Notes under the pieces: model-generated | Seen by the model: the letters and a program-made list of their open reading frames with translations, nothing else | The model's database searches: none | Told to the model about the DNA's origin: nothing | Shown: piece after piece, positions 1 through 53,793 of the stretch | How positions within the stretch are numbered: the first letter of the stretch is position 1 | Layout: every line of letters starts with the position of its first letter | Assembly (NCBI GenBank): GCA_947623505.1 | Contig: CANQGT010000014.1 | Span: 1-53,793 of the forward strand | Length of the DNA stretch: 53,793 bases | Source: an uncultured Clostridia bacterium | GTDB taxonomy: Bacteria > Bacillota > Clostridia > Oscillospirales > Acutalibacteraceae | Direction of reading: 5' to 3' | Made by a program: the position numbers and the translations under genes

Positions 1-112
1 TACTCTCGATTTAACTCTTCTTGAATCTAATCGGGTTCCTTTTCTTTCGTCGTTGTTCAATTCTCAAGGTCCTCTTTAGCTGCCTTATAAACGCAAGCCG
101 TTTAAAAGGTGC
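1..112 (-). ncRNA. rRNA operon leader (partial, 16S expected beyond window edge)
   Basis: The minus strand reads out of the left edge. It carries a box GACCTTGAGAATTGAACAA (rev. comp. of about 53-72) like the 'CTTTGAAAACTGAACAA' processing/leader boxes that precede 16S rRNA in Firmicutes. It ends ATCGAGAGTA, where a 16S 5' end would be expected within a few bases. No coding frame is present. The match to rRNA leaders is pattern recognition; the rRNA gene itself is outside the window. Confidence 0.6.
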
Positions 113-118
113 TTTATA

Positions 119-147
119 AATATATCAAATACTCAAATAAATGTCAA
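119..147 (-). promoter_or_regulatory. Strong rRNA-type promoter
   Basis: On the minus strand there is a perfect -35 TTGACA (142-147), a 17-bp spacer and -10 TATATT (119-124). An A/T-tract-rich stretch upstream (148-200) resembles an UP element. Predicted start is near 112, giving a leader of over 100 nt that leaves the window. Confidence 0.8.
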
Positions 148-210
148 CAGCTTTTTTCAGAAAAATACGAAATTTTTTTTGATTCGTGCTTTTTAACTAA
201 AAATTTTCGG

Positions 211-239
211 TTGCATAAATCTTTTTTATTTGATATAAT
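211..239 (+). promoter_or_regulatory. metA promoter
   Basis: -35 TTGCAT (211-216), 17-bp spacer, perfect -10 TATAAT (234-239). The predicted start near 246 leaves a 5' UTR of about 90 nt. That UTR contains a perfect 12-bp dyad TGCGTAAACGCA at 269-280, which could be an operator. No SAM riboswitch is recognisable. Confidence 0.75.
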
Positions 240-334
240 CATTTAGTTCTCTGAAATGAGAATGCCATTGCGTAAACGCATAAAGCTGTATATAATAATT
301 ATTACTATTATATTTATATTCGGGAGATGATAAA

Positions 335-1249
335 ATGCCAATCAGAATTGACGACGAGCTGCCGGCAAAGCACAGCCTTGAGCAGGAAAACGTTTTCGTT
401 ATGAGCAATAAAAGAGCCGACACGCAGGATATCAGACCGCTGAATATAATAATACTCAATCTTATGCCTACCAAAATAGAAACGGAAACGCAGCTTTTGC
501 GGCTTCTTTCAAACTCTCCGCTTCAGTTAAATATTGAACTTTTGCAGGTGGAATCGCACAAGAGCAAAAATACTTCTCAGGAGCATATGCTTAAATTTTA
601 CAAAACATTTAAAGAAATCAAGGGCAACAGATACGACGGAATGATAATTACCGGCGCTCCGCTTGAAAATTTTAAATTTGAAGAAGTAGATTTTTGGGAT
701 GAGCTTGTTGACATAATGGAGTGGACAAAAACAAACGTCTATTCTGTTTTATACATTTGCTGGGCGGCGTTTGCAGGACTTTATTACAAATACGGAATTG
801 AGCCGGAAAAGCTGGCTAAAAAAGAATTCGGCATTTTTCCGCATAGGAGCCTCGACACTACCCACCCGCTTATGAGAGGGCTTGACGACACTTTTTATGT
901 GCCCCATTCACGCGGCTGGGCGCTCAACACAAGGGATATTGCCAAAGTAAAGGATTTGCAGATAATTTCTTACAGCGATTATTCGGGCATACACATTATA
1001 TCCGATATGGAATGCAGAAGTTTCTTTATTACAGGCCACGGGGAGTATGACAGAAATACGCTCAAAAACGAATATATAAGAGATATAAATAAAGGTATAG
1101 ATATTGACGTTCCGTACAATTATTTTCCAAATGACAATCCCGAAAAAGAACCGGAAATGAATTGGAAATCGGCGGCGAACATTATCTATTCAAACTGGCT
1201 CAATTACTTCGTTTATCAGAAAACGCCGTATGACCTCAATAACCTGTAA
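335..1249 (+). CDS. metA: Homoserine O-acetyltransferase (MetA family)
   Basis: The 304-aa protein acylates L-homoserine in the first committed step of methionine synthesis; it is cytosolic. It opens MPIRIDDELPAKHSLEQENV, typical of MetA. The active site is visible: Cys142 (ICWAAFAG), His235 and Glu237 (GHGEYD). Residue 111 is Glu (GAPLENF), which in characterised MetA proteins goes with acetyl-CoA use, whereas Gly111 goes with succinyl-CoA, so acetyltransferase is the better call. The residues after the nucleophile are AAF instead of the common GAQ. GGGAG lies 8 bases before the ATG. It is a single-gene unit transcribed from the TATAAT promoter upstream and convergent with sigF. Confidence 0.93.
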   Translation: MPIRIDDELPAKHSLEQENVFVMSNKRADTQDIRPLNIIILNLMPTKIETETQLLRLLSNSPLQLNIELLQVESHKSKNTSQEHMLKFYKTFKEIKGNRYDGMIITGAPLENFKFEEVDFWDELVDIMEWTKTNVYSVLYICWAAFAGLYYKYGIEPEKLAKKEFGIFPHRSLDTTHPLMRGLDDTFYVPHSRGWALNTRDIAKVKDLQIISYSDYSGIHIISDMECRSFFITGHGEYDRNTLKNEYIRDINKGIDIDVPYNYFPNDNPEKEPEMNWKSAANIIYSNWLNYFVYQKTPYDLNNL

Positions 1250-1250
1250 A

Positions 1251-1910
1251 TCAGCGTTCAAGCCGTTCACGGAGTTTCCGCAGAACGGCTTTTTCCTTTC
1301 TTGAGACTTGAACCTGCGAAATACCCAAATGCTCAGCCGTTACGGATTGAGTCTGACCTCTGAAATAGCGATATTCAATGATTGCTTTTTCCTCATCGTC
1401 AAGAGTCTCTATTATCTGAATCAGAGAAAGTCTGTCAAACATTTTCTCGCTTTCGTCAACGGGAATATCAAAATCGGAGTCGCCCTCTTCGCCGAAACCG
1501 CTTATGGAGAGCATCGGCGTTATAACATTGAGTATTTCCGCCGTTTCTCCGATTTCGCAGCCCAACATTTCGGCAAGCTCAGAGACCGTCGGCTCCCTTA
1601 ATTCCTTTTTGGAAAATTTTTCTCTGAGCGCCTGCGCCTTCATCGACTTTTCCTTCAGACTTCTGCTTACCTTGATCGCGCCGCCGTCGCGAAAAATTCT
1701 TCTTATTTCGCCCATAATTACAGGGACGGCATAGGTTGAAAATCTGAAGCCCTTTGATTCGTCAAAATTATCTACGGCTTTTATCAAACCGACGCAACCC
1801 GACTGAAAAAGATCTTCGTAGTCCACTCCCCTGCCCTTAAAGCGCTTCGCTATGGAATGAACGAGACCGATATTTTCTTCGATGACTCTGTTTCTTTCGA
1901 GCGTTACCAT
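1251..1910 (-). CDS. sigF: Forespore sigma factor SigF (SpoIIAC)
   Basis: The 219-aa RNA polymerase sigma factor switches on the first forespore-specific genes after asymmetric division. Region 2 is clear (VDYEDLFQSGCVGLIKA, FDESKGFRFSTYAVP, IMGEIRRIFRD), followed by region 3 and region 4.2 (GISQVQVSRKEKAVLRKLR). Lengths of 220-255 aa are usual, so it is complete. Its start overlaps the spoIIAB stop by 7 bp. SpoIIAB next door holds it inactive and SpoIIAA releases it, as known for this family. The gene order spoIIAA-spoIIAB-sigF, rather than isolated similarity, separates it from SigG. Confidence 0.96.
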   Translation of the reverse strand: MVTLERNRVIEENIGLVHSIAKRFKGRGVDYEDLFQSGCVGLIKAVDNFDESKGFRFSTYAVPVIMGEIRRIFRDGGAIKVSRSLKEKSMKAQALREKFSKKELREPTVSELAEMLGCEIGETAEILNVITPMLSISGFGEEGDSDFDIPVDESEKMFDRLSLIQIIETLDDEEKAIIEYRYFRGQTQSVTAEHLGISQVQVSRKEKAVLRKLRERLER

Positions 1911-2338
1911 TTTGCTTTTCCGGTAATCCTCTTTTTCAGGGTTACCGCCGTTCCCCGTTCCGGTTTAGAGCGGACGGAAATTTTATCGCAAAAGCTCTCC
2001 ATAACCGTAAAGCCGAGGCCGGCTCTGTCGCCCTCGCCGGTAGTAAAAAGCGGAGTCATGGCTTTTTTAACGTCCTCAATGCCGCAGCCCTTGTCCCGCA
2101 CAGTAATTTTAACCGAGTCATCGATAATTTTTCCCGATATGTAAATCTTTCCGAACCTGTCTTTATATCCGTGAACGATGCAGTTCGTAACGGCCTCCGA
2201 CACCGCGGTTTTTAAATCCGCAAGCTCTTCAAGAGTGGGATCAAGCGGCGTTATAAACGCCGAGACGACCACTCTCGCGAAACTCTCATTTATGCTTCTG
2301 CTGTCTACTATAAGCTTAAATTCATTTTCATTTTTCAT
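1904..2338 (-). CDS. spoIIAB: Anti-sigma F factor / serine kinase SpoIIAB
   Basis: 144 aa, GHKL-fold kinase that binds SigF and phosphorylates SpoIIAA. The N terminus MKNENEFKLIVDSRSINESF, the N-box (SEAVTNCIVHGY) and the ATP-lid elements (DKGCGIEDVKKAMTPLFTT, GLGFTVMESF) closely follow the Bacillus subtilis protein. It overlaps spoIIAA by 11 bp and sigF by 7 bp, so translational coupling is likely. GGAG lies 7 bases before the ATG, inside the end of spoIIAA. Confidence 0.97.
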   Translation of the reverse strand: MKNENEFKLIVDSRSINESFARVVVSAFITPLDPTLEELADLKTAVSEAVTNCIVHGYKDRFGKIYISGKIIDDSVKITVRDKGCGIEDVKKAMTPLFTTGEGDRAGLGFTVMESFCDKISVRSKPERGTAVTLKKRITGKAKW

Positions 2339-2660
2339 TTTTTTGCTCCTTTATTTCTTTGATTTCCGCAATTCTTCCAAGGCCCGCAAGCTCCATAATC
2401 TTTTTGGTATGGGGAGTCACGTTTCTTATTTCGAGAGTTCCTTTGTAGCTTTGAATAAGACGGTAGCGCCCCATAACGAGACCTATTCCGCTTGAATCCA
2501 TAAAAGTAATATTTTTAAAATCGAGTATAAGATGCTCCGGCTTTTTGTAGCTTACCACATTGTCTATTTTTTCCCTTACATCGGCCGCGCTGTGATGATC
2601 AAGCTCGCCTATAAGATACGCTATAACAAGATCGCCGCTTGCTTCCAAAGTGACATTCAT
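2328..2660 (-). CDS. spoIIAA: Anti-sigma F factor antagonist SpoIIAA (STAS domain)
   Basis: This 110-aa single STAS-domain protein displaces SigF from SpoIIAB when dephosphorylated. The phosphorylatable serine lies in the conserved loop FMDSSGIGLVMGRYR. A perfect AGGAGG (2668-2673) precedes the ATG by 7 bases. It heads the spoIIA operon. The dacF gene that precedes spoIIA in Bacillus is not here; folC is upstream, separated by a terminator-like hairpin. I could not find a convincing SigH promoter in the 82-bp gap. Confidence 0.96.
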   Translation of the reverse strand: MNVTLEASGDLVIAYLIGELDHHSAADVREKIDNVVSYKKPEHLILDFKNITFMDSSGIGLVMGRYRLIQSYKGTLEIRNVTPHTKKIMELAGLGRIAEIKEIKEQKNEK

Positions 2661-2678
2661 AAAATTTCCTCCTAAAAT

Positions 2679-2713
2679 AAAACCGCTATGCCTGATTTTA
2701 GCACAGCGGTTTT
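2679..2713 (-). terminator. Terminator between folC and spoIIAA
   Basis: On the minus strand AAAACCGCT and AGCGGTTTT form a 9-bp stem. The inner GTGC/GCAT can extend it, and TTTTATTTT follows. It ends just before the spoIIAA ribosome binding site, so it should insulate spoIIA from folC read-through or sit in the spoIIA leader. Confidence 0.7.
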
Positions 2714-2742
2714 AAATATTTTATCGAAATATAGTACAAGCA

Positions 2743-3846
2743 TTATTTTAATAATTCTTTTCTGACCTCGCGAGCAAGATAAAACGATCCGCAGACAAGA
2801 CGAAAGCATTTTTCTTTTTTCAAAAGGACAATACCTTTTAGCGGCTCTTTAACCGCAATAACGTCGGAACAGTATTTTTTCGCGATTTCGGCTAAGGCTT
2901 CGCAGTTCTGCGCTCTCGGAATATTCGGCGAAACCGCGATAATTTTAGCGCATTTCGGCGCGATTACCGAAAGATAGCCGTCAATGTCCTTGTCTTTCAT
3001 CATTCCGATAACGGCGGAGATTTTTTCTTGCGGAAGATTTTTTGAAAGGGCGATCGCTCCGTCAACATTATGTGCTCCGTCAAGCATAAAACCGTTTACA
3101 GTTTCTTGCCTTGCGGGTATATCGGGCTTATCGGCTTTCGCGCAAATTCCCAACTCTTTTAAAACGGCGTTCGCTACCGCAACATCATTTTTTAAATAAT
3201 CGCCTGTTTCGGATACTTTAACAAGTCTTGCGCTCATATCGCGGCATCTTTGCTCAAAGACAGCCTTGGTTTTCGGATTCGGATAGAGAATACATACGCC
3301 GTTTTCCTTGATAATTCCTGCCTTCTGACGCGCGATTTTTTCAAGCGAATCGCCCAAATAATCCGTATGATCCATTGAAACGGAAGTTATAACCGATATT
3401 CTCGAAGACTTAATTGCGTTCGTTGCGTCGCCCTCGCCGCCCATTCCGCACTCAATAACGGCAAAATCAACCGAATTATCGGCAAAATATTTGTACGCGG
3501 CGGCGGTTATAAACTCAAATTCGGTCGTATCAGAATCACCGTAAGTAAAAACGAGATCGGAAAAATCGCTTTCGGAAATAAACTTTCCGTTTATCTGTAT
3601 CTGCTCTCTGAAATCAATTACCCACGGCGAAGTGAATAAGCCGACTCTATATCCTTGTTTACGCAAAGCGTCGGCAACGGAATGCGCGACGGTGCCTTTA
3701 CCGTTTGTTCCGGCGATGTGGATAATTTTCAAGCTGTTTTGAGGATTGCCCATTTTAGTCAAAAGCGCGCTTACGCGCGAAAGGCCCGGTACGGAACCGA
3801 GCCTTTGCTTTTCTTTTATAACGTTCAACGCCTCAATATAATTCAT
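2743..3846 (-). CDS. folC: Bifunctional dihydrofolate/folylpolyglutamate synthase FolC
   Basis: 367 aa. Mur-ligase-fold enzyme that adds glutamate to dihydropteroate/folates with ATP, in the cytosol. The P-loop HIAGTNGKGTVAHS, the SPW.DFREQIQING segment, GMGGEGDATNA, the HTDYLGDSLEKIARQKAGIIK block (carboxylated-Lys region) and the C-terminal FMLDGAHNVDGA motif are all present. It is shorter than the usual 420-430 aa, mainly in the linker and C-terminal domain, but no frame break is seen. It lies 9 bp downstream of valS; valS-folC is a common Firmicute pairing and both probably share the T-box-controlled transcript. Confidence 0.95.
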   Translation of the reverse strand: MNYIEALNVIKEKQRLGSVPGLSRVSALLTKMGNPQNSLKIIHIAGTNGKGTVAHSVADALRKQGYRVGLFTSPWVIDFREQIQINGKFISESDFSDLVFTYGDSDTTEFEFITAAAYKYFADNSVDFAVIECGMGGEGDATNAIKSSRISVITSVSMDHTDYLGDSLEKIARQKAGIIKENGVCILYPNPKTKAVFEQRCRDMSARLVKVSETGDYLKNDVAVANAVLKELGICAKADKPDIPARQETVNGFMLDGAHNVDGAIALSKNLPQEKISAVIGMMKDKDIDGYLSVIAPKCAKIIAVSPNIPRAQNCEALAEIAKKYCSDVIAVKEPLKGIVLLKKEKCFRLVCGSFYLAREVRKELLK

Positions 3847-3855
3847 ATGGCGACC

Positions 3856-6486
3856 TCAGCCTAATTTAGCTATTGAAATTTTAATATTTTCAATTTTTTC
3901 CGAAAGCTTTGCGGCTTCTTCCCTGTTTTGAGCGACAACCTTTTCCGGAGCCTTGCTTATAAAGCCGGAATTAGACAGTTTTTTATTTATGAAAGCGAGT
4001 TTATCGGACGCGGCGGCAAGTTCTTTTTCAAGGCGTTTTCTTTCCTCATCGAAATTTATCAGCTCACCGAGCGGGATATATATTTTCGCGTCGTCGGTAA
4101 TGACGGTCACGGTATCACCAAGCGCGCCGAAGCTGTCCGCGACAGTTACTTCGCCAGCGTACGCGAGGCGCTTTATAAATTCTGCGCCGGAGGCAAAAGT
4201 ATCGCAATAAGATGTTTCGATAAACACGCTTGCCTTTTTGCTCGGAGGAATATTCATCTCGCTTCTGCGGTTTCTGATAGCTCTTATAGCGTTCATAATA
4301 CGCTCCGTCTCAGTTTCCTCGACGGAAAAATGAAGAGCCTCATCGTATTTGACCCATTCTGAAACCATTATAGATTCACAGTCGTGCGGCAACGCCTGAT
4401 ATATTTCTTCGGTGATAAAAGGCATAAAGGGATGCAAAAGTTTGAGAATATCCGTAAGAACAAATACCAAAACTGATTTTGCCGTATCGGCTTCCCGCGA
4501 GTCTTTGCCGCCCTGAAGTCTTATTTTTGAAATCTCAATATACCAATCGCAGAAAACGTCCCAAATGAAATCGTAAAGCTTTTGAATGGCGATGCCAAGT
4601 TCAAATTTATCAAGATTTTCGGTTACCTCTTTTGCGAGCGAATTGACCTTGCTTATTATCCATTTATCTTCAACGGCAAGCTCGTTCGGCAGACCGTTAT
4701 ACTCAAAGCCGTCGTCCAAATACATAAGCACAAAGCGCGCGGCATTCCAGAGCTTGTTGGCGAAATTTCTCGACGCTTTCACCTTCTCATCGGAAAAACG
4801 CATATCGTTGCCGGGAGCGTTGCCCGTTGCGAGAGTAAATCTTAAAGCGTCCGCCCCGTATTTATCGATTATTTCAAGGGGATCAATACCGTTGCCGAGG
4901 GATTTACTCATTTTTCTGCCCTGCGCGTCGCGCACAAGACCGTGGATAAGAACGGTATTGAACGGAACTTCGCCGGTTTGCTCTATGCCGGAAAACATCA
5001 TTCTCATAACCCAAAACGGAATGATATCATAGCCGGTAACAAGCGTATCGGTAGGATAATACTTTTCAAAATCGGCCGTTTTATCGGGCCAGCCCATTGT
5101 GGAAAACGGCCAAAGAGCAGAGGAAAACCATGTGTCAAGCGTATCGGGATCCTGATGAATATTTTTACTGCCGCATTTGGAGCAGCAATGCGGAGTATCA
5201 CGGCTTACGGTGATTTCGCCGCAATCGTCGCAATACCACGCGGGTATTCTGTGACCCCACCATAGCTGACGGGAAATGCACCAATCGCGGATATTCTCAA
5301 GCCAATGGAAATAAATCTTTTCATATCGTGCGGGAACAAATTTAGTCTGACCGTTTTTAACGGCGTCTATAGCGGGACCCGCGAGCGGAGCCATCTTGAC
5401 AAACCATTGCTTAGAGACCTTCGGCTCGATCGTTGTGCCGCATCTGTAACAGGTGCCAACGTTATGCGAATAATCCTCTACTTCGAGCAGAACTCCCTCA
5501 GTCTCAAGGTCCTTGACTATTTCGTTTCTGCACTCATAACGGTCCATACCGCTGTACCTGCCCCATCCGTCTTTTATATGGGCGTCATCGGTCATAACGT
5601 CTATTACTTCAAGATTGTGGCGAAGTCCCACCTCAAAGTCGTTTGGATCATGCGCGGGAGTTATTTTTACCGCGCCTGTTCCGAATTCAATATCAACATA
5701 ATCATCCGCGATAACCGGTATTTCTCTGTGGACTATAGGTAAAATAAGAGTTTTCCCGATGCAGTCCTTATAGCGAACGTCATTAGGATTAACGGCAACG
5801 GCCGTATCGCCCAATAATGTTTCGGGGCGTGTCGTAGCGATTTCAAGAAATCCGGAGCCGTCGGAAAACGGATATTTTATATGCCAAAAATGACCGGCCT
5901 GATCCTCGTATTCAACCTCGGCGTCCGATATTGAAGTCAGGCAGTGCGGGCACCAGTTTACAATTCTCTCGCCACGATAAATGAGGCCTTTTTCATAAAG
6001 ATTATTGAATACCTCGATAACGGCCTTATTGCAGCCCTCGTCAAGAGTAAAACGTTCCCTTTCCCAATCGCAGGAAGAACCGAGCTTTTTAAGCTGCTCA
6101 ATAATTCGGCCGCCGTACTGCTCTTTCCATTTCCAAGCTCTTTCAAGAAATTTTTCTCTGCCGAGATCCTCCTTGCTCAAGCCTTCCTTGCGCATAGCTT
6201 CAACTATCTTCGCCTCGGTGGCTATAGAAGCGTGATCTGTGCCGGGAAGCCAAAGAGTATCGTACCCGTTCATTCTGTGATAACGGATAAGAATATCCTG
6301 CAAAGTATTGTCCAGAGCGTGGCCCATATGGAGCTGCCCGGTAATGTTTGGCGGAGGAATAACTATAGTGTAAGGCTTTTTCTTAGAATTTACGTCGGCG
6401 TGAAAGTAATTCTTATCACACCAAAATTGATAAGTGCGATCCTCTACTTCCTTAGGATCATATTGCTTTGCGAGTTCTTTTGCCAT
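3856..6486 (-). CDS. valS: Valyl-tRNA synthetase
   Basis: Class I aminoacyl-tRNA synthetase charging tRNA-Val, 876 aa from the ATG at 6486. HIGH motif is HMGH (residues 53-56, in [16 protein letters not shown]) and the KMSKS signature is [11 protein letters not shown]. The editing domain holds [17 protein letters not shown], two CxxC zinc-type pairs are near CYRCG and CDDCG, and a coiled-coil C terminus carries a Glu/Lys-rich stretch. The open frame continues 38 codons upstream, but that part translates the T-box terminator and antiterminator, so the ATG preceded by GGAG (6495-6498 region) is the real start. It is followed by folC. Confidence 0.97.
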
Positions 6487-6499
6487 TTTATCATCTCCA

Positions 6500-6740
6500 A
6501 AATAAAAAAAGCCCTCGCCCCGTATGAGGCGAAAGCATACTGTTCCGCGGTACCACTCAAATTGCGCCGAAAGCGCCGCTCTTGCCTTTAACGCAGGCAT
6601 ACGGGAAAAGCTACTGAAATTTCACTTTTCCGGCTCGGAAGCTACCTTCTTTTTCCCGTCCTGCGGCTTCGCACCGAACAGCCGCTCTCTGCAAGGCAAT
6701 CGAAAAAATACTCCTCAACGTCAACGCCGTTTATCATTGA
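6500..6740 (-). promoter_or_regulatory. T-box leader (valine) of valS
   Basis: The minus strand contains the T-box signature GAGTGGTACCGCGG (about 6545-6558), which pairs with the tRNA acceptor end. Stem I elements include AGAGAGCGG and GGTGCGAAGCCGC. The likely specifier loop reads GAAGGTAGCTTCCGAG, in which GTA (6643-6645), a valine codon, fits the position before the conserved 3' half. The terminator stem GCTTTCGCCTC/GGGGCGAGGGC is followed by T7 (about 6503-6535). Known mechanism: uncharged tRNA-Val stabilises the antiterminator and allows valS-folC transcription. Confidence 0.93.
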
Positions 6741-6744
6741 GGAT

Positions 6745-6773
6745 ATATTAACAGAAAACGCCGTTTTTGTCAA
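6745..6773 (-). promoter_or_regulatory. valS promoter
   Basis: Minus strand -35 TTGACA (6768-6773), 17-bp spacer, -10 TAATAT (6745-6750). Predicted start near 6738, directly at the 5' end of the T-box leader. Confidence 0.75.
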
Positions 6774-6823
6774 GTTTTGTTTATAGCCGAGAGCAATATT
6801 CGCCCGTATAAAAGTGTGTTTTG

Positions 6824-6854
6824 CAAAAAACAGCTCCCGCAAAAAACGGGAGCC
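6824..6854 (-). terminator. Terminator of the unassigned non-coding transcript
   Basis: Minus strand stem GCTCCCG/CGGGAGC (6833-6839 with 6847-6853) with loop TTTTTTG, followed by TGTTTTTTG. The T-tract is only on the minus-strand side, so it ends leftward transcription arriving from 6.9-7.35 kb. Confidence 0.85.
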
Positions 6855-7347
6855 TTAATTCCATATTTAATTTTATAACCTTATCGGTTATTCTGAATAG
6901 TACATTGGACTAACCTCGCAAAATTATTTTTTAAATACAATGAATTTCCCGATCATGGGTATCACCCTCTTAAAAATAATTAAGTTGAGTTTTTATTTGT
7001 TAGTTCATCGGACCGTACCTCTAAAGAAAATAAATAATAAAGATTTCTCTTTAAGCCTTTGCAGGAAAAGCCACTACACAAATATATGTGAAATTAAATT
7101 GTGTAACGCCCCGGTATTCGTTTAAAGGTTCCTGCCATAACTTATAAATTGCATTTAATGCCGCTGCCCGTAACTGTTTTTCCGTTAAACAGTTCTGCCG
7201 ACTGCCTCTCCGTTATTTACCTGAATACCTGCAGGCGTTTGCCGAACCGGGTTCAAAATCAACCATTGGCAAAAGCCCCCTTTCGTAGCCTGAACTTAAG
7301 AAGAATGACCGTAGATTTATTTTTATATTTGTTTCTCTCTTAAGTTC
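6824..7347 (-). ncRNA. Unassigned long structured non-coding RNA (about 520 nt)
   Basis: Between a strong minus-strand promoter (7354-7382) and a minus-strand terminator (6824-6854) there is no plausible coding frame on the minus strand. The region is rich in self-complementary pairs: 7338-7347 with 7292-7301 (GAACTTAAGA/TCTTAAGTTC), 7187-7194 with 7172-7179 (AACTGTTT), and 7129-7135 with 7061-7067 (GCAGGAA). The last pair encloses 7099-7104 with 7076-7081. It does not show the diagnostic sequences of RNase P RNA, tmRNA, SRP RNA or 6S RNA that I know. Two plus-strand frames of 61 and 64 codons overlap it but have no ribosome binding site and no family resemblance. Size is in the range of the OLE/ROOL/GOLLD classes, but I cannot assign it to one. 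Confidence 0.65.
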
Positions 7348-7353
7348 AACTTA

Positions 7354-7382
7354 ATGATAGCATAGGTTTTATCAAATGTCAA
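7354..7382 (-). promoter_or_regulatory. Promoter of the unassigned non-coding RNA
   Basis: Minus strand perfect -35 TTGACA (7377-7382), 17-bp spacer, -10 TATCAT (7354-7359). Predicted start near 7347. Confidence 0.8.
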
Positions 7383-7440
7383 TAGTTTTTTTTAACATTT
7401 TTTCAATTTCTTAGATATTTTTTACAAACAGATATTTCTA

Positions 7441-7469
7441 TTGACTGCGGCAAAGGAAAAGGATATAAT
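7441..7469 (+). promoter_or_regulatory. Promoter of the DUF1292 gene / 6S region
   Basis: -35 TTGACT (7441-7446), 17-bp spacer, perfect -10 TATAAT (7464-7469). Predicted start near 7476 lies after the first ATG of the open frame (7474), which argues for translation from the ATG at 7501. Confidence 0.75.
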
Positions 7470-7500
7470 ATGAATGACAGTTGAAAGGATCGTGGTAGCA

Positions 7501-7818
7501 ATGGATAACGATAGAGAATTCTATGAGCCCGACATTTTATCCGTTTCGGATGAGGACGGAAACGAGATACTTTTTGAGCTTCTTGAGAGATATGAAACGG
7601 AAGACGCCGTCTATGTGGCGATTACGGAATATCACGACAGCGCGGAAGAAATCGTTGACGCTGATTACGAGGTAATAATCCTTAAAGTCCTTGAAGAGAA
7701 CGGAGAGGAATATCTTGAAGAGATCGAAGACGAAAAGGAATACGAACAGGTTTCTGAAATCCTTATGGGTATGGTTGAGCAAAAATACGACGTTGATTAC
7801 TTCGAGCCCGAACAGTAA
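7501..7818 (+). CDS. DUF1292 family protein
   Basis: A 105-aa acidic protein from the ATG at 7501. The sequence PDILSVSDEDGNEILFELLE, followed by a second conserved block (DYEVIILKVLEENGEEYLEEI), is typical of DUF1292 (YrzB-like) proteins. These are small, widespread in Firmicutes and without established function. AAAGGA lies 11 bases upstream of the chosen ATG; the frame also opens at 7474, but that ATG is at or before the predicted transcription start. The 6S-like RNA follows on the same strand. No membrane segment or signal peptide. Confidence 0.85.
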   Translation: MDNDREFYEPDILSVSDEDGNEILFELLERYETEDAVYVAITEYHDSAEEIVDADYEVIILKVLEENGEEYLEEIEDEKEYEQVSEILMGMVEQKYDVDYFEPEQ

Positions 7819-7834
7819 GCAAAATTTAACAGAA

Positions 7835-8030
7835 TCAGTCTGTGCATCTCGACAACCGAGAGCTTAAATAACCCGAACAACTATTTTATAGGGATCTGTA
7901 CTCGCTTTACGGGTATGCAGACCTCCCGCCTATAGGCGGACGTTGGGAGCACAAAATATCGCGGACGGAGCCCACCTGCATTTTAACGGCAGGTTATCTT
8001 CAGCTCTCGGCGGATGTGCGGATGTATTTA
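7835..8030 (+). ncRNA. ssrS: Probable 6S RNA (SsrS)
   Basis: About 190 nt closed by a terminal helix pairing ACCGAGAGC (7855-7863) with GCTCTCGG (8003-8010). A large internal loop follows, then an apical arm including CCGCC/GGCGG (7926-7930 with 7935-7939). The 3' side carries CACCTGC...GCAGGTTATC (about 7972-7998), analogous to the CACCUUG...CAAGGGUUAC hairpin on the 3' side of the Escherichia coli 6S bubble. 6S RNA binds the housekeeping RNA polymerase in stationary phase. No separate promoter is clear, so it may be processed from the DUF1292 transcript. A covariance-model search would settle it. Confidence 0.7.
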
Positions 8031-8037
8031 TAAATAA

Positions 8038-8072
8038 CGGCTGCGCTTTATGCGCAGCCGTAAACTTTTTTT
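8038..8072 (+). terminator. Terminator after 6S RNA (possibly bidirectional)
   Basis: CGGCTGCGC (8038-8046) pairs with GCGCAGCCG (8052-8060), followed by TAAAC and T7. On the other strand TTATTTATAAATA follows the stem, so it may also end the LCP gene transcript. Confidence 0.85.
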
Positions 8073-8098
8073 AACAAAAGCTTGTATTACTGAGCCTG

Positions 8099-9193
8099 TT
8101 AGCCGTTTTGCGAAGTACCCTCAACGGCGTCGTGCCAAGCTTGTGAGTTCTTTTCAAAGTTAACGGAAATAACGGACATTCCGCGAACTTGATCATATTT
8201 CCATGTTCCGTCTACGGGCACGGCCATCGATTCCACGCTGTAGTTAGCCGCGTCGGGAACGAGAAGCAGCAGCGAGGCGCAGTCGCCCTGAGAAAGATCT
8301 GTCTTGACCTGAGGCAAAAACCTTTCGGTAAGATCCAATATCTCGCTGAATTTCATATTCCTGCCCTTTTCTATGCACTTATTTATAACCGTGCGCTGCC
8401 TGCCGGTGCGGGCGAAGTCCGTACCTACATAGCGCACCCTTGAATACGCGAGCGCTCTGTTTCCGTTGCAATGAACGGTTCCCGCTTCGCTTTCCGATAT
8501 TATATCCGTTCCGGCGGGATTGCCCCAAAGCCTGTTTTGATGATTGATATACGAATTCATCACCTTTATCTCGCTTGCGGAAAGGTCGAGATCTACTCCT
8601 CCCACCGCGTCAACGACATCGGCAACGATTCTGAAATTGACTACTACGAATTTATCAATTGTAATTCCGAAATTCGCCTTCATTGTTTCCTTGAGCAATT
8701 CGGCTCCGCCGTAAGCGTAGGCGTGGCAGAGCTTTGTGTTGCCGTGACCGGGTATCGATGCGTATATATCCCTCAAAAAGGAGCACATGGTGACCTTTTT
8801 GGTCTCTTTATTTATACTGAAAAGGATCATTGAATCCGATCTGCCGGAAAAGTTTTGACCCCGTGAGTCAACTCCCAAAAGCATTATATTAAACGCGTTT
8901 GTGGAATAGAGATCCGAATTCTCGCTCATTTTAAGAAGATTTTGCTTTAACTCCTCGTCTATTCCGTAAATCTCGTCGAAATTCCCGTTATCGTCCTCAT
9001 CAAGGTAATCCTCATCGCCCGGCTGAACGTTTTCAGTATCCAAATCATTGTCTATCAATCCGTAGTAATGGCTGAACAAGGCATATCCGCCGCCGAACAC
9101 TCCGGCAATCAGTGCTATAACCACAACAACGATTATTATAACGGATTTTTTGCCTTTCTTTCCCTTTTTTGCGTTCCTCTTTTCATCCGACAT
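8099..9193 (-). CDS. LytR-CpsA-Psr (LCP) family glycopolymer ligase
   Basis: 364 aa. LCP enzymes move undecaprenyl-linked glycopolymers onto peptidoglycan outside the membrane. There is a Lys-rich cytoplasmic N terminus, one membrane segment (about 18-42), then the LCP domain: FNIMLLGVDSRG, GRSDSMILFSINKE, MCSFLRDIYASIPG, VDAVGGVDLDLS and ALAYSRVRYVGTDFARTGRQR, which contain the conserved Asp/Arg residues binding the pyrophosphate lipid. Start at 9193 follows GGAGG by 8 bases; the frame opens 6 codons earlier at TTG inside the ribosome binding site. As the last gene of the leftward capsule locus it is the natural attachment enzyme for that polymer. Confidence 0.93.
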   Translation of the reverse strand: MSDEKRNAKKGKKGKKSVIIIVVVVIALIAGVFGGGYALFSHYYGLIDNDLDTENVQPGDEDYLDEDDNGNFDEIYGIDEELKQNLLKMSENSDLYSTNAFNIMLLGVDSRGQNFSGRSDSMILFSINKETKKVTMCSFLRDIYASIPGHGNTKLCHAYAYGGAELLKETMKANFGITIDKFVVVNFRIVADVVDAVGGVDLDLSASEIKVMNSYINHQNRLWGNPAGTDIISESEAGTVHCNGNRALAYSRVRYVGTDFARTGRQRTVINKCIEKGRNMKFSEILDLTERFLPQVKTDLSQGDCASLLLLVPDAANYSVESMAVPVDGTWKYDQVRGMSVISVNFEKNSQAWHDAVEGTSQNG

Positions 9194-9226
9194 AACTTGA
9201 TCCTCCTTCAAGCTTTTAACATAAAT

Positions 9227-10162
9227 TTATTTATTTTTAAAATATTCTATCGTTCTTTTGAGTCCTTCCTCGAGCGGTATGGTCGGTTCCCAATCAAGCT
9301 CCTTTTTCGCGAGATCGATAACCGGCTTGCGCTGGAGCGGATCGTCCGAAGGCAGAGGCTTAAACACGAGCTGCGATTTCGAGCCGGTGAGTTTTATTAT
9401 CAGCTCCGCAAGTTGAAGCATAGTAAATTCTCCGGGGTTGCCGAGATTGACGGGGCCGTGAAATTCCTCCCTGCTGTTCATCATACGAACCATACCTTCC
9501 ACGAGGTCGTCAACATAGCAGAAGCTTCTTGTCTGCTTCCCGTCGCCGTATATCGTTATATCCTCGTTTTTGAGCGCCTGAACGATGAAATTTGAGACAA
9601 CACGCCCATCGTCGGACCTCATTCGGGGGCCGTAGGTGTTAAAAATTCGGATAACCTTTATATCAACATTGTGCTGGCGGTTATAATCAAAGAAAAGCGT
9701 TTCGGCCATACGCTTGCCCTCATCATAGCAGGAGCGTATTCCGTGCGGATTTACGCATCCGCGGTATGATTCGGGCTGAGGGTGAACCTGTGGATCTCCG
9801 TAAACCTCGCTTGTGCTTGCCTGAAGCACCCTTGCGTGGCAGCGTTTCGCGAGACCGAGCACATGAAGGGCCCCTATAACGCTTGTTTTTGCGGTCTTTA
9901 TCGGATCGTACTGATAATATATCGGGCTTGCCGGGCACGCGAGATTATATATCTCATCGCACTCAACATAGACGGGATCGAGTACGTCGTGGCGAATAAA
10001 CTCAAAATGCGGATCGCCCATTAAATGACGGATATTGTCCTTACGGCCGGTGAACAGATTATCAAGGCAAATAACCTCGTTACCCTGAGCAAGCAGTTTT
10101 TCGCAGAGGTGCGAACCGATAAATCCGGCTCCTCCAGTTATCAAGACTCTTTTTGTTTCCAT
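9227..10162 (-). CDS. UDP-glucuronate decarboxylase (UDP-xylose synthase)
   Basis: Extended SDR enzyme of 311 aa converting UDP-glucuronate to UDP-xylose via the 4-keto intermediate. The NAD site is GGAGFIGSH, the catalytic pair is Tyr146/Lys150 (YDEGK), and [25 protein letters not shown] and [17 protein letters not shown] are characteristic of this family. AAGGAG lies 6 bases before the ATG. Base composition matches the conserved backbone rather than the AT-rich middle of the locus. It implies xylose or a derived pentose in the polymer, though no UDP-glucose dehydrogenase is in the window. Confidence 0.92.
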
Positions 10163-10451
10163 TTTTTCTCCTTAATTTGACAAAATTTGTATATGATTTA
10201 ATTATCCGATATGGCATTCATAAAGGCGGTTTTGTTTTCGACCGCCGTAGTAGTCGGTCTGCCAAGATCCGCCCTTGCGCCTATCGAGCATTTGACTTCA
10301 ATAAAGCTGAGAAGGGAAACCGCTTGTTCATTCGGGTTCTGCGGATTCGTGATTCCATACGACTTTGTCGTTTGTGCGGAAGATGCGGAGCCGTATTTGT
10401 GTACGTTGACGCCCTCTATACACTCAGTGTAAACGTTACTTGCTCGCCAAA
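10163..10451. other. Gap segment open on both strands; possible dispersed repeat or gene remnant
   Basis: The 289-bp interval keeps open frames on both strands: plus 10211-10432, 73 codons; minus 10198-10461, 87 codons beginning with GTG inside the upstream gene. Neither has a convincing ribosome binding site. It contains several short dyads: TACACTCAGTGTA near 10420, CGACTTTGTCG near 10362, and GGCGGT/ACCGCC near 10225-10245. I do not recognise a protein family. It sits exactly where the backbone-like gene (UDP-xylose synthase) meets the AT-rich cassette, so a repeat or recombination scar is a reasonable guess, not shown. Confidence 0.35.
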
Positions 10452-11552
10452 TTAGTCCCACCGCTCCACAAGATATCCGTGTTCACGATATTTTTCTCCC
10501 AGCAGAGAATGCCGCATACCGCCATGAATCTGAAACACATCCAAACCTGATTTTCTGTTTATTTCCACAAGCATACAGGTTTCATCCTGAATTACAAAAT
10601 CCCAAGCTATAAAATCAAAATACGGCAGCTTTCGTGTTGTTTCCGAAACACAATCAACAATTTCCTCCCATCGAGGTATAATCTTTCCCTCAATGAGTGT
10701 GCCGGTGTCCGGATGACGCTCCGAATGCATATGAGTACCCTTTTCATCGACGAAAAACATTCCGGCCACCTTGCCCAAACGACCGGTAGTAATATCGATC
10801 GGCGCGACCAGTCCCCCTTGTCTAAAATTATCCACGGGCGCCGATTTCATACTGCCCATTCTTTGCAGCGCGCCAATCACCTCGTGGCTTTCTCCGTCTT
10901 TCTTTTTCGCAGACAGGACACGAACCGTGTTAATGCTTTTGTCGAAAATACCGTTTTCGAACTCTCCCTGTACGATTCGTTCCTGAACGATACCATGCGT
11001 GAACTTCCGGATAATTTCCTGCAGCTCGCTTTGGGAAACAGGTTTGTTTTTATAATACAGTTTCTCCCGATCTACCGTAAAAACATATACCTGAAATCCA
11101 TTTGCTCCAAATCTGTCTTTAATTACGCCTCCGCCATTTTGTATAAAAAATGAGTAGATGTTCTCTTCGCAAATAGCCTGTTGTTCAATCCAAATCAGCT
11201 TTCCATTTTCAATTAATGCCCATGTCGTAGGGACTTTAATATACTGCCCAAAAACCTGTGCAAACAAATATTTATCTCCGGACAGACGACCATACGGATT
11301 AAACTTCTTCTCCGGCTGAGATTCTTCCCATGAACTAATATAATCGTGATAGTCGTTTTGGTTCAAATCATAGCAATACGAGTCAATAAAAGAGAAACCC
11401 TCCCGCCGATGGTCGGCAACATGCTTTTTATCGACTGCCAGCACGGTTTGATTCCCGTTTACAACATCAAATCTATGTTTTCGCTCTCTCAATTTTCCAT
11501 ATACTGATTTTATGCCTTTATAAATCGGCTTCAATATGCTAATGATATTCAT
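10452..11552 (-). CDS. Sugar-transfer-associated ATP-grasp protein
   Basis: 366 aa. The C-terminal half carries an ATP-grasp fold seen in capsule and teichoic loci: FGANGFQVYVFT (nucleotide loop), HGIVQERIVQG, SINTVRVLSAKK, RQGGLVAPIDITTG and the Mg-binding end DFIAWDFVIQDETCMLVEINRKSG. The N-terminal part is unassigned. Such proteins are predicted to ligate an amino or carboxyl compound to a sugar or acceptor with ATP; the substrate is unknown. No clear Shine-Dalgarno is seen before the ATG. It follows the aldolase gene by 32 bp and belongs to the AT-rich cassette. Confidence 0.8.
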   Translation of the reverse strand: MNIISILKPIYKGIKSVYGKLRERKHRFDVVNGNQTVLAVDKKHVADHRREGFSFIDSYCYDLNQNDYHDYISSWEESQPEKKFNPYGRLSGDKYLFAQVFGQYIKVPTTWALIENGKLIWIEQQAICEENIYSFFIQNGGGVIKDRFGANGFQVYVFTVDREKLYYKNKPVSQSELQEIIRKFTHGIVQERIVQGEFENGIFDKSINTVRVLSAKKKDGESHEVIGALQRMGSMKSAPVDNFRQGGLVAPIDITTGRLGKVAGMFFVDEKGTHMHSERHPDTGTLIEGKIIPRWEEIVDCVSETTRKLPYFDFIAWDFVIQDETCMLVEINRKSGLDVFQIHGGMRHSLLGEKYREHGYLVERWD

Positions 11553-11584
11553 AATTATTCAACTCAATTCAATTTAATTATATA

Positions 11585-13186
11585 TTAGTCTCTGATATAC
11601 AAGCTTTTCGTGATGAAATGAATTTGTATATTCTGTGATAACTCATGTACTGCACTCGCTATTAAACGATTTTTTTGCAGTTTGCTTTCGATACTCGTAC
11701 CCACGGCTAAACTCGGATCATAATAATTGTCCGCAGTCAATGAACTGTATCCGTCAAATCCTGCCAAGTAGACATCACCGATTCCGATTGTAATTAGCAT
11801 CTTAATGAACATTAACACCGGATTATCCGTAATCAAACCGTTTCCAATAAGGTATGAAGAATAGTTCAGAAAAATAGTTTTTGCTTTTGACGGCCATTCC
11901 ATAATATTTGACGTTAGAACAAGATTTCCGTCATACTCTGAAGGAAGGCGAGTAGCCCTTTTTTTGTTCGAACAAAACAGATATTCAAAAGGATACCCTG
12001 CTATCACGGAATTAATCGCAATTATACATGGATTATGATCGCGAATATATGTGTGTATTTCTTCGCTTTTTTCCGTTAAAGATTTCCCCGGTGCAAGGAG
12101 CAGAATATGACGTTTTCCAAACGCATTTCTTAATTGTTCGACAGCACCACGATCATCAATATTATGTTTTTGATATTCAAGATAATACTTTTCTGCCAGT
12201 TGAGGAGAAAAAGAGTTTTTCACATCATCAGGCAACATGGAAAGAAGTTGAAGCATCGATTTGCTGGACATTGTCCCTTTATCAGAGTAGTATGAGGCAT
12301 AATTAGGATGACAGTTACACCGCGCCGATAGATAAAACGGAAGAGAATATCCCCAAAAATGATCGGCAAAAATGGGTTTCAGATATTCATCCACGATTTC
12401 AAGAAACGCATCAATCCTATAAGACTTCGAAAGAACCTGATTTAAATACGAAGCAAAGAGTTCCATATTCAGATTTCCGGCGCCTCTGCCCATTCCGTAA
12501 ACACTCGCATCTATTACGATATCGTGATGGAGATGAGCATTTACCATGTGTTTTGCATTACCATACGCTTGCTGCAAGTTATTGTGCGAATGATATCCCA
12601 ACATAATTTCGGAATCCAGCAAAAAATCAGTTGATATCAATATTTCTTCGAATTGGTCAATTTCGATTGTGCCAAAACTATCCACTATATAAAAGCATGT
12701 TGGATGTATCTGATTGACTTCACCGATAAGGGCAGCAAACTCGGCACTTGAATAATTTGAAGATGCCATCGGCTGCAAAAAGACTTCATAACCTTTTTCC
12801 AGCAAATCTTTGCTAAAATGTAACGCTGCTTCTTTCTCTTTTTTATGAAAGCAAACGCGGATAATAGGACTTCCGGATGTCGCTTTAGGGATGTTATCGA
12901 TATCAAACTCACCATAATTTATCATAACAGCGAATTTCTGATCCCGTGCACTACCCTTGGGTATTATTCTGCTTATTGAGTCAAATGACTTAAACTGTGT
13001 ACTTCCCTGATCTTTCCCTCTCTTTTCCGACAAATATCCACACTCTATATACTCTACTTTGGATATGGAAAGTTTCTTTATGATGCTACATATGGCATCA
13101 TTGCCAAACTCCCAGTCATTTATATAGCCTCCGTCCCTTAAAGTACAGTCAAGCAAAAAAACCTGTTTTGCGTCATTGTTTTTCAC
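11585..13186 (-). CDS. Aldolase (HMGL/DmpG-like TIM barrel) fused to a C-terminal Rossmann-like domain
   Basis: 533 aa. Residues 1 to about 310 form an HMGL-like aldolase: FLLDCTLRDGGYINDWEFG (metal/substrate Asp and Arg), VEYIECGY, FYIVDSFG, GYHSHNNLQQAYGNA (metal His residues) and YGMGRGAGNLNMELFASYL. Residues about 350-533 (HILLLAPGKSL, CIIAINSV, VYLAGFDGYSSL) look like the DUF115/MptE-like or sialyltransferase-like Rossmann fold with a GxGxS-type loop. Start is GTG at 13186, 11 bases after AGGAGG and 3 bp after the cytidylyltransferase stop. The barrel likely makes or cleaves a 4-hydroxy-2-oxo acid; in this context the product may be activated by the neighbouring cytidylyltransferase. Function is inference. 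Confidence 0.8.
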   Translation of the reverse strand: MKNNDAKQVFLLDCTLRDGGYINDWEFGNDAICSIIKKLSISKVEYIECGYLSEKRGKDQGSTQFKSFDSISRIIPKGSARDQKFAVMINYGEFDIDNIPKATSGSPIIRVCFHKKEKEAALHFSKDLLEKGYEVFLQPMASSNYSSAEFAALIGEVNQIHPTCFYIVDSFGTIEIDQFEEILISTDFLLDSEIMLGYHSHNNLQQAYGNAKHMVNAHLHHDIVIDASVYGMGRGAGNLNMELFASYLNQVLSKSYRIDAFLEIVDEYLKPIFADHFWGYSLPFYLSARCNCHPNYASYYSDKGTMSSKSMLQLLSMLPDDVKNSFSPQLAEKYYLEYQKHNIDDRGAVEQLRNAFGKRHILLLAPGKSLTEKSEEIHTYIRDHNPCIIAINSVIAGYPFEYLFCSNKKRATRLPSEYDGNLVLTSNIMEWPSKAKTIFLNYSSYLIGNGLITDNPVLMFIKMLITIGIGDVYLAGFDGYSSLTADNYYDPSLAVGTSIESKLQKNRLIASAVHELSQNIQIHFITKSLYIRD

Positions 13187-13189
13187 CGG

Positions 13190-13630
13190 TCATTTTTCCT
13201 CCTTTTTTTCCTGACTATCCTTTAGCCTGATGCGCAAATCCGTGGTTGAAATGCCCTGCGTGTACGGAATATAAACGACATCGCATCCTACTGAATTCAG
13301 CTCTTGTTCAATTTTGTTCCAAACCTCGGTTCCTTTCCAATCGTCGCCGATAAACGCAACGTCGAAATTGTACTTTTCCCACGCTTCCATTTTACTGTGG
13401 GTTTCATTTTTCACGACCTCATCCACATACCGAATGGCGGCAACGATATCGGCACGATCTTTATACGGTATGACCGTCGGACGGTTTTTACAGTGCATAA
13501 CCCATTCGTCTGAATGAACTCCTACAATAAGATACTCGCAATATTCTTTTGCCGAACGAAGAAGATTCAAATGTCCGATATGAAAAAGATCAAATGTTCC
13601 AACCGTAAATCCCTTTTTGTACTTTTTCAT
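13190..13630 (-). CDS. Cytidylyltransferase-family protein (TagD/glycerol-3-phosphate cytidylyltransferase-like)
   Basis: A 146-aa single-domain nucleotidyltransferase. It has the HxGH active site GTFDLFHIGHLNLLRSAKE, the conserved RADIVAAIRYVDEV block and the end motif GISTTDLRIRL corresponding to the RTEGISTT signature. It should join CTP to a phosphorylated small molecule. The usual TagD substrate is glycerol-3-phosphate, but no CDP-glycerol glycerophosphotransferase is nearby, so the partner may instead be the product of the adjacent aldolase/epimerase pair. LicD, also in this locus, could then transfer the activated phospho-group. Confidence 0.88.
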   Translation of the reverse strand: MKKYKKGFTVGTFDLFHIGHLNLLRSAKEYCEYLIVGVHSDEWVMHCKNRPTVIPYKDRADIVAAIRYVDEVVKNETHSKMEAWEKYNFDVAFIGDDWKGTEVWNKIEQELNSVGCDVVYIPYTQGISTTDLRIRLKDSQEKKEEK

Positions 13631-13635
13631 GATAT

Positions 13636-14685
13636 TTATTCTCCATTATTTTTTCTTGTTTCTCTAATAGAATCAAGAAGTTTTTTCAGCGTCTCATTCA
13701 GCGTATAAACCGGCTTCCAGCCTAAAGATTGGATCTTTGAAGCGTCCATCACCGTTTTACCTTCTTTGCGCATACCGAGTTTATACGGATCGTCGGCGAT
13801 CTCAAAAACAAGATTTACGGGAGCGCCTGAAATTGTGATGATTTTTTCCGCCATTTCTTTGATTGACACTTCGTTTTTCATATTTGTCAAGTTGTACGCA
13901 TTCCCGCTGACGCCGTTTGCAAGTACATAAAGAAATGCACAAGCGGCGTCATCGGCGTCCAAATAGCTTCTGACGGTTGCCCCGGATGATTTCAGAACAA
14001 TATTGCGATTTTCAATTACACATCTTGCAAATTCGGCAAAAAAGCGGGGATCGCCATATTGTACTCCGGTGCCGAATGTGGATGTCAACCGTACCGAATA
14101 AACGTTCAAACCGTATTTTGCCGAGAACGCACTCAGCATAGATTCACATACACGCTTGATCTCTGCGTAACAATTTCTCAGTATGAGAGGATCAAGTCTG
14201 CAAACATGATCCTCGGCAACAGGCTCCTCTACCGAGACATCACCGTAAATCTCATATGTAGAGACATACAAAAAGCCGGTGCATGAGTGACTGACTGCAC
14301 ATTGGAGAAGATTGCGTGTTCCCCCATAATTGGTATCAAACACCTTTACAGGGTCTTTCAGATGCATTTTGGTTCCACCTGAGAACCCGGCACAGTGAAC
14401 AATATAGTCCACCGGCTGTTCATAGCCTATTTCTCCTTCAATATCACATTTTACAAATATGACATCGCTGCTCGCTATAAGCGAAGGAAACAATTTTGAA
14501 AGCTTTGCATCATTTCTGTACAGCGCAACTATTTTAATGTCTGCACCGTAATCACGATTGAGCCCGACAATATAGTTTACCAGTCTGGAGCCTATCAACC
14601 CTGTTGCGCCGCTGATCAATACCGTTTTTCCTGAAAATTTCCGAGCAAGAAATTCTCTCTGTTCTTTAAGAGCTTCAGCATCCAT
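13636..14685 (-). CDS. NAD-dependent epimerase/dehydratase (extended SDR)
   Basis: 349 aa. The Rossmann motif is ISGATGLIGSRLV; the catalytic segment YVSTYEIYGD with NCYAEIKRVCE gives Tyr-x3-Lys. TSTFGTGVQYGDPRF and the ATVRSYLDADDAACAFLYVL binding region are typical of nucleotide-sugar epimerases and dehydratases. The substrate cannot be read from sequence. It lies 5 bp upstream of the cytidylyltransferase gene and probably works on the same metabolite. The open frame continues upstream of the ATG at 14685 (about 40 more codons) into a remnant region, so the start is uncertain. Confidence 0.85.
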   Translation of the reverse strand: MDAEALKEQREFLARKFSGKTVLISGATGLIGSRLVNYIVGLNRDYGADIKIVALYRNDAKLSKLFPSLIASSDVIFVKCDIEGEIGYEQPVDYIVHCAGFSGGTKMHLKDPVKVFDTNYGGTRNLLQCAVSHSCTGFLYVSTYEIYGDVSVEEPVAEDHVCRLDPLILRNCYAEIKRVCESMLSAFSAKYGLNVYSVRLTSTFGTGVQYGDPRFFAEFARCVIENRNIVLKSSGATVRSYLDADDAACAFLYVLANGVSGNAYNLTNMKNEVSIKEMAEKIITISGAPVNLVFEIADDPYKLGMRKEGKTVMDASKIQSLGWKPVYTLNETLKKLLDSIRETRKNNGE

Positions 14686-14753
14686 GCCTGATTTACCAAC
14701 CTTTCTAAATTGCTGTGAATATTGAGCAAATTTTGAATATAAATATTTATTCT

Positions 14754-14870
14754 TTATGACTTCTTGTATGCTTTCAGTATTTCCGTGATTTTTTTTCGAT
14801 TCATCAGCCCAACAACCATAATTGCCAATAAAAGCAAGTACCGTCGTGAGCTTTCAAAATTCCCGATACT
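14754..14870 (-). pseudogene. C-terminal remnant of a membrane protein
   Basis: A minus-strand frame of 38 codons reads SSRRYLLLLAIMVVGLMNRK and ends with a Lys-rich tail and TAA at 14754. A single hydrophobic segment with a basic tail is what remains of a Wzx/Wzy-like or other polysaccharide membrane protein. There is no start codon or ribosome binding site of its own; it abuts the broken deacetylase fragment. Confidence 0.5.
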
Positions 14871-15200
14871 GCTTTTCTATTTCTTTATATGCCATCTTAT
14901 TAAATTCGATATATTCAAATTTTTTGGATAACCTTTGAATTGACCATCTATACAGAATTTACTTCTTATAAATTCATCGTTTAAGGGAACAAAATTATTG
15001 TCACTATCTGTTATCAAATTCAGATGACAATGAATGTCTTTAATGTACCCCCGTGCAAATGCGATTGCTTCATCTGTAAATTCCAATTCCATTATCAGTA
15101 TAGTGGATTTGATCATACCGTTTTTCATAGCATAATCAATCGATATATTTCTCTCATGTGATTTACCAAAACCATCCGCAGGAAGTATTATTTTTTGCAT
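14842..15200 (-). pseudogene. Broken ChbG/YdjC-type polysaccharide deacetylase fragment
   Basis: From the ATG at 15200 the frame reads MQKIILPADGFGKSHERNIS, then an IDYAMKNGMIKSTILIM block and DIHCHLNLITDS. This is the N-terminal third of the YdjC/ChbG family (usual start N-ADDFG, metal Asp, then GxHxNL). Here ADDFG has become ADGFG, losing the second Asp. The frame stops at 14877, and the family-like continuation MAYKEIEKQYREF is in another frame before everything stops near 14842. Length is about 110 codons against 250-300 for the family. Truncated, frame-shifted and active-site altered: a pseudogene. Confidence 0.7.
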
Positions 15201-15336
15201 TTTTGTTCCCGCACTTTTGAATTTCTGCAACACATTATGATTATTGTTTTTATAGTTTGAAAGTCACTATATCTTTGTCACAAATAATTTTTCAATTTAT
15301 ATTCTACAAAAATCGACTAAGCGTTTAATGCATCCC

Positions 15337-16248
15337 TTAACATAGGTATCTTTTTATATAATCCTGATACGAAATCTCCGCATCAAAAATCACTGTTCCA
15401 TGTCTATTAGGTAGATTACGCGGCTTATTGTAATCCTTACCGTAGTATTCCGTCAGTATGTCATCATAATTAGCTGGCGCAGGAAAATGCATCCATTCAA
15501 ACTGTACAATTTGGTGTTGTGAAAACCATTTCCTTTCAAGATAGTGGATCGTTTTCGGATTGTATCTCCACCATAATTTATCGACATACTTGGAATTCTC
15601 CCACTTCATAGCCTCGGTTCTTAAAAGAGAATAGACTTTGTCGGGCGAGTGGTATAGAAGCTTAAGTAAATAGCCCAAAACAATTTTAATGGCACTTTTT
15701 ATTTTTTTGTTGCTATCAAATTTTGAATTCATAATACGAATCATTCTTCTATAACGATTATGTTTATTGATTGCTTTGATTGCTGTTTTTCGGTCTTCCG
15801 GTATCCCATCCAAAACAAATATATCAATAAATATTCCCTGATTGAATCTTACTTTTTTCATTTCAGATTGCAACATACCCGTAGTATTTGAATTTCTCAG
15901 CTGAGCATGGCATCGGTAATATCCCGTATCGGAATACGCTGTTTGCAAAAAATACGGTTTCTCAAAATATATCAGTCCATTGTTGACCAGCTGTTCGTAA
16001 TCGTTCCTAAACATAACGACATCAATATCATCGTCCCACGGAATAAAGCCTTTATCCCGAATTGCCCCTAAAAGCGTGCCTCCTTCTAAATAATAATTTA
16101 GACCCATCTGTCTGCATACTTCATCCAGCTTACATAAAAGATCAAGCTCCACCGCCCAAATTTTTTTCATCTTCTCCGTGACCGTGTAACCGCATCTGAC
16201 TTCTTCGTCCAAGAAGTGTTCCGGCAATTCTATCTTAATCGGAAGCAT
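15337..16248 (-). CDS. LicD family phosphotransferase
   Basis: 303 aa. LicD proteins transfer a phospho-alcohol (phosphocholine, phosphoribitol and similar) from a CDP-activated donor onto a glycan. The nucleotidyltransferase signature YYLEGGTLLGAIRDKGFIPW is followed by DDDIDVVMFRNDYEQL with the catalytic Asp residues. IFIDIFVLDGIPED and the C-terminal HFPAPANYDDILTEYYGKDY are characteristic. AAGGAG sits 8 bases before the ATG; wzx is 5 bp upstream. With the cytidylyltransferase in the same operon, a CDP-linked donor is likely. Confidence 0.93.
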   Translation of the reverse strand: MLPIKIELPEHFLDEEVRCGYTVTEKMKKIWAVELDLLCKLDEVCRQMGLNYYLEGGTLLGAIRDKGFIPWDDDIDVVMFRNDYEQLVNNGLIYFEKPYFLQTAYSDTGYYRCHAQLRNSNTTGMLQSEMKKVRFNQGIFIDIFVLDGIPEDRKTAIKAINKHNRYRRMIRIMNSKFDSNKKIKSAIKIVLGYLLKLLYHSPDKVYSLLRTEAMKWENSKYVDKLWWRYNPKTIHYLERKWFSQHQIVQFEWMHFPAPANYDDILTEYYGKDYNKPRNLPNRHGTVIFDAEISYQDYIKRYLC

Positions 16249-16253
16249 TTTTT

Positions 16254-17729
16254 CTAACTCCTTTTTTTTAGTATTTCCATAGCAATTTTTTTAAATGTTT
16301 CCAAAGCAATATATATCAGTTCCCGCAGTAAATTATCTTTCATAAGAAGCAACAGTCCAAAATATACGGCAACGCCGACAACGACCTGAATTACCACGAC
16401 AACAAGATTTCCATATGGCAAAAACTTTCCGAGAAGTAAAACGAATATCAGCATAATAAGTCCGCATATAATTCGTTTCCAACTCATTTTTAATAACAGT
16501 TTTCCCGACATATATTCACCGCTCATACGAACGTAGAGTATTGAAATAACCGATTCCGCGATAATAGACGCAATTACCGCGCCGGTTGCACCAATAAAGG
16601 GAATCATCGCGAAATTTAATATAAGATTAAGCACCGAGCCTAAAACGAGAACCTTTGCGCTGCGCGCTCTCTGACCGCTTGGTGTATAATAATTTGAGCC
16701 AAGGCAATTACTTATTCCGATAATAATAATCAGCGGCGACATATAGCATAAAAGATTGACAACGGGTTCATACCCCGGCCCGAAGAAAGCGGGCACAAAT
16801 CGACCGGCAATGCCGATAACCCCGAAAGCGCATCCGCACCCTATTAAAAAAATGAAATCCATGGTTTTACGGATACGGTCCTTTATCTCATTATATTTCT
16901 TTTCCGCAAACAAATAGGATATACGAACACTCATTACGCTGTTTATCGCGATAAAAGATATCGTATAGATCATCCGCATAATTTTGTTTGCCTGCTCATA
17001 ATAGCCGTTTTGATACGTATCATGGGTAATTGCACCTATCAAGGTTTTATCTAATACCGTATAGATAGAAGTCGCAATGGTCGGAACAAAATAAATAAGC
17101 GTTTCTTTGAAATGATTTTTGAAAGTCAACGTTCGTATGTCAACTTTTGTGAGCATTTTGGGAAGATATATCCACATAGAGAGATTACCAAGCATAGTAA
17201 CCAATGAATTGATAACAACATAAATTATCAAATCATCCCGCTGCCTTACAAATACGAATAAAAGCACGATCCCCGCTATTTTGAACAACGAATTGCAAAT
17301 TACAATATTTTTTATCTTCTCATGACCGGTGAAGTACCACGAAATGTCAAACATAGTACCCATCAGAACGGGAATCAACGCGATAAAATAAGGCCGATAT
17401 TGCTTGCTGAATGCGATCACTCCACACCAGACAAGTAAACACATTGACGTTGTCGCCACAGTCATCAATTCTATTTCCCAAAACAGCTTGCTCGACTGTT
17501 GTTTATCATTCCTATGTTGGGCGATCTCTCTCACACCGTAAGTTACGGTTCCGAGAGCGGCAAATAATGTAAAGTATGTTATGATTGAAAAAGTATAACT
17601 GTAAATTCCTACTCCGTCTGCTCCCAAAACACGGGACACATACGGAGTTGTAATAAACGGCGTTATTAAAACAAGAATCTCATAGAAAGTACGATAAATG
17701 TAATTTTTCTTTACGCTCGGTTGTGACAA
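16254..17729 (-). CDS. Oligosaccharide flippase (Wzx-like, MVF/PST family)
   Basis: 491 aa, about 12-14 predicted membrane segments throughout. The N terminus FYEILVLITPFITTPYVSRV with LGADGVGIYSYTFSI is typical of polysaccharide transporters of the RfbX/Wzx type that flip lipid-linked repeat units across the membrane. Start is TTG at 17729, preceded by GGAGG at 10 bases; there is no ATG nearby in frame. It is part of the AT-rich cassette between wzy and licD. Confidence 0.92.
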   Translation of the reverse strand: MSQPSVKKNYIYRTFYEILVLITPFITTPYVSRVLGADGVGIYSYTFSIITYFTLFAALGTVTYGVREIAQHRNDKQQSSKLFWEIELMTVATTSMCLLVWCGVIAFSKQYRPYFIALIPVLMGTMFDISWYFTGHEKIKNIVICNSLFKIAGIVLLFVFVRQRDDLIIYVVINSLVTMLGNLSMWIYLPKMLTKVDIRTLTFKNHFKETLIYFVPTIATSIYTVLDKTLIGAITHDTYQNGYYEQANKIMRMIYTISFIAINSVMSVRISYLFAEKKYNEIKDRIRKTMDFIFLIGCGCAFGVIGIAGRFVPAFFGPGYEPVVNLLCYMSPLIIIIGISNCLGSNYYTPSGQRARSAKVLVLGSVLNLILNFAMIPFIGATGAVIASIIAESVISILYVRMSGEYMSGKLLLKMSWKRIICGLIMLIFVLLLGKFLPYGNLVVVVIQVVVGVAVYFGLLLLMKDNLLRELIYIALETFKKIAMEILKKRS

Positions 17730-17847
17730 TAAATTAATTCCTCCTTAAGGAGAGTTTTTGGATTTAATTCTTCGCTGAATATTTCTTTTTACAAATCAAA
17801 AAGGCTAACATCAACAAGCATTTTACTACGACCATCCAAATGCAAAA

Positions 17848-19122
17848 TCAATTAGTAACAATTTCTGCTTTGTAATTGTGCTTTAATGGCGCCGTACACG
17901 CGAAAGCATAACCGCAAGCAATAATAAAAATAGTAGTAGAAGCATATTGAGCTGATGAAATCAACAAATTAAACACAATCATAAAGCCGAATATCATAAC
18001 TTTCATGAAAAGCGATTTATCTATACGGCTTGAGGTATATAACGCCAATATTAATGAAAGCGAATAAAACGCGATCATATATATGCCTCCCTGTGCCAAC
18101 AAAATTGTGAGCCCCATGGAAAGGCCTTCAACCCTATCAAATGTGAAATTTTGAAAGATTTCTTCTGATTCTTGATATCCAGCTCCGAATATCACATGTT
18201 CTTTCCAAGTAGTGATTTCGGCTTGAATATCATCCATACGAACAAGAAAAGAATGGGTATTAGACTTATCTTCAAGAAGAAAAAATATTCCTATTGATAT
18301 CGCCGCGACAATAATTATTGTAAAGACGCATTTCAAAATAAACTTTTGCGCACTTTTTGAGGGATTTGTAAAAAGATATGTCAACGCGATCAGAAGCATA
18401 ACCGCTATAATGCCCTTAGTCGAAAGAGTCGAAAACATCGTAATTGACAGAAGAATTTTTTGCCATAGCGGAAATTTTCCTTTTTCCGCGGGAATCGCAA
18501 TCGACAAAGCAATTATTAAATAACCGCTAAAGCCCGGAGCCTCAGCATAAATTCCCGTATTTCTGATTACCGTCCGCCCCAATATTTTGGTCGACTGAAT
18601 TATATTTTCAAAATAAAGCCAAAAATAATTAACCGTAGTATGATTATTCCCCGCCCAAATATACGGTGTTGAAACGCCTTTGATAAAGCCTAAAAGAGAA
18701 CCGAATAACCAAAAGAATAAACTAATAGATGCGACTATGCTGACTACATTAACAAATACCTTTGCAAATTCATCAACCTTTCCGTCTTGAATCAATGTGC
18801 CGGCATATAAGAAAAAAATGATAAAAATCAGCACATGCTTCGTAAGATATGCCCCGGGGTTTGATCTTGTAACTACGATATAAAAAAGTAAGTATATAAC
18901 AAGAAAAAATAAAACCAATATCGATCTCTGTTTGATTCGCATTTTACCGTTATAAAAACATCCCATTAGGCAAAATATCGTTAGAAAAATATATTGAACA
19001 TTTTTAATACCCGCTATCGATGCCATCGGCATTGATAAAAACCACATACACGATGATCCCGTTAAAAGCGATATGGCAATAAAGTACATAATCAAATTAT
19101 TAACCGAAAATCTAAGGCGCAT
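17848..19122 (-). CDS. O-antigen/capsule polymerase (Wzy-like)
   Basis: 424 aa, about 11 hydrophobic segments with a larger outside loop (about residues 140-190, including STPYIWAGNNHTTVNYFW). The following segment RNTGIYAEAPGFSGYLIIAL matches the conserved polymerase/ligase region where Arg and Glu act. The family polymerises lipid-linked repeats at the outer membrane face. AAGGAG lies 8 bases before the ATG. Wzy and ligase paralogues cannot be separated by sequence alone; proximity to wzx and wzz favours Wzy. Confidence 0.85.
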   Translation of the reverse strand: MRLRFSVNNLIMYFIAISLLTGSSCMWFLSMPMASIAGIKNVQYIFLTIFCLMGCFYNGKMRIKQRSILVLFFLVIYLLFYIVVTRSNPGAYLTKHVLIFIIFFLYAGTLIQDGKVDEFAKVFVNVVSIVASISLFFWLFGSLLGFIKGVSTPYIWAGNNHTTVNYFWLYFENIIQSTKILGRTVIRNTGIYAEAPGFSGYLIIALSIAIPAEKGKFPLWQKILLSITMFSTLSTKGIIAVMLLIALTYLFTNPSKSAQKFILKCVFTIIIVAAISIGIFFLLEDKSNTHSFLVRMDDIQAEITTWKEHVIFGAGYQESEEIFQNFTFDRVEGLSMGLTILLAQGGIYMIAFYSLSLILALYTSSRIDKSLFMKVMIFGFMIVFNLLISSAQYASTTIFIIACGYAFACTAPLKHNYKAEIVTN

Positions 19123-19206
19123 CTTGTTTACTCCTTCTCAGACAGAGCCTACCGTAATTAAATTAATCAGACAAATTCAACAATATATCAATCATACAAT
19201 ACTTCA

Positions 19207-19386
19207 TCAATAAATTGCAGTATATTTTGTTTTCTCAAAACATTTATCACCTTGCCTGTTCTGCTTTTTTAACGCAAAAGTATAAATATCAGGCGAAATA
19301 TTCTTTATTTGATTTTCGTAATCACATATTTTTATAAGGTTTTCATTTGTTATCGGTAATAGCAACAAAGCGCGAAATACCGTCAT
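19207..19386 (-). pseudogene. Unrecognised 59-codon frame in the rfbG-wzy gap
   Basis: From ATG 19386 the frame reads MTVFRALLLLPITNENLIKI and continues as an AT-rich, Lys-rich stretch to a stop at 19207. It overlaps the glycosyltransferase remnant in another frame. No family is recognised and no ribosome binding site is apparent. It is most simply a piece of decayed gene left by cassette replacement. The remaining interval 19123-19206 shows nothing else. Confidence 0.3.
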
Positions 19387-19432
19387 AAACCATTTTGCCT
19401 ATGACATGCGCGATTCGAACTGTCTCAGACAT
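19343..19432 (-). pseudogene. N-terminal remnant of a family 4-type glycosyltransferase
   Basis: ATG 19432 begins MSETVRIAHVIGKMVYDGIS, matching the very characteristic start RxAHVIGKMxGGGVE of EpsF/CapM-like GT4 glycosyltransferases, but the frame ends after 29 codons. GGAG lies upstream in the end of the dehydratase gene. The glycine-rich loop is already altered (YDGIS). The rest of the gene is missing, so the locus has lost at least one glycosyltransferase. Confidence 0.6.
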
Positions 19433-19441
19433 TTTTTAATA

Positions 19442-20497
19442 TCACTCCAAAAAATCATCGATTTCACTGCTCATCTCAGCGGGGATATCTTTGCCCGCGA
19501 GCCAAGATTTGTAGAATCGAGCGGTATATTTCATACATTCGTCAATATTCCAGTGAGGCTTCCAGCCGAATGTGTTTTTTAACTTTGAACAGTCGAGTTT
19601 TAAAAAGTTCGCCTCGTGTACGGCGTTTTTCTCAGACCGGTTTATCCATTGCGCGTCTTTGCCCCAATGCTTGCAGAAAAGATCAACGAGCTCGCCTGTA
19701 GTCACACAGTCACATTCATCGGGGCCTACATTGTAAAATCCGGCAATGCGCTTATCCTCATACTGCTTCGCGGCAATCATAAGATATACAGCTAACGGCT
19801 CCAAAACATACTGATAAGGACGGATCGAATAAGGATTTCTAACGCCTATCCTCTCCCCTCTCATCACGGCGCGGACACAGTCGGGAATTATTCTGTCGTT
19901 AGCGAAATCTCCGCCTCCGATAACATTACCCGCACGGGCGGTGGAAACGGCGACGGAGCTGTCGGAGAAAAAGCTGTTGATATAACTGTGCGTCACAAGC
20001 TCGGAGCAGGATTTTGAATTTGAATACGGGTCATAGCCGTCAAGCGGCTCGTCCTCACGGTAGCCCCGGAGCGACTCGTTATTTTTGTAAACCTTATCGG
20101 TCGTAACATTTAAAACGCTTTTTACGCTCCGATTAAGCCTAACGCACTCCATAAGGTTGACCGTGCCCATAACATTTGTTTCGTATGTGAGCTGCGGATT
20201 TTTATAGCTCTCGCGAACTAACGGTTGCGCGGCAAGATGAAAAACTATCTCGGGCTGAGCCTCGGCAAAAACGGCTTTCAATCTGTTAAAATCTCGAATA
20301 TCGTCAATGACGCTCTTCATTTCGCCATCAAGACCGGAAATATCAAACAAATTAGGATTTGTCGGCGGCTCAAGAGAATAGCCAGTAACAATAGCGCCCG
20401 CGTTGGCAAGCATTTTACACAGCCAAGAGCCTTTAAAGCCGGTATGACCCGTTATAAAAACTCTCTTTCCGTTGTAAAAGCTTAAATCAAAAGCCAT
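19442..20497 (-). CDS. rfbG: CDP-glucose 4,6-dehydratase
   Basis: 351 aa extended SDR converting CDP-glucose to CDP-4-keto-6-deoxyglucose, the entry to CDP-linked dideoxy and related sugars. The N terminus YNGKRVFITGHTGFKGSWLC is diagnostic, as are TTDKVYKN and the catalytic YSNSK, with RAGNVIGGGDFANDRIIPD and RPYQYVLEPL. The ATG at 20497 is chosen because it starts the family consensus; the frame opens 13 codons earlier. The usual partner glucose-1-phosphate cytidylyltransferase (rfbF) and the downstream dehydrase and reductase are not in this window. Confidence 0.94.
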   Translation of the reverse strand: MAFDLSFYNGKRVFITGHTGFKGSWLCKMLANAGAIVTGYSLEPPTNPNLFDISGLDGEMKSVIDDIRDFNRLKAVFAEAQPEIVFHLAAQPLVRESYKNPQLTYETNVMGTVNLMECVRLNRSVKSVLNVTTDKVYKNNESLRGYREDEPLDGYDPYSNSKSCSELVTHSYINSFFSDSSVAVSTARAGNVIGGGDFANDRIIPDCVRAVMRGERIGVRNPYSIRPYQYVLEPLAVYLMIAAKQYEDKRIAGFYNVGPDECDCVTTGELVDLFCKHWGKDAQWINRSEKNAVHEANFLKLDCSKLKNTFGWKPHWNIDECMKYTARFYKSWLAGKDIPAEMSSEIDDFLE

Positions 20498-20575
20498 TTT
20501 TAGCAAACCTTCCACTCCGTGTTTATGTTTTACCACATCTTTTCAAAATGTAACGCTTGATAAAATACAGTTTAA

Positions 20576-21232
20576 TTAAGCAGCGCCTGAACCGCTGAGA
20601 ACAGCAGGTATAGCCATAAAAATTATTTTTAAATCCGTTAATATTCCGGCTTCACTAATATAGCGGTAATCCATATCCATCCATTCGTCAAAGCTTACAT
20701 TATTTCTGCCGCATACCTGCCAATAGCACAGAAGACCGGGCTTAACCAAAAGTCTCTGCTTTTGTTCGTCAGTAAGCAGTTCCGTCTCGTAAGTCGGAAG
20801 AGGTCTCGGGCCGACGACGGACATTTCGCCTTTTAAAATATTAATAAGCTGAGGAATCTCATCAATACTTGTTTTTCTGATGAATTTACCGACTTTTGTT
20901 ATGCGGGGATCATCTTTCATTTTAAATGCGGGCCCGTCAAGCTCGTTTTGGTCTTCCATCTCAAATCTCAAATTCTGAGCATTCTTTGTCATGCTGCGAA
21001 ACTTCCACATTTTAAAAACTTTGCCGTTGATCCCGTTCCTGTCCTGAATAAAAAAAACAGGGCCGGGATCGTCGATATATATAATCAAAGACACAATCAA
21101 AATCAATGGAGATAATAAAATTATTCCCAAAATACTGACCGTAATATCAAAAGCTCTTTTGATAAAGCGATACCATAAACTGGGGTTTGGTTTTATCTCC
21201 CCGGCGTTTGATATCTTATCATTATTTTCCAT
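20576..21232 (-). CDS. Undecaprenyl-phosphate sugar-1-phosphate transferase (initiating sugar transferase)
   Basis: 218 aa. Starts the repeat unit by moving a sugar-1-phosphate onto undecaprenyl phosphate at the inner membrane. One membrane segment (about 27-50) is followed by the bacterial sugar transferase domain: FKMWKFRSMTKNA, KFIRKTSIDEIPQLINILKG, EMSVVGPRPLP and KPGLLCYWQVCGRN. The ATG at 21232 lies inside the Tyr-codon repeats that end the kinase gene, overlapping it by 11 bp. No strong ribosome binding site is visible, so translational coupling is likely and the start is less certain. Confidence 0.93.
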   Translation of the reverse strand: MENNDKISNAGEIKPNPSLWYRFIKRAFDITVSILGIILLSPLILIVSLIIYIDDPGPVFFIQDRNGINGKVFKMWKFRSMTKNAQNLRFEMEDQNELDGPAFKMKDDPRITKVGKFIRKTSIDEIPQLINILKGEMSVVGPRPLPTYETELLTDEQKQRLLVKPGLLCYWQVCGRNNVSFDEWMDMDYRYISEAGILTDLKIIFMAIPAVLSGSGAA

Positions 21233-21989
21233 AATAAGAACCGTAATACTTTCCGTAATATTTACCGTAGTATCTGCCATAATATCTGTTTGAGGCAAGA
21301 TCCACATTGTTGAGAACGCATCCGAGAATCTTGGTGCCGGAAGCCTGTAGCTGCTCCTTGCACTTTTGAGCTATGCGATAACTGATTTCGCTGTCTCTCA
21401 AAACAAGAATAATACCATCACACTGCTTTGAAACTATAGCGGAATCAATAACGCTTCCTATGGGAGGAGTATCGACAATTACAATTTGATATTTTTCCCT
21501 CGCCTGCTCAATAAGAGCGTTAAAGCGCTTACTTACCAAAAGCTCACTCGGATTCGGAGGAACATGGCCGGCGAATATAATATTTAAGTTATTTATATCG
21601 GTTATATTAACACTTTGTTCAAAATTTCTTTGGCCGATAAGATAGTGAGTAAGACCGCTTGAGGGATTACCGCCTCTGCAATATTTTCTCATAACGGATT
21701 TTCTGAGGTCGGCGTCAATAAGCAAAGTGCTTTTTCCGCTTTCTGCGAACGCGCAGGCAAGATTATAGCTTACCGTGGATTTACCGTCGCCGGGAAGCGC
21801 GCTTGTAATGCATATTACATGAAGATCTTCTCCTGAAAATTCAGTGTTTGAACGAAGAGTTTTAAACGCCTCTTGAAGTTGAAAATTATTAGCGCCCTCT
21901 TTGCGGAGATAAGCGATATGGGTATTCGGAGAAGCATTTTCGATTGCGGGGTTTACCTGGTTTTCGTTAAAATCATTTACTGACGGCAT
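21222..21989 (-). CDS. Bacterial tyrosine kinase (CpsD/YwqD-type)
   Basis: 255 aa. BY-kinase that pairs with the Wzz-like protein to control polymer length and export. Walker A is SALPGDGKST, Walker A' LLIDADLRKS, Walker B VIVDTPPIGS. The C terminus is a repeated YYG(R/K/S) tail with five Tyr pairs, the known autophosphorylation cluster. It is encoded by near-identical 12-bp repeats at 21225-21290. It lies 5 bp after wzz. The phosphatase gene upstream would reverse its phosphorylation. Confidence 0.95.
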   Translation of the reverse strand: MPSVNDFNENQVNPAIENASPNTHIAYLRKEGANNFQLQEAFKTLRSNTEFSGEDLHVICITSALPGDGKSTVSYNLACAFAESGKSTLLIDADLRKSVMRKYCRGGNPSSGLTHYLIGQRNFEQSVNITDINNLNIIFAGHVPPNPSELLVSKRFNALIEQAREKYQIVIVDTPPIGSVIDSAIVSKQCDGIILVLRDSEISYRIAQKCKEQLQASGTKILGCVLNNVDLASNRYYGRYYGKYYGKYYGSYYGK

Positions 21990-21994
21990 ATTTT

Positions 21995-22804
21995 TTACCT
22001 CCTTTGAACTGAGCCGCTTTGCCTTGAAGAAGCGGAGCTGCTCTTACTTGACGAACGACTTGAAGAAGAATGTTTTCTCTTTTTGCCGCTGCTCTTGCCG
22101 CTCTTAACCGCCGTTTCCATTTTGGGGATAAGAGCAAGAGTGGGCAGGCCGAGATATTGCTCAACATCTGCTTCCGATTTAATCGAATCATCGGAAATAT
22201 AACGGATAACAAGAAAGATAAGCATAGCCAAGCCGCCTATGCCGGCCGAAACAACGGCCCAAATAAGTTTTGACGGCGAAGCGGCCTCTGTAGGCAGATT
22301 GGCCTTTTCGGCAATATTGACTGCCTGAACGTCCGTAACGCTCGTTATATGCTCACTGGCGGTATCTCTCAATGTGTTCGCGATAGTCTGCGCGACTTGA
22401 GGATCCGGATCCTCAACGGATATTGAAATTATATGCGTATCCGTGGTGTTTGAAATGGACACACGGGAAACGAGCTGCTCGTAAGTATCCTCAAGACCGC
22501 ATTTTTCTATAACCGATTCAATAACGTCTCTGCTCTCGATAAGCTCCTCATAGTCCTTGGTGAGCTGACTTGAAATCTGAAAGTCGGAGTACTGAAGCGC
22601 ATCGCTGTTCTGCCTGTTCAATATAAGAATTTTTGTGGTTGAACGAAACTGCGGCGTGATTACAGTCAAGCAAATAGCAAGACCGACAACCGTAGTAATT
22701 AAAACGGAAAACACAAAATAATACCAGCGCTTTAAAAAGTAGCTGAGCATTGAAATAATATCTATTTCGATTGTTTCATTAGTATCTTTTTCTTTTTCGT
22801 ACAT
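21995..22804 (-). CDS. Chain-length determinant / kinase adaptor (Wzz, CpsC-type)
   Basis: 269 aa. Two membrane segments (about 27-50 and 183-203) flank an extracytoplasmic Wzz domain (FRSTTKILILNRQ, VEDPDPQVAQTIANTL). The C-terminal cytoplasmic extension after SDDSIKSEADVEQYLGLP contains the kinase-activating region and ends in a long Ser/Lys-rich low-complexity tail (about 230-269), longer than in typical CpsC proteins. It activates the adjacent BY-kinase in characterised systems. Confidence 0.93.
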   Translation of the reverse strand: MYEKEKDTNETIEIDIISMLSYFLKRWYYFVFSVLITTVVGLAICLTVITPQFRSTTKILILNRQNSDALQYSDFQISSQLTKDYEELIESRDVIESVIEKCGLEDTYEQLVSRVSISNTTDTHIISISVEDPDPQVAQTIANTLRDTASEHITSVTDVQAVNIAEKANLPTEAASPSKLIWAVVSAGIGGLAMLIFLVIRYISDDSIKSEADVEQYLGLPTLALIPKMETAVKSGKSSGKKRKHSSSSRSSSKSSSASSRQSGSVQRR

Positions 22805-22820
22805 CTTTGCTTTCCCTCCG

Positions 22821-23570
22821 TTAGTTTAAGCAGAACATTTCCACTGCGTTGTCTCTTAAAAGCAGCGAGGCATATTCAAAACCGTATTTTTTTATAAGAA
22901 TATCTCTGCATTTGGATATTTCCGGTGTGCGGTGTTTATTTCCGTGTGCGTCCGTGCCGATAAAATCAACAAGTTCTTCTTGCAAAAGACCGTGAACAAA
23001 TTTTTTTACGCTTTTGCCGTTGCCTCCGGTAACGCTGGAGGCGTTGACCTGAATGCGAACGCCTAAATCGGAAAGGCGGTAAACCTTTTCAAAATCTTTA
23101 ATAAGCGATTCATAACGCTCTATATGAGCAATCACCGGATGAAAACCGGCAAACATAACGCTGTCCATCGCGTTTTCGATAACGTGAAAAGGCGCTATCG
23201 GCGAAAACTCTATCAAAACAAAATCTGAGCCGTTCATAGTAAACGCTCGCCGCTCTTTCAGATATTGCGGTAAATCTTCAAAATAATAGAATTCGTTTCC
23301 GGGATAAAAGCGAAGAGAAATACCGTGCTTATCCGCGGCTTCCTGAGCGGCCGTCATCACCCGATAAACCGTTTGCGGGGGCGCGCCTCTGCGATTGTTG
23401 AAATGCGGAGTAACGACTATATCGGTAATTCCGCTGCCCGCCGCTTCGCGCATCATATCGAGAGAAACGGACGGACTTTCGGCTCCATCATCAAGCCCCG
23501 GGAGAATATGGCAATGCACGTCAACAATTCTTCCGAAACCTTCATTACGATTAGCCAAACAAATCACCAC
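22821..23570 (-). CDS. PHP-type tyrosine-protein phosphatase (CpsB/YwqE-like)
   Basis: 249 aa. Manganese-dependent PHP-fold phosphatase acting on the CpsD-type kinase. Metal ligands appear in IVDVHCHILPGLDDGA, DIVVTPHFN, YPGNEFYY, PVIAHIERYE and VDFIGTDAHG. The frame opens with GTG at 23570; a TTG at 23558 is an alternative, and neither has a textbook ribosome binding site. It is the first gene of the capsule export block, with the kinase and Wzz following. Confidence 0.93.
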   Translation of the reverse strand: MVICLANRNEGFGRIVDVHCHILPGLDDGAESPSVSLDMMREAAGSGITDIVVTPHFNNRRGAPPQTVYRVMTAAQEAADKHGISLRFYPGNEFYYFEDLPQYLKERRAFTMNGSDFVLIEFSPIAPFHVIENAMDSVMFAGFHPVIAHIERYESLIKDFEKVYRLSDLGVRIQVNASSVTGGNGKSVKKFVHGLLQEELVDFIGTDAHGNKHRTPEISKCRDILIKKYGFEYASLLLRDNAVEMFCLN

Positions 23571-23613
23571 CGCACATCAGTTTAAAACAAAATAAGCAAA
23601 ATTAATATATTAT

Positions 23614-23641
23614 AATATATAACCGAGTATAACAGTGACAA
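23614..23641 (-). promoter_or_regulatory. Candidate promoter upstream of cpsB-like gene
   Basis: Minus strand -35 TTGTCA (23636-23641), 16-bp spacer, -10 TATATT (23614-23619). A perfect TATAAT lies 5 bp further on but with a 21-bp spacer. Moderate match only, so the capsule genes may also depend on read-through from upstream. Confidence 0.4.
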
Positions 23642-23706
23642 TTATACAATAGGGCAATCACAAAATCAAGAAATATTTTCAGAATATACGAAAATTTCAA
23701 AAATGC

Positions 23707-24750
23707 TTATTCGCCTTTCATTCCGATAAGCTCAGATTCGCCTTTATACGCTTTAACGGAAAGGCTTACCGAATCGAAAACGGCGCTTTCAATATCGTCA
23801 TTCGTACAGCCAAGCTCCTCACAGTCCGAAGTAGGTATAAAAAGATTCATTCCCATTATATCTGCAAGACCGACGGGATCAATTCCGAGATCGGTTCCGC
23901 GTTTTTTATATTCGGAACGCATTGTAAGCCCAAAGGCTTTGAACATCCATTTCGGGATATCGACGATGCGCCTGTCGGGAGTGCCGTCCATAGCTCTGTA
24001 AACTATTTTCAAAAATTCCCGCCAAGTTAAATTATAGCAGGATATTCCGTAAGCCCTAAAGCTCCCCTGCCGCTTTTCTGCGGCTAAACAAGCGGTTTCG
24101 CAAGCTCCGGTCAAAGCCTCGCCAACCTGTCGAACGGTGAGCATAGCGGTGCCTCCGGCGGGATACATCGTGAAAGGCATTTTTTCAAAACGGCTGAGTT
24201 GCTCCACAAGTATCGTCCAAACCGGCTTTCTGCCCTTTTGCGTTCCGAAAATATACGGCAATTCAAGAACGGAAACGGCAAAATTCAAATCCGCGTAATC
24301 CTCGCAGACCTGTTCCTGCGCTATCCTGCTTCTGATATACGGATGTTTGTCGCAAAGCTTCATATCGGGGCGTTGCTTCGCAAGCCAAGAAAAATACGAG
24401 CCGCAAACTACCGCGCCTTTCATTCCCGCTTTCTTCGCGAGGGGCAAAAAACGCTTGAGCGGAGCGATATTATATTGATAATAATAATCATAGACCGGAG
24501 CCGGAAACTCCACTCTTTCGTCAACTCCCGCGGCAAAAACAAAAATGTCGCATCCTGTCATTAAAGAAACTATTTCATTGTCCTCAAGCTTATTTGCGTC
24601 TCGAAGAATAAGCTCCATTTCCTCGGGAATATCGGCGCCGGAGGGCACCGGAGGAAGCGCAAGCGATTTTACATAATTACCTCTGTCTATCAAAATTTTT
24701 GCCGCCGCGGAGCCGAGGAGACCGGTTCCGCCAATCATAAATACTTTCAT
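23707..24750 (-). CDS. NAD-epimerase/dehydratase-like SDR protein, catalytic Lys replaced
   Basis: 347 aa, first gene downstream of the putative inversion switch. The Rossmann motif IGGTGLLGSAAAK is intact. The position of the SDR Tyr-x3-Lys pair reads Tyr138-IRS-Arg142, so Lys is replaced by Arg, and the family nucleotide-sugar motifs are weak. It could be an atypical epimerase, a reductase, or a regulatory NmrA-like protein. GGAATGGG precedes the ATG. It is 136 bp upstream of the phosphatase gene and on the same strand, so it belongs to the head of the capsule locus. Confidence 0.75.
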   Translation of the reverse strand: MKVFMIGGTGLLGSAAAKILIDRGNYVKSLALPPVPSGADIPEEMELILRDANKLEDNEIVSLMTGCDIFVFAAGVDERVEFPAPVYDYYYQYNIAPLKRFLPLAKKAGMKGAVVCGSYFSWLAKQRPDMKLCDKHPYIRSRIAQEQVCEDYADLNFAVSVLELPYIFGTQKGRKPVWTILVEQLSRFEKMPFTMYPAGGTAMLTVRQVGEALTGACETACLAAEKRQGSFRAYGISCYNLTWREFLKIVYRAMDGTPDRRIVDIPKWMFKAFGLTMRSEYKKRGTDLGIDPVGLADIMGMNLFIPTSDCEELGCTNDDIESAVFDSVSLSVKAYKGESELIGMKGE

Positions 24751-25036
24751 AGCATTCCCATTCCGTCAATAAAATATTACCATAATAAGCCAAAACAGCA
24801 ATATTATTACCCAAAAACAAACACCTTAATTATTTACAGAGTAATAATTTACGCTATCACCAAAATTTGTAAATACTTTCGTATTGAAAAGCAAATACGC
24901 AGGGTAAAAAGCTTAATTTACAAAAATTTTTTCACATTTATAAAAAACTTATCGGTTTCACGTAATATTATACCATTTTTTGGTATTTTCAGTCAACATA
25001 TAAAGAATTTCAGATATATTACAAAATATTTTTGCA
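24751..25036 (-). other. AT-rich leader between inversion segment and SDR gene
   Basis: About 290 bp with no coding frame. It holds the fixed promoter at 24967-24996 and about 210 nt of predicted 5' UTR. A weaker promoter-like pair lies close to the gene: TTGCTG, 16 bp, TAATAT on the minus strand near 24773-24800. Long A/T tracts dominate. Confidence 0.5.
24967..24996 (-). promoter_or_regulatory. Fixed promoter with dyad in spacer, upstream of the SDR/capsule genes
   Basis: Minus strand -35 TTGACT (24991-24996), 18-bp spacer, perfect -10 TATAAT (24967-24972). The spacer contains ACCAAAAAATGGT, a dyad symmetric over ATACCA/TGGTAT that overlaps the promoter and could bind a regulator. It lies just outside the left inverted repeat, so it does not flip. 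Confidence 0.65.
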
Positions 25037-25054
25037 ACAAAATTTTTATTTCGT
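25037..25054 (+). repeat. Left 18-bp inverted repeat of putative inversion element
   Basis: Reads ACAAAATTTTTATTTCGT on the plus strand and is identical to the minus-strand sequence at 25269-25286. The site itself is dyadic: arms GCAACAAAAT and ATTTCGTTGC (one mismatch) around a short A/T spacer. This is the layout of a tyrosine-recombinase core site. Confidence 0.8.
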
Positions 25055-25268
25055 TGCCTATATGAAAAAAGATTCTGAATTAAGCCATTATAATTTCGAG
25101 GAAATATAATTCTTCAAGCCAGCAATAAAGCAAAATGTGTGAAAACATACGTCGCTGTTGTTGCAAACCTATGTAATAATTTTTTTAAGTAAAATATTGC
25201 TTTCTGTCGAAATATGTGTTATTATTCTAAAACATAATTAACTTGAGTCTTTTTTATAAAGGTTATGG
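25055..25268. other. Putative invertible DNA segment (214 bp)
   Basis: Segment between perfect 18-bp inverted repeats, immediately beyond the stop codon of a tyrosine recombinase gene and upstream of the leftward capsule locus. It has no coding frame. It contains a rightward promoter candidate TTGCTT, 17 bp, TATTAT (25197-25225) that would face the capsule genes after inversion. A weaker leftward candidate, TTGAAG, 19 bp, TATAAT (25087-25117), faces them now. Which orientation is ON cannot be decided from sequence. Size and layout match known promoter switches such as cwpV of Clostridioides difficile (about 195 bp). Confidence 0.75.
25197..25225 (+). promoter_or_regulatory. Promoter candidate inside the invertible segment
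   Basis: -35 TTGCTT (25197-25202), 17-bp spacer, -10 TATTAT (25220-25225). In the present orientation it points right into the 3' end of the recombinase gene, where it has no downstream plus-strand gene. Inverted, it would point at the SDR gene and capsule locus. Confidence 0.5.
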
Positions 25269-25286
25269 ACGAAATAAAAATTTTGT
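25269..25286 (-). repeat. Right 18-bp inverted repeat of putative inversion element
   Basis: Minus strand ACAAAATTTTTATTTCGT, identical to the plus strand at 25037-25054. It begins directly after the recombinase stop codon (25287-25289), so inversion would leave the recombinase coding sequence untouched. Flanking arms here are GAC/GTC rather than GCAAC/GTTGC. Confidence 0.8.
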
Positions 25287-26135
25287 CTATAGTATCAACC
25301 CGAGCCTTTCAAGCTGTTTTGCGTGCTCTTCGCCCGTGGAGAGCAAGTAAATGCGTGTTGTTTCTATCGAACTGTGGCCGAGCAAATCGGCAAGCTGGGC
25401 GACGTTTTTTGTCGCTTTATAATATACCCGAGCAAACAAGTGGCGAAGATTATGCGGAAACACCTTTGAGGATTCAACTCCGGCTTTACCGCATATCGCT
25501 TTCATTTCCGCCCATATCTGCTTTCTGGATATTCCCTTTCCGCTTTTGGTGATGAAGATCTCGCCTGAAGCGATTTTTTTATTTTTGGCGTATTTCAGTA
25601 ATTTTCTGCACAACTTGTTAGGCAAAAGGATCGTGCGTATTTTGCCTTTCAGCGAAATATCAGCCTTGCCGGCTTTCAGCGATTCAACTGTGATATATTT
25701 CACTTCGGATACGCGTATTCCCGTGCCTCCTATTGTTTCAAGCAGCAGCGAAAGTCTTTCCTTACCAGATTTTTCGGCGGCGGCAATCAATCGTTCGTAC
25801 TCGTTTCTTTTAAGATTTCTGCTTTCTTCCTGAAAAAGCCTGCGCTGGATACGCAGAAATTTTACCCGCACGCAAATCCCTGCAAACCGGCAATAAGTGT
25901 TGACGGCCGCGAGCATGGAATTGACCGTAACGGGCTTATATCCTTTTTCGAGCAGCCGCTCTTTCCATTCGCACACCGTTTCTTTGGCAATTTCTCTGCC
26001 GTCAAGCCATTCGGAAAAAGCCGTAATATCTCGCAGATATTTCTGAACCGTTCCGCTTACCCGTTCCTCACCGCAAAGCCATTTGCCGAACTGCTCGATA
26101 CTTTCTTTTGTGATACTTTTAACTGCGTTTTCCAT
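25287..26135 (-). CDS. Tyrosine recombinase (XerC/D-type, probable DNA invertase)
   Basis: 282 aa from the ATG at 26135, which follows AGGAGG by 8 bases (the frame opens 18 codons earlier without a signal). The N-terminal SAM-like DNA-binding domain (about 8-90) is followed by the catalytic domain with Arg141 (GGTGIRVSE), Lys165, His228 and Arg231 (PHNLRHLFA), His254 (LLGHSS) and nucleophile Tyr263 (TTRIYLL). The full catalytic set is present, so it should be active. It is a stand-alone gene with its own promoter and no excisionase or mobile-element cargo. Its 3' end touches one of the inverted repeats, which argues for site-specific inversion rather than integration. Confidence 0.9.
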   Translation of the reverse strand: MENAVKSITKESIEQFGKWLCGEERVSGTVQKYLRDITAFSEWLDGREIAKETVCEWKERLLEKGYKPVTVNSMLAAVNTYCRFAGICVRVKFLRIQRRLFQEESRNLKRNEYERLIAAAEKSGKERLSLLLETIGGTGIRVSEVKYITVESLKAGKADISLKGKIRTILLPNKLCRKLLKYAKNKKIASGEIFITKSGKGISRKQIWAEMKAICGKAGVESSKVFPHNLRHLFARVYYKATKNVAQLADLLGHSSIETTRIYLLSTGEEHAKQLERLGLIL

Positions 26136-26216
26136 AATAAATGCCTCCTGTTTTATATAGGGCGAAATCAGTTTAAAAGCGTTTTCCAAAAACCGTATTC
26201 AGCCCCGAATGCGTTT

Positions 26217-26244
26217 AATATATTGTAAGCGATATTTTTAACAA
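26217..26244 (-). promoter_or_regulatory. Recombinase promoter
   Basis: Minus strand -35 TTGTTA (26239-26244), 16-bp spacer, -10 TATATT (26217-26222). Predicted 5' UTR about 75 nt. Confidence 0.5.
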
Positions 26245-26310
26245 CATTCAAAACAAATGGAACATTTATATAAAAGAGAAATATTAAAACAGCCAAAATA
26301 AAATCAGAGA

Positions 26311-26351
26311 AAAAAACGCCCGCCGATAATATAAATTAAAGGCAGGCGTTT
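26311..26351 (-). terminator. Terminator of the carboxyltransferase operon
   Basis: Minus strand AAACGCCTGCC (26341-26351) pairs with GGCGGGCGTTT (26314-26324), one mismatch, followed by TTTC on the 3' side. It separates this operon from the recombinase gene. Confidence 0.85.
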
Positions 26352-26379
26352 ACCGATGCCTAACTCAACAAAGATGAAT

Positions 26380-27777
26380 TTACACCGGATGTACTTTATT
26401 TTTTATATCGTCGTGCTTTCCGTCAAGATGATACTTCGCGTCTCTTCTCTTTTGGAAGAATTTAACGGCGACCTGATCAAACTGAGCATAAGAGAGTACA
26501 TCCTCCTCCTGCTCGTAATATTCGGATATTTCTTTTCTGAATCGGTCAAGCTCAGGGGAAAGAAGATCAGCCGGGCGGCAGTCTATAACGGGTTCGTCAC
26601 CGACTATCCTCTTTTGAAAATCGGGATCTATCTCGCAAGGCGTTTTTCCGTATTTTCCCGCAACAAGATCTTTAAATTCCTTTGTGACCATTTTGTAGCG
26701 TTCGCCGGTAATTATATTGAAAACAGCCTGAGTGCCGACGATCTGAGAAGTGGGCGTTACAAGCGGAGGAAAACCGCTGTCTTTCCTTACGCGCGGAACT
26801 TCATTCAACACGTCTTCGAGTTTATCCTCTTTTCCCGCCTGCTTAAGCTGATTAAGCAGATTTGAAAGCATACCGCCCGGCACCTGATATAGCAGCGTGT
26901 TTGCGTCAACTCCGAGCATTTTTGTGTTGAGCAGCCCTTCGGCAATATACTTTTCACGCAGAGGCATAAAGAAATCACGGATCTCCGACAGCGCCTTTAT
27001 ATCAAGGCCGGTGTCGTAAGGAGTGCCGCGCAGCGCCGCGACCATAGACTCCGTCGCGGGGTGAGAAGTTCCCATAGCAAGCGGACTCATAGCCGTGTCT
27101 ATAACGTCTACACCCGCCTCAATGCCTTTAAGATGAACCATTGAAGCAAGGCCGGATGTGTAATGTGAATGAAGCTGGATAGGAATAGAAACGGTTTTCT
27201 TTAAAGCATCAACAAGATCGTAAGTGCCGTAAGGCGTGAGCAGACCGGCCATATCCTTTATACAGATGGAATCCGCGCCCGCGTTTTCAAGCTGCTTTGC
27301 GTAATTGCAATAATAATCTATATCAAACACGGGGCCTGTAGTGTATGAAATTGCCGCCTGAACGTGGCCGCCGTATTTTTTGGAAGCGTTTATTGCCGTT
27401 TCAAGATTTCTCACATCGTTCAGAGCGTCGAAAATACGCATAATATCAATGCCGTTATCGATACTTTTTTTAACGAAATAATCAACAACATCGTCCGCGT
27501 AATGGCGGTAACCGAGCATATTCTGACCCCTGAAAAGCATTTGGAGCTTAGTATTCGGGCATTTTTTTCTGATAAGACGAAGTCTTTCCCAAGGATCCTC
27601 ATTGAGAAATCTGAGGCAGGAATCAAAAGTGGCTCCACCCCAGCATTCAAGGGAATAAAATCCTATCTTATCCATTTTTTCAAGAATATCCGAAAATTCG
27701 TCCGTGCGCATACGAGTTGCGATAAGCGACTGATGTGCGTCACGCAAAACGGTTTCGGTAATGCCTATTTTAGCCAT
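26380..27777 (-). CDS. Pyruvate/oxaloacetate carboxyltransferase subunit (5S / OadA catalytic part, no biotin domain)
   Basis: 465 aa. HMGL-fold carboxyltransferase moving CO2 between carboxybiotin and pyruvate/oxaloacetate. Conserved blocks are ETVLRDAHQSLIATRM, ECWGGATFD, MLFRGQN, YCNYAKQLENAGADSICIKD (metal Lys), IQLHSHYTSG and the C-terminal PXXLL/KDSGFPPLVTPTSQIV domain. It ends without the biotinyl domain that many OadA proteins carry; the biotin carrier is the separate gene 10 bp upstream. The ATG at 27777 has GAGGTGG at the proper distance; a GTG three codons earlier is less likely. Confidence 0.92.
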   Translation of the reverse strand: MAKIGITETVLRDAHQSLIATRMRTDEFSDILEKMDKIGFYSLECWGGATFDSCLRFLNEDPWERLRLIRKKCPNTKLQMLFRGQNMLGYRHYADDVVDYFVKKSIDNGIDIMRIFDALNDVRNLETAINASKKYGGHVQAAISYTTGPVFDIDYYCNYAKQLENAGADSICIKDMAGLLTPYGTYDLVDALKKTVSIPIQLHSHYTSGLASMVHLKGIEAGVDVIDTAMSPLAMGTSHPATESMVAALRGTPYDTGLDIKALSEIRDFFMPLREKYIAEGLLNTKMLGVDANTLLYQVPGGMLSNLLNQLKQAGKEDKLEDVLNEVPRVRKDSGFPPLVTPTSQIVGTQAVFNIITGERYKMVTKEFKDLVAGKYGKTPCEIDPDFQKRIVGDEPVIDCRPADLLSPELDRFRKEISEYYEQEEDVLSYAQFDQVAVKFFQKRRDAKYHLDGKHDDIKNKVHPV

Positions 27778-27787
27778 CTGCGCCACC

Positions 27788-28168
27788 TCAATTTAAAGTA
27801 ACAAGAACCTGACCGGCCTCAACGCTGTCGCCCTTGCTGACGGCAACGGAGGCAACGGTGCCCGAAGATGGGGCAACGATCTCGTTTTCCATCTTCATAG
27901 CCTCAAGAACTATGAGCGTATCGCCCTCGTTGACTGAAGCGCCCACCGAGGTTTTAACGTCAAGTATCGTGCCAGGCATAGGGGATTCAACTTTAACCGA
28001 GCCCTGCGCGGCCGGAGCGGCGGCGGGTTTTGCCGCGGGTGCCGGCGCCGAAGGAGCGGCCGGAACCGGAGCCGAAACGGGAGCGGGAGCCGGAGCGGCG
28101 GCTGCACCGCTTTCTTCAACGGTAACTTCATAAGGGATTCCGTTTACTGTAACTGTATATCTTTTCAT
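27788..28168 (-). CDS. Biotin carboxyl carrier protein (1.3S / gamma subunit type)
   Basis: 126 aa. N-terminal KRYTVTVNGIPYEVTVEE, a flexible Ala/Pro linker (about 22-55), then a biotinyl domain with the biotin Lys92 in LEAMKMENEI. It carries CO2 between the two carboxyltransferases encoded on either side. The 123-aa 1.3S subunit of propionibacterial transcarboxylase has the same length and layout. Start at 28168 is preceded by AGGAGG at 6 bases. Confidence 0.94.
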   Translation of the reverse strand: MKRYTVTVNGIPYEVTVEESGAAAAPAPAPVSAPVPAAPSAPAPAAKPAAAPAAQGSVKVESPMPGTILDVKTSVGASVNEGDTLIVLEAMKMENEIVAPSSGTVASVAVSKGDSVEAGQVLVTLN

Positions 28169-28184
28169 AGCATTGTCCTCCTGA

Positions 28185-29504
28185 TTATTTGACCGAGTGC
28201 TTTCTCGGAATAGTCTTTTCTCTTTTGCCCTCAAGCACGGCAAGAGCGTTTATAAGCTTATCCCTTGTCTGAGCCGGAGCGAATATATCGTCGATCGCGC
28301 CGCAGGCGGCAGCGGTAAACGGAGATGCAAGATTTTCTCGGTATTCTTTAACGAGAGCGCTTCTTTCTTCCCCCGCGGCCAATCGGTCGTTGTAAAGAAA
28401 CGCAACTGCCGATTCGGCCTCAAGCGGAGAAATAACAGCGGAGTCCCAAGCGAAAACGAGATCGGCGTTGGAGCCTCTGCCCGCAAGGGCAATATAAGCC
28501 GCGCCCACGGCGCTGCCTGTAACAACCGAAATTTTCGGCGACGTCGCGGAAGAATAAGCGGAAACGAGCTTTGTAACAGCGGTCAAAACGGCGTTCTCCT
28601 TATCTCTTTTGAGCCCGTCGGCGTTTACAAACGAAACAATCGGAATGTTGAAAGCGTCGCACAGCTTAACGAACGATTCCGCTTTATAAGCGCAGGCGGG
28701 GCAAAGAGCCTTACCATCAAAAGCGATTACGCCGACGGGAGCGCCGCCTATCCTCGCGAAAGCGGTGAACACATTTTTCGCGTAACCCGCTTTTATTTCA
28801 ATAATGCTTTCGACGTCAGCGACGGATTCAACAATTTCTTTCGCGCTCATATCCTCGGAGCAGCGAGAAACTTTTTCGTCCCAATCAAACAGGAGCGAAG
28901 CCTCAAGATTATTTGACGGAAGAACGCAGACAAGAGATTTTGCGGCTTCGAGGGCGCTTTGAACGTCATCGGCAAGAATATCTACCGTCCCCTCTTCATA
29001 GGACTGAGCAGCGGTGACATCACTCGGAACGGTGACGTAAAAATCGGCTTCCTTGGCGGCGATAACAACGTCGGCCATATTTGCCATTAAAGCGCTTGTA
29101 CCGAGGCAGGAGCCCGCAATTACGGAAATCTGAAGCACAACACCCGAAACCGATGAAGACAGTTTAAGTATCTCCCCGTAAGCCGTAAGGGCCTCAAAGC
29201 CCTCGTTCAACCTCATTCCGTTTGAATCGTAAATTCCTATCACGGGGCAGCCTGTTTTGACCGCAAGCTCATAAATCTTTTTAATTTTCGCGCACTGAGC
29301 AACGCTGACCGCTCCTCCGTCCGCCGAAGAATCCTGAGAAAAAGCATAAACGCAAACCCCGTTTACCATTCCGAACCCCGCGACGGCCTCAACGTCTCTG
29401 TCGGCGGATTTGGCAAAGCCGTCTATCTCCGTAAATGTGCCTTCGTCAAAAAACGATAAAAGCCTCTTTTTTGCTACGGACGGTTCAGCTATAAATTCAC
29501 TCAC
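28185..29504 (-). CDS. Acyl-CoA carboxyltransferase subunit (12S / MmdA-like)
   Basis: 439 aa crotonase-fold carboxyltransferase expected to act on an acyl-CoA such as methylmalonyl-CoA. VCVYAFSQDSSADGGAVS corresponds to the family's FSQDFTVxGGS motif, and the oxyanion-hole glycines appear in ISVIAGSCLGTSALMAN and VVTGSAVGAAYIAL. It is shorter than MmdA or the 12S subunit (about 510-525 aa) and the CoA-site motifs are less conserved, so the acyl substrate is uncertain. Start is GTG with AGGAGGGG upstream. First gene of the three-gene operon. Confidence 0.85.
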   Translation of the reverse strand: MSEFIAEPSVAKKRLLSFFDEGTFTEIDGFAKSADRDVEAVAGFGMVNGVCVYAFSQDSSADGGAVSVAQCAKIKKIYELAVKTGCPVIGIYDSNGMRLNEGFEALTAYGEILKLSSSVSGVVLQISVIAGSCLGTSALMANMADVVIAAKEADFYVTVPSDVTAAQSYEEGTVDILADDVQSALEAAKSLVCVLPSNNLEASLLFDWDEKVSRCSEDMSAKEIVESVADVESIIEIKAGYAKNVFTAFARIGGAPVGVIAFDGKALCPACAYKAESFVKLCDAFNIPIVSFVNADGLKRDKENAVLTAVTKLVSAYSSATSPKISVVTGSAVGAAYIALAGRGSNADLVFAWDSAVISPLEAESAVAFLYNDRLAAGEERSALVKEYRENLASPFTAAACGAIDDIFAPAQTRDKLINALAVLEGKREKTIPRKHSVK

Positions 29505-29767
29505 TGAAAATCCCCTCCTTGTATTTTGATTTGAATAAATAAATTCCAGAAAAAACCATTTTTAGGTATTTTAACACTTTGATGCTTTAATTACAACAGT
29601 TTTTTATATAATTTAAAATAACTTTAAAGACTGAAAAAAGTTAGCCGCCGATAATGCTGACGCATATCGGCGGTTTTTAACGCGTTATTGTGAAAAAATT
29701 TCGTGTTTTAAAGAGATACTGCCTTATCGGCGCTCGGCTAAACGGCGGTAAGATAGGTAAAATAATT
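29505..29767. terminator. Gap with bidirectional terminator (stem 29645-29673)
   Basis: CCGCCGATA (29645-29653) pairs with TATCGGCGG (29665-29673). T5 follows on the plus strand and a T6 tract on the minus strand, where it ends the long envelope operon after GH16. The remaining 100 bp on the left carry the carboxyltransferase operon leader; no clear promoter hexamers were recognised there. Confidence 0.75.
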
Positions 29768-30523
29768 TTAAAACTCGCTCAAAATAAGATCTCCGTTATC
29801 GTAAACTTTAACGTAGTCGATGATATAATCAAACGGCAGCCTGTTCCTTTTATCGGTAACTACTCCGTTGCCTATCCATTTACGGCCGACCTTGGGTTTT
29901 CCGTTTCTTCCGACTGAACCGTTTATTTCACAGCTCAGCCAAAGAGAAACGGGAAAATTTATTTTTCCCTCGGGATCATCCACCCGCCATACGGGCGCGC
30001 CGTCATAATAGAAAACAAGCCCGTTCTTTTTCCAATCAAGGGCAAACGTATGATAGCCGCGGTGCAGATTTTTCATAAAAACGCGCTTTTTGCTCTGATT
30101 TTTATAACTGTTCCAGTGAAGCGTCGATTCCGCAAAATAATTCCAAGCGGATTCAAAAATATCGATTTCATATCCCTGACCGCGGCCGATATGATCGGGC
30201 ATAAGCCAAAACGCGGACCAAACACCCTTTATCAAATCAACTTTGCAGCGCGCCTCGTAATAACCGTATGTAAATTTATTCTCACGCCAAATAACGGCTC
30301 CGGTATGGTATCCGCGAGCGCCGGAAATATTCTTATATTCCGTGCGTATCACAAGCTTTCCGTCATCAACAAAAGCCTGATCTTTCGACCAATACCCGCC
30401 GTGCCTTTGACCTGACATAAAATTCCAATGCGAGCCGATCGGTTCTCCGTCGGAAAACTCCTGTATAACGACCGGCCTGTAATCATCGGGAAGCGCAAAA
30501 CAATTTTCACGCATACAATTCAC
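29768..30523 (-). CDS. Glycoside hydrolase family 16-like protein
   Basis: 251 aa. Beta-jelly-roll glucanase fold with the catalytic motif E119-I-D121-I-F-E124 (GYEIDIFES), plus FTYGYYEARCKVD and WSAFWLMPDH typical of GH16. The family cleaves beta-1,3 or beta-1,3/1,4 glucans and galactans. There is no signal peptide or membrane anchor, so the protein appears cytoplasmic, which is odd for this family. The start codon overlaps the stop of the pseudouridine synthase gene (ATGA). Confidence 0.88.
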   Translation of the reverse strand: MNCMRENCFALPDDYRPVVIQEFSDGEPIGSHWNFMSGQRHGGYWSKDQAFVDDGKLVIRTEYKNISGARGYHTGAVIWRENKFTYGYYEARCKVDLIKGVWSAFWLMPDHIGRGQGYEIDIFESAWNYFAESTLHWNSYKNQSKKRVFMKNLHRGYHTFALDWKKNGLVFYYDGAPVWRVDDPEGKINFPVSLWLSCEINGSVGRNGKPKVGRKWIGNGVVTDKRNRLPFDYIIDYVKVYDNGDLILSEF

Positions 30524-31284
30524 ACTCCGTCAAAATTATCCTCGGCTAAGGCTTTCTTTTCGGCGCTTTTCAGCAGTCTTTTTACTTCCGTTTCGCTCAG
30601 TTCGCGCCATTTGCCCTGCTGAAGCATTCCAAGCTTGAGGGAGCCTACGGACGTTCTCTTAAGCCTTGCCACCTCAAGTCCGACGGCTTCGCACATTTTT
30701 CGTATCTGCCTGTTTCTTCCCTCACGAAGAACAAATTCGAGCACAACTCTCCCCTGTTCGCTTGTTATTATATTCACTTCGCACGACGCGGTTTCCTTTC
30801 CGTCTATCACAACGCCGTTGCGAAGTTTCATAAGCGTTTCTTCGCCGACGGACGGGCGAACGGTTACCCGGTATGTTTTCGCAAAGCCGTGGCGCGGGTG
30901 AGTAAGGGCGTTGGCAAAAGCGCCGTCGTTAGTCAACAGCAGGAGACCTTCGGAATCCTTGTCCAGCCTGCCGACGGGATAAACGCGCTCGTCAACGCCT
31001 CTGACAAGCTCCATAACCGTTTTTCTTCCCCTGTCGTCAGAAACGGTAGCCACATATCCGCGCGGCTTATGAAGCATAATATACCGCATCCGCGTTTCCT
31101 TGGTTATTTTCTTCCCGCGAAGCGTTACAATATCTTTTTTTATATTAACTTTTGAGCCGATAACGGCAATATGGCCGTTTATTTTAACTTTACCGTCGGC
31201 GATAAGTTCCTCGCATTTGCGCCTTGAGGCGACGCCGCAGTCGGCCATATATTTTTGCAGTCTCACTTCATTTTTGTTTGGCAT
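30520..31284 (-). CDS. rluB: Ribosomal large subunit pseudouridine synthase (RsuA/RluB family)
   Basis: 254 aa. N-terminal S4 RNA-binding domain (RLQKYMADCGVASRRKCEELI) and catalytic domain with GRLDKDSEGLLLLTNDG holding the nucleophile Asp, then KTYRV and EGRNRQIRKMCEAVG. It isomerises a uridine in rRNA; RluB (23S) is the best guess in Firmicutes next to scpAB. The start lies 17 bp inside the carboxypeptidase gene. Confidence 0.93.
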   Translation of the reverse strand: MPNKNEVRLQKYMADCGVASRRKCEELIADGKVKINGHIAVIGSKVNIKKDIVTLRGKKITKETRMRYIMLHKPRGYVATVSDDRGRKTVMELVRGVDERVYPVGRLDKDSEGLLLLTNDGAFANALTHPRHGFAKTYRVTVRPSVGEETLMKLRNGVVIDGKETASCEVNIITSEQGRVVLEFVLREGRNRQIRKMCEAVGLEVARLKRTSVGSLKLGMLQQGKWRELSETEVKRLLKSAEKKALAEDNFDGV

Positions 31285-32323
31285 AGTAATTTACGCTTTC
31301 ACCCGCGACAACAGCGACGCGGGCGATTTCCCTGTCTTTATATTTTATAACGGCTTCCCCGACTTCATCGCCCACGCTTATAGGAGCGTATATGAACGGA
31401 AAATGATACACTTCAACGGTCAAATACTGAGGATTGACAACGCTGATTTCCTTTTTATATTCGGCAGCCAAAGTATTTTTACCCGCGCCGACGATATTTA
31501 TACTCACCTTACCCTCAACGGATTTTCTACCGTATGATTTTTCGCATTGAGCAAGCAGTTTTTTATGGTCGTTCCAATCGTCCCCGTCGTTAAGGGTAAC
31601 GCAGATCATAGTGTAACCGTTTTTTCTGACGGCGGAAACGAGGCACCTTCCCGCCTTGCTTGTAAATCCCGTTTTTACGCCGATACAGCCGTCAATCTGA
31701 TAAAGTAATTTATTGTGATTATAAAGAGTCTGCTTTTTTCCGCTTATGGTTATTTCCATACTCTGCGCTCTGCAAACGGATGCAAATATTTCGTTTTCAA
31801 GCGCGGCGGCGGTAAGAACAGCCATATCGTAAGCGCAGGAGTGGTGATTTCCCTCGTCAAGTCCCGACGGAGTTACAAAACGCGTGTGTTCCATTCCGAG
31901 ACTCACGGCTTTTTCATTCATCATTTTCGCGAAATTTTCAACGCTTCCCGCAAGATAAACGGCGGTTGAGTTGGCCGCGTCGTTGCCGGACGCAAGCAGC
32001 ATACCCACAACAAGATCGTAAAGCGAAATCGAGTCCCCCGAACGCAGTCCGAGAGAGGTGCCGACGGTGTTTACCATATCGTCTGTTATATTAACGATAC
32101 TGTCAAGCCCGCCGCTCTCGCAGGCTATAAGCGCGGTCATTATTTTTGTTGTTGAGGCCATACTTCTTTCGGCAAAAATGTTTTTTTCATAAAGTATCTC
32201 GCCCGACGCGGCATCCAAAACTATGGCGGAAGCCGCGCTGCAATCCTGCCCCTGAACATAAGCGGAGCCGACCGAAAGAAAAATGATGAGCGCCGCCGAA
32301 AAAGCGAATATTCTTTTAAACAA
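31268..32323 (-). CDS. D-alanyl-D-alanine carboxypeptidase (DacF/PBP5-type)
   Basis: 351 aa, secreted through an N-terminal signal segment (about 1-25). The penicillin-binding motifs are complete: Ser57-T-T-Lys60 (MASTTKIMTA), SGN at 112-114 and KTG at 217-219. After the catalytic domain there is a beta-rich C-terminal domain (about 265-345) as in PBP5/DacF. It trims the terminal D-Ala of peptidoglycan; position beside gerW and scpAB suggests a sporulation-linked role but does not prove it. Confidence 0.94.
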   Translation of the reverse strand: MFKRIFAFSAALIIFLSVGSAYVQGQDCSAASAIVLDAASGEILYEKNIFAERSMASTTKIMTALIACESGGLDSIVNITDDMVNTVGTSLGLRSGDSISLYDLVVGMLLASGNDAANSTAVYLAGSVENFAKMMNEKAVSLGMEHTRFVTPSGLDEGNHHSCAYDMAVLTAAALENEIFASVCRAQSMEITISGKKQTLYNHNKLLYQIDGCIGVKTGFTSKAGRCLVSAVRKNGYTMICVTLNDGDDWNDHKKLLAQCEKSYGRKSVEGKVSINIVGAGKNTLAAEYKKEISVVNPQYLTVEVYHFPFIYAPISVGDEVGEAVIKYKDREIARVAVVAGESVNYYAKQK

Positions 32324-32391
32324 AAAAGACCACCTGCTTATATAAAATCGCTTTATCTAAATATATGCGGGTGATCGGATTTTTAATTAAA

Positions 32392-32793
32392 TTATTCGGT
32401 TTTTTCTCCGTCCGTTGATGCTTCATCGTCTTCCTTGGCTTTAACAAGCCTTGAAATCTGATCGATAAGCTCGGGTATCATTGAGATTGCCCTATCGGCG
32501 GAAGAAGTATAGTTATCTATCTGCATAAGCCTTACTTTATTGTTTTGAATAACAATAAACGCAACGGGAGTTATGGAAATGCCGCCGCCGCCACCGCCGC
32601 CGAACAGTTCGGAGCCCTGCTTTGAGGGCAGATCGGTGCCGCCGCTCGTAAAGCCGTAAGTAACCTTTGAAACGGGTATGAGCGTGGTGTCCCCAGTAAC
32701 CATAGGATCCCCGATGATGGTGGAAACGTCAACCATCTCGCGCATCTTCTGCAAAGTGTTTTCCATTATTTTGTTTACCGGTGTTTCTTTCAT
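32392..32793 (-). CDS. gerW: GerW family sporulation protein (YtfJ)
   Basis: 133 aa. Conserved DVSTIIGDPMVTGDTTLIPV, a VTYGFTSGG segment and the Gly-rich stretch before ISITPVAFIVIQNNKVRL define GerW/YtfJ, a spore protein required for proper germination in Bacillus. No signal peptide. Directly follows the ytfI-like gene, the same order as in Bacillus (ytfI-ytfJ). Confidence 0.95.
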   Translation of the reverse strand: MKETPVNKIMENTLQKMREMVDVSTIIGDPMVTGDTTLIPVSKVTYGFTSGGTDLPSKQGSELFGGGGGGGISITPVAFIVIQNNKVRLMQIDNYTSSADRAISMIPELIDQISRLVKAKEDDEASTDGEKTE

Positions 32794-32823
32794 CTTTTTA
32801 TCTCCTTATCAAAAGATTATTTG

Positions 32824-33549
32824 TTATTTGTTTTTTATAAGATTTACCAAAAAGGTTTTTCCCGCGGAAAGAACCACTCTCAAAAGCGTCGCTACGTTTA
32901 TCGAACCGATAAAACGAAAGCCGTATTCGCTTGAAGGAGCGATAAAATCCGCGTAAAACACTTCGTCGTAATCGTCAACATTCTTGCTGTTGAGAATAAA
33001 GCCCTTTATCGGGAAATAATATTTGCTGACGGAGCCGTATTTATTTGCAATATCAAAAGCATCTCCGCCTCCGATAATCATTTTAACATAAATCAGATAA
33101 ATATGGAAGCCCCTAAATAAAGTGCTAACAGCGGAAGACGCCGATTGGAGCATATTCGATATAAGAAGCAGTATTCCGATTATTCCGTCCTCTTTCAAAA
33201 CACGCTCAATATAATTCGGCTTGGGAGGCTTCTTAGGCTTTTCTTTGGGTTTTTCCTTATTTTTTTCATTGTCGTTATTTTTCTTAACGCCCTCGCCGTC
33301 TTTTTTTTCATTATTCGGCTTTTGCGCGGGAGCGGGTTTGTTTTTGCCTTTTTTGACTTCCTGCGCCGATCTTTCGGGAAAAAGGATAAATGAAAGGATC
33401 CGTGTGAGCTTTATCTCCCTATCCCTGCCGAGCAACCTGACGGTGGTGCTCCAACCGCCCTCGTATGTAACGGTAAAAGTGGCAGAAAGAGAAAGCACGA
33501 CTGCGAGAACGACGGCGAAAACGCCGATGACTATTAAAAATACAGTCAA
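32824..33549 (-). CDS. DUF2953 family membrane-anchored protein (YtfI-like)
   Basis: 241 aa. An N-terminal membrane segment (about 2-24), a Lys/Pro-rich linker (about 65-115) and the C-terminal DUF2953 region (GGGDAFDIANKYGSVSKYYF, ending near NVATLLRVVLSAGKTF). Adjacent to gerW as in other endospore formers; function unknown, a sporulation link is inferred from context. Confidence 0.85.
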   Translation of the reverse strand: MTVFLIVIGVFAVVLAVVLSLSATFTVTYEGGWSTTVRLLGRDREIKLTRILSFILFPERSAQEVKKGKNKPAPAQKPNNEKKDGEGVKKNNDNEKNKEKPKEKPKKPPKPNYIERVLKEDGIIGILLLISNMLQSASSAVSTLFRGFHIYLIYVKMIIGGGDAFDIANKYGSVSKYYFPIKGFILNSKNVDDYDEVFYADFIAPSSEYGFRFIGSINVATLLRVVLSAGKTFLVNLIKNK

Positions 33550-33569
33550 TCAAATCATCCTTTCAAAAT

Positions 33570-34178
33570 TCATTCCGATAAGTCGTCGTCGGAATCAGAT
33601 TCTCTCTTTTCATCTTCAAACAGAGAAGTCTGGCCGTTGTCCTTGGCAATTTTTTCCACCTCGTCAACGGACGGAAGATCGGGCAGATCATCAAGACTGT
33701 TTAAAGAAAAACATCTGAGAAAGCGGTCGGTCGTACCGTAAACGAGAGGTCTGCCGGGAAGATCGAGCCTGCCCTTTTCCTCGATCAGCCCCTTTTGAAC
33801 AAGATTAGCGATAGAGCCGGAGCAATCAACGCCTCTTATCTGCTCAACGAAGCTCTTTGTAACCGCTTTATTATAGGCGACTATCGCAAGCACCTCAAAC
33901 GCGGCCTGCGAAAGCGGCGTGTTTTTCTTCACCTCAAGCAGAGCCCTTATATCGTCGGCATATTCTTCCCTTGTGCAAAGCTGGTACTTACCGTCCATTC
34001 TCACAAGGCGAAGTCCGCTTTTGTTTTCATCGTAAATATCCGAAAGGTGCGCGAGCATTTTTGTAACGCTCTCTATATCAAGTTCCAAAAGTTCAGCCAG
34101 CTTGACGGCTTCAACCGGTTCTCCGGAAGCAAAAAGCATTGCTTCAAGCTTCGCAATTATGTTTTTGTTAGAGTTCAA
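33570..34178 (-). CDS. scpB: Segregation and condensation protein B
   Basis: 202 aa. Winged-helix kleisin partner that with ScpA and SMC compacts the chromosome. It shows IIAKLEAMLFASGEPV at the start, the LSQAAFEVLAIVAYNK helix and the RPLVYGTTDRFLRCFSL signature. It overlaps scpA by 11 bp and ends in an acidic tail. Confidence 0.96.
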   Translation of the reverse strand: MNSNKNIIAKLEAMLFASGEPVEAVKLAELLELDIESVTKMLAHLSDIYDENKSGLRLVRMDGKYQLCTREEYADDIRALLEVKKNTPLSQAAFEVLAIVAYNKAVTKSFVEQIRGVDCSGSIANLVQKGLIEEKGRLDLPGRPLVYGTTDRFLRCFSLNSLDDLPDLPSVDEVEKIAKDNGQTSLFEDEKRESDSDDDLSE

Positions 34179-34890
34179 CTGTTTCTACCTCTTTAGCAAT
34201 TTGCACGTCGGGGTTATTGACAGAACCCTCAAGCGTTATTCTTTTTGATTTCGCAAGCTCAAGCACCGCAAGAAAAACGGCAACAATGTCGCTTTTACTT
34301 TTGGAGCCCTCGAAAAGCCTCAGAAATTTTATTTTTTTACCGCTGCGAAGTCTGCTGACAACGGCGTTTATTTTTGTCGCCACATTAACGAATTTTTTGG
34401 CCACAATATCCCTGAACGAATCAACGGGCGGCGGCAGTCTTCGCTGAGCCTTTCCCGCGACTGAGATATAAGCGTTCAAAAGCTCCTCGCTCTCGTGAAA
34501 ACGCTCGTAATCGTAATTTATGTACCCCTCCTGCGGGGCGCGCACGAAACGGTCAAAGCCCTGCGTCTGCCTGCTTAGCTTTTCCGCCATAATCTTGCAG
34601 TCACGGTATTCGATAAGCTCCCCGGTGAGTTCTGCTTTCAGTTTTTCCGCCTCCTCGTGGCGAGGGAGAAGAGAAACTGTTTTCAGATATATAAGCCTTG
34701 CGGCCATTTCAAGAAAATCGCCCGCTATATCGAAATCGGCGCTTTCCATTTGGCGCACGTAATCAAGATACTGATTAACAAGCTCCACAATCGGTATATC
34801 GTTTATATTCAGTTTATGCTTGTTTATGAGGTGCAGGAGCAAATCCATTGGGCCCTCGAAAACCTCAAGCTTATAATTTATACTTTCCAT
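34168..34890 (-). CDS. scpA: Segregation and condensation protein A
   Basis: 240 aa kleisin bridging SMC heads. YKLEVFEGPMDLLLHLINKH and DFLEMAARLIYLKTVSLLPR are family hallmarks; the C-terminal winged helix (VAVFLAVLELAKSKRITLEG) contacts the other SMC head. Six bp downstream of the protease gene and overlapping scpB. Confidence 0.96.
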   Translation of the reverse strand: MESINYKLEVFEGPMDLLLHLINKHKLNINDIPIVELVNQYLDYVRQMESADFDIAGDFLEMAARLIYLKTVSLLPRHEEAEKLKAELTGELIEYRDCKIMAEKLSRQTQGFDRFVRAPQEGYINYDYERFHESEELLNAYISVAGKAQRRLPPPVDSFRDIVAKKFVNVATKINAVVSRLRSGKKIKFLRLFEGSKSKSDIVAVFLAVLELAKSKRITLEGSVNNPDVQIAKEVETVEL

Positions 34891-34896
34891 AAAACC

Positions 34897-35568
34897 TCAC
34901 GCGAACAAGCCGTAAACAAGGCTCGGTATAAACGATATTACTCTCATCATAATATTGGCAATAAAAGAAATAGGTCCGCTTAGAATACCTGTAAACAAAA
35001 GCAGCAAAAGGGCAAGCATAATATAGCGTTCATATTTCATATACTTAAAGTAATATTTATCGGGTATAAGCATAGCGGCAACCTTAGAACCGTCAAGCGG
35101 CGGAATGGGAAGCAAGTTGAAAACCGCAAGCGTTACGTTGATGGAAGCGGCATAGTAAAAAATAAGCGCAATTAGGCTGACGGCGGTAGTTTCCGGCAAA
35201 AGCATAAGGCCGTAATAAACGCACACGGCAAAAAATCCCATAACAAGGTTAGAAGCGGGACCCGCCAAAGCGGTTACAGCCATTCCCTTTTTCGGATTTT
35301 TAAAATTTCTTTCCCTAATCGGAACGGGATTCGCATAGCCTATACCGAAAAGGAATATCATAATTGAACCTATCAAATCAAGATGCGCAAAAGGATTCAA
35401 AGTCATTCTTCCGAGATTCTTCGCGGTGTGATCGCCCATCTTATCGGCGGCCCAAGCGTGGGCAAATTCGTGAATCGGCATACAGAAAAAGACTATAAAG
35501 ATCCTTGATAATATTACGGAAATTATCTGAACCGTATCTCCGCTTCTTAAAATGCTGAATAATGACAT
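34897..35568 (-). CDS. Site-2 protease family membrane metallopeptidase (M50)
   Basis: 223 aa, about six membrane segments. The zinc motif HEFAH lies in FFCMPIHEFAHAWAADKMGD, and the second motif is FNLLPIPPLDGSK. Member of the small YwhC-like M50 clade commonly placed before scpAB in Firmicutes; substrate unknown. Confidence 0.93.
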   Translation of the reverse strand: MSLFSILRSGDTVQIISVILSRIFIVFFCMPIHEFAHAWAADKMGDHTAKNLGRMTLNPFAHLDLIGSIMIFLFGIGYANPVPIRERNFKNPKKGMAVTALAGPASNLVMGFFAVCVYYGLMLLPETTAVSLIALIFYYAASINVTLAVFNLLPIPPLDGSKVAAMLIPDKYYFKYMKYERYIMLALLLLLFTGILSGPISFIANIMMRVISFIPSLVYGLFA

Positions 35569-35583
35569 ATGAACTCTCCAGTC

Positions 35584-36411
35584 CTAAAATTGATAAACGG
35601 CGCGCAACATACGCTCATTGCCGTAAATATCTTTGATTATACGCACGTTTTTAAAGCCGTTATCAAGCAGAATATTTTTAACGTCGCCGCACTGACTGTT
35701 TCCTGCCTCGAAAAATATCTCTCCGCCGTTTTTCAGATAACGCCTGAATCTTTCGCATATAGAGCGGTAAAAAACCAGCCCGTCATCCCCACCGTCGAGC
35801 GCCTCTTTCGGTTCCGCAAGAACCTCTCTTTGAAGCAACGGCAGTTCCGAGCTTTTTATATACGGAGGATTAGAGACGATTATATCCGCTTTCGGCAGGC
35901 CGGACGGTTCAAAAACGTCTCCCTTTACGGGAAAAACATTTTTCGCCATTCGGCAGTTTTCCGAAAGATACGACATAGCCTCGTCGCTTTTTTCAACACA
36001 GTAAACCTCCGCAGACGGCACGGCCTTCGCAACGCTTATTCCGATGCAGCCGCTGCCGGCGCACAAGTCCAAAACAACGGGGTTTTCAATCTTACGCGCG
36101 CTTTTAATCACAAGCTCGGTAAGCTCCTCGGTTTCGGGGCGCGGAATAAGAACACCCTGTCCAACCTTGAAAACGGAATCGTAGAAATCCCATTTTCCGA
36201 GCACATATTGCAAAGGCTCGCCGCTTTTCAGCCGCCAAAGCATATCGGCGAACCGCTTCATAACTATTTCATCGTCTTTATGAAAATTATACTCTCCGTT
36301 ATTTATGCCGTCCAAATCACAGACAAGGCACAAAGACTTAAATTCGGCTTCGTCAACGCCGTTTGAAGCCAGAAAATACACGCCGTAATTATACGCGTCC
36401 CTCAGCTTCAC
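35584..36411 (-). CDS. prmC: Peptide chain release factor N5-glutamine methyltransferase
   Basis: 275 aa. Methylates the GGQ glutamine of release factors with SAM. An N-terminal helical domain, then the SAM motif LDLCAGSGCIGISVAK and the active-site motif IIVSNPPYIK. Its start overlaps the stop of the YqhQ-like gene by 4 bp (ATGA). Confidence 0.96.
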   Translation of the reverse strand: MKLRDAYNYGVYFLASNGVDEAEFKSLCLVCDLDGINNGEYNFHKDDEIVMKRFADMLWRLKSGEPLQYVLGKWDFYDSVFKVGQGVLIPRPETEELTELVIKSARKIENPVVLDLCAGSGCIGISVAKAVPSAEVYCVEKSDEAMSYLSENCRMAKNVFPVKGDVFEPSGLPKADIIVSNPPYIKSSELPLLQREVLAEPKEALDGGDDGLVFYRSICERFRRYLKNGGEIFFEAGNSQCGDVKNILLDNGFKNVRIIKDIYGNERMLRAVYQF

Positions 36412-37379
36412 TTTATCTCATCGTCCCTCGGATCATCGGTGATTACCGCCTTTAAAGCCGCGATTCCCACTTCAATAATATCGTCGTCCGGCTCTTTGGT
36501 GGTTATGCGCTGCATCCAAAGACCCGGGGCGGAAACTATCTTTACGAAAAGATTATCGTGCTTTCCGGCATACCTGATAAATTCATAGCCGAGCCCCATA
36601 ACGAGCGGAAGAAAAGCCAGCTTTAAAAGGAGCCAAAGCACTCGGTTTACCGCAATGGCGGGAAACAGCTTGGCAACAACGGAATACACAATTATGCTGA
36701 ATATCAGAATAACAAATATAAACGAAGTGCCGCATCTCGGATGAAAGCGGCAGGATTTGCGCACGTTTTCAACGGTGAGCTCCTCGCCGGATTCATAGCA
36801 GGCAATAGATTTATGCTCGGCCCCATGATATTTGAAAAGCCGCTTTATATCTTTCATTCTGCTTACCAAAAGCAAATAGCAGACAAAAATAATAATTTTC
36901 AGCGCGCCCTCTATAAGACCCTGATAATCGGTAACGGCGCCTGCGGTCCATTCGTTTAACTTATTGAAAAAAAGAACGGGAAAGTAGAAAAACAGCAAAA
37001 ACGCGAGAAGCACTCCCAAAACCGATGCAACGCCTGTAACAAAATTCATAAATTTACCGCCGAATTTACCGTTCAGCCACTTTTCAAATTTTGAAAGCTC
37101 TTCTTCCTCAAAATCCTCCATACCCGAAGCCTCGGCGGAATACATAAGCAATCTGTAGCCGAGTATCATGGATTCAATGAAATTCACTATTCCGCGAATT
37201 ATCGGCCAGCCGAGGAATTTGATTTTATCCTTAATATGCTTAACCGAATGGTATTCGACAAAAACGGAACCGTCCGTTTTTCTTATCGCCGTGGCCACTC
37301 CTTTGGGGCCCTGCATCATCACGCCCTCAATCAAAGCCTGACCGCCGACCGACGTTTTATGAGTTTTTTTCTGAAACAT
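36408..37379 (-). CDS. DUF1385 family membrane protein (YqhQ-like)
   Basis: 323 aa. Characteristic start SVGGQALIEGVMMQGPKG and block KYHGAEHKSIACYESGEELT with RFHPRCGTSFIFV; four or five membrane segments. Molecular function not established. In many Firmicutes it precedes prmC, as here. Its start shares one base with the stop of the kinase gene. Confidence 0.92.
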   Translation of the reverse strand: MFQKKTHKTSVGGQALIEGVMMQGPKGVATAIRKTDGSVFVEYHSVKHIKDKIKFLGWPIIRGIVNFIESMILGYRLLMYSAEASGMEDFEEEELSKFEKWLNGKFGGKFMNFVTGVASVLGVLLAFLLFFYFPVLFFNKLNEWTAGAVTDYQGLIEGALKIIIFVCYLLLVSRMKDIKRLFKYHGAEHKSIACYESGEELTVENVRKSCRFHPRCGTSFIFVILIFSIIVYSVVAKLFPAIAVNRVLWLLLKLAFLPLVMGLGYEFIRYAGKHDNLFVKIVSAPGLWMQRITTKEPDDDIIEVGIAALKAVITDDPRDDEIK

Positions 37380-38914
37380 CAGGAATTATATCCTTTCAAA
37401 TTTATATCTTCATCCGAGACCTCGTCGATTTTAGGTTCGGACATATCTATTTCCTGCTCCGACGGTTTACTTTCAATCGGCAGATAAATCGTAACAAGAG
37501 TTCCGACGTTCTGCTTACTGTCTATCTCAAGTTTTCCGTTGTGGAGATTGATTATTTCATTTGTAACTGCAAGGCCGATTCCCGAACCTCTCACGGAAAC
37601 GTTTGCTTTATAAAATTTTTCCATAACGTGGGGCAGATCTTCCTCGGATATTCCGCAGCCCTGGTCGGCAATGGAAATTTTAACGGCGTCGCCCCCGTTT
37701 AATGAGGAAAATTCCGCCTTCACAAATATTTTGCCCTGCATTTTGGAATACTTGAGCGCATTGTCAAGCACATTCATAAACACCTGCTTCAGCCTGTTCG
37801 GATCGGCATTCGCGGGCGCGGGAAAATCAGGTATGCTGTATCTTACCTCTATTCCCTCTCGCATCGCTCTTTCACGGAATGTAAACACAGTTTCGTCAAG
37901 CTCTGCAAAAATATCGGTTTTAACGAGCCTTAAATTCATTCTGCCGCTTTGCAGTCTGCTGAAATCAAGCAATTCCTCAACAAATCCCTCAAGTCTGCCC
38001 GATTCGTTTACGATTATCTGAAGCCCCTTGTTTGTAACCGGATCCCTTTCCTGGTCTATTCCGAAAAGGAGAGTTTCACCCCAGCCCTTGATAGATGTCA
38101 GCGGTGTTCGAAGCTCATGCGAAATCGTGGATATGAAATCGTTTTTCAGTTTGTCCGCGTCCGCAATATCCGAAGCCATAGAGTTTATCGAATCGGACAG
38201 CCGTCCTATTTCGTCGTCATATTTTTTTTCTATTCTTACGTCGAGATTTCCGTTGGAAATTTCCTTGGTGGTGGCGGTTATTTCCCTAATCGGCACTATG
38301 ATAGAGCGCATAAAGAGCATATTTGAAAAAATGATAATCGCGATTATCGCGAACAGCGCGGCAAAAAGGCCGGCGATTATTCCGAAAATCTTAAAATCAA
38401 CATTTTTCATTGACGCCATAACGCGAACGGCGCCTATCCTGATTCCGCGCGAATTTTCAATCACTCTCGTTACGGACATAATTTTTTCGCCGTTTGCCTT
38501 GCCTATAAATTCACTTATGCCGTCCTCGCGTGAAACGGCATCGGAATAATCGGGCATTTCAGGCGAATCCTGCAAAAAGCCGTCTGTTGAAGATATGATC
38601 TTCCCCTTGCTGTCAATAATCCAAACGGTAGTTTTGTCTTTATAGGTGTAACTGTCTACAAATCGGGCGGCGGAATTTTCAAAAGAAACACCCAAATCGA
38701 GATTCGTTGAAAAATAACTTGCCGCCGTTGTAGAAGCACCGCTGTAAAGCAGGCTTTCAACGGAATTGTAATAATACGATTTAACGTAAACGGATACCGC
38801 TACAAATATGATAATCAGAAACACGACGATAAGGCCGACAACGTTGACGAACCAACGCTTGGCGATACCCTGAAGTTTCATTTTATGCAGTTTTTCGCCC
38901 AGAGCTTTTTCCAT
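37379..38914 (-). CDS. Sensor histidine kinase (WalK/ResE-like)
   Basis: 511 aa. Two membrane segments (about 23-45 and 177-200) enclose an extracytoplasmic sensor domain (VWIIDSKGKIISSTDGFLQD). HAMP (about 201-255), HisKA with His266 (FISTISHELRTPLTSIKGWG) and a HATPase domain (NVLDNALKYS, DQGCGISEEDLP, GSGIGLAVTNEI) follow. No cytoplasmic PAS domain, unlike Bacillus WalK. Ends with an acidic tail. Its partner is the regulator gene 22 bp upstream. An ATG 11 codons downstream is an alternative start. Confidence 0.94.
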   Translation of the reverse strand: MEKALGEKLHKMKLQGIAKRWFVNVVGLIVVFLIIIFVAVSVYVKSYYYNSVESLLYSGASTTAASYFSTNLDLGVSFENSAARFVDSYTYKDKTTVWIIDSKGKIISSTDGFLQDSPEMPDYSDAVSREDGISEFIGKANGEKIMSVTRVIENSRGIRIGAVRVMASMKNVDFKIFGIIAGLFAALFAIIAIIIFSNMLFMRSIIVPIREITATTKEISNGNLDVRIEKKYDDEIGRLSDSINSMASDIADADKLKNDFISTISHELRTPLTSIKGWGETLLFGIDQERDPVTNKGLQIIVNESGRLEGFVEELLDFSRLQSGRMNLRLVKTDIFAELDETVFTFRERAMREGIEVRYSIPDFPAPANADPNRLKQVFMNVLDNALKYSKMQGKIFVKAEFSSLNGGDAVKISIADQGCGISEEDLPHVMEKFYKANVSVRGSGIGLAVTNEIINLHNGKLEIDSKQNVGTLVTIYLPIESKPSEQEIDMSEPKIDEVSDEDINLKGYNS

Positions 38915-38936
38915 TTCAGCGACTTCCGATTATGAT

Positions 38937-39650
38937 TTATTTATTCTCGGTTACCCACTTATAACCGAGCCCCCATATGGTGATAAGCCTTGACGGGCTC
39001 GACGGATTATCCTCCACCTTCATACGGAGCCTGCGGATATTGACATCAACGATTTTTTCATCGCCGAAATAATTGCTGCCCCAAACGGTTTTAAGAATAT
39101 CGGTTCTGTTGAGCGCGGCATTCGGATTTTTAAAGAAATATTCTATTATCTGAAATTCAACCTGAGTAAGCTCAATAAGCGTTCCCGCTTTTGAAAGAGT
39201 ACGGTTGCGAAGATTCAGTTCAAATTCGTCAAGCTTTATAGTTTCGCCCGTAGTGTCGTTTTTCCTGAAACCCCTTGTCATCTCAACGCGTCTGTAAACG
39301 GCGTCCACTCTCGCCATAAGCTCGCTCGGAGAAAACGGCTTTGTAACATAGTCGTCGGCACCGACAAGCAGACCGGTCACCTTATCCATTTCCTGCGTTT
39401 TGGCAGAAAGCATAATTATACCGAGATCTGATGAACGCTTGCGCAGCTCCTTGCAGACAGTAAGCCCGTCGATCTCAGGCATCATAATATCAAGGATCGC
39501 AACATCAAAATCGCCGTTTTCCTTTTTGAAAAGCGCAAGAGCGGCGGCTCCGTTTTCAGCCTGAACAACATCATATCCGCTTCTCGTAAGGTTAATAACG
39601 ATAAATTCGCGGATAGATTCTTCATCCTCGGCAACAAGTACCTTTTTCAT
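38937..39650 (-). CDS. Response regulator, OmpR/PhoB family (WalR-like)
   Basis: 237 aa. Receiver domain with acidic pocket Glu8-Asp9, phospho-acceptor Asp54 (AILDIMMPEIDG) and Lys107 (DDYVTKPF), then a winged-helix DNA-binding domain (KIVDVNIRRLRMKVEDNPSS, TIWGLGYKWV). GGAGAG precedes the ATG. Three ATTACAAA-type boxes in the operon promoter could be its own binding sites. Confidence 0.95.
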   Translation of the reverse strand: MKKVLVAEDEESIREFIVINLTRSGYDVVQAENGAAALALFKKENGDFDVAILDIMMPEIDGLTVCKELRKRSSDLGIIMLSAKTQEMDKVTGLLVGADDYVTKPFSPSELMARVDAVYRRVEMTRGFRKNDTTGETIKLDEFELNLRNRTLSKAGTLIELTQVEFQIIEYFFKNPNAALNRTDILKTVWGSNYFGDEKIVDVNIRRLRMKVEDNPSSPSRLITIWGLGYKWVTENK

Positions 39651-39653
39651 ACT

Positions 39654-40961
39654 CTACTCTCCTTTTCCGATTATTATCATTGATTTCAGGGTTTGCATAT
39701 TTATTTTAATATCCGAATCACTGCCGAGACCGGCAAAATAAATATAAGCGTCGTCCCGGTAGATTTCAGTGAGGTCGGAGTATTTTTCGGCATTCTTTTG
39801 ATATTCGGATAAAGCGAGCTTTTCGATATTGAAAGCGGTTTTTCCGCTTTTATCCTTTATTTCAAGCAATCCGGAGGCCGCGTCATAAGAAGCGTTTATT
39901 TCTCTTGCGTATTTATCGGGCAATAAAATATGATAACCGTCTTTTTCTATGAACAGAGAATAGCAGGCGTGCTGCAAAACCGAGCCGTAACGTTTCCAAT
40001 CAAACGCCTTAACACCCTTTGGGGCGGAAATAACAGAGGTGTCGGTGGGGAGCTCAATATATCCGTCGCTATTTATATCACGGCTGAAAACAAAAGCATT
40101 GCGCGAAGTGTTTTCCGTTCTTCCCGTGTTATAATTATAATACGGGGCAAGTATCTCGCCGTAATAATCCGACCAAACTATAAGCTCTGTAAGCATACCC
40201 TTGCCATCGGCTCTTACGGCGTCTGCAAAGACCTTAAATCCCTTATCCTTGCTTTCACTTACAACGTTAACGTATGAGGTGATATGGCCGTCAAGCTTTG
40301 TTCCGGAGCGTGATTTCAATCCGCTTTCGCTAACTGTAAACAACGCGGCGGAAGAAGCGGTGTCGCCGCCGCTGCCAACGTTGAAAATCAGCAGTTCGTC
40401 AAAACCCCTGCCGTCGTTATCAACAGGCGCATACGCGGAAGCTCTTACCGACGTTCCAATCTTTTTAAAACCCGAAAAGCCGTTTGACTCGGTCTGAGCA
40501 TAAACCGAAAGATAGTGAACGGCGGAATCAACGGAAGTGTCCCAAAGAACAATAAGCTGAGTTCCTCCATCGGCGAGAAGCGTGCGCATATCTACCGAAA
40601 AAACGTCTTTTCCGTCGCCGTCAATATTGCATATAACGCTCCACCCGTCGTCATATTCGTCAAGAACGGCCATACTCGCGCTTTCGGAATCTTCATATTC
40701 ATAAAACGCAAGAGCCTCGTCGCCGCCGTCGCCGTCAAAATCATAAAAAACAAACGAGGTTTTGTAATCTCCGCTTACGGGAGTTTTCAATAAGAAATCG
40801 CCGTCGCAAAAACTGCGCAAAGCATTATATATACCCTGATTTTTTTCAGGCAGCGCAATAGGCTCGATCAGTCTCTCGGCGGAATTTCCCAAAATTGAGG
40901 AGCAGCCGCAAAACAGCAGAACAAAAACGAGCAAGGGCAGAAATGCAAGTATTCGCTTCAT
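39654..40961 (-). CDS. Lipoprotein with FG-GAP/VCBS-like calcium-binding repeats
   Basis: 435 aa from the ATG at 40961 (GGGAGGGAGC upstream); the longer frame runs into untranslated leader. Signal peptide II with a Cys in LFCGCSSILG. It has several DxDxDG-like stretches: YDFDGDGGDEALAF, CNIDGDGKDVFSV, VDNDGRGFDELLIF and RDINSDGYIELP, as in VCBS/FG-GAP beta-propeller proteins. No close family is recognised. First gene of the two-component operon; its place next to the kinase is reminiscent of YycH/YycI, which modulate WalK, but it is not a homologue by sequence. Confidence 0.8.
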   Translation of the reverse strand: MKRILAFLPLLVFVLLFCGCSSILGNSAERLIEPIALPEKNQGIYNALRSFCDGDFLLKTPVSGDYKTSFVFYDFDGDGGDEALAFYEYEDSESASMAVLDEYDDGWSVICNIDGDGKDVFSVDMRTLLADGGTQLIVLWDTSVDSAVHYLSVYAQTESNGFSGFKKIGTSVRASAYAPVDNDGRGFDELLIFNVGSGGDTASSAALFTVSESGLKSRSGTKLDGHITSYVNVVSESKDKGFKVFADAVRADGKGMLTELIVWSDYYGEILAPYYNYNTGRTENTSRNAFVFSRDINSDGYIELPTDTSVISAPKGVKAFDWKRYGSVLQHACYSLFIEKDGYHILLPDKYAREINASYDAASGLLEIKDKSGKTAFNIEKLALSEYQKNAEKYSDLTEIYRDDAYIYFAGLGSDSDIKINMQTLKSMIIIGKGE

Positions 40962-41061
40962 ACCGCTCCCTCCCCAAAACAGATATAGGAAAATCAAAAA
41001 AGAATTTCTTTTCCGAAAAATGAATAATTCGACGGCCGCGGCACGGTTGAGCCGCACACTT

Positions 41062-41134
41062 ATTTGTAATATTATAACATTATAAGATTACAAAATAAAC
41101 ATTTTTTTAAAGAATTTTACTTAAAGATTACAAA
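41062..41134 (-). promoter_or_regulatory. Promoter region of the two-component/envelope operon with three repeat boxes
   Basis: AAGATTACAAA occurs at 41084-41094 and 41124-41134, 40 bp apart. An inverted copy TTTGTAAT is at 41063-41070. Two overlapping TATAAT hexamers on the minus strand (about 41071-41085) sit between the first two boxes, but no good -35 is present. That pattern is typical of an activator-dependent promoter. Confidence 0.5.
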
Positions 41135-41208
41135 TGAGGCGATTTAGCATATATAATTTGACGAAATATACAAAAAAATTACAGAAAACAGGCGCTAATG
41201 TTAAAAAA

Positions 41209-41244
41209 ATCCCACACGGCCATTAAAATTTTGCCGAGTGGGAT
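41209..41244 (-). terminator. Terminator of the purine salvage operon (after hpt)
   Basis: Minus strand ATCCCACTCGGC pairs with GCCGTGTGGGAT, followed by T6 and AAC. Located 6 bp after the hpt stop codon. Confidence 0.88.
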
Positions 41245-41249
41245 ATTTC

Positions 41250-41786
41250 TTATTCATATATGCTTCGCCTAAGTTGTCCTATATACGGAAGATTTCTGTA
41301 TTTCTGGTCATAATCAAGACCGTAGCCGACAACAAACTCATCGGGTACGTCGCAGCCCACATAATCGGGAGTTATGGGCGCAACTCTTCTTTCGGGTTTG
41401 TCAAGAAGCGTCGCTATTTTTATTGAGCGCGCGCCTCTTGTTTTAAGTATTTGCGAAACGTAATGCAGAGTTTTGCCGCTGTCGAGTATATCCTCAACGA
41501 TAAGAACGTCATAACCGTCGAGATCTATATCAATATCCTTGGTTATTTTAACTCTGCCCGATGAACGCGTGCCGCTGCCGTAGGACGAAACCGTCATAAA
41601 ATCAATGGAAAGCGGCAAATCAATACACCTGACAAGATCCGTCATAAAGAAAACACAGCCTTTTAAAATTCCGAGCACCAAAAGGTTTTTATCTTTATAA
41701 TCCTCGGTTATCTGCTTTCCGAGCCGCATATTGATTTCCCTTAACTGTTCCTCGGAAACGAGGATTTTTTCAACATCGGGATTCAT
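41250..41786 (-). CDS. hpt: Hypoxanthine phosphoribosyltransferase
   Basis: 178 aa. Converts hypoxanthine/guanine and PRPP to IMP/GMP. The PRPP loop is VLIVEDILDSGKTLHYV. The N-terminal LGILKGCVFFMTDLVRCI and C-terminal DEFVVGYGLDYDQKYRNLPY are typical. Last gene of the operon whose earlier genes take up nucleosides. Confidence 0.96.
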   Translation of the reverse strand: MNPDVEKILVSEEQLREINMRLGKQITEDYKDKNLLVLGILKGCVFFMTDLVRCIDLPLSIDFMTVSSYGSGTRSSGRVKITKDIDIDLDGYDVLIVEDILDSGKTLHYVSQILKTRGARSIKIATLLDKPERRVAPITPDYVGCDVPDEFVVGYGLDYDQKYRNLPYIGQLRRSIYE

Positions 41787-41788
41787 AT

Positions 41789-42787
41789 CTACCTCTCCTC
41801 TCTGAAATAGGAAAGACCGAGAGACGCGGGGCCGAGATTTTCTTTCTTGCTCTTAACGGAGCTGATTATAAGGACGATTATCGTAACTACATACGGAAGC
41901 ATCTTTATAAGCTCCTGAGTGCGAAGCGCAAGCCCGGGAATATAAAGGAATACGATATAAAGTCCGCCGAAAAGAATTGAGCCGGGAATCGCCATATCGG
42001 GTTTCCAAAGAGCAAATATAACAAGCGCGATGGCAAGCCAGCCTCTGTCGCCGAAGCCCTCATTAGACCATACGCCGCAGGCGTAATCCATAACATAGTA
42101 TAGTCCGCCAAGCCCGGCGATAGCGCTTCCTATGCAGGTCGCGAGATATTTTGCTCTGCTTACGTTTATGCCCGCCGCGTCTGCCGTCGCGGGATTTTCG
42201 CCCACGGCGCGCAGATGAAGTCCTCCTCTTGTTTTCTTTAAGAAAAAGGCGCAGAGAAACGCGATAATTATCGCCGAATACGCAAGAAAGCCGTAGGAGA
42301 AAAATATTTTTCCAAACCATCCCAATGAATCGGCGAAAGGAAACGTCGCCCTGAAAAACCGGCTTGTGTTGGTAAGCGCAACGGAGGGCACGTCGCTGTT
42401 GGTAAGCTTAATCAGCGAACCGCCGAAAAAGTTGCCGAAACCTACTCCGAAAGTGGTGATGGCAAGACCGGTTACATTCTGATTTGCCCTGAGCGTTACG
42501 GTCAGGAAACAGTAAACAAGCCCGAGAAGCGCGGAGCCTATAAGAGCGCAGAGTGTCGGTATCAATATCGCGAGAAACGGATTTATGGCGTCCCTCGTCG
42601 GGAGTGATTCTTCATAGAAAAACGCGCCCATAACGCCGCTGATAGCGCCCGCGTACATAATTCCGGGAATACCGAGGTTAAGATTCCCCGATTTTTCGGT
42701 CAGTATTTCGCCTGTTGAGCCGTAAAGAAGCGGTATGCCCTGGCATACGGCACGCTGGATAAAAGTAATCAATGCTGTAAAATTCAT
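41789..42787 (-). CDS. nupQ: Nucleoside ABC transporter permease (NupQ/BmpD type)
   Basis: 332 aa, about nine membrane segments. Opens with QGIPLLYGSTGEILTEKSG and contains LNLGIPGIMYAGAISG, LRANQNVTGLAITTFGVGFG and LRAVGENPATADAAGINV, as in the YufQ/NupQ permeases of BMP-type nucleoside importers. One bp downstream of the other permease. Confidence 0.9.
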   Translation of the reverse strand: MNFTALITFIQRAVCQGIPLLYGSTGEILTEKSGNLNLGIPGIMYAGAISGVMGAFFYEESLPTRDAINPFLAILIPTLCALIGSALLGLVYCFLTVTLRANQNVTGLAITTFGVGFGNFFGGSLIKLTNSDVPSVALTNTSRFFRATFPFADSLGWFGKIFFSYGFLAYSAIIIAFLCAFFLKKTRGGLHLRAVGENPATADAAGINVSRAKYLATCIGSAIAGLGGLYYVMDYACGVWSNEGFGDRGWLAIALVIFALWKPDMAIPGSILFGGLYIVFLYIPGLALRTQELIKMLPYVVTIIVLIISSVKSKKENLGPASLGLSYFREER

Positions 42788-42788
42788 A

Positions 42789-43895
42789 CTACTTCTCCTC
42801 CTTATGCTTGCCGAGGAGTTTTATCTGATAATTGATGAAAAACTCGCTGCCTATGATGAAAAACAGGATAATTCCCGTAATAATATCCGAAAACGAATGA
42901 TTTAAGCCAAAGACCGTTGAAATCTCGTTTGCTCCCCTTTCAAGGAAGCAGAGAATAAAAGACGTGACTATCATATACAGCGGATTGAACTTTGCAAGCC
43001 ACGCCACCATAATGGCGGTAAACCCGCGGTTATCGGCAGTCGCGGAAGTAATTGTGTGGCTTGTTCCGCTCACAAGAAGAAAGCCCGCTATTCCGCAAAC
43101 CGCGCCTGAAAGAAGCATAGTTCTGATGATAACTTTTTTAACATTTATGCCTATGTATCTCGCCGTATTCTCCGACTCGCCGACAACGGCGAGCTCATAA
43201 CCATGCTTGCTGTATTTCAAATATATATACATAAGCACAGTCAGCGCAAGGACTATCAGAATATTCAGAAAATATTCCTGCCCTCCGATAACAGGCAGCC
43301 AGCCTGCGCGCGAATTTTGATTTATTATGCCGATGATACCCGAACCCTTAGGTGATTCCCAAAGTATGGCAAAATATGAAACAAGCTGAATCGCCACATA
43401 GTTCATCATAAGGGTAAAGAGAGTTTCGTTAGTGTAAAACTTTGCCTTGAAAACAGCGGGAATAACAGCCCAAATCGCGCCGCCTAAAATACTCGCGATT
43501 ATCATAACAAGAATCAACAGCGTGTTCGGGATCTTATCGCCGAGGATTATCATACACGCCGCAGTAGCGAGACCTCCGATAAGAACCTGCCCCTCGGCGC
43601 CGATATTCCAAAATCGCATTTTAAACGCCGGAGTCACGGCGATAGAAACGCAGAGCAGCATCGCAATGCTCTGAGCGAGATTCCAAATTCTTCTTGTTGT
43701 TCCTAAAGCGCCGTCAATCATAGTGGCATAAACGCTGAAAGGATTTTCGTGCACCAGCACCATAGTAAGAATACCGCTGACTATAAGCGCGGCAACTATT
43801 GAGCCGAGACGTATAAGCCACGCCGTATGCCACGGCATAGCGTCCCTTTTCACAAGGTGAAAAAGAGGCTCACGCACCTTTTCTTTTTCATTCAT
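42789..43895 (-). CDS. nupP: Nucleoside ABC transporter permease (NupP/BmpC type)
   Basis: 368 aa, about ten membrane segments. PAFKMRFWNIGAEGQVLIGG and YELAVVGESENTARYIGINV are hallmark permease segments of this family. The start overlaps the ATPase gene end by 8 bp. Confidence 0.9.
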   Translation of the reverse strand: MNEKEKVREPLFHLVKRDAMPWHTAWLIRLGSIVAALIVSGILTMVLVHENPFSVYATMIDGALGTTRRIWNLAQSIAMLLCVSIAVTPAFKMRFWNIGAEGQVLIGGLATAACMIILGDKIPNTLLILVMIIASILGGAIWAVIPAVFKAKFYTNETLFTLMMNYVAIQLVSYFAILWESPKGSGIIGIINQNSRAGWLPVIGGQEYFLNILIVLALTVLMYIYLKYSKHGYELAVVGESENTARYIGINVKKVIIRTMLLSGAVCGIAGFLLVSGTSHTITSATADNRGFTAIMVAWLAKFNPLYMIVTSFILCFLERGANEISTVFGLNHSFSDIITGIILFFIIGSEFFINYQIKLLGKHKEEK

Positions 43896-45432
43896 CTACA
43901 GCAGCCTCCTCGTCCGTACTCTTAGTCATCAGCAGTCCTATCTCGTCCTTGACAGCCGATTTGCCGTCAACAATGCCCGTGATTCTGCCTGAGTTTATAA
44001 CCATTATCCTGTCGCAAAGCTCAATGAGAACATCGAGATCCTCGCCGACAAAGATAACGGCAACGCCCTCCTCTTTCTGCTTTGTAAGCAGATTATAGAT
44101 AGTGTAGGAAGAATTTATATCAAGGCCGCGAACGGGATAAGCCACCATAAGCACCTTGGGATTGAGCGAAATTTCACGCCCGACGAGCACCTTTTGCACG
44201 TTACCGCCCGAAAGACGGCGAACGGGTGTTGACGTTCCGGGAGTGACTATATCAAGGCTTTTGATGATGCGCTCCGCGAGACCTTTCGGATTCTTGCGGT
44301 CAAGAAACGCAGTAGAGCCGCGTTTATAGCTTCTGAGCATCATATTGTCGGTAATATCCATATTGCCGACAAGACCCATACCGAGCCTGTCCTCGGGGAC
44401 AAAGGAAAGGGCAACGCCCAGCTTTCTTATCTCCCTCGGCGATTTGCCCACAAGCTCTTTCGTGGTGTCGTCGTCGGGAGTGTAGATTATGCTTGAGCCT
44501 TCCGACGCTTTCTGCAAGCCCGCGACGGATTCAAGCAGTTCCTTTTGACCGCAGCCCGAAATGCCCGCTATGCCGAGTATCTCGCCTGAGTAAGCGGTGA
44601 AATTTACATTGTCGAGAGCCTTTTTGCCGTCCGGTGAAATAACATTCAGATTTTTTACAGTCAGCACCGCTTTCGGACTTTTCGGCTCGTCTCGATGAAT
44701 ATTGAGATCCACCTTTTCGCCAACCATCATTTCGGTGAGCGACTGTTCGGTGGCGTCGGCGGTATTCACACTGCCTACAAGCTCACCTTTACGCAGAGTG
44801 GTCACCCTGTCCGAAATTTCAAGCACCTCGTTGAGCTTATGGGTGATTATGATAAGCGCCTTGCCGTCCTTTTTCATACGGCGGAGAATATCGAAAAGCT
44901 TTTTCGTTTCCTGCGGTGTGAGAACAGCGGTGGGCTCGTCAAGAATAAGAATATCAGCGCCCTTGAAAAGCACCTTGATTATTTCCACAGTCTGCTTTTC
45001 GGAAACGGACATCTCATAAATCTTTTTATTTAGATCAATGGAAAAACCGTATTTTTCCGTTATCTCTTTGACTCGCTTTTCGGCTTCCTTTAAATTGAAT
45101 TTCTTTTCACCCTTAACGCCGAGAACGATATTTTCGGTGGCGTTGAAAACGTCAACGAGTTTGAAGTGCTGGTGTATCATTCCGATTTTATGGTCAAACG
45201 CGTCCTTCGGAGAGCGGATAACGACCTCTTTTCCGTCAATGAAAATTTCGCCCTCATCGGGATAATATATACCCGAAAGCATATTCATAAGCGTCGTTTT
45301 TCCGCTTCCGTTTTCACCGAGCACCGCGAGAATTTCACCTCGGCGAACCTGAAGGTCGACTTCTTTATTCGCAATTACCTTTCCGAAACTTTTGGTAATT
45401 CCTTTCATTTCAACAGCATAAACGCCGTCCAT
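43888..45432 (-). CDS. nupO: Nucleoside ABC transporter ATP-binding protein (NupO/BmpB type)
   Basis: 514 aa with two ABC domains. The first has Walker A GENGSGKTT, signature MSVSEKQTVEI and Walker B DILILDEPTAVLT. The second is degenerate at Walker A (GISGCGQKEL) with RRLSGGNVQKVLVGRE and a Walker B lacking the usual Glu (LMVAYPVRGLD), as normal in this class. GGAGG is 6 bases before the ATG. Energises uptake through the two permeases downstream. Confidence 0.93.
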   Translation of the reverse strand: MDGVYAVEMKGITKSFGKVIANKEVDLQVRRGEILAVLGENGSGKTTLMNMLSGIYYPDEGEIFIDGKEVVIRSPKDAFDHKIGMIHQHFKLVDVFNATENIVLGVKGEKKFNLKEAEKRVKEITEKYGFSIDLNKKIYEMSVSEKQTVEIIKVLFKGADILILDEPTAVLTPQETKKLFDILRRMKKDGKALIIITHKLNEVLEISDRVTTLRKGELVGSVNTADATEQSLTEMMVGEKVDLNIHRDEPKSPKAVLTVKNLNVISPDGKKALDNVNFTAYSGEILGIAGISGCGQKELLESVAGLQKASEGSSIIYTPDDDTTKELVGKSPREIRKLGVALSFVPEDRLGMGLVGNMDITDNMMLRSYKRGSTAFLDRKNPKGLAERIIKSLDIVTPGTSTPVRRLSGGNVQKVLVGREISLNPKVLMVAYPVRGLDINSSYTIYNLLTKQKEEGVAVIFVGEDLDVLIELCDRIMVINSGRITGIVDGKSAVKDEIGLLMTKSTDEEAAVDE

Positions 45433-45463
45433 ATCCTACCTCCGAGTTGATTGTTAAAAACAT

Positions 45464-45490
45464 CGTGACCGTGTTTTCCGCACGGTCACG
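45464..45490 (-). terminator. Intercistronic hairpin between binding protein and ATPase genes
   Basis: A perfect 10-bp stem CGTGACCGTG/CACGGTCACG is followed on the minus strand by ATGTTTTTAAC. Partial termination or 3'-end protection here would make more binding protein than transporter, as is common in ABC importer operons. Confidence 0.65.
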
Positions 45491-45516
45491 AATTAAATTA
45501 AAATAACGCGATTCAG

Positions 45517-46791
45517 TTATTCAACATTTCCAAGAAGATTTATGCCGTCAATATCCACATCAAAGTAGGGAGCGGAACGGAATTCGGACTCATGGAAATA
45601 GCCGTCCTTAACGACCTCTGTGTCAGCCGTGTAATTTTCATCGGAATCAACATCCGCCATATAGGACGTAAGATGACCGTCGGCGTCAACCTTGGCGTTT
45701 ACATTTTTGGAATCGGAAACCGTTACGGTAAATGTTGAAGTATCGTAAACATGAAGAGTTCCGTCAACAAGCTTTGCCTTTGCCTCATCAATAGCCTTCT
45801 GAGTATCGGGAGCGGCGGCATTTTCATTTACCTCGGTAAGAAGAACAGACTCTGTGGAGATAGTGCCTGTCCAGTCGGGATCAACCGTCTTGCCCTCGGC
45901 AACAGCCTTCATAGCAAGCTCCATATAGGGAGCCCAGTTGATTCTGGATGATACGATGAATGTGTTGGGAGCAACGCTTACAGTACTGCCGTTATAGGAA
46001 ACGTTCGGTACGCCTCTGTTTTCGCAAGCGGTGGGAGCGCCCATTGAGTCCGCATGCTGGCTGATAAGAACGCAGCCGTTGGAGATGAGATTTTCAGCGC
46101 CTTCCTTTTCAAGAGCCTCATTATACCAGCTGTTGGTGAAAGTTACATCCATAGTAACCGAGGGGCAAACGCTCTTTGCGCCGAGATAGAAAGAAGTGTA
46201 ACCCGATTTAACCTCGGCATATGGGAACGCTCCGACATAACCCATCTTAGCCTGCTCAGCTTTGATCTGACCTTTCTCTATCATTTCATTGAGCTTCATA
46301 CCGGCGGCGATACCCGCGAGATAACGGCCCTCGTAGATAGACGCGAAAGCGTTGTGATAGTTAGCGAGACCCTCGGTGTGAGCTCTTGTGCCCGTGGCAT
46401 GGAAGAACTGAACATCGGGATACTCCTTAGCTGCCTGAATTATATAGGATTCATGACCGAAGCTGTCCGCAAAAATGAATTTGCAGCCCGCGTCAACAAG
46501 CTCGGCAGCGGCTTCATAGCACTCGTTGCCTTCGGGAATATTGTACTTAAAAACTCTGTTTTCCTCGCTTATTCCGAGATTGTCACAAGCAAGATTAGCG
46601 GCGTCAATAAAATTCTTGTCATAAGTTGAGTTCTCATCGTGCAGGAAAATAAATCCCGCTTTAAGGTTAAGAGACTCGTTTGCATTTCCTTCTTCGCCAT
46701 CATTCTGTGTTCCGCCCGAGCAGCCTGCAAACGCTGCCGCAATCATAAGCATACTGAGAATGACGGCAATAATCTTCTTGGTGATTTTCAT
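45517..46791 (-). CDS. nupN: BMP family nucleoside-binding lipoprotein
   Basis: 424 aa. Signal peptide II with lipobox AFAGC (Cys24). The periplasmic-binding fold (LKAGFIFLHDENSTYDKNF, ADSFGHESYIIQAAKEYPDV, GRYLAGIAAGMKLNE, LISQHADSMGAPTACENRGV) matches PnrA/BMP lipoproteins that bind purine nucleosides. GGAGG 6 bases before the ATG. Longer than typical BMP (about 350 aa) by a C-terminal extension. Confidence 0.93.
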   Translation of the reverse strand: MKITKKIIAVILSMLMIAAAFAGCSGGTQNDGEEGNANESLNLKAGFIFLHDENSTYDKNFIDAANLACDNLGISEENRVFKYNIPEGNECYEAAAELVDAGCKFIFADSFGHESYIIQAAKEYPDVQFFHATGTRAHTEGLANYHNAFASIYEGRYLAGIAAGMKLNEMIEKGQIKAEQAKMGYVGAFPYAEVKSGYTSFYLGAKSVCPSVTMDVTFTNSWYNEALEKEGAENLISNGCVLISQHADSMGAPTACENRGVPNVSYNGSTVSVAPNTFIVSSRINWAPYMELAMKAVAEGKTVDPDWTGTISTESVLLTEVNENAAAPDTQKAIDEAKAKLVDGTLHVYDTSTFTVTVSDSKNVNAKVDADGHLTSYMADVDSDENYTADTEVVKDGYFHESEFRSAPYFDVDIDGINLLGNVE

Positions 46792-46844
46792 TTTTTAACC
46801 TCCATAAATTTTATATTATAAAGCCTGAGGCTATATAATCGACC

Positions 46845-47423
46845 TTAATTGCGGAAAACTATCTCGCCCGTTTCGCAATCCATTTTATCAACGATGGCAA
46901 GGCTTTGAAGATTAACTCCCCTTTTCCGCAGCTTGTCTCCGCCGCCCTGAAAGCCTTTTTCAATAACAACGCCGCAGCCCGCAAGCTCCGCGCCGCTGCT
47001 TTCTACAAGTGAAATAAGACCGTTGAGCGCGTTGCCTATCGCAAGAAAATCGTCCACTATAAGCACCTTATCGCCCTTACCGAGAAAACGTTTCGATACC
47101 ATTACGGTGTAGGTTGTGCCGTGAGTGAAAGATTCAACAGGGGTTGTATAAACATCGCCCGCGATATTTTTGGTCTTTGTTTTTTTGGCAAAAACGAGCG
47201 GGCATTCAAATTCTTCAGCCACCATCGAGGCAATGGCTATCCCCGACGCTTCGATGGTAAGTATTTTATTTACTCCGCAGTCATTAAAAAGGCGGTGAAA
47301 TTCCTTTCCGACTTCTTTAAGAAAAGGAATATCTATCTGATGATTGAGAAAGCAGTCTACCTTAAGAATGTTGCCCTCGTAAACTTCGCCCTCTTCAATA
47401 ATTTTTTTCTTTAAAAGCTCCAT
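46845..47423 (-). CDS. xpt: Xanthine phosphoribosyltransferase
   Basis: 192 aa from ATG 47423. Converts xanthine and PRPP to XMP. Family start [31 protein letters not shown], the [22 protein letters not shown] loop and [16 protein letters not shown] are diagnostic. No purine riboswitch precedes it, unlike xpt-pbuX in Bacillus. It heads the operon xpt-nupNOPQ-hpt. Confidence 0.95.
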
Positions 47424-47454
47424 AAATACCGCCGCAATCACTTTTTACGCAGTT

Positions 47455-47483
47455 ATGATATACTATATAATAAAACATTTCAA
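47455..47483 (-). promoter_or_regulatory. xpt operon promoter
   Basis: Minus strand -35 TTGAAA (47478-47483), 17-bp spacer, -10 TATCAT (47455-47460). Confidence 0.7.
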
Positions 47484-47563
47484 TAAGATATTAAAAATTG
47501 ACACCAAATTTTAACCATTTTACTCCTTTAAAGCGCGGATTTCTACAATATAATGTATTTTTC

Positions 47564-47592
47564 TTGAAAAGTCATTCAATATAATGTATAAT
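47564..47592 (+). promoter_or_regulatory. Promoter of the Mbeg1-like gene
   Basis: -35 TTGAAA (47564-47569), 17-bp spacer, perfect -10 TATAAT (47587-47592). The predicted start near 47599 gives a leader of only about 23 nt. A 13-bp direct repeat CAATATAATGTAT occurs at 47546-47558 and 47577-47589. Confidence 0.75.
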
Positions 47593-47621
47593 ATAACAAA
47601 AATAAGATAGGAGGATTTATT

Positions 47622-48800
47622 CTGAGCAATATATACGAATACGCCGAAAATAACTGCGGGATTTCTTTTGACGAAGCGCCGCTCAACGAGGTTGACAACG
47701 TTGTTTTCAGCCGCCTGTCATATCTTAACTTTTCGGGACTTGACGGCAAAACAATGCGCGAGGCGGCGGCCGAATTTTCCTATATGAAAGAGGAGGAAAT
47801 AAACGCCCGCACAAAGACGCTCGCAAAAACCGAGGAGCTTCTTAAAACGCTCGGCAGCACCGTAAGATACGGAAATATCGGCATAGAGGATTATACGGAT
47901 ATAGCGGGAGGAACATATGAAACCGCGTTCAGCGCCGTAACATTCAGAATTTCAGACGGGCTCCGGTACATAGCGTACCGAGGAACGGATGATCAGATAC
48001 TCGGCTTTTACGAGGACGCCGAGCTTGCGTATTCTTTTCCGATAAAGGCTCAAATTGCCGCTCTGAATTACACAAACGGTATTTTTGACAAATACGGCGG
48101 CGGATTTTATCTCGGCGGCCATTCAAAGGGCGGCAATCTTGCACTTTTCAGCTTTGTTTTTACAAAATACGAAAACAAGGAACGGGTTGTAACCGTTTAT
48201 AATAACGACGGCCCGGGCTTCCCGGAAGAATACGCCGAAGAGCTGTTTACCGAAAGCAACGTAAAAAAGATAGTAAATATTTCGCCGGAAAGCTCAATAG
48301 TCGGCAGAATGCTCGAATCAAAGGGAGAATTTATCATTGTCAAAAGCAGTTCCGCGGGAATCGCGCAGCACAATGTTTTCACTTGGCTGACAAACGGAAA
48401 CGAATTTGAAAAGGCCGAAAAATTCAGCCCTCTTTCGGAATATCTTGAAGATACGTTTACGGAAAGCCTTTCGGAACTTCCGCCGGACGTTATGAAAAAA
48501 ACCGTGCAGGCGATTTACAGCATAGCCAAAAGCAGCGGTATCGATAAACTCGACGACGTAAACAAAGCAAGCGTGCTCGCCGTTATAGCAAATATATTGG
48601 AACGCAACAAAAACGAAGAAGGCGTGAGCGGCGAGGTAAACGAAATACTGAGAACGCTGGCAAAAAGCCTTATCGGTTCAATAGACGTATTCAGGTACGT
48701 TCCCGATCCCGATTTGCGCTCCGTTTACGAAAACGTGAAAGAGAAGTTAAAAGAGAAAGTTAAAAACGGCGGCGAAATAAGCGACGACGAAGAAACGTAA
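47622..48800 (+). CDS. Alpha/beta-hydrolase-like protein (Mbeg1/DUF2974 type), CTG start
   Basis: 392 aa if started at CTG 47622, which lies 7 bases after a perfect AGGAGG (47609-47614). The region 47622-47753 encodes EYAENNCGISFDEAPLNEVD and NVVFSRLSYLNFSG, the usual N terminus of this family. The first in-frame ATG (47754) is 44 codons in and has no ribosome binding site. The serine hydrolase elbow is GGHSKGG (Ser168), and IAYRGTDDQILGFYEDAELAY is conserved. ATT at 47619 is another possible start. No signal peptide; likely a cytoplasmic lipase/esterase-like protein of unknown substrate. Confidence 0.85.
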   Translation: MSNIYEYAENNCGISFDEAPLNEVDNVVFSRLSYLNFSGLDGKTMREAAAEFSYMKEEEINARTKTLAKTEELLKTLGSTVRYGNIGIEDYTDIAGGTYETAFSAVTFRISDGLRYIAYRGTDDQILGFYEDAELAYSFPIKAQIAALNYTNGIFDKYGGGFYLGGHSKGGNLALFSFVFTKYENKERVVTVYNNDGPGFPEEYAEELFTESNVKKIVNISPESSIVGRMLESKGEFIIVKSSSAGIAQHNVFTWLTNGNEFEKAEKFSPLSEYLEDTFTESLSELPPDVMKKTVQAIYSIAKSSGIDKLDDVNKASVLAVIANILERNKNEEGVSGEVNEILRTLAKSLIGSIDVFRYVPDPDLRSVYENVKEKLKEKVKNGGEISDDEET

Positions 48801-48822
48801 AGCACCGCTAAACCGATAACTA

Positions 48823-48854
48823 AAAAAGCAGGATCGACGATCCTGCTTTTTTCA
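48823..48854. terminator. Bidirectional terminator
   Basis: GCAGGATCGACGATCCTGC (48828-48846) forms a near-perfect hairpin with A6 before and T6 after, serving the convergent hydrolase and permease genes. Confidence 0.9.
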
Positions 48855-48862
48855 TAACTGTT

Positions 48863-50299
48863 TTATGACTGTTCGGAAACCTCAGCGGAATTATCATCGG
48901 CGTTATCGCCGCTAATCTTAAACACATAATCTTTTCCCGGGAAAATTACGTTCAGCAGAATGCCGACAACGGAAGCCGTTGCGAGAGCGGAAATGCTGAT
49001 AGCCGTTCCGCCGAGCGAAAACGATATGCCGTTTGAACCGAGCGCGAGAACAAGAATGACCGCCGCTATAATGGTGTTGCGCGATTTTGAAAAATCGACC
49101 TTCGCCTCAACGACGTTGCGAACACCTATTGCGGAAATCATACCGTAAAGCACGAACGAAATTCCTCCGATAACTGCGGTGGGCATAAGGTTTATCGCGG
49201 CCGCGAATTTGGGAGAAAGCGAGAAGAATATGGCAAAATACGCGGCGATTCTTATAACTCTGGGATCATAAACCTTTGAAAGCACAAGAACGCCGGTGTT
49301 CTCACCGTAAGTGGTGTTTGCGGGAGCGCCGAAAAGCGACGCGAGCGTCGTTGCGAGACCGTCGCCCAAAAGCGTTCTGTGAAGTCCGGGATCCTCAATA
49401 TAATTCTTGTTGCAGGTGGCGGAAATCGCGGAAATATCACCGATGTGCTCCATCATTGTCGCAAGAGATATCGGAATTATGGCAATTATTGCTGAAATGG
49501 CAAGCGACGAATCCTTAACTCCGCCGAATACCGTTGATCCCCAGTCAATCGGGAAGCCGATCCAAGCCGCGTCTTTAAGCGCCTGAAGTTTATCGGTTGA
49601 GAAGAGAAGCATACTCGAACTTCCGTTTACGGCTATATATTCCGCGCCGTCAACGGTAACGTTTTGGCCGAGAGTAAGAGCCAAAATAACGGCAACGGCA
49701 ACCGCGCCGAGCAAGCCGAGAAGTATCGGAACTATTTTTGCCATTCCCTTGCCGAAAATATTAAATATTATAACGAGAGCAAGCGCGATTATCGCAAGAG
49801 TCCAGTTGGATTGGCAGTTTGAAATCGCCGAAGGCGCAAGGCCGAGACCTATCGCCATAATTATGGGGCCGGTTACGATCGGCGGGAACAGCTTCATAAC
49901 CTTGTTGATGCCCACGATTTTAATAACCGCGGCAAGCACAAGATAAACGAGTCCGGCGCACGCAACACCGAGGCAGGCATATGGTAGCCTTTCCAGATCG
50001 GTAGTGCCGTCGCTCAAGGTGGTGACCGCCGCGTAACCTCCGAGGAAAGCGAACGATGAGCCGAGAAATGCCGGAACCTTGAATTTTGTTAGGCAATGGA
50101 ACAGCAGAGTGCCGAGACCGGCGAACAAAAGCGTTGTTGAAATCGAAAGACCTGTAAGAAGCGGAACAAGCACCGTTGCGCCGAACATAGCGAACATATG
50201 CTGAAACCCGAGTATTATCATACGCGGAGCGCCGAGCTTGCGGGCATCGTAAATACCCTCGGTGCCTACGGCTATTTTCTTTTTCTTTTCTTTAGCCAT
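48863..50299 (-). CDS. uraA: Uracil permease (UraA/NCS2 family)
   Basis: 478 aa, about 14 membrane segments. PRMIILGFQHMFAMFGATVL, PIVTGPIIMAIGLGLAPSAI, TMMEHIGDISAISATCNKNY (substrate Glu) and APANTTYGENTGVL define NCS2 uracil permeases. Genomic pairing with upp favours uracil over xanthine. Downstream of upp by 40 bp, same strand. Confidence 0.93.
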   Translation of the reverse strand: MAKEKKKKIAVGTEGIYDARKLGAPRMIILGFQHMFAMFGATVLVPLLTGLSISTTLLFAGLGTLLFHCLTKFKVPAFLGSSFAFLGGYAAVTTLSDGTTDLERLPYACLGVACAGLVYLVLAAVIKIVGINKVMKLFPPIVTGPIIMAIGLGLAPSAISNCQSNWTLAIIALALVIIFNIFGKGMAKIVPILLGLLGAVAVAVILALTLGQNVTVDGAEYIAVNGSSSMLLFSTDKLQALKDAAWIGFPIDWGSTVFGGVKDSSLAISAIIAIIPISLATMMEHIGDISAISATCNKNYIEDPGLHRTLLGDGLATTLASLFGAPANTTYGENTGVLVLSKVYDPRVIRIAAYFAIFFSLSPKFAAAINLMPTAVIGGISFVLYGMISAIGVRNVVEAKVDFSKSRNTIIAAVILVLALGSNGISFSLGGTAISISALATASVVGILLNVIFPGKDYVFKISGDNADDNSAEVSEQS

Positions 50300-50339
50300 T
50301 GGATTTATACTTCCTTTCTTTTTATTGATTTATAATTAA

Positions 50340-50972
50340 TTATTTTGTGCCGAAAATTCTGTCTCCGGCATCGCCGAGACCGGGAACGATATAACCGTTT
50401 TCGTTAAGGTGGTCGTCAAGACCTGCCGCGAAAATATCAACGTCAGGATGTGCTTTCTTAAGAGCCTCAAGGCCTTCGGGAGCCGCGATAATGCACATAA
50501 ATTTAACGGAACGCGGAGTTCTCTTTTTAATCTGATTGATAGCGTCTATCGCTGAACCGCCCGTTGCGAGCATAGGATCGAGAACAAAAACGTCTCTCTG
50601 CTCAATGTCCTTGGGCAGTTTGCAGTAATACTCAACCGGCTCAAGGGTGCTTTCGTCTCTGTAAAGGCCGATATGCCCCACTCTCGCTGACGGAACAAGC
50701 ATAAGCGCGCCTTCAACCATTCCGAGTCCCGCTCTGAGTATAGGAACGAAAGCGAGCTTTCTGCCCGAAATCTTTTTGCAGTGGGCAACACCGCACGGAG
50801 TCTGCACTTCCTTATCCTGAAGCGGAAGATCCCTTGTGGCGTCGTAAATCATAAGCATCGCTATTTCATTTACGAGCTCTCTGAAATCCTTGGTGCTTGT
50901 TTCAACATTTCGCAAAATACTCAGCTTATGCTGAATAAGCGGATGATCCATAATGATTATTTTTCTTTCCAT
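50340..50972 (-). CDS. upp: Uracil phosphoribosyltransferase
   Basis: 210 aa. Makes UMP from uracil and [26 protein letters not shown] at the start, [20 protein letters not shown], the PRPP loop [20 protein letters not shown] and the C-terminal [15 protein letters not shown] are diagnostic. No PyrR-binding leader was recognised upstream. Confidence 0.97.
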
Positions 50973-51003
50973 AATCGCACACCCTTTCGTAATTATCTAA
51001 TTA

Positions 51004-51032
51004 AAAATAACACATAGCAATTCATATTTCAA
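51004..51032 (-). promoter_or_regulatory. upp-uraA promoter
   Basis: Minus strand -35 TTGAAA (51027-51032), 17-bp spacer, -10 TATTTT (51004-51009). Confidence 0.6.
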
Positions 51033-51065
51033 CAAAATACGACTTTACAAATAGTTACAATTCGG

Positions 51066-51782
51066 TTAAAACAGCGCATATTTCGTCGGTTTCAGTTTTT
51101 CTTTGCATTCTTTCCAATTCGGGCTAACCTCGGTCAAAAGTTTATAAAAATCTTTTGAGTGATTTGGATAAACAAAATGGCAGAGCTCGTGGTATATTAC
51201 CGAACGTATAATTTCTTCATCGTAAGCCGCAAGCCGTGAATTGAGGGTAACAATGTTTCTGCCGTGATAGCAATTTCCCCATTGAGAAGTCATTTTTCTT
51301 ATTCTGAGCTCGGGCGGCGTTTTGCTTTCGCCGAAGAAACGGGCGCAGCATTCCTCAAAAATCATCGGGAAAACACGCTTGGCGGTATCGGTAAGCAAAA
51401 AATCGTAGGCCGCTAACCTGTTTTCATATAATTCACTGCCGCGAACACGCAAAATAACGGTGTTTTTTTCCACGGCGGCAAAATTTTTATTTCCCTCGAA
51501 GAGCCTGAGATCGTATCCCCTGCCCAAAATATATATTTTGCTTTTGTCTTCAAGAGAAAAAGTATGCACAGGCAGCTCGGAAAGTTTTTTCTTCGCCATC
51601 AAAATTTTTTCGGCGTTTTGCAAAACAAACCCGTCAATAACGCAAAGAGGCACACACTCGTGGGCAGAAACAGAGATCAAACCGTCGCGGCGTATCCGCA
51701 GATTTATGTTTTTTACTTTCTTTCGCTCAAGAATATATTCAATTTGTGTATCTTTAAATTTCAGAATACGGCGCATATACAT
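51066..51782 (-). CDS. YgjP-like metallopeptidase domain protein (DUF45)
   Basis: 238 aa. The zinc motif HELCH lies in VIYHELCHFVYPNHSKDFY, with the upstream RIRKMTSQWGNCYHGRNIVT and TLNSRLAAYDEE blocks typical of YgjP/DUF45 proteins. Three possible starts (GTG 51785, ATG 51782, ATG 51776) are not distinguished by a ribosome binding site. No signal peptide; function poorly known in the family. Confidence 0.88.
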   Translation of the reverse strand: MYMRRILKFKDTQIEYILERKKVKNINLRIRRDGLISVSAHECVPLCVIDGFVLQNAEKILMAKKKLSELPVHTFSLEDKSKIYILGRGYDLRLFEGNKNFAAVEKNTVILRVRGSELYENRLAAYDFLLTDTAKRVFPMIFEECCARFFGESKTPPELRIRKMTSQWGNCYHGRNIVTLNSRLAAYDEEIIRSVIYHELCHFVYPNHSKDFYKLLTEVSPNWKECKEKLKPTKYALF

Positions 51783-51929
51783 CACGTTTCAATTAAAAAA
51801 TATATCATCTAAAACTCCGATAATTAATCGAATTATACAAGCAACGCCAAATATTTATATATTTTTATTATATTGAAAAAGTGATAAATTTCAACAATAT
51901 TTTTCAAACACAGCTGAAGAAAAAATGAA

Positions 51930-51961
51930 CAACAGCCTTCGGTGAATTCTAAAGACTGTTG
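51930..51961 (-). terminator. Terminator after the XRE/TPR regulator remnant
   Basis: Minus strand CAACAGTCTTT pairs with GAAGGCTGTTG (wobble pairs), followed by TTCATTTTTTC. Confidence 0.7.
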
Positions 51962-51972
51962 CTTTGCATAAG

Positions 51973-53001
51973 TTATTTCATAATATTGATAATTTCCTGA
52001 AATTCAGGTTTTGCCTTAAACGCATCCGACAGCGGATAATTATGAAGCATATAATTTGTCATTTGCGCACAAACGCTTGTGTCCGAAAATACAGAAGCGT
52101 CATTGCTCTTTTTATACACCGTTCCCTCAAAAAACAAATTATGCCGTTCTATTTCATCGGGAAGTGTGTCGAATCTTTTTGAAAGCTCGGCGCATTTTCT
52201 TAAATTCAACACGGCTTTTTCATCATCGCCAAGTCGTTGATACGCTTGCCCTAAATAGCCGTAAGTATAAATCACTCTTCTCCAAGATTCTCCGAACACC
52301 TCATCGGGATAAAACAGTTGATATACCGCTTTCATCTTTTCTAACGATTCAACCATTTCCTGTAATTCTTCTATCGACGGGTTTGTTTTATCTCGTGACG
52401 GGAAAATGACAAAGTGTTTTACGGCATCATCAAGACACGGAATCAGCTTGTCAATCAAATTTCTGCATCCGCTTCTAATGTTATCCTTATCCTCAAAATC
52501 GTGCATATAGCAAAGCAAATAATCCTTTGATTCTTTGATCGTCGGCATCGTGTCAAGAAGTTGATAAATATCCTCATAACAAATCGGGCATTTCTCTATT
52601 TGTTCCAAGCTTCTGTAATGATGGAGAATCAGATACTTTGCGTGAATTCTGATCACGTCATCCGTACAGTAATTCTGAATACGGTTATAAATGGCTGTGA
52701 TTTCTCCCGTGTATTCCATTGTCTTTTCAGGCGAATCACTGATCGCTTGAAGATATTGCATATACCTGACGGATATTCTGAAATCAGCAGGATATTTTTT
52801 GTATGCGTCCTTCATAAAATAACCAAATGGGCCTTCCGAACCGGCATACTGCTTTTTATCAAACTTTTCACAAAGCGCAAGAATTTCTTCTTCTTTTTTT
52901 GCCTTATCAACGCCGAGCAGGTCATCCGTTGAAACGGAAAAGAAATCTGCAATAGTCGGAAGCAGCTCAATGTCAGGATAGCTTTCGCCCGTTTCCCTTA
53001 A
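51973..53001 (-). pseudogene. XRE-family regulator with TPR-like domain, 5' end lost
   Basis: The frame is open from 53001 (just after TAA at 53002-53004) to 51973, about 342 codons. It begins LRETGESYPDIELLPTIADF, exactly the part that follows the recognition helix of XRE regulators (WERGESYPDIELLPxIA), then FFSVSTDDLLGVDK and a long helical repeat region (YGYLGQAYQRLGDDEKAVLN). The first 40 or so codons, containing the DNA-binding helices, are missing. An internal ATG at 52815 opens a 280-aa frame, but it has no clear ribosome binding site. The break point adjoins the serine recombinase, so insertion of that element is the likely cause. Confidence 0.75.
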
Positions 53002-53032
53002 TTAAAGATATTGTTGGGTAAAAAAAGAAAGG
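53002..53032. mobile_element. Putative boundary (attachment junction) of a serine-recombinase element
   Basis: Only about 30 bp lie between the recombinase stop codon (53033-53035) and the point where XRE homology begins. In Tn5397/Tn4451-like elements the large serine recombinase gene is likewise the last gene before one end. The exact crossover dinucleotide cannot be placed without the empty site. Confidence 0.45.
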
Positions 53033-53793
53033 TCAGTCGATTTTGCCGATGAAGCGGTAGTAGATTTCTACTTCCTGCTCACGACTTCCGTCCTCGCCCT
53101 TGACAGCTTCGTGGACGGTTATTTTTTCAATTAGAGTGTTCAGAAGTTCGGCGGTCAGCTCCACAGGGTTGACATACTGTTTCATTAGGGCAATCCACTT
53201 TTCAGCATCCGCTGCGGTCTGTACGGCGGCTTCCATCATTTCGTGAAGCTGTCTTATTTTTGTTTCAAGCTCCTTTTGCTCGTTCTGGTACTTCTCGGAC
53301 AGCATATTGAAATTATACTCGGTTATGCGTCCGGCAGACCAGTCCTCATACATTTTAGCAAACAGCCCGTCAACCTCGGCTTTACGCTTTTCCGCCTTTT
53401 TCAGCTCCGCAGCCTGCTTTTTCTTCGCAGAGTTTCTTTCTCTGTCGCTGGCATTGAGCAGCCGTTTCAGCAGCTTGTCCTCGTCTTTCTGTGCCAACAT
53501 AGACCAGTATTGCAGTCTTGCAAGCACATAGGCATACAGTACATCATAACGGATATAGTGCATGGAACACTGGCGTAATCCCTGTCCGTTCTTGCTGCAA
53601 TGGTAGTACCCGTATGGGTTCTTATTCTGCTTGTTTTCCCCATAGGCTAAAGACCATCCGCAGTCTGCACATTTTATCAATCCTGCGAAAATCTGTGTTG
53701 TACCATTTCTGCGTTTCCTGCGTCTGCTTGCAATCAGCTCCTGAACTTTTTGGAACACTTCTTCAGAAATAATGGCTTCGTGGGTATTTTCCA
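53033..53793 (-). CDS. Large serine recombinase, C-terminal part (TndX/TnpX-like; runs off the window)
   Basis: The last 252 residues are visible; the frame is open through the right edge (ENTHEAIISEEVFQKVQELI is the usual inter-domain segment). A recombinase zinc beta-ribbon follows with CADCGWSL and YYHCSKN...C. Next comes a long coiled coil (about residues 100-200 of the visible part) and a DUF4368-type end (EVEIYYRFIGKID). The catalytic N-terminal resolvase domain lies outside. It mobilises an integrative element expected to extend to the right of this window. Confidence 0.9.
   Translation of the reverse strand, partial: ENTHEAIISEEVFQKVQELIASRRRKRRNGTTQIFAGLIKCADCGWSLAYGENKQNKNPYGYYHCSKNGQGLRQCSMHYIRYDVLYAYVLARLQYWSMLAQKDEDKLLKRLLNASDRERNSAKKKQAAELKKAEKRKAEVDGLFAKMYEDWSAGRITEYNFNMLSEKYQNEQKELETKIRQLHEMMEAAVQTAADAEKWIALMKQYVNPVELTAELLNTLIEKITVHEAVKGEDGSREQEVEIYYRFIGKID

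Follow-up and report, generated by a model that had tools for sequence, protein, structure and literature searches.

A 214-nt segment (25055–25268) of the window, which is the whole 53,793-nt stretch of DNA analysed here, is well supported as a DNA-inversion switch, with the window copy seen in one orientation only. It is likely a functional inversion switch of a cassette type that is frequent in Clostridia, and it would modulate rather than gate the transcription of an epimerase gene and perhaps of the capsule genes behind it. A recombinase-linked inversion switch had been proposed in the initial annotation and is strongly supported by the site structure, a counterpart in the sister species G019, and inversions within the recombinase family. 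The phase-variable capsule expression that was deduced along with it is not supported in that form, as a genus-wide epimerase intervenes and fixed promoter-like sites precede both the epimerase and cpsB. From sequence comparison, we infer that this copy itself inverts. A dedicated inversion switch is hereby documented in this Clostridia lineage, and the comparison reveals a recurrent self-contained cassette that holds recombinase, sites, promoter, and often a terminator together. With these parts side by side, an assembly is enough, even without reads, to propose switches and their targets. Finding an inverton close to a capsule locus is, by itself, no evidence of capsule gating.

The segment is enclosed by perfect 18-bp inverted repeats (25037–25054 and 25269–25286) that are complementary at 18/18 positions and lie 214 nt apart, exactly as first described. 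No other perfect inverted repeat of at least 16 bp is present in the window at a spacing of up to 1.5 kb, the runners-up being one repeat of 15 bp (1-nt loop) and two of 14 bp. A repeat of 18 bp or more with a 100–400 nt spacer occurred in 0 of 5000 dinucleotide shuffles of 24750–25290 and a repeat of at least 16 bp in 0 of 60 shuffles of the whole window, which speaks against chance as the source of the repeats. Each arm is itself dyadic, as had been recognized, and takes on a 7-4-7 architecture (ACAAAAT-TTTT-ATTTCGT) with 6/7 matching outer pairs. The exact site is found in two copies in the 1.82-Mb assembly, both of which are the arms of the switch; sites with two mismatches occur at two more places, compared to three for a reversed control pattern. 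The right arm ends at 25286 and directly abuts the stop codon (25287–25289) of a tyrosine recombinase, confirming the reported junction, and the left arm constitutes the partner site.

The stand-alone tyrosine recombinase is encoded on the minus strand (25287–26135) and comprises 282 aa from its likely ATG. SAM-like and catalytic domains are identified by profile search (PF00589 at 2.5e-25; PF02899). The reading frame can also open at TTG 26189; the start is probably ATG 26135, because the ortholog of the sister species starts there. The complete, site-linked recombinase of the initial annotation is retained with its predicted start moved to 26135. Its conserved residues (the arginine of TGIR, the lysines of KGK, HNLR, GH, and the tyrosine of RIY) are intact and invariant in 6/6 aligned family members. 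Three PDB sequences match at E ≤ 1e-10, all of them Xer-like (4a8e, XerD 1a0p, and XerA 5hxy), and relatives of the enzyme are numerous in Clostridia.

The epimerase of G019 groups with that of the window at 100/99 in a tree of 30, which identifies G019 as a sister species. Its gene order is the same, namely pycB (named by eye), recombinase, stop codon, 18-bp arm, 219 nt, arm, epimerase, and cpsB. The recombinases of the two species are 74% identical, and their cpsB genes are 77% alike. The arms read ACAAAATTTTCATTTTGT in G019 and ACAAAATTTTTATTTCGT in the window and differ by two changes, each of which is present in both arms. Homologous loci lacking the repeats or the recombinase had been named, together with single-orientation read data, as a possible refutation of the switch; both genomes with the capsule block carry recombinase and repeats. 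The segments of the window, G019, and L110 align in one common orientation around TTGYTT-17-TATYAT, and so does that of L111 as far as it extends. The distal part of the segment has diverged between the window, G019, and L110. The opposite orientation of the window's own switch was found in none of G019, L110, and L111. In L111, a gene resembling an IS30 transposase (~5980–6600, by eye) interrupts the distal part of the segment, and the second arm was not found there.

A scan of named genome contigs returned at least 580 stretches encoding a relative of the recombinase. The best 80 loci were kept; they contain 81 copies above the cut, 70 of which have at least 400 nt downstream. Site pairs were sought by the outer half-sites alone (ACRRAAT-N4-ATTYYGT, up to two mismatches). 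In these best 80 of at least 580 loci, a motif-defined pair is present in 50/70 copies, compared to 0/70 in shuffles (one per copy), and in 45 of the 50 pairs no more than 17 nt separate the first site from the recombinase stop. The free 4-nt center is identical between the inverted arms in 50/50 pairs and in 2.1% of comparisons between loci (best 80 of at least 580), although the 50 pairs are not all independent because the loci are related (L163 and L176 are duplicates). Strand exchange by tyrosine recombinases requires an identical crossover region. No motif-defined pair was found in 20 of the 70 copies (best 80 of at least 580 loci), 7 of which have another perfect repeat of at least 14 bp; the more distant copy L033 (43%) is without such a repeat. 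Viral contigs gave eight pattern matches, none of them a relative. The window possesses the site right after the recombinase stop, the 7-4-7 site, and the identical center, and it departs from two common, non-universal traits of the cassette in having no OFF terminator and a target gene 286 nt away.

As judged by sequence alignment, the recombinase family inverts its segments in nature, in the window lineage too, because L115/L152 and L025/L024 lie in opposite orientations. L115 and L152, from MAGs labelled Acetatifactor, have colinear flanks (84–86%) that surround a 467-bp middle (88%) on the opposite strand. L025, the window genome's own paralog on contig C18, and its G019 ortholog L024 have flanks of 95% and 84%, between which 188 bp including one arm align at 89% in minus orientation. 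Both orientations are seen for family members and for the own paralog, and the window copy is seen one way only in the window, G019, L110, and L111. The arms of L025 are perfect, whereas those of L024 (G019:C3) differ in the middle, contrary to the rule of identical centers, and retain only a 10-bp perfect repeat. For this reason L024 may no longer flip and may be locked in the ON orientation.

The segment harbors promoter-like hexamers in both directions, and both pairs of the initial annotation are present at the positions given there, although neither reaches the threshold of a consensus scan (8/12 matches; 19-nt spacer). The outward pair TTGCTT-17-TATTAT (25197–25225, plus strand), whose -10 element ends 43 nt before the right segment border, points at the 3' end of the recombinase gene, which defines the OFF orientation. 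It recurs in the same position and orientation in G019 (L023/L112) and L110, and the region aligns the same way in L111. The inward pair TTGAAG-19-TATAAT (25087–25117, minus strand) is weak and partly conserved, with TTGAAA-17-AATAAT near the same place in G019. Elsewhere in 23400–26500, the consensus scan reports 23 promoter-like sites, where shuffles average 7.1. No promoter-like site is regarded as proven, because the scan shows an excess across this AT-rich region and omits both segment pairs. Position and conservation speak in favor of the outward promoter, its consensus match being weak and absent from the scan, and we infer that the promoter-like sites of the segment act as promoters. 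A simpler promoter score ranked the inward pair over the outward pair and called the window and G019 ON. This label was replaced by a position-based test, adopted because the distance between the pair and one segment end is constant among relatives, and by this test the assembled orientation is predicted to be OFF. No hairpin terminator was detected in either direction of the window segment or the G019 segment, and a search of Rfam over 23400–26500 gave no match up to E 1.

The position-based test requires TTGNNN-16..18-TANNNT with the -10 element ending 25–80 nt from a segment end. Across the best 80 of at least 580 loci, such a pair is present in 42/54 segments at 31–59 nt from one end, pointing toward the recombinase (OFF) in 31 and toward the target (ON) in 11, with none in 12. 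The pair score reaches 8.5 or more in 39/53 segments of the same best 80 of at least 580 loci, against a mean of 2.6 and a maximum of 8 in 200 shuffles. Terminator-like hairpins toward the target occur in 15/31 OFF and 1/11 ON segments, and toward the recombinase in 11/31 OFF and 5/11 ON segments, at a shuffle rate of 1.5% (best 80 of at least 580 loci). Under a crude ORF rule, the target gene starts within 66 nt of the second site for 40 of 51 called targets, compared to 286 nt in the window, and a strong promoter-like site (score ≥10) in the gap between site and target is found only in the window, L112 (G019), and L137 (both among the best 80 of at least 580 loci).

The left repeat had been described as facing the capsule locus. 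The first gene beyond the switch is an NAD-dependent epimerase/dehydratase (23707–24750, minus strand) that is found genus-wide, in 65/80 genomes; a 15.5-kb capsule/EPS block (8099–23570, minus strand) does lie beyond it. By profile, the block encodes a CpsB/CapC phosphatase, a Wzz-type chain-length protein, a tyrosine autokinase, a sugar transferase, and a CDP-glucose 4,6-dehydratase; its other genes are identified by eye only. Two fixed promoter-like sites outside the switch had been missed. TTGACT-18-TATAAT (24967–24996, minus strand), with TG before the -10 element and 11/12 matches, is located in the gap between switch and epimerase and is the same in G019. TTGATT-17-TATAAT (23641–23669, minus strand; 10/12 matches) stands directly before cpsB and corresponds to TTGAAT-17-TATAAT in G019. 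The motif TTGNNN-16..18-TANNNT precedes the epimerase in 28/30 genus loci, including the window and G019, against a shuffle frequency of 0.03–0.28 per locus. Because the epimerase and cpsB have promoter-like sites of their own, inversion could do no more than add or remove a single upstream promoter. The switch is thus probably not the sole promoter of the epimerase or the capsule genes, and it may add a tandem promoter. Between switch and cpsB, no terminator-like site was found on the minus strand outside coding sequence, and one weak 5-bp stem lies within the epimerase, so that read-through into the capsule genes is possible.

At 28 of 30 epimerase loci (30 of 75 examined), no recombinase is present in the flank covered, some flanks being cut by contig ends. 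Across the other 78 genus genomes (some only 62–80% complete), matches reach at most 58% for the recombinase (partial) and 34% for CpsB. In six relatives (L073, L074, L075, L076, L078, and L079), pycB precedes the epimerase in 6/6, with 1–4 kb between them in L078 and L079, and capsule genes beside the epimerase were found in 0/6. A gene matching 7474–7818 comes next after the epimerase in L073, L074, and L079 and is separated from it by ~5–6 kb of intervening genes in L075 and L076; it was not found in L078. In the window and G019, the epimerase lies between the recombinase cassette upstream and capsule genes downstream. When 394 sampled genomes of the order were searched for a possible donor of the capsule genes, a CpsB match at E ≤ 1e-55 was obtained only in the window's own genome. 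In the tree of 30 genus members, the window and G019 epimerases form long branches compared to most of the others, which perhaps reflects a changed role beside the capsule block.

In the proposed mechanism, the cassette consists of a recombinase whose stop codon abuts one site, an invertible stretch of typically 190–290 bp, and a partner site in inverted orientation. The enzyme would bind the 7-bp half-sites, exchange strands across the 4-nt center, and flip the segment. The one outward promoter near a segment end would be aimed at the 3' end of the recombinase gene in the assembled orientation (OFF) and at the epimerase and capsule block in the flipped segment. Inversion would then modulate the epimerase, and perhaps the capsule genes via read-through, rather than gate them, because fixed promoter-like sites lie outside the switch and the segment is without a terminator.

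The starting hypothesis was a Bacteroides-like on/off control of the entire capsule locus by the invertible promoter, OFF at present and ON when flipped. It lost weight from the fixed promoter-like sites before the epimerase (28/30 genus loci) and cpsB (both species) and from the epimerase, which occupies the same place in relatives that have neither switch nor capsule block. It is possible, not favored, and by now distinctly unlikely. The co-occurrence of a close recombinase and the capsule block in 2/2 genomes argues for it, given the 58% partial recombinase and 34% CpsB matches of the other 78; both genomes are one lineage, and the co-occurrence therefore counts as one event. The lack of a terminator-like site outside coding sequence up to cpsB also agrees with capsule control, as do the intact recombinase and the co-evolving arms, which indicate that something in cis is probably selected. 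Set against this are the 286-nt target gap with its strong promoter-like site, where 40/51 targets of the best 80 of at least 580 loci start within 66 nt, and the family's other targets, since none of the Pfam families examined for 42 targets (25 of 26) is a polysaccharide family. The same target distance, fixed promoter-like site, and absent terminator depart from the usual family pattern in a way that also suits a decaying or orphaned switch, whose cassette still flips but lost its original target upon insertion before the epimerase, leaving little effect of orientation. The divergence of the distal segment among the window, G019, and L110 fits such a loss, whereas an intact recombinase in two species and a segment promoter and sites that are kept in place do not, and we consider it unlikely.

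The inward pair and its G019 counterpart near the same place raise the question of a two-promoter flip, in which promoters at both ends would let orientation alter the strength, not the presence, of the epimerase-ward promoter, with the other promoter always directed against the recombinase. The inward spacing is unequal between the two species, and canonical pairs at both ends are found in 1/54 family segments (L169; best 80 of at least 580 loci), which makes this reading quite improbable. Tyrosine recombinases are often integrases, and the repeats could be the remnant attachment site of an integrated element, or a product of chance, with no switch at all. The repeats are inverted instead of direct, the pair is conserved in G019, the centers are identical in 50/50 pairs (best 80 of at least 580 loci), and the family inverts naturally, so that hardly any weight is left for the absence of a switch.

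The cassette could be a self-biasing memory device, which we put forward tentatively. The OFF promoter would fire into the 3' end of the cassette's recombinase gene, with convergent transcription acting as a brake that lowers recombinase output and stabilizes OFF; the ON orientation would release the brake, and a terminator at the other end would tighten OFF in many members. The negative feedback is deduced from the geometry, which recurs across Clostridia. Among the targets are second recombinase-like genes, surface proteins, and an SPFH gene that is followed by a TIR gene. The cassette of the window lineage would then be a dose modulator before an already transcribed epimerase–capsule region.

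Inverted repeats that bound a promoter near polysaccharide genes are known from the invertible capsule promoters of Bacteroides (Mpi and relatives). In contrast to these, the recombinase of the window is directly adjacent, its site occurs in exact form just twice in the genome, and its polysaccharide genes are located behind another gene and have fixed promoter-like sites; on sequence evidence, the invertible promoter does not appear to be the promoter of the capsule operon. Jiang et al. 2019 reportedly described gut bacterial invertons that are intergenic and have tyrosine recombinases nearby. The gut intergenic invertons covered in the available portion of PMC11892184 resemble the switch in their short inverted repeats, invertible promoter, and nearby tyrosine-type recombinase. 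Inverton groups 139 and 125 are mostly from Firmicutes_A and have new repeat motifs, and tyrosine-type recombinase/integrase genes are enriched near group 139; a site at the recombinase stop, a 4-nt center rule, and an OFF-side terminator were not found in that portion of the paper. The cwpV/RecV system of Clostridioides difficile, likewise a member of the Clostridia, has a similar invertible segment of ~200 bp and repeats of ~20 bp, as far as the accessible part of PMC2784873 describes it. It had been cited as sharing the layout of the window, a comparison that fails, as the cwpV segment has no promoter and works via an OFF terminator, and recV is unlinked. The window, in contrast, has a linked recombinase, a promoter-like pair in the segment, and no hairpin terminator in either direction, and is thus not a terminator switch of the cwpV type. 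The fim switch of Escherichia coli, according to the same part of PMC2784873, also combines an invertible promoter with recombinase genes in its vicinity, differing in its two recombinases, FimB and FimE, where the window has one.

The second switch of the window genome (G000:C18, L025:13397–13669; recombinase 13707–14549) faces an SPFH (Band_7_1) gene at 12225–13364, with a TIR-TPR gene (9430–11070) three genes further on. PADLOC, which has no model for the SPFH or TIR genes, gave no match for five genes near this switch and matched a sixth as Fic-type. In G044 (L077), 19-bp repeats stand before a similar gene (by eye). Behind the switch, 12 of 42 scanned loci carry a gene with the SAM-like N-terminal domain of phage integrases, and integrase-like targets were judged by eye at L113, L120, L128, L135, L142, L146, L158, L174, L183, L184, L185, and L189. 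At such loci, a recombinase switch would drive a second recombinase-like gene. G030, from the same order, has seven copies of the recombinase (L026–L032) on contigs C11, C7, C20, C5, C9, C1, and C30. All of them lie no farther than ~800 bp from a contig end, which looks like an assembly broken up by repeats or mixed orientations.
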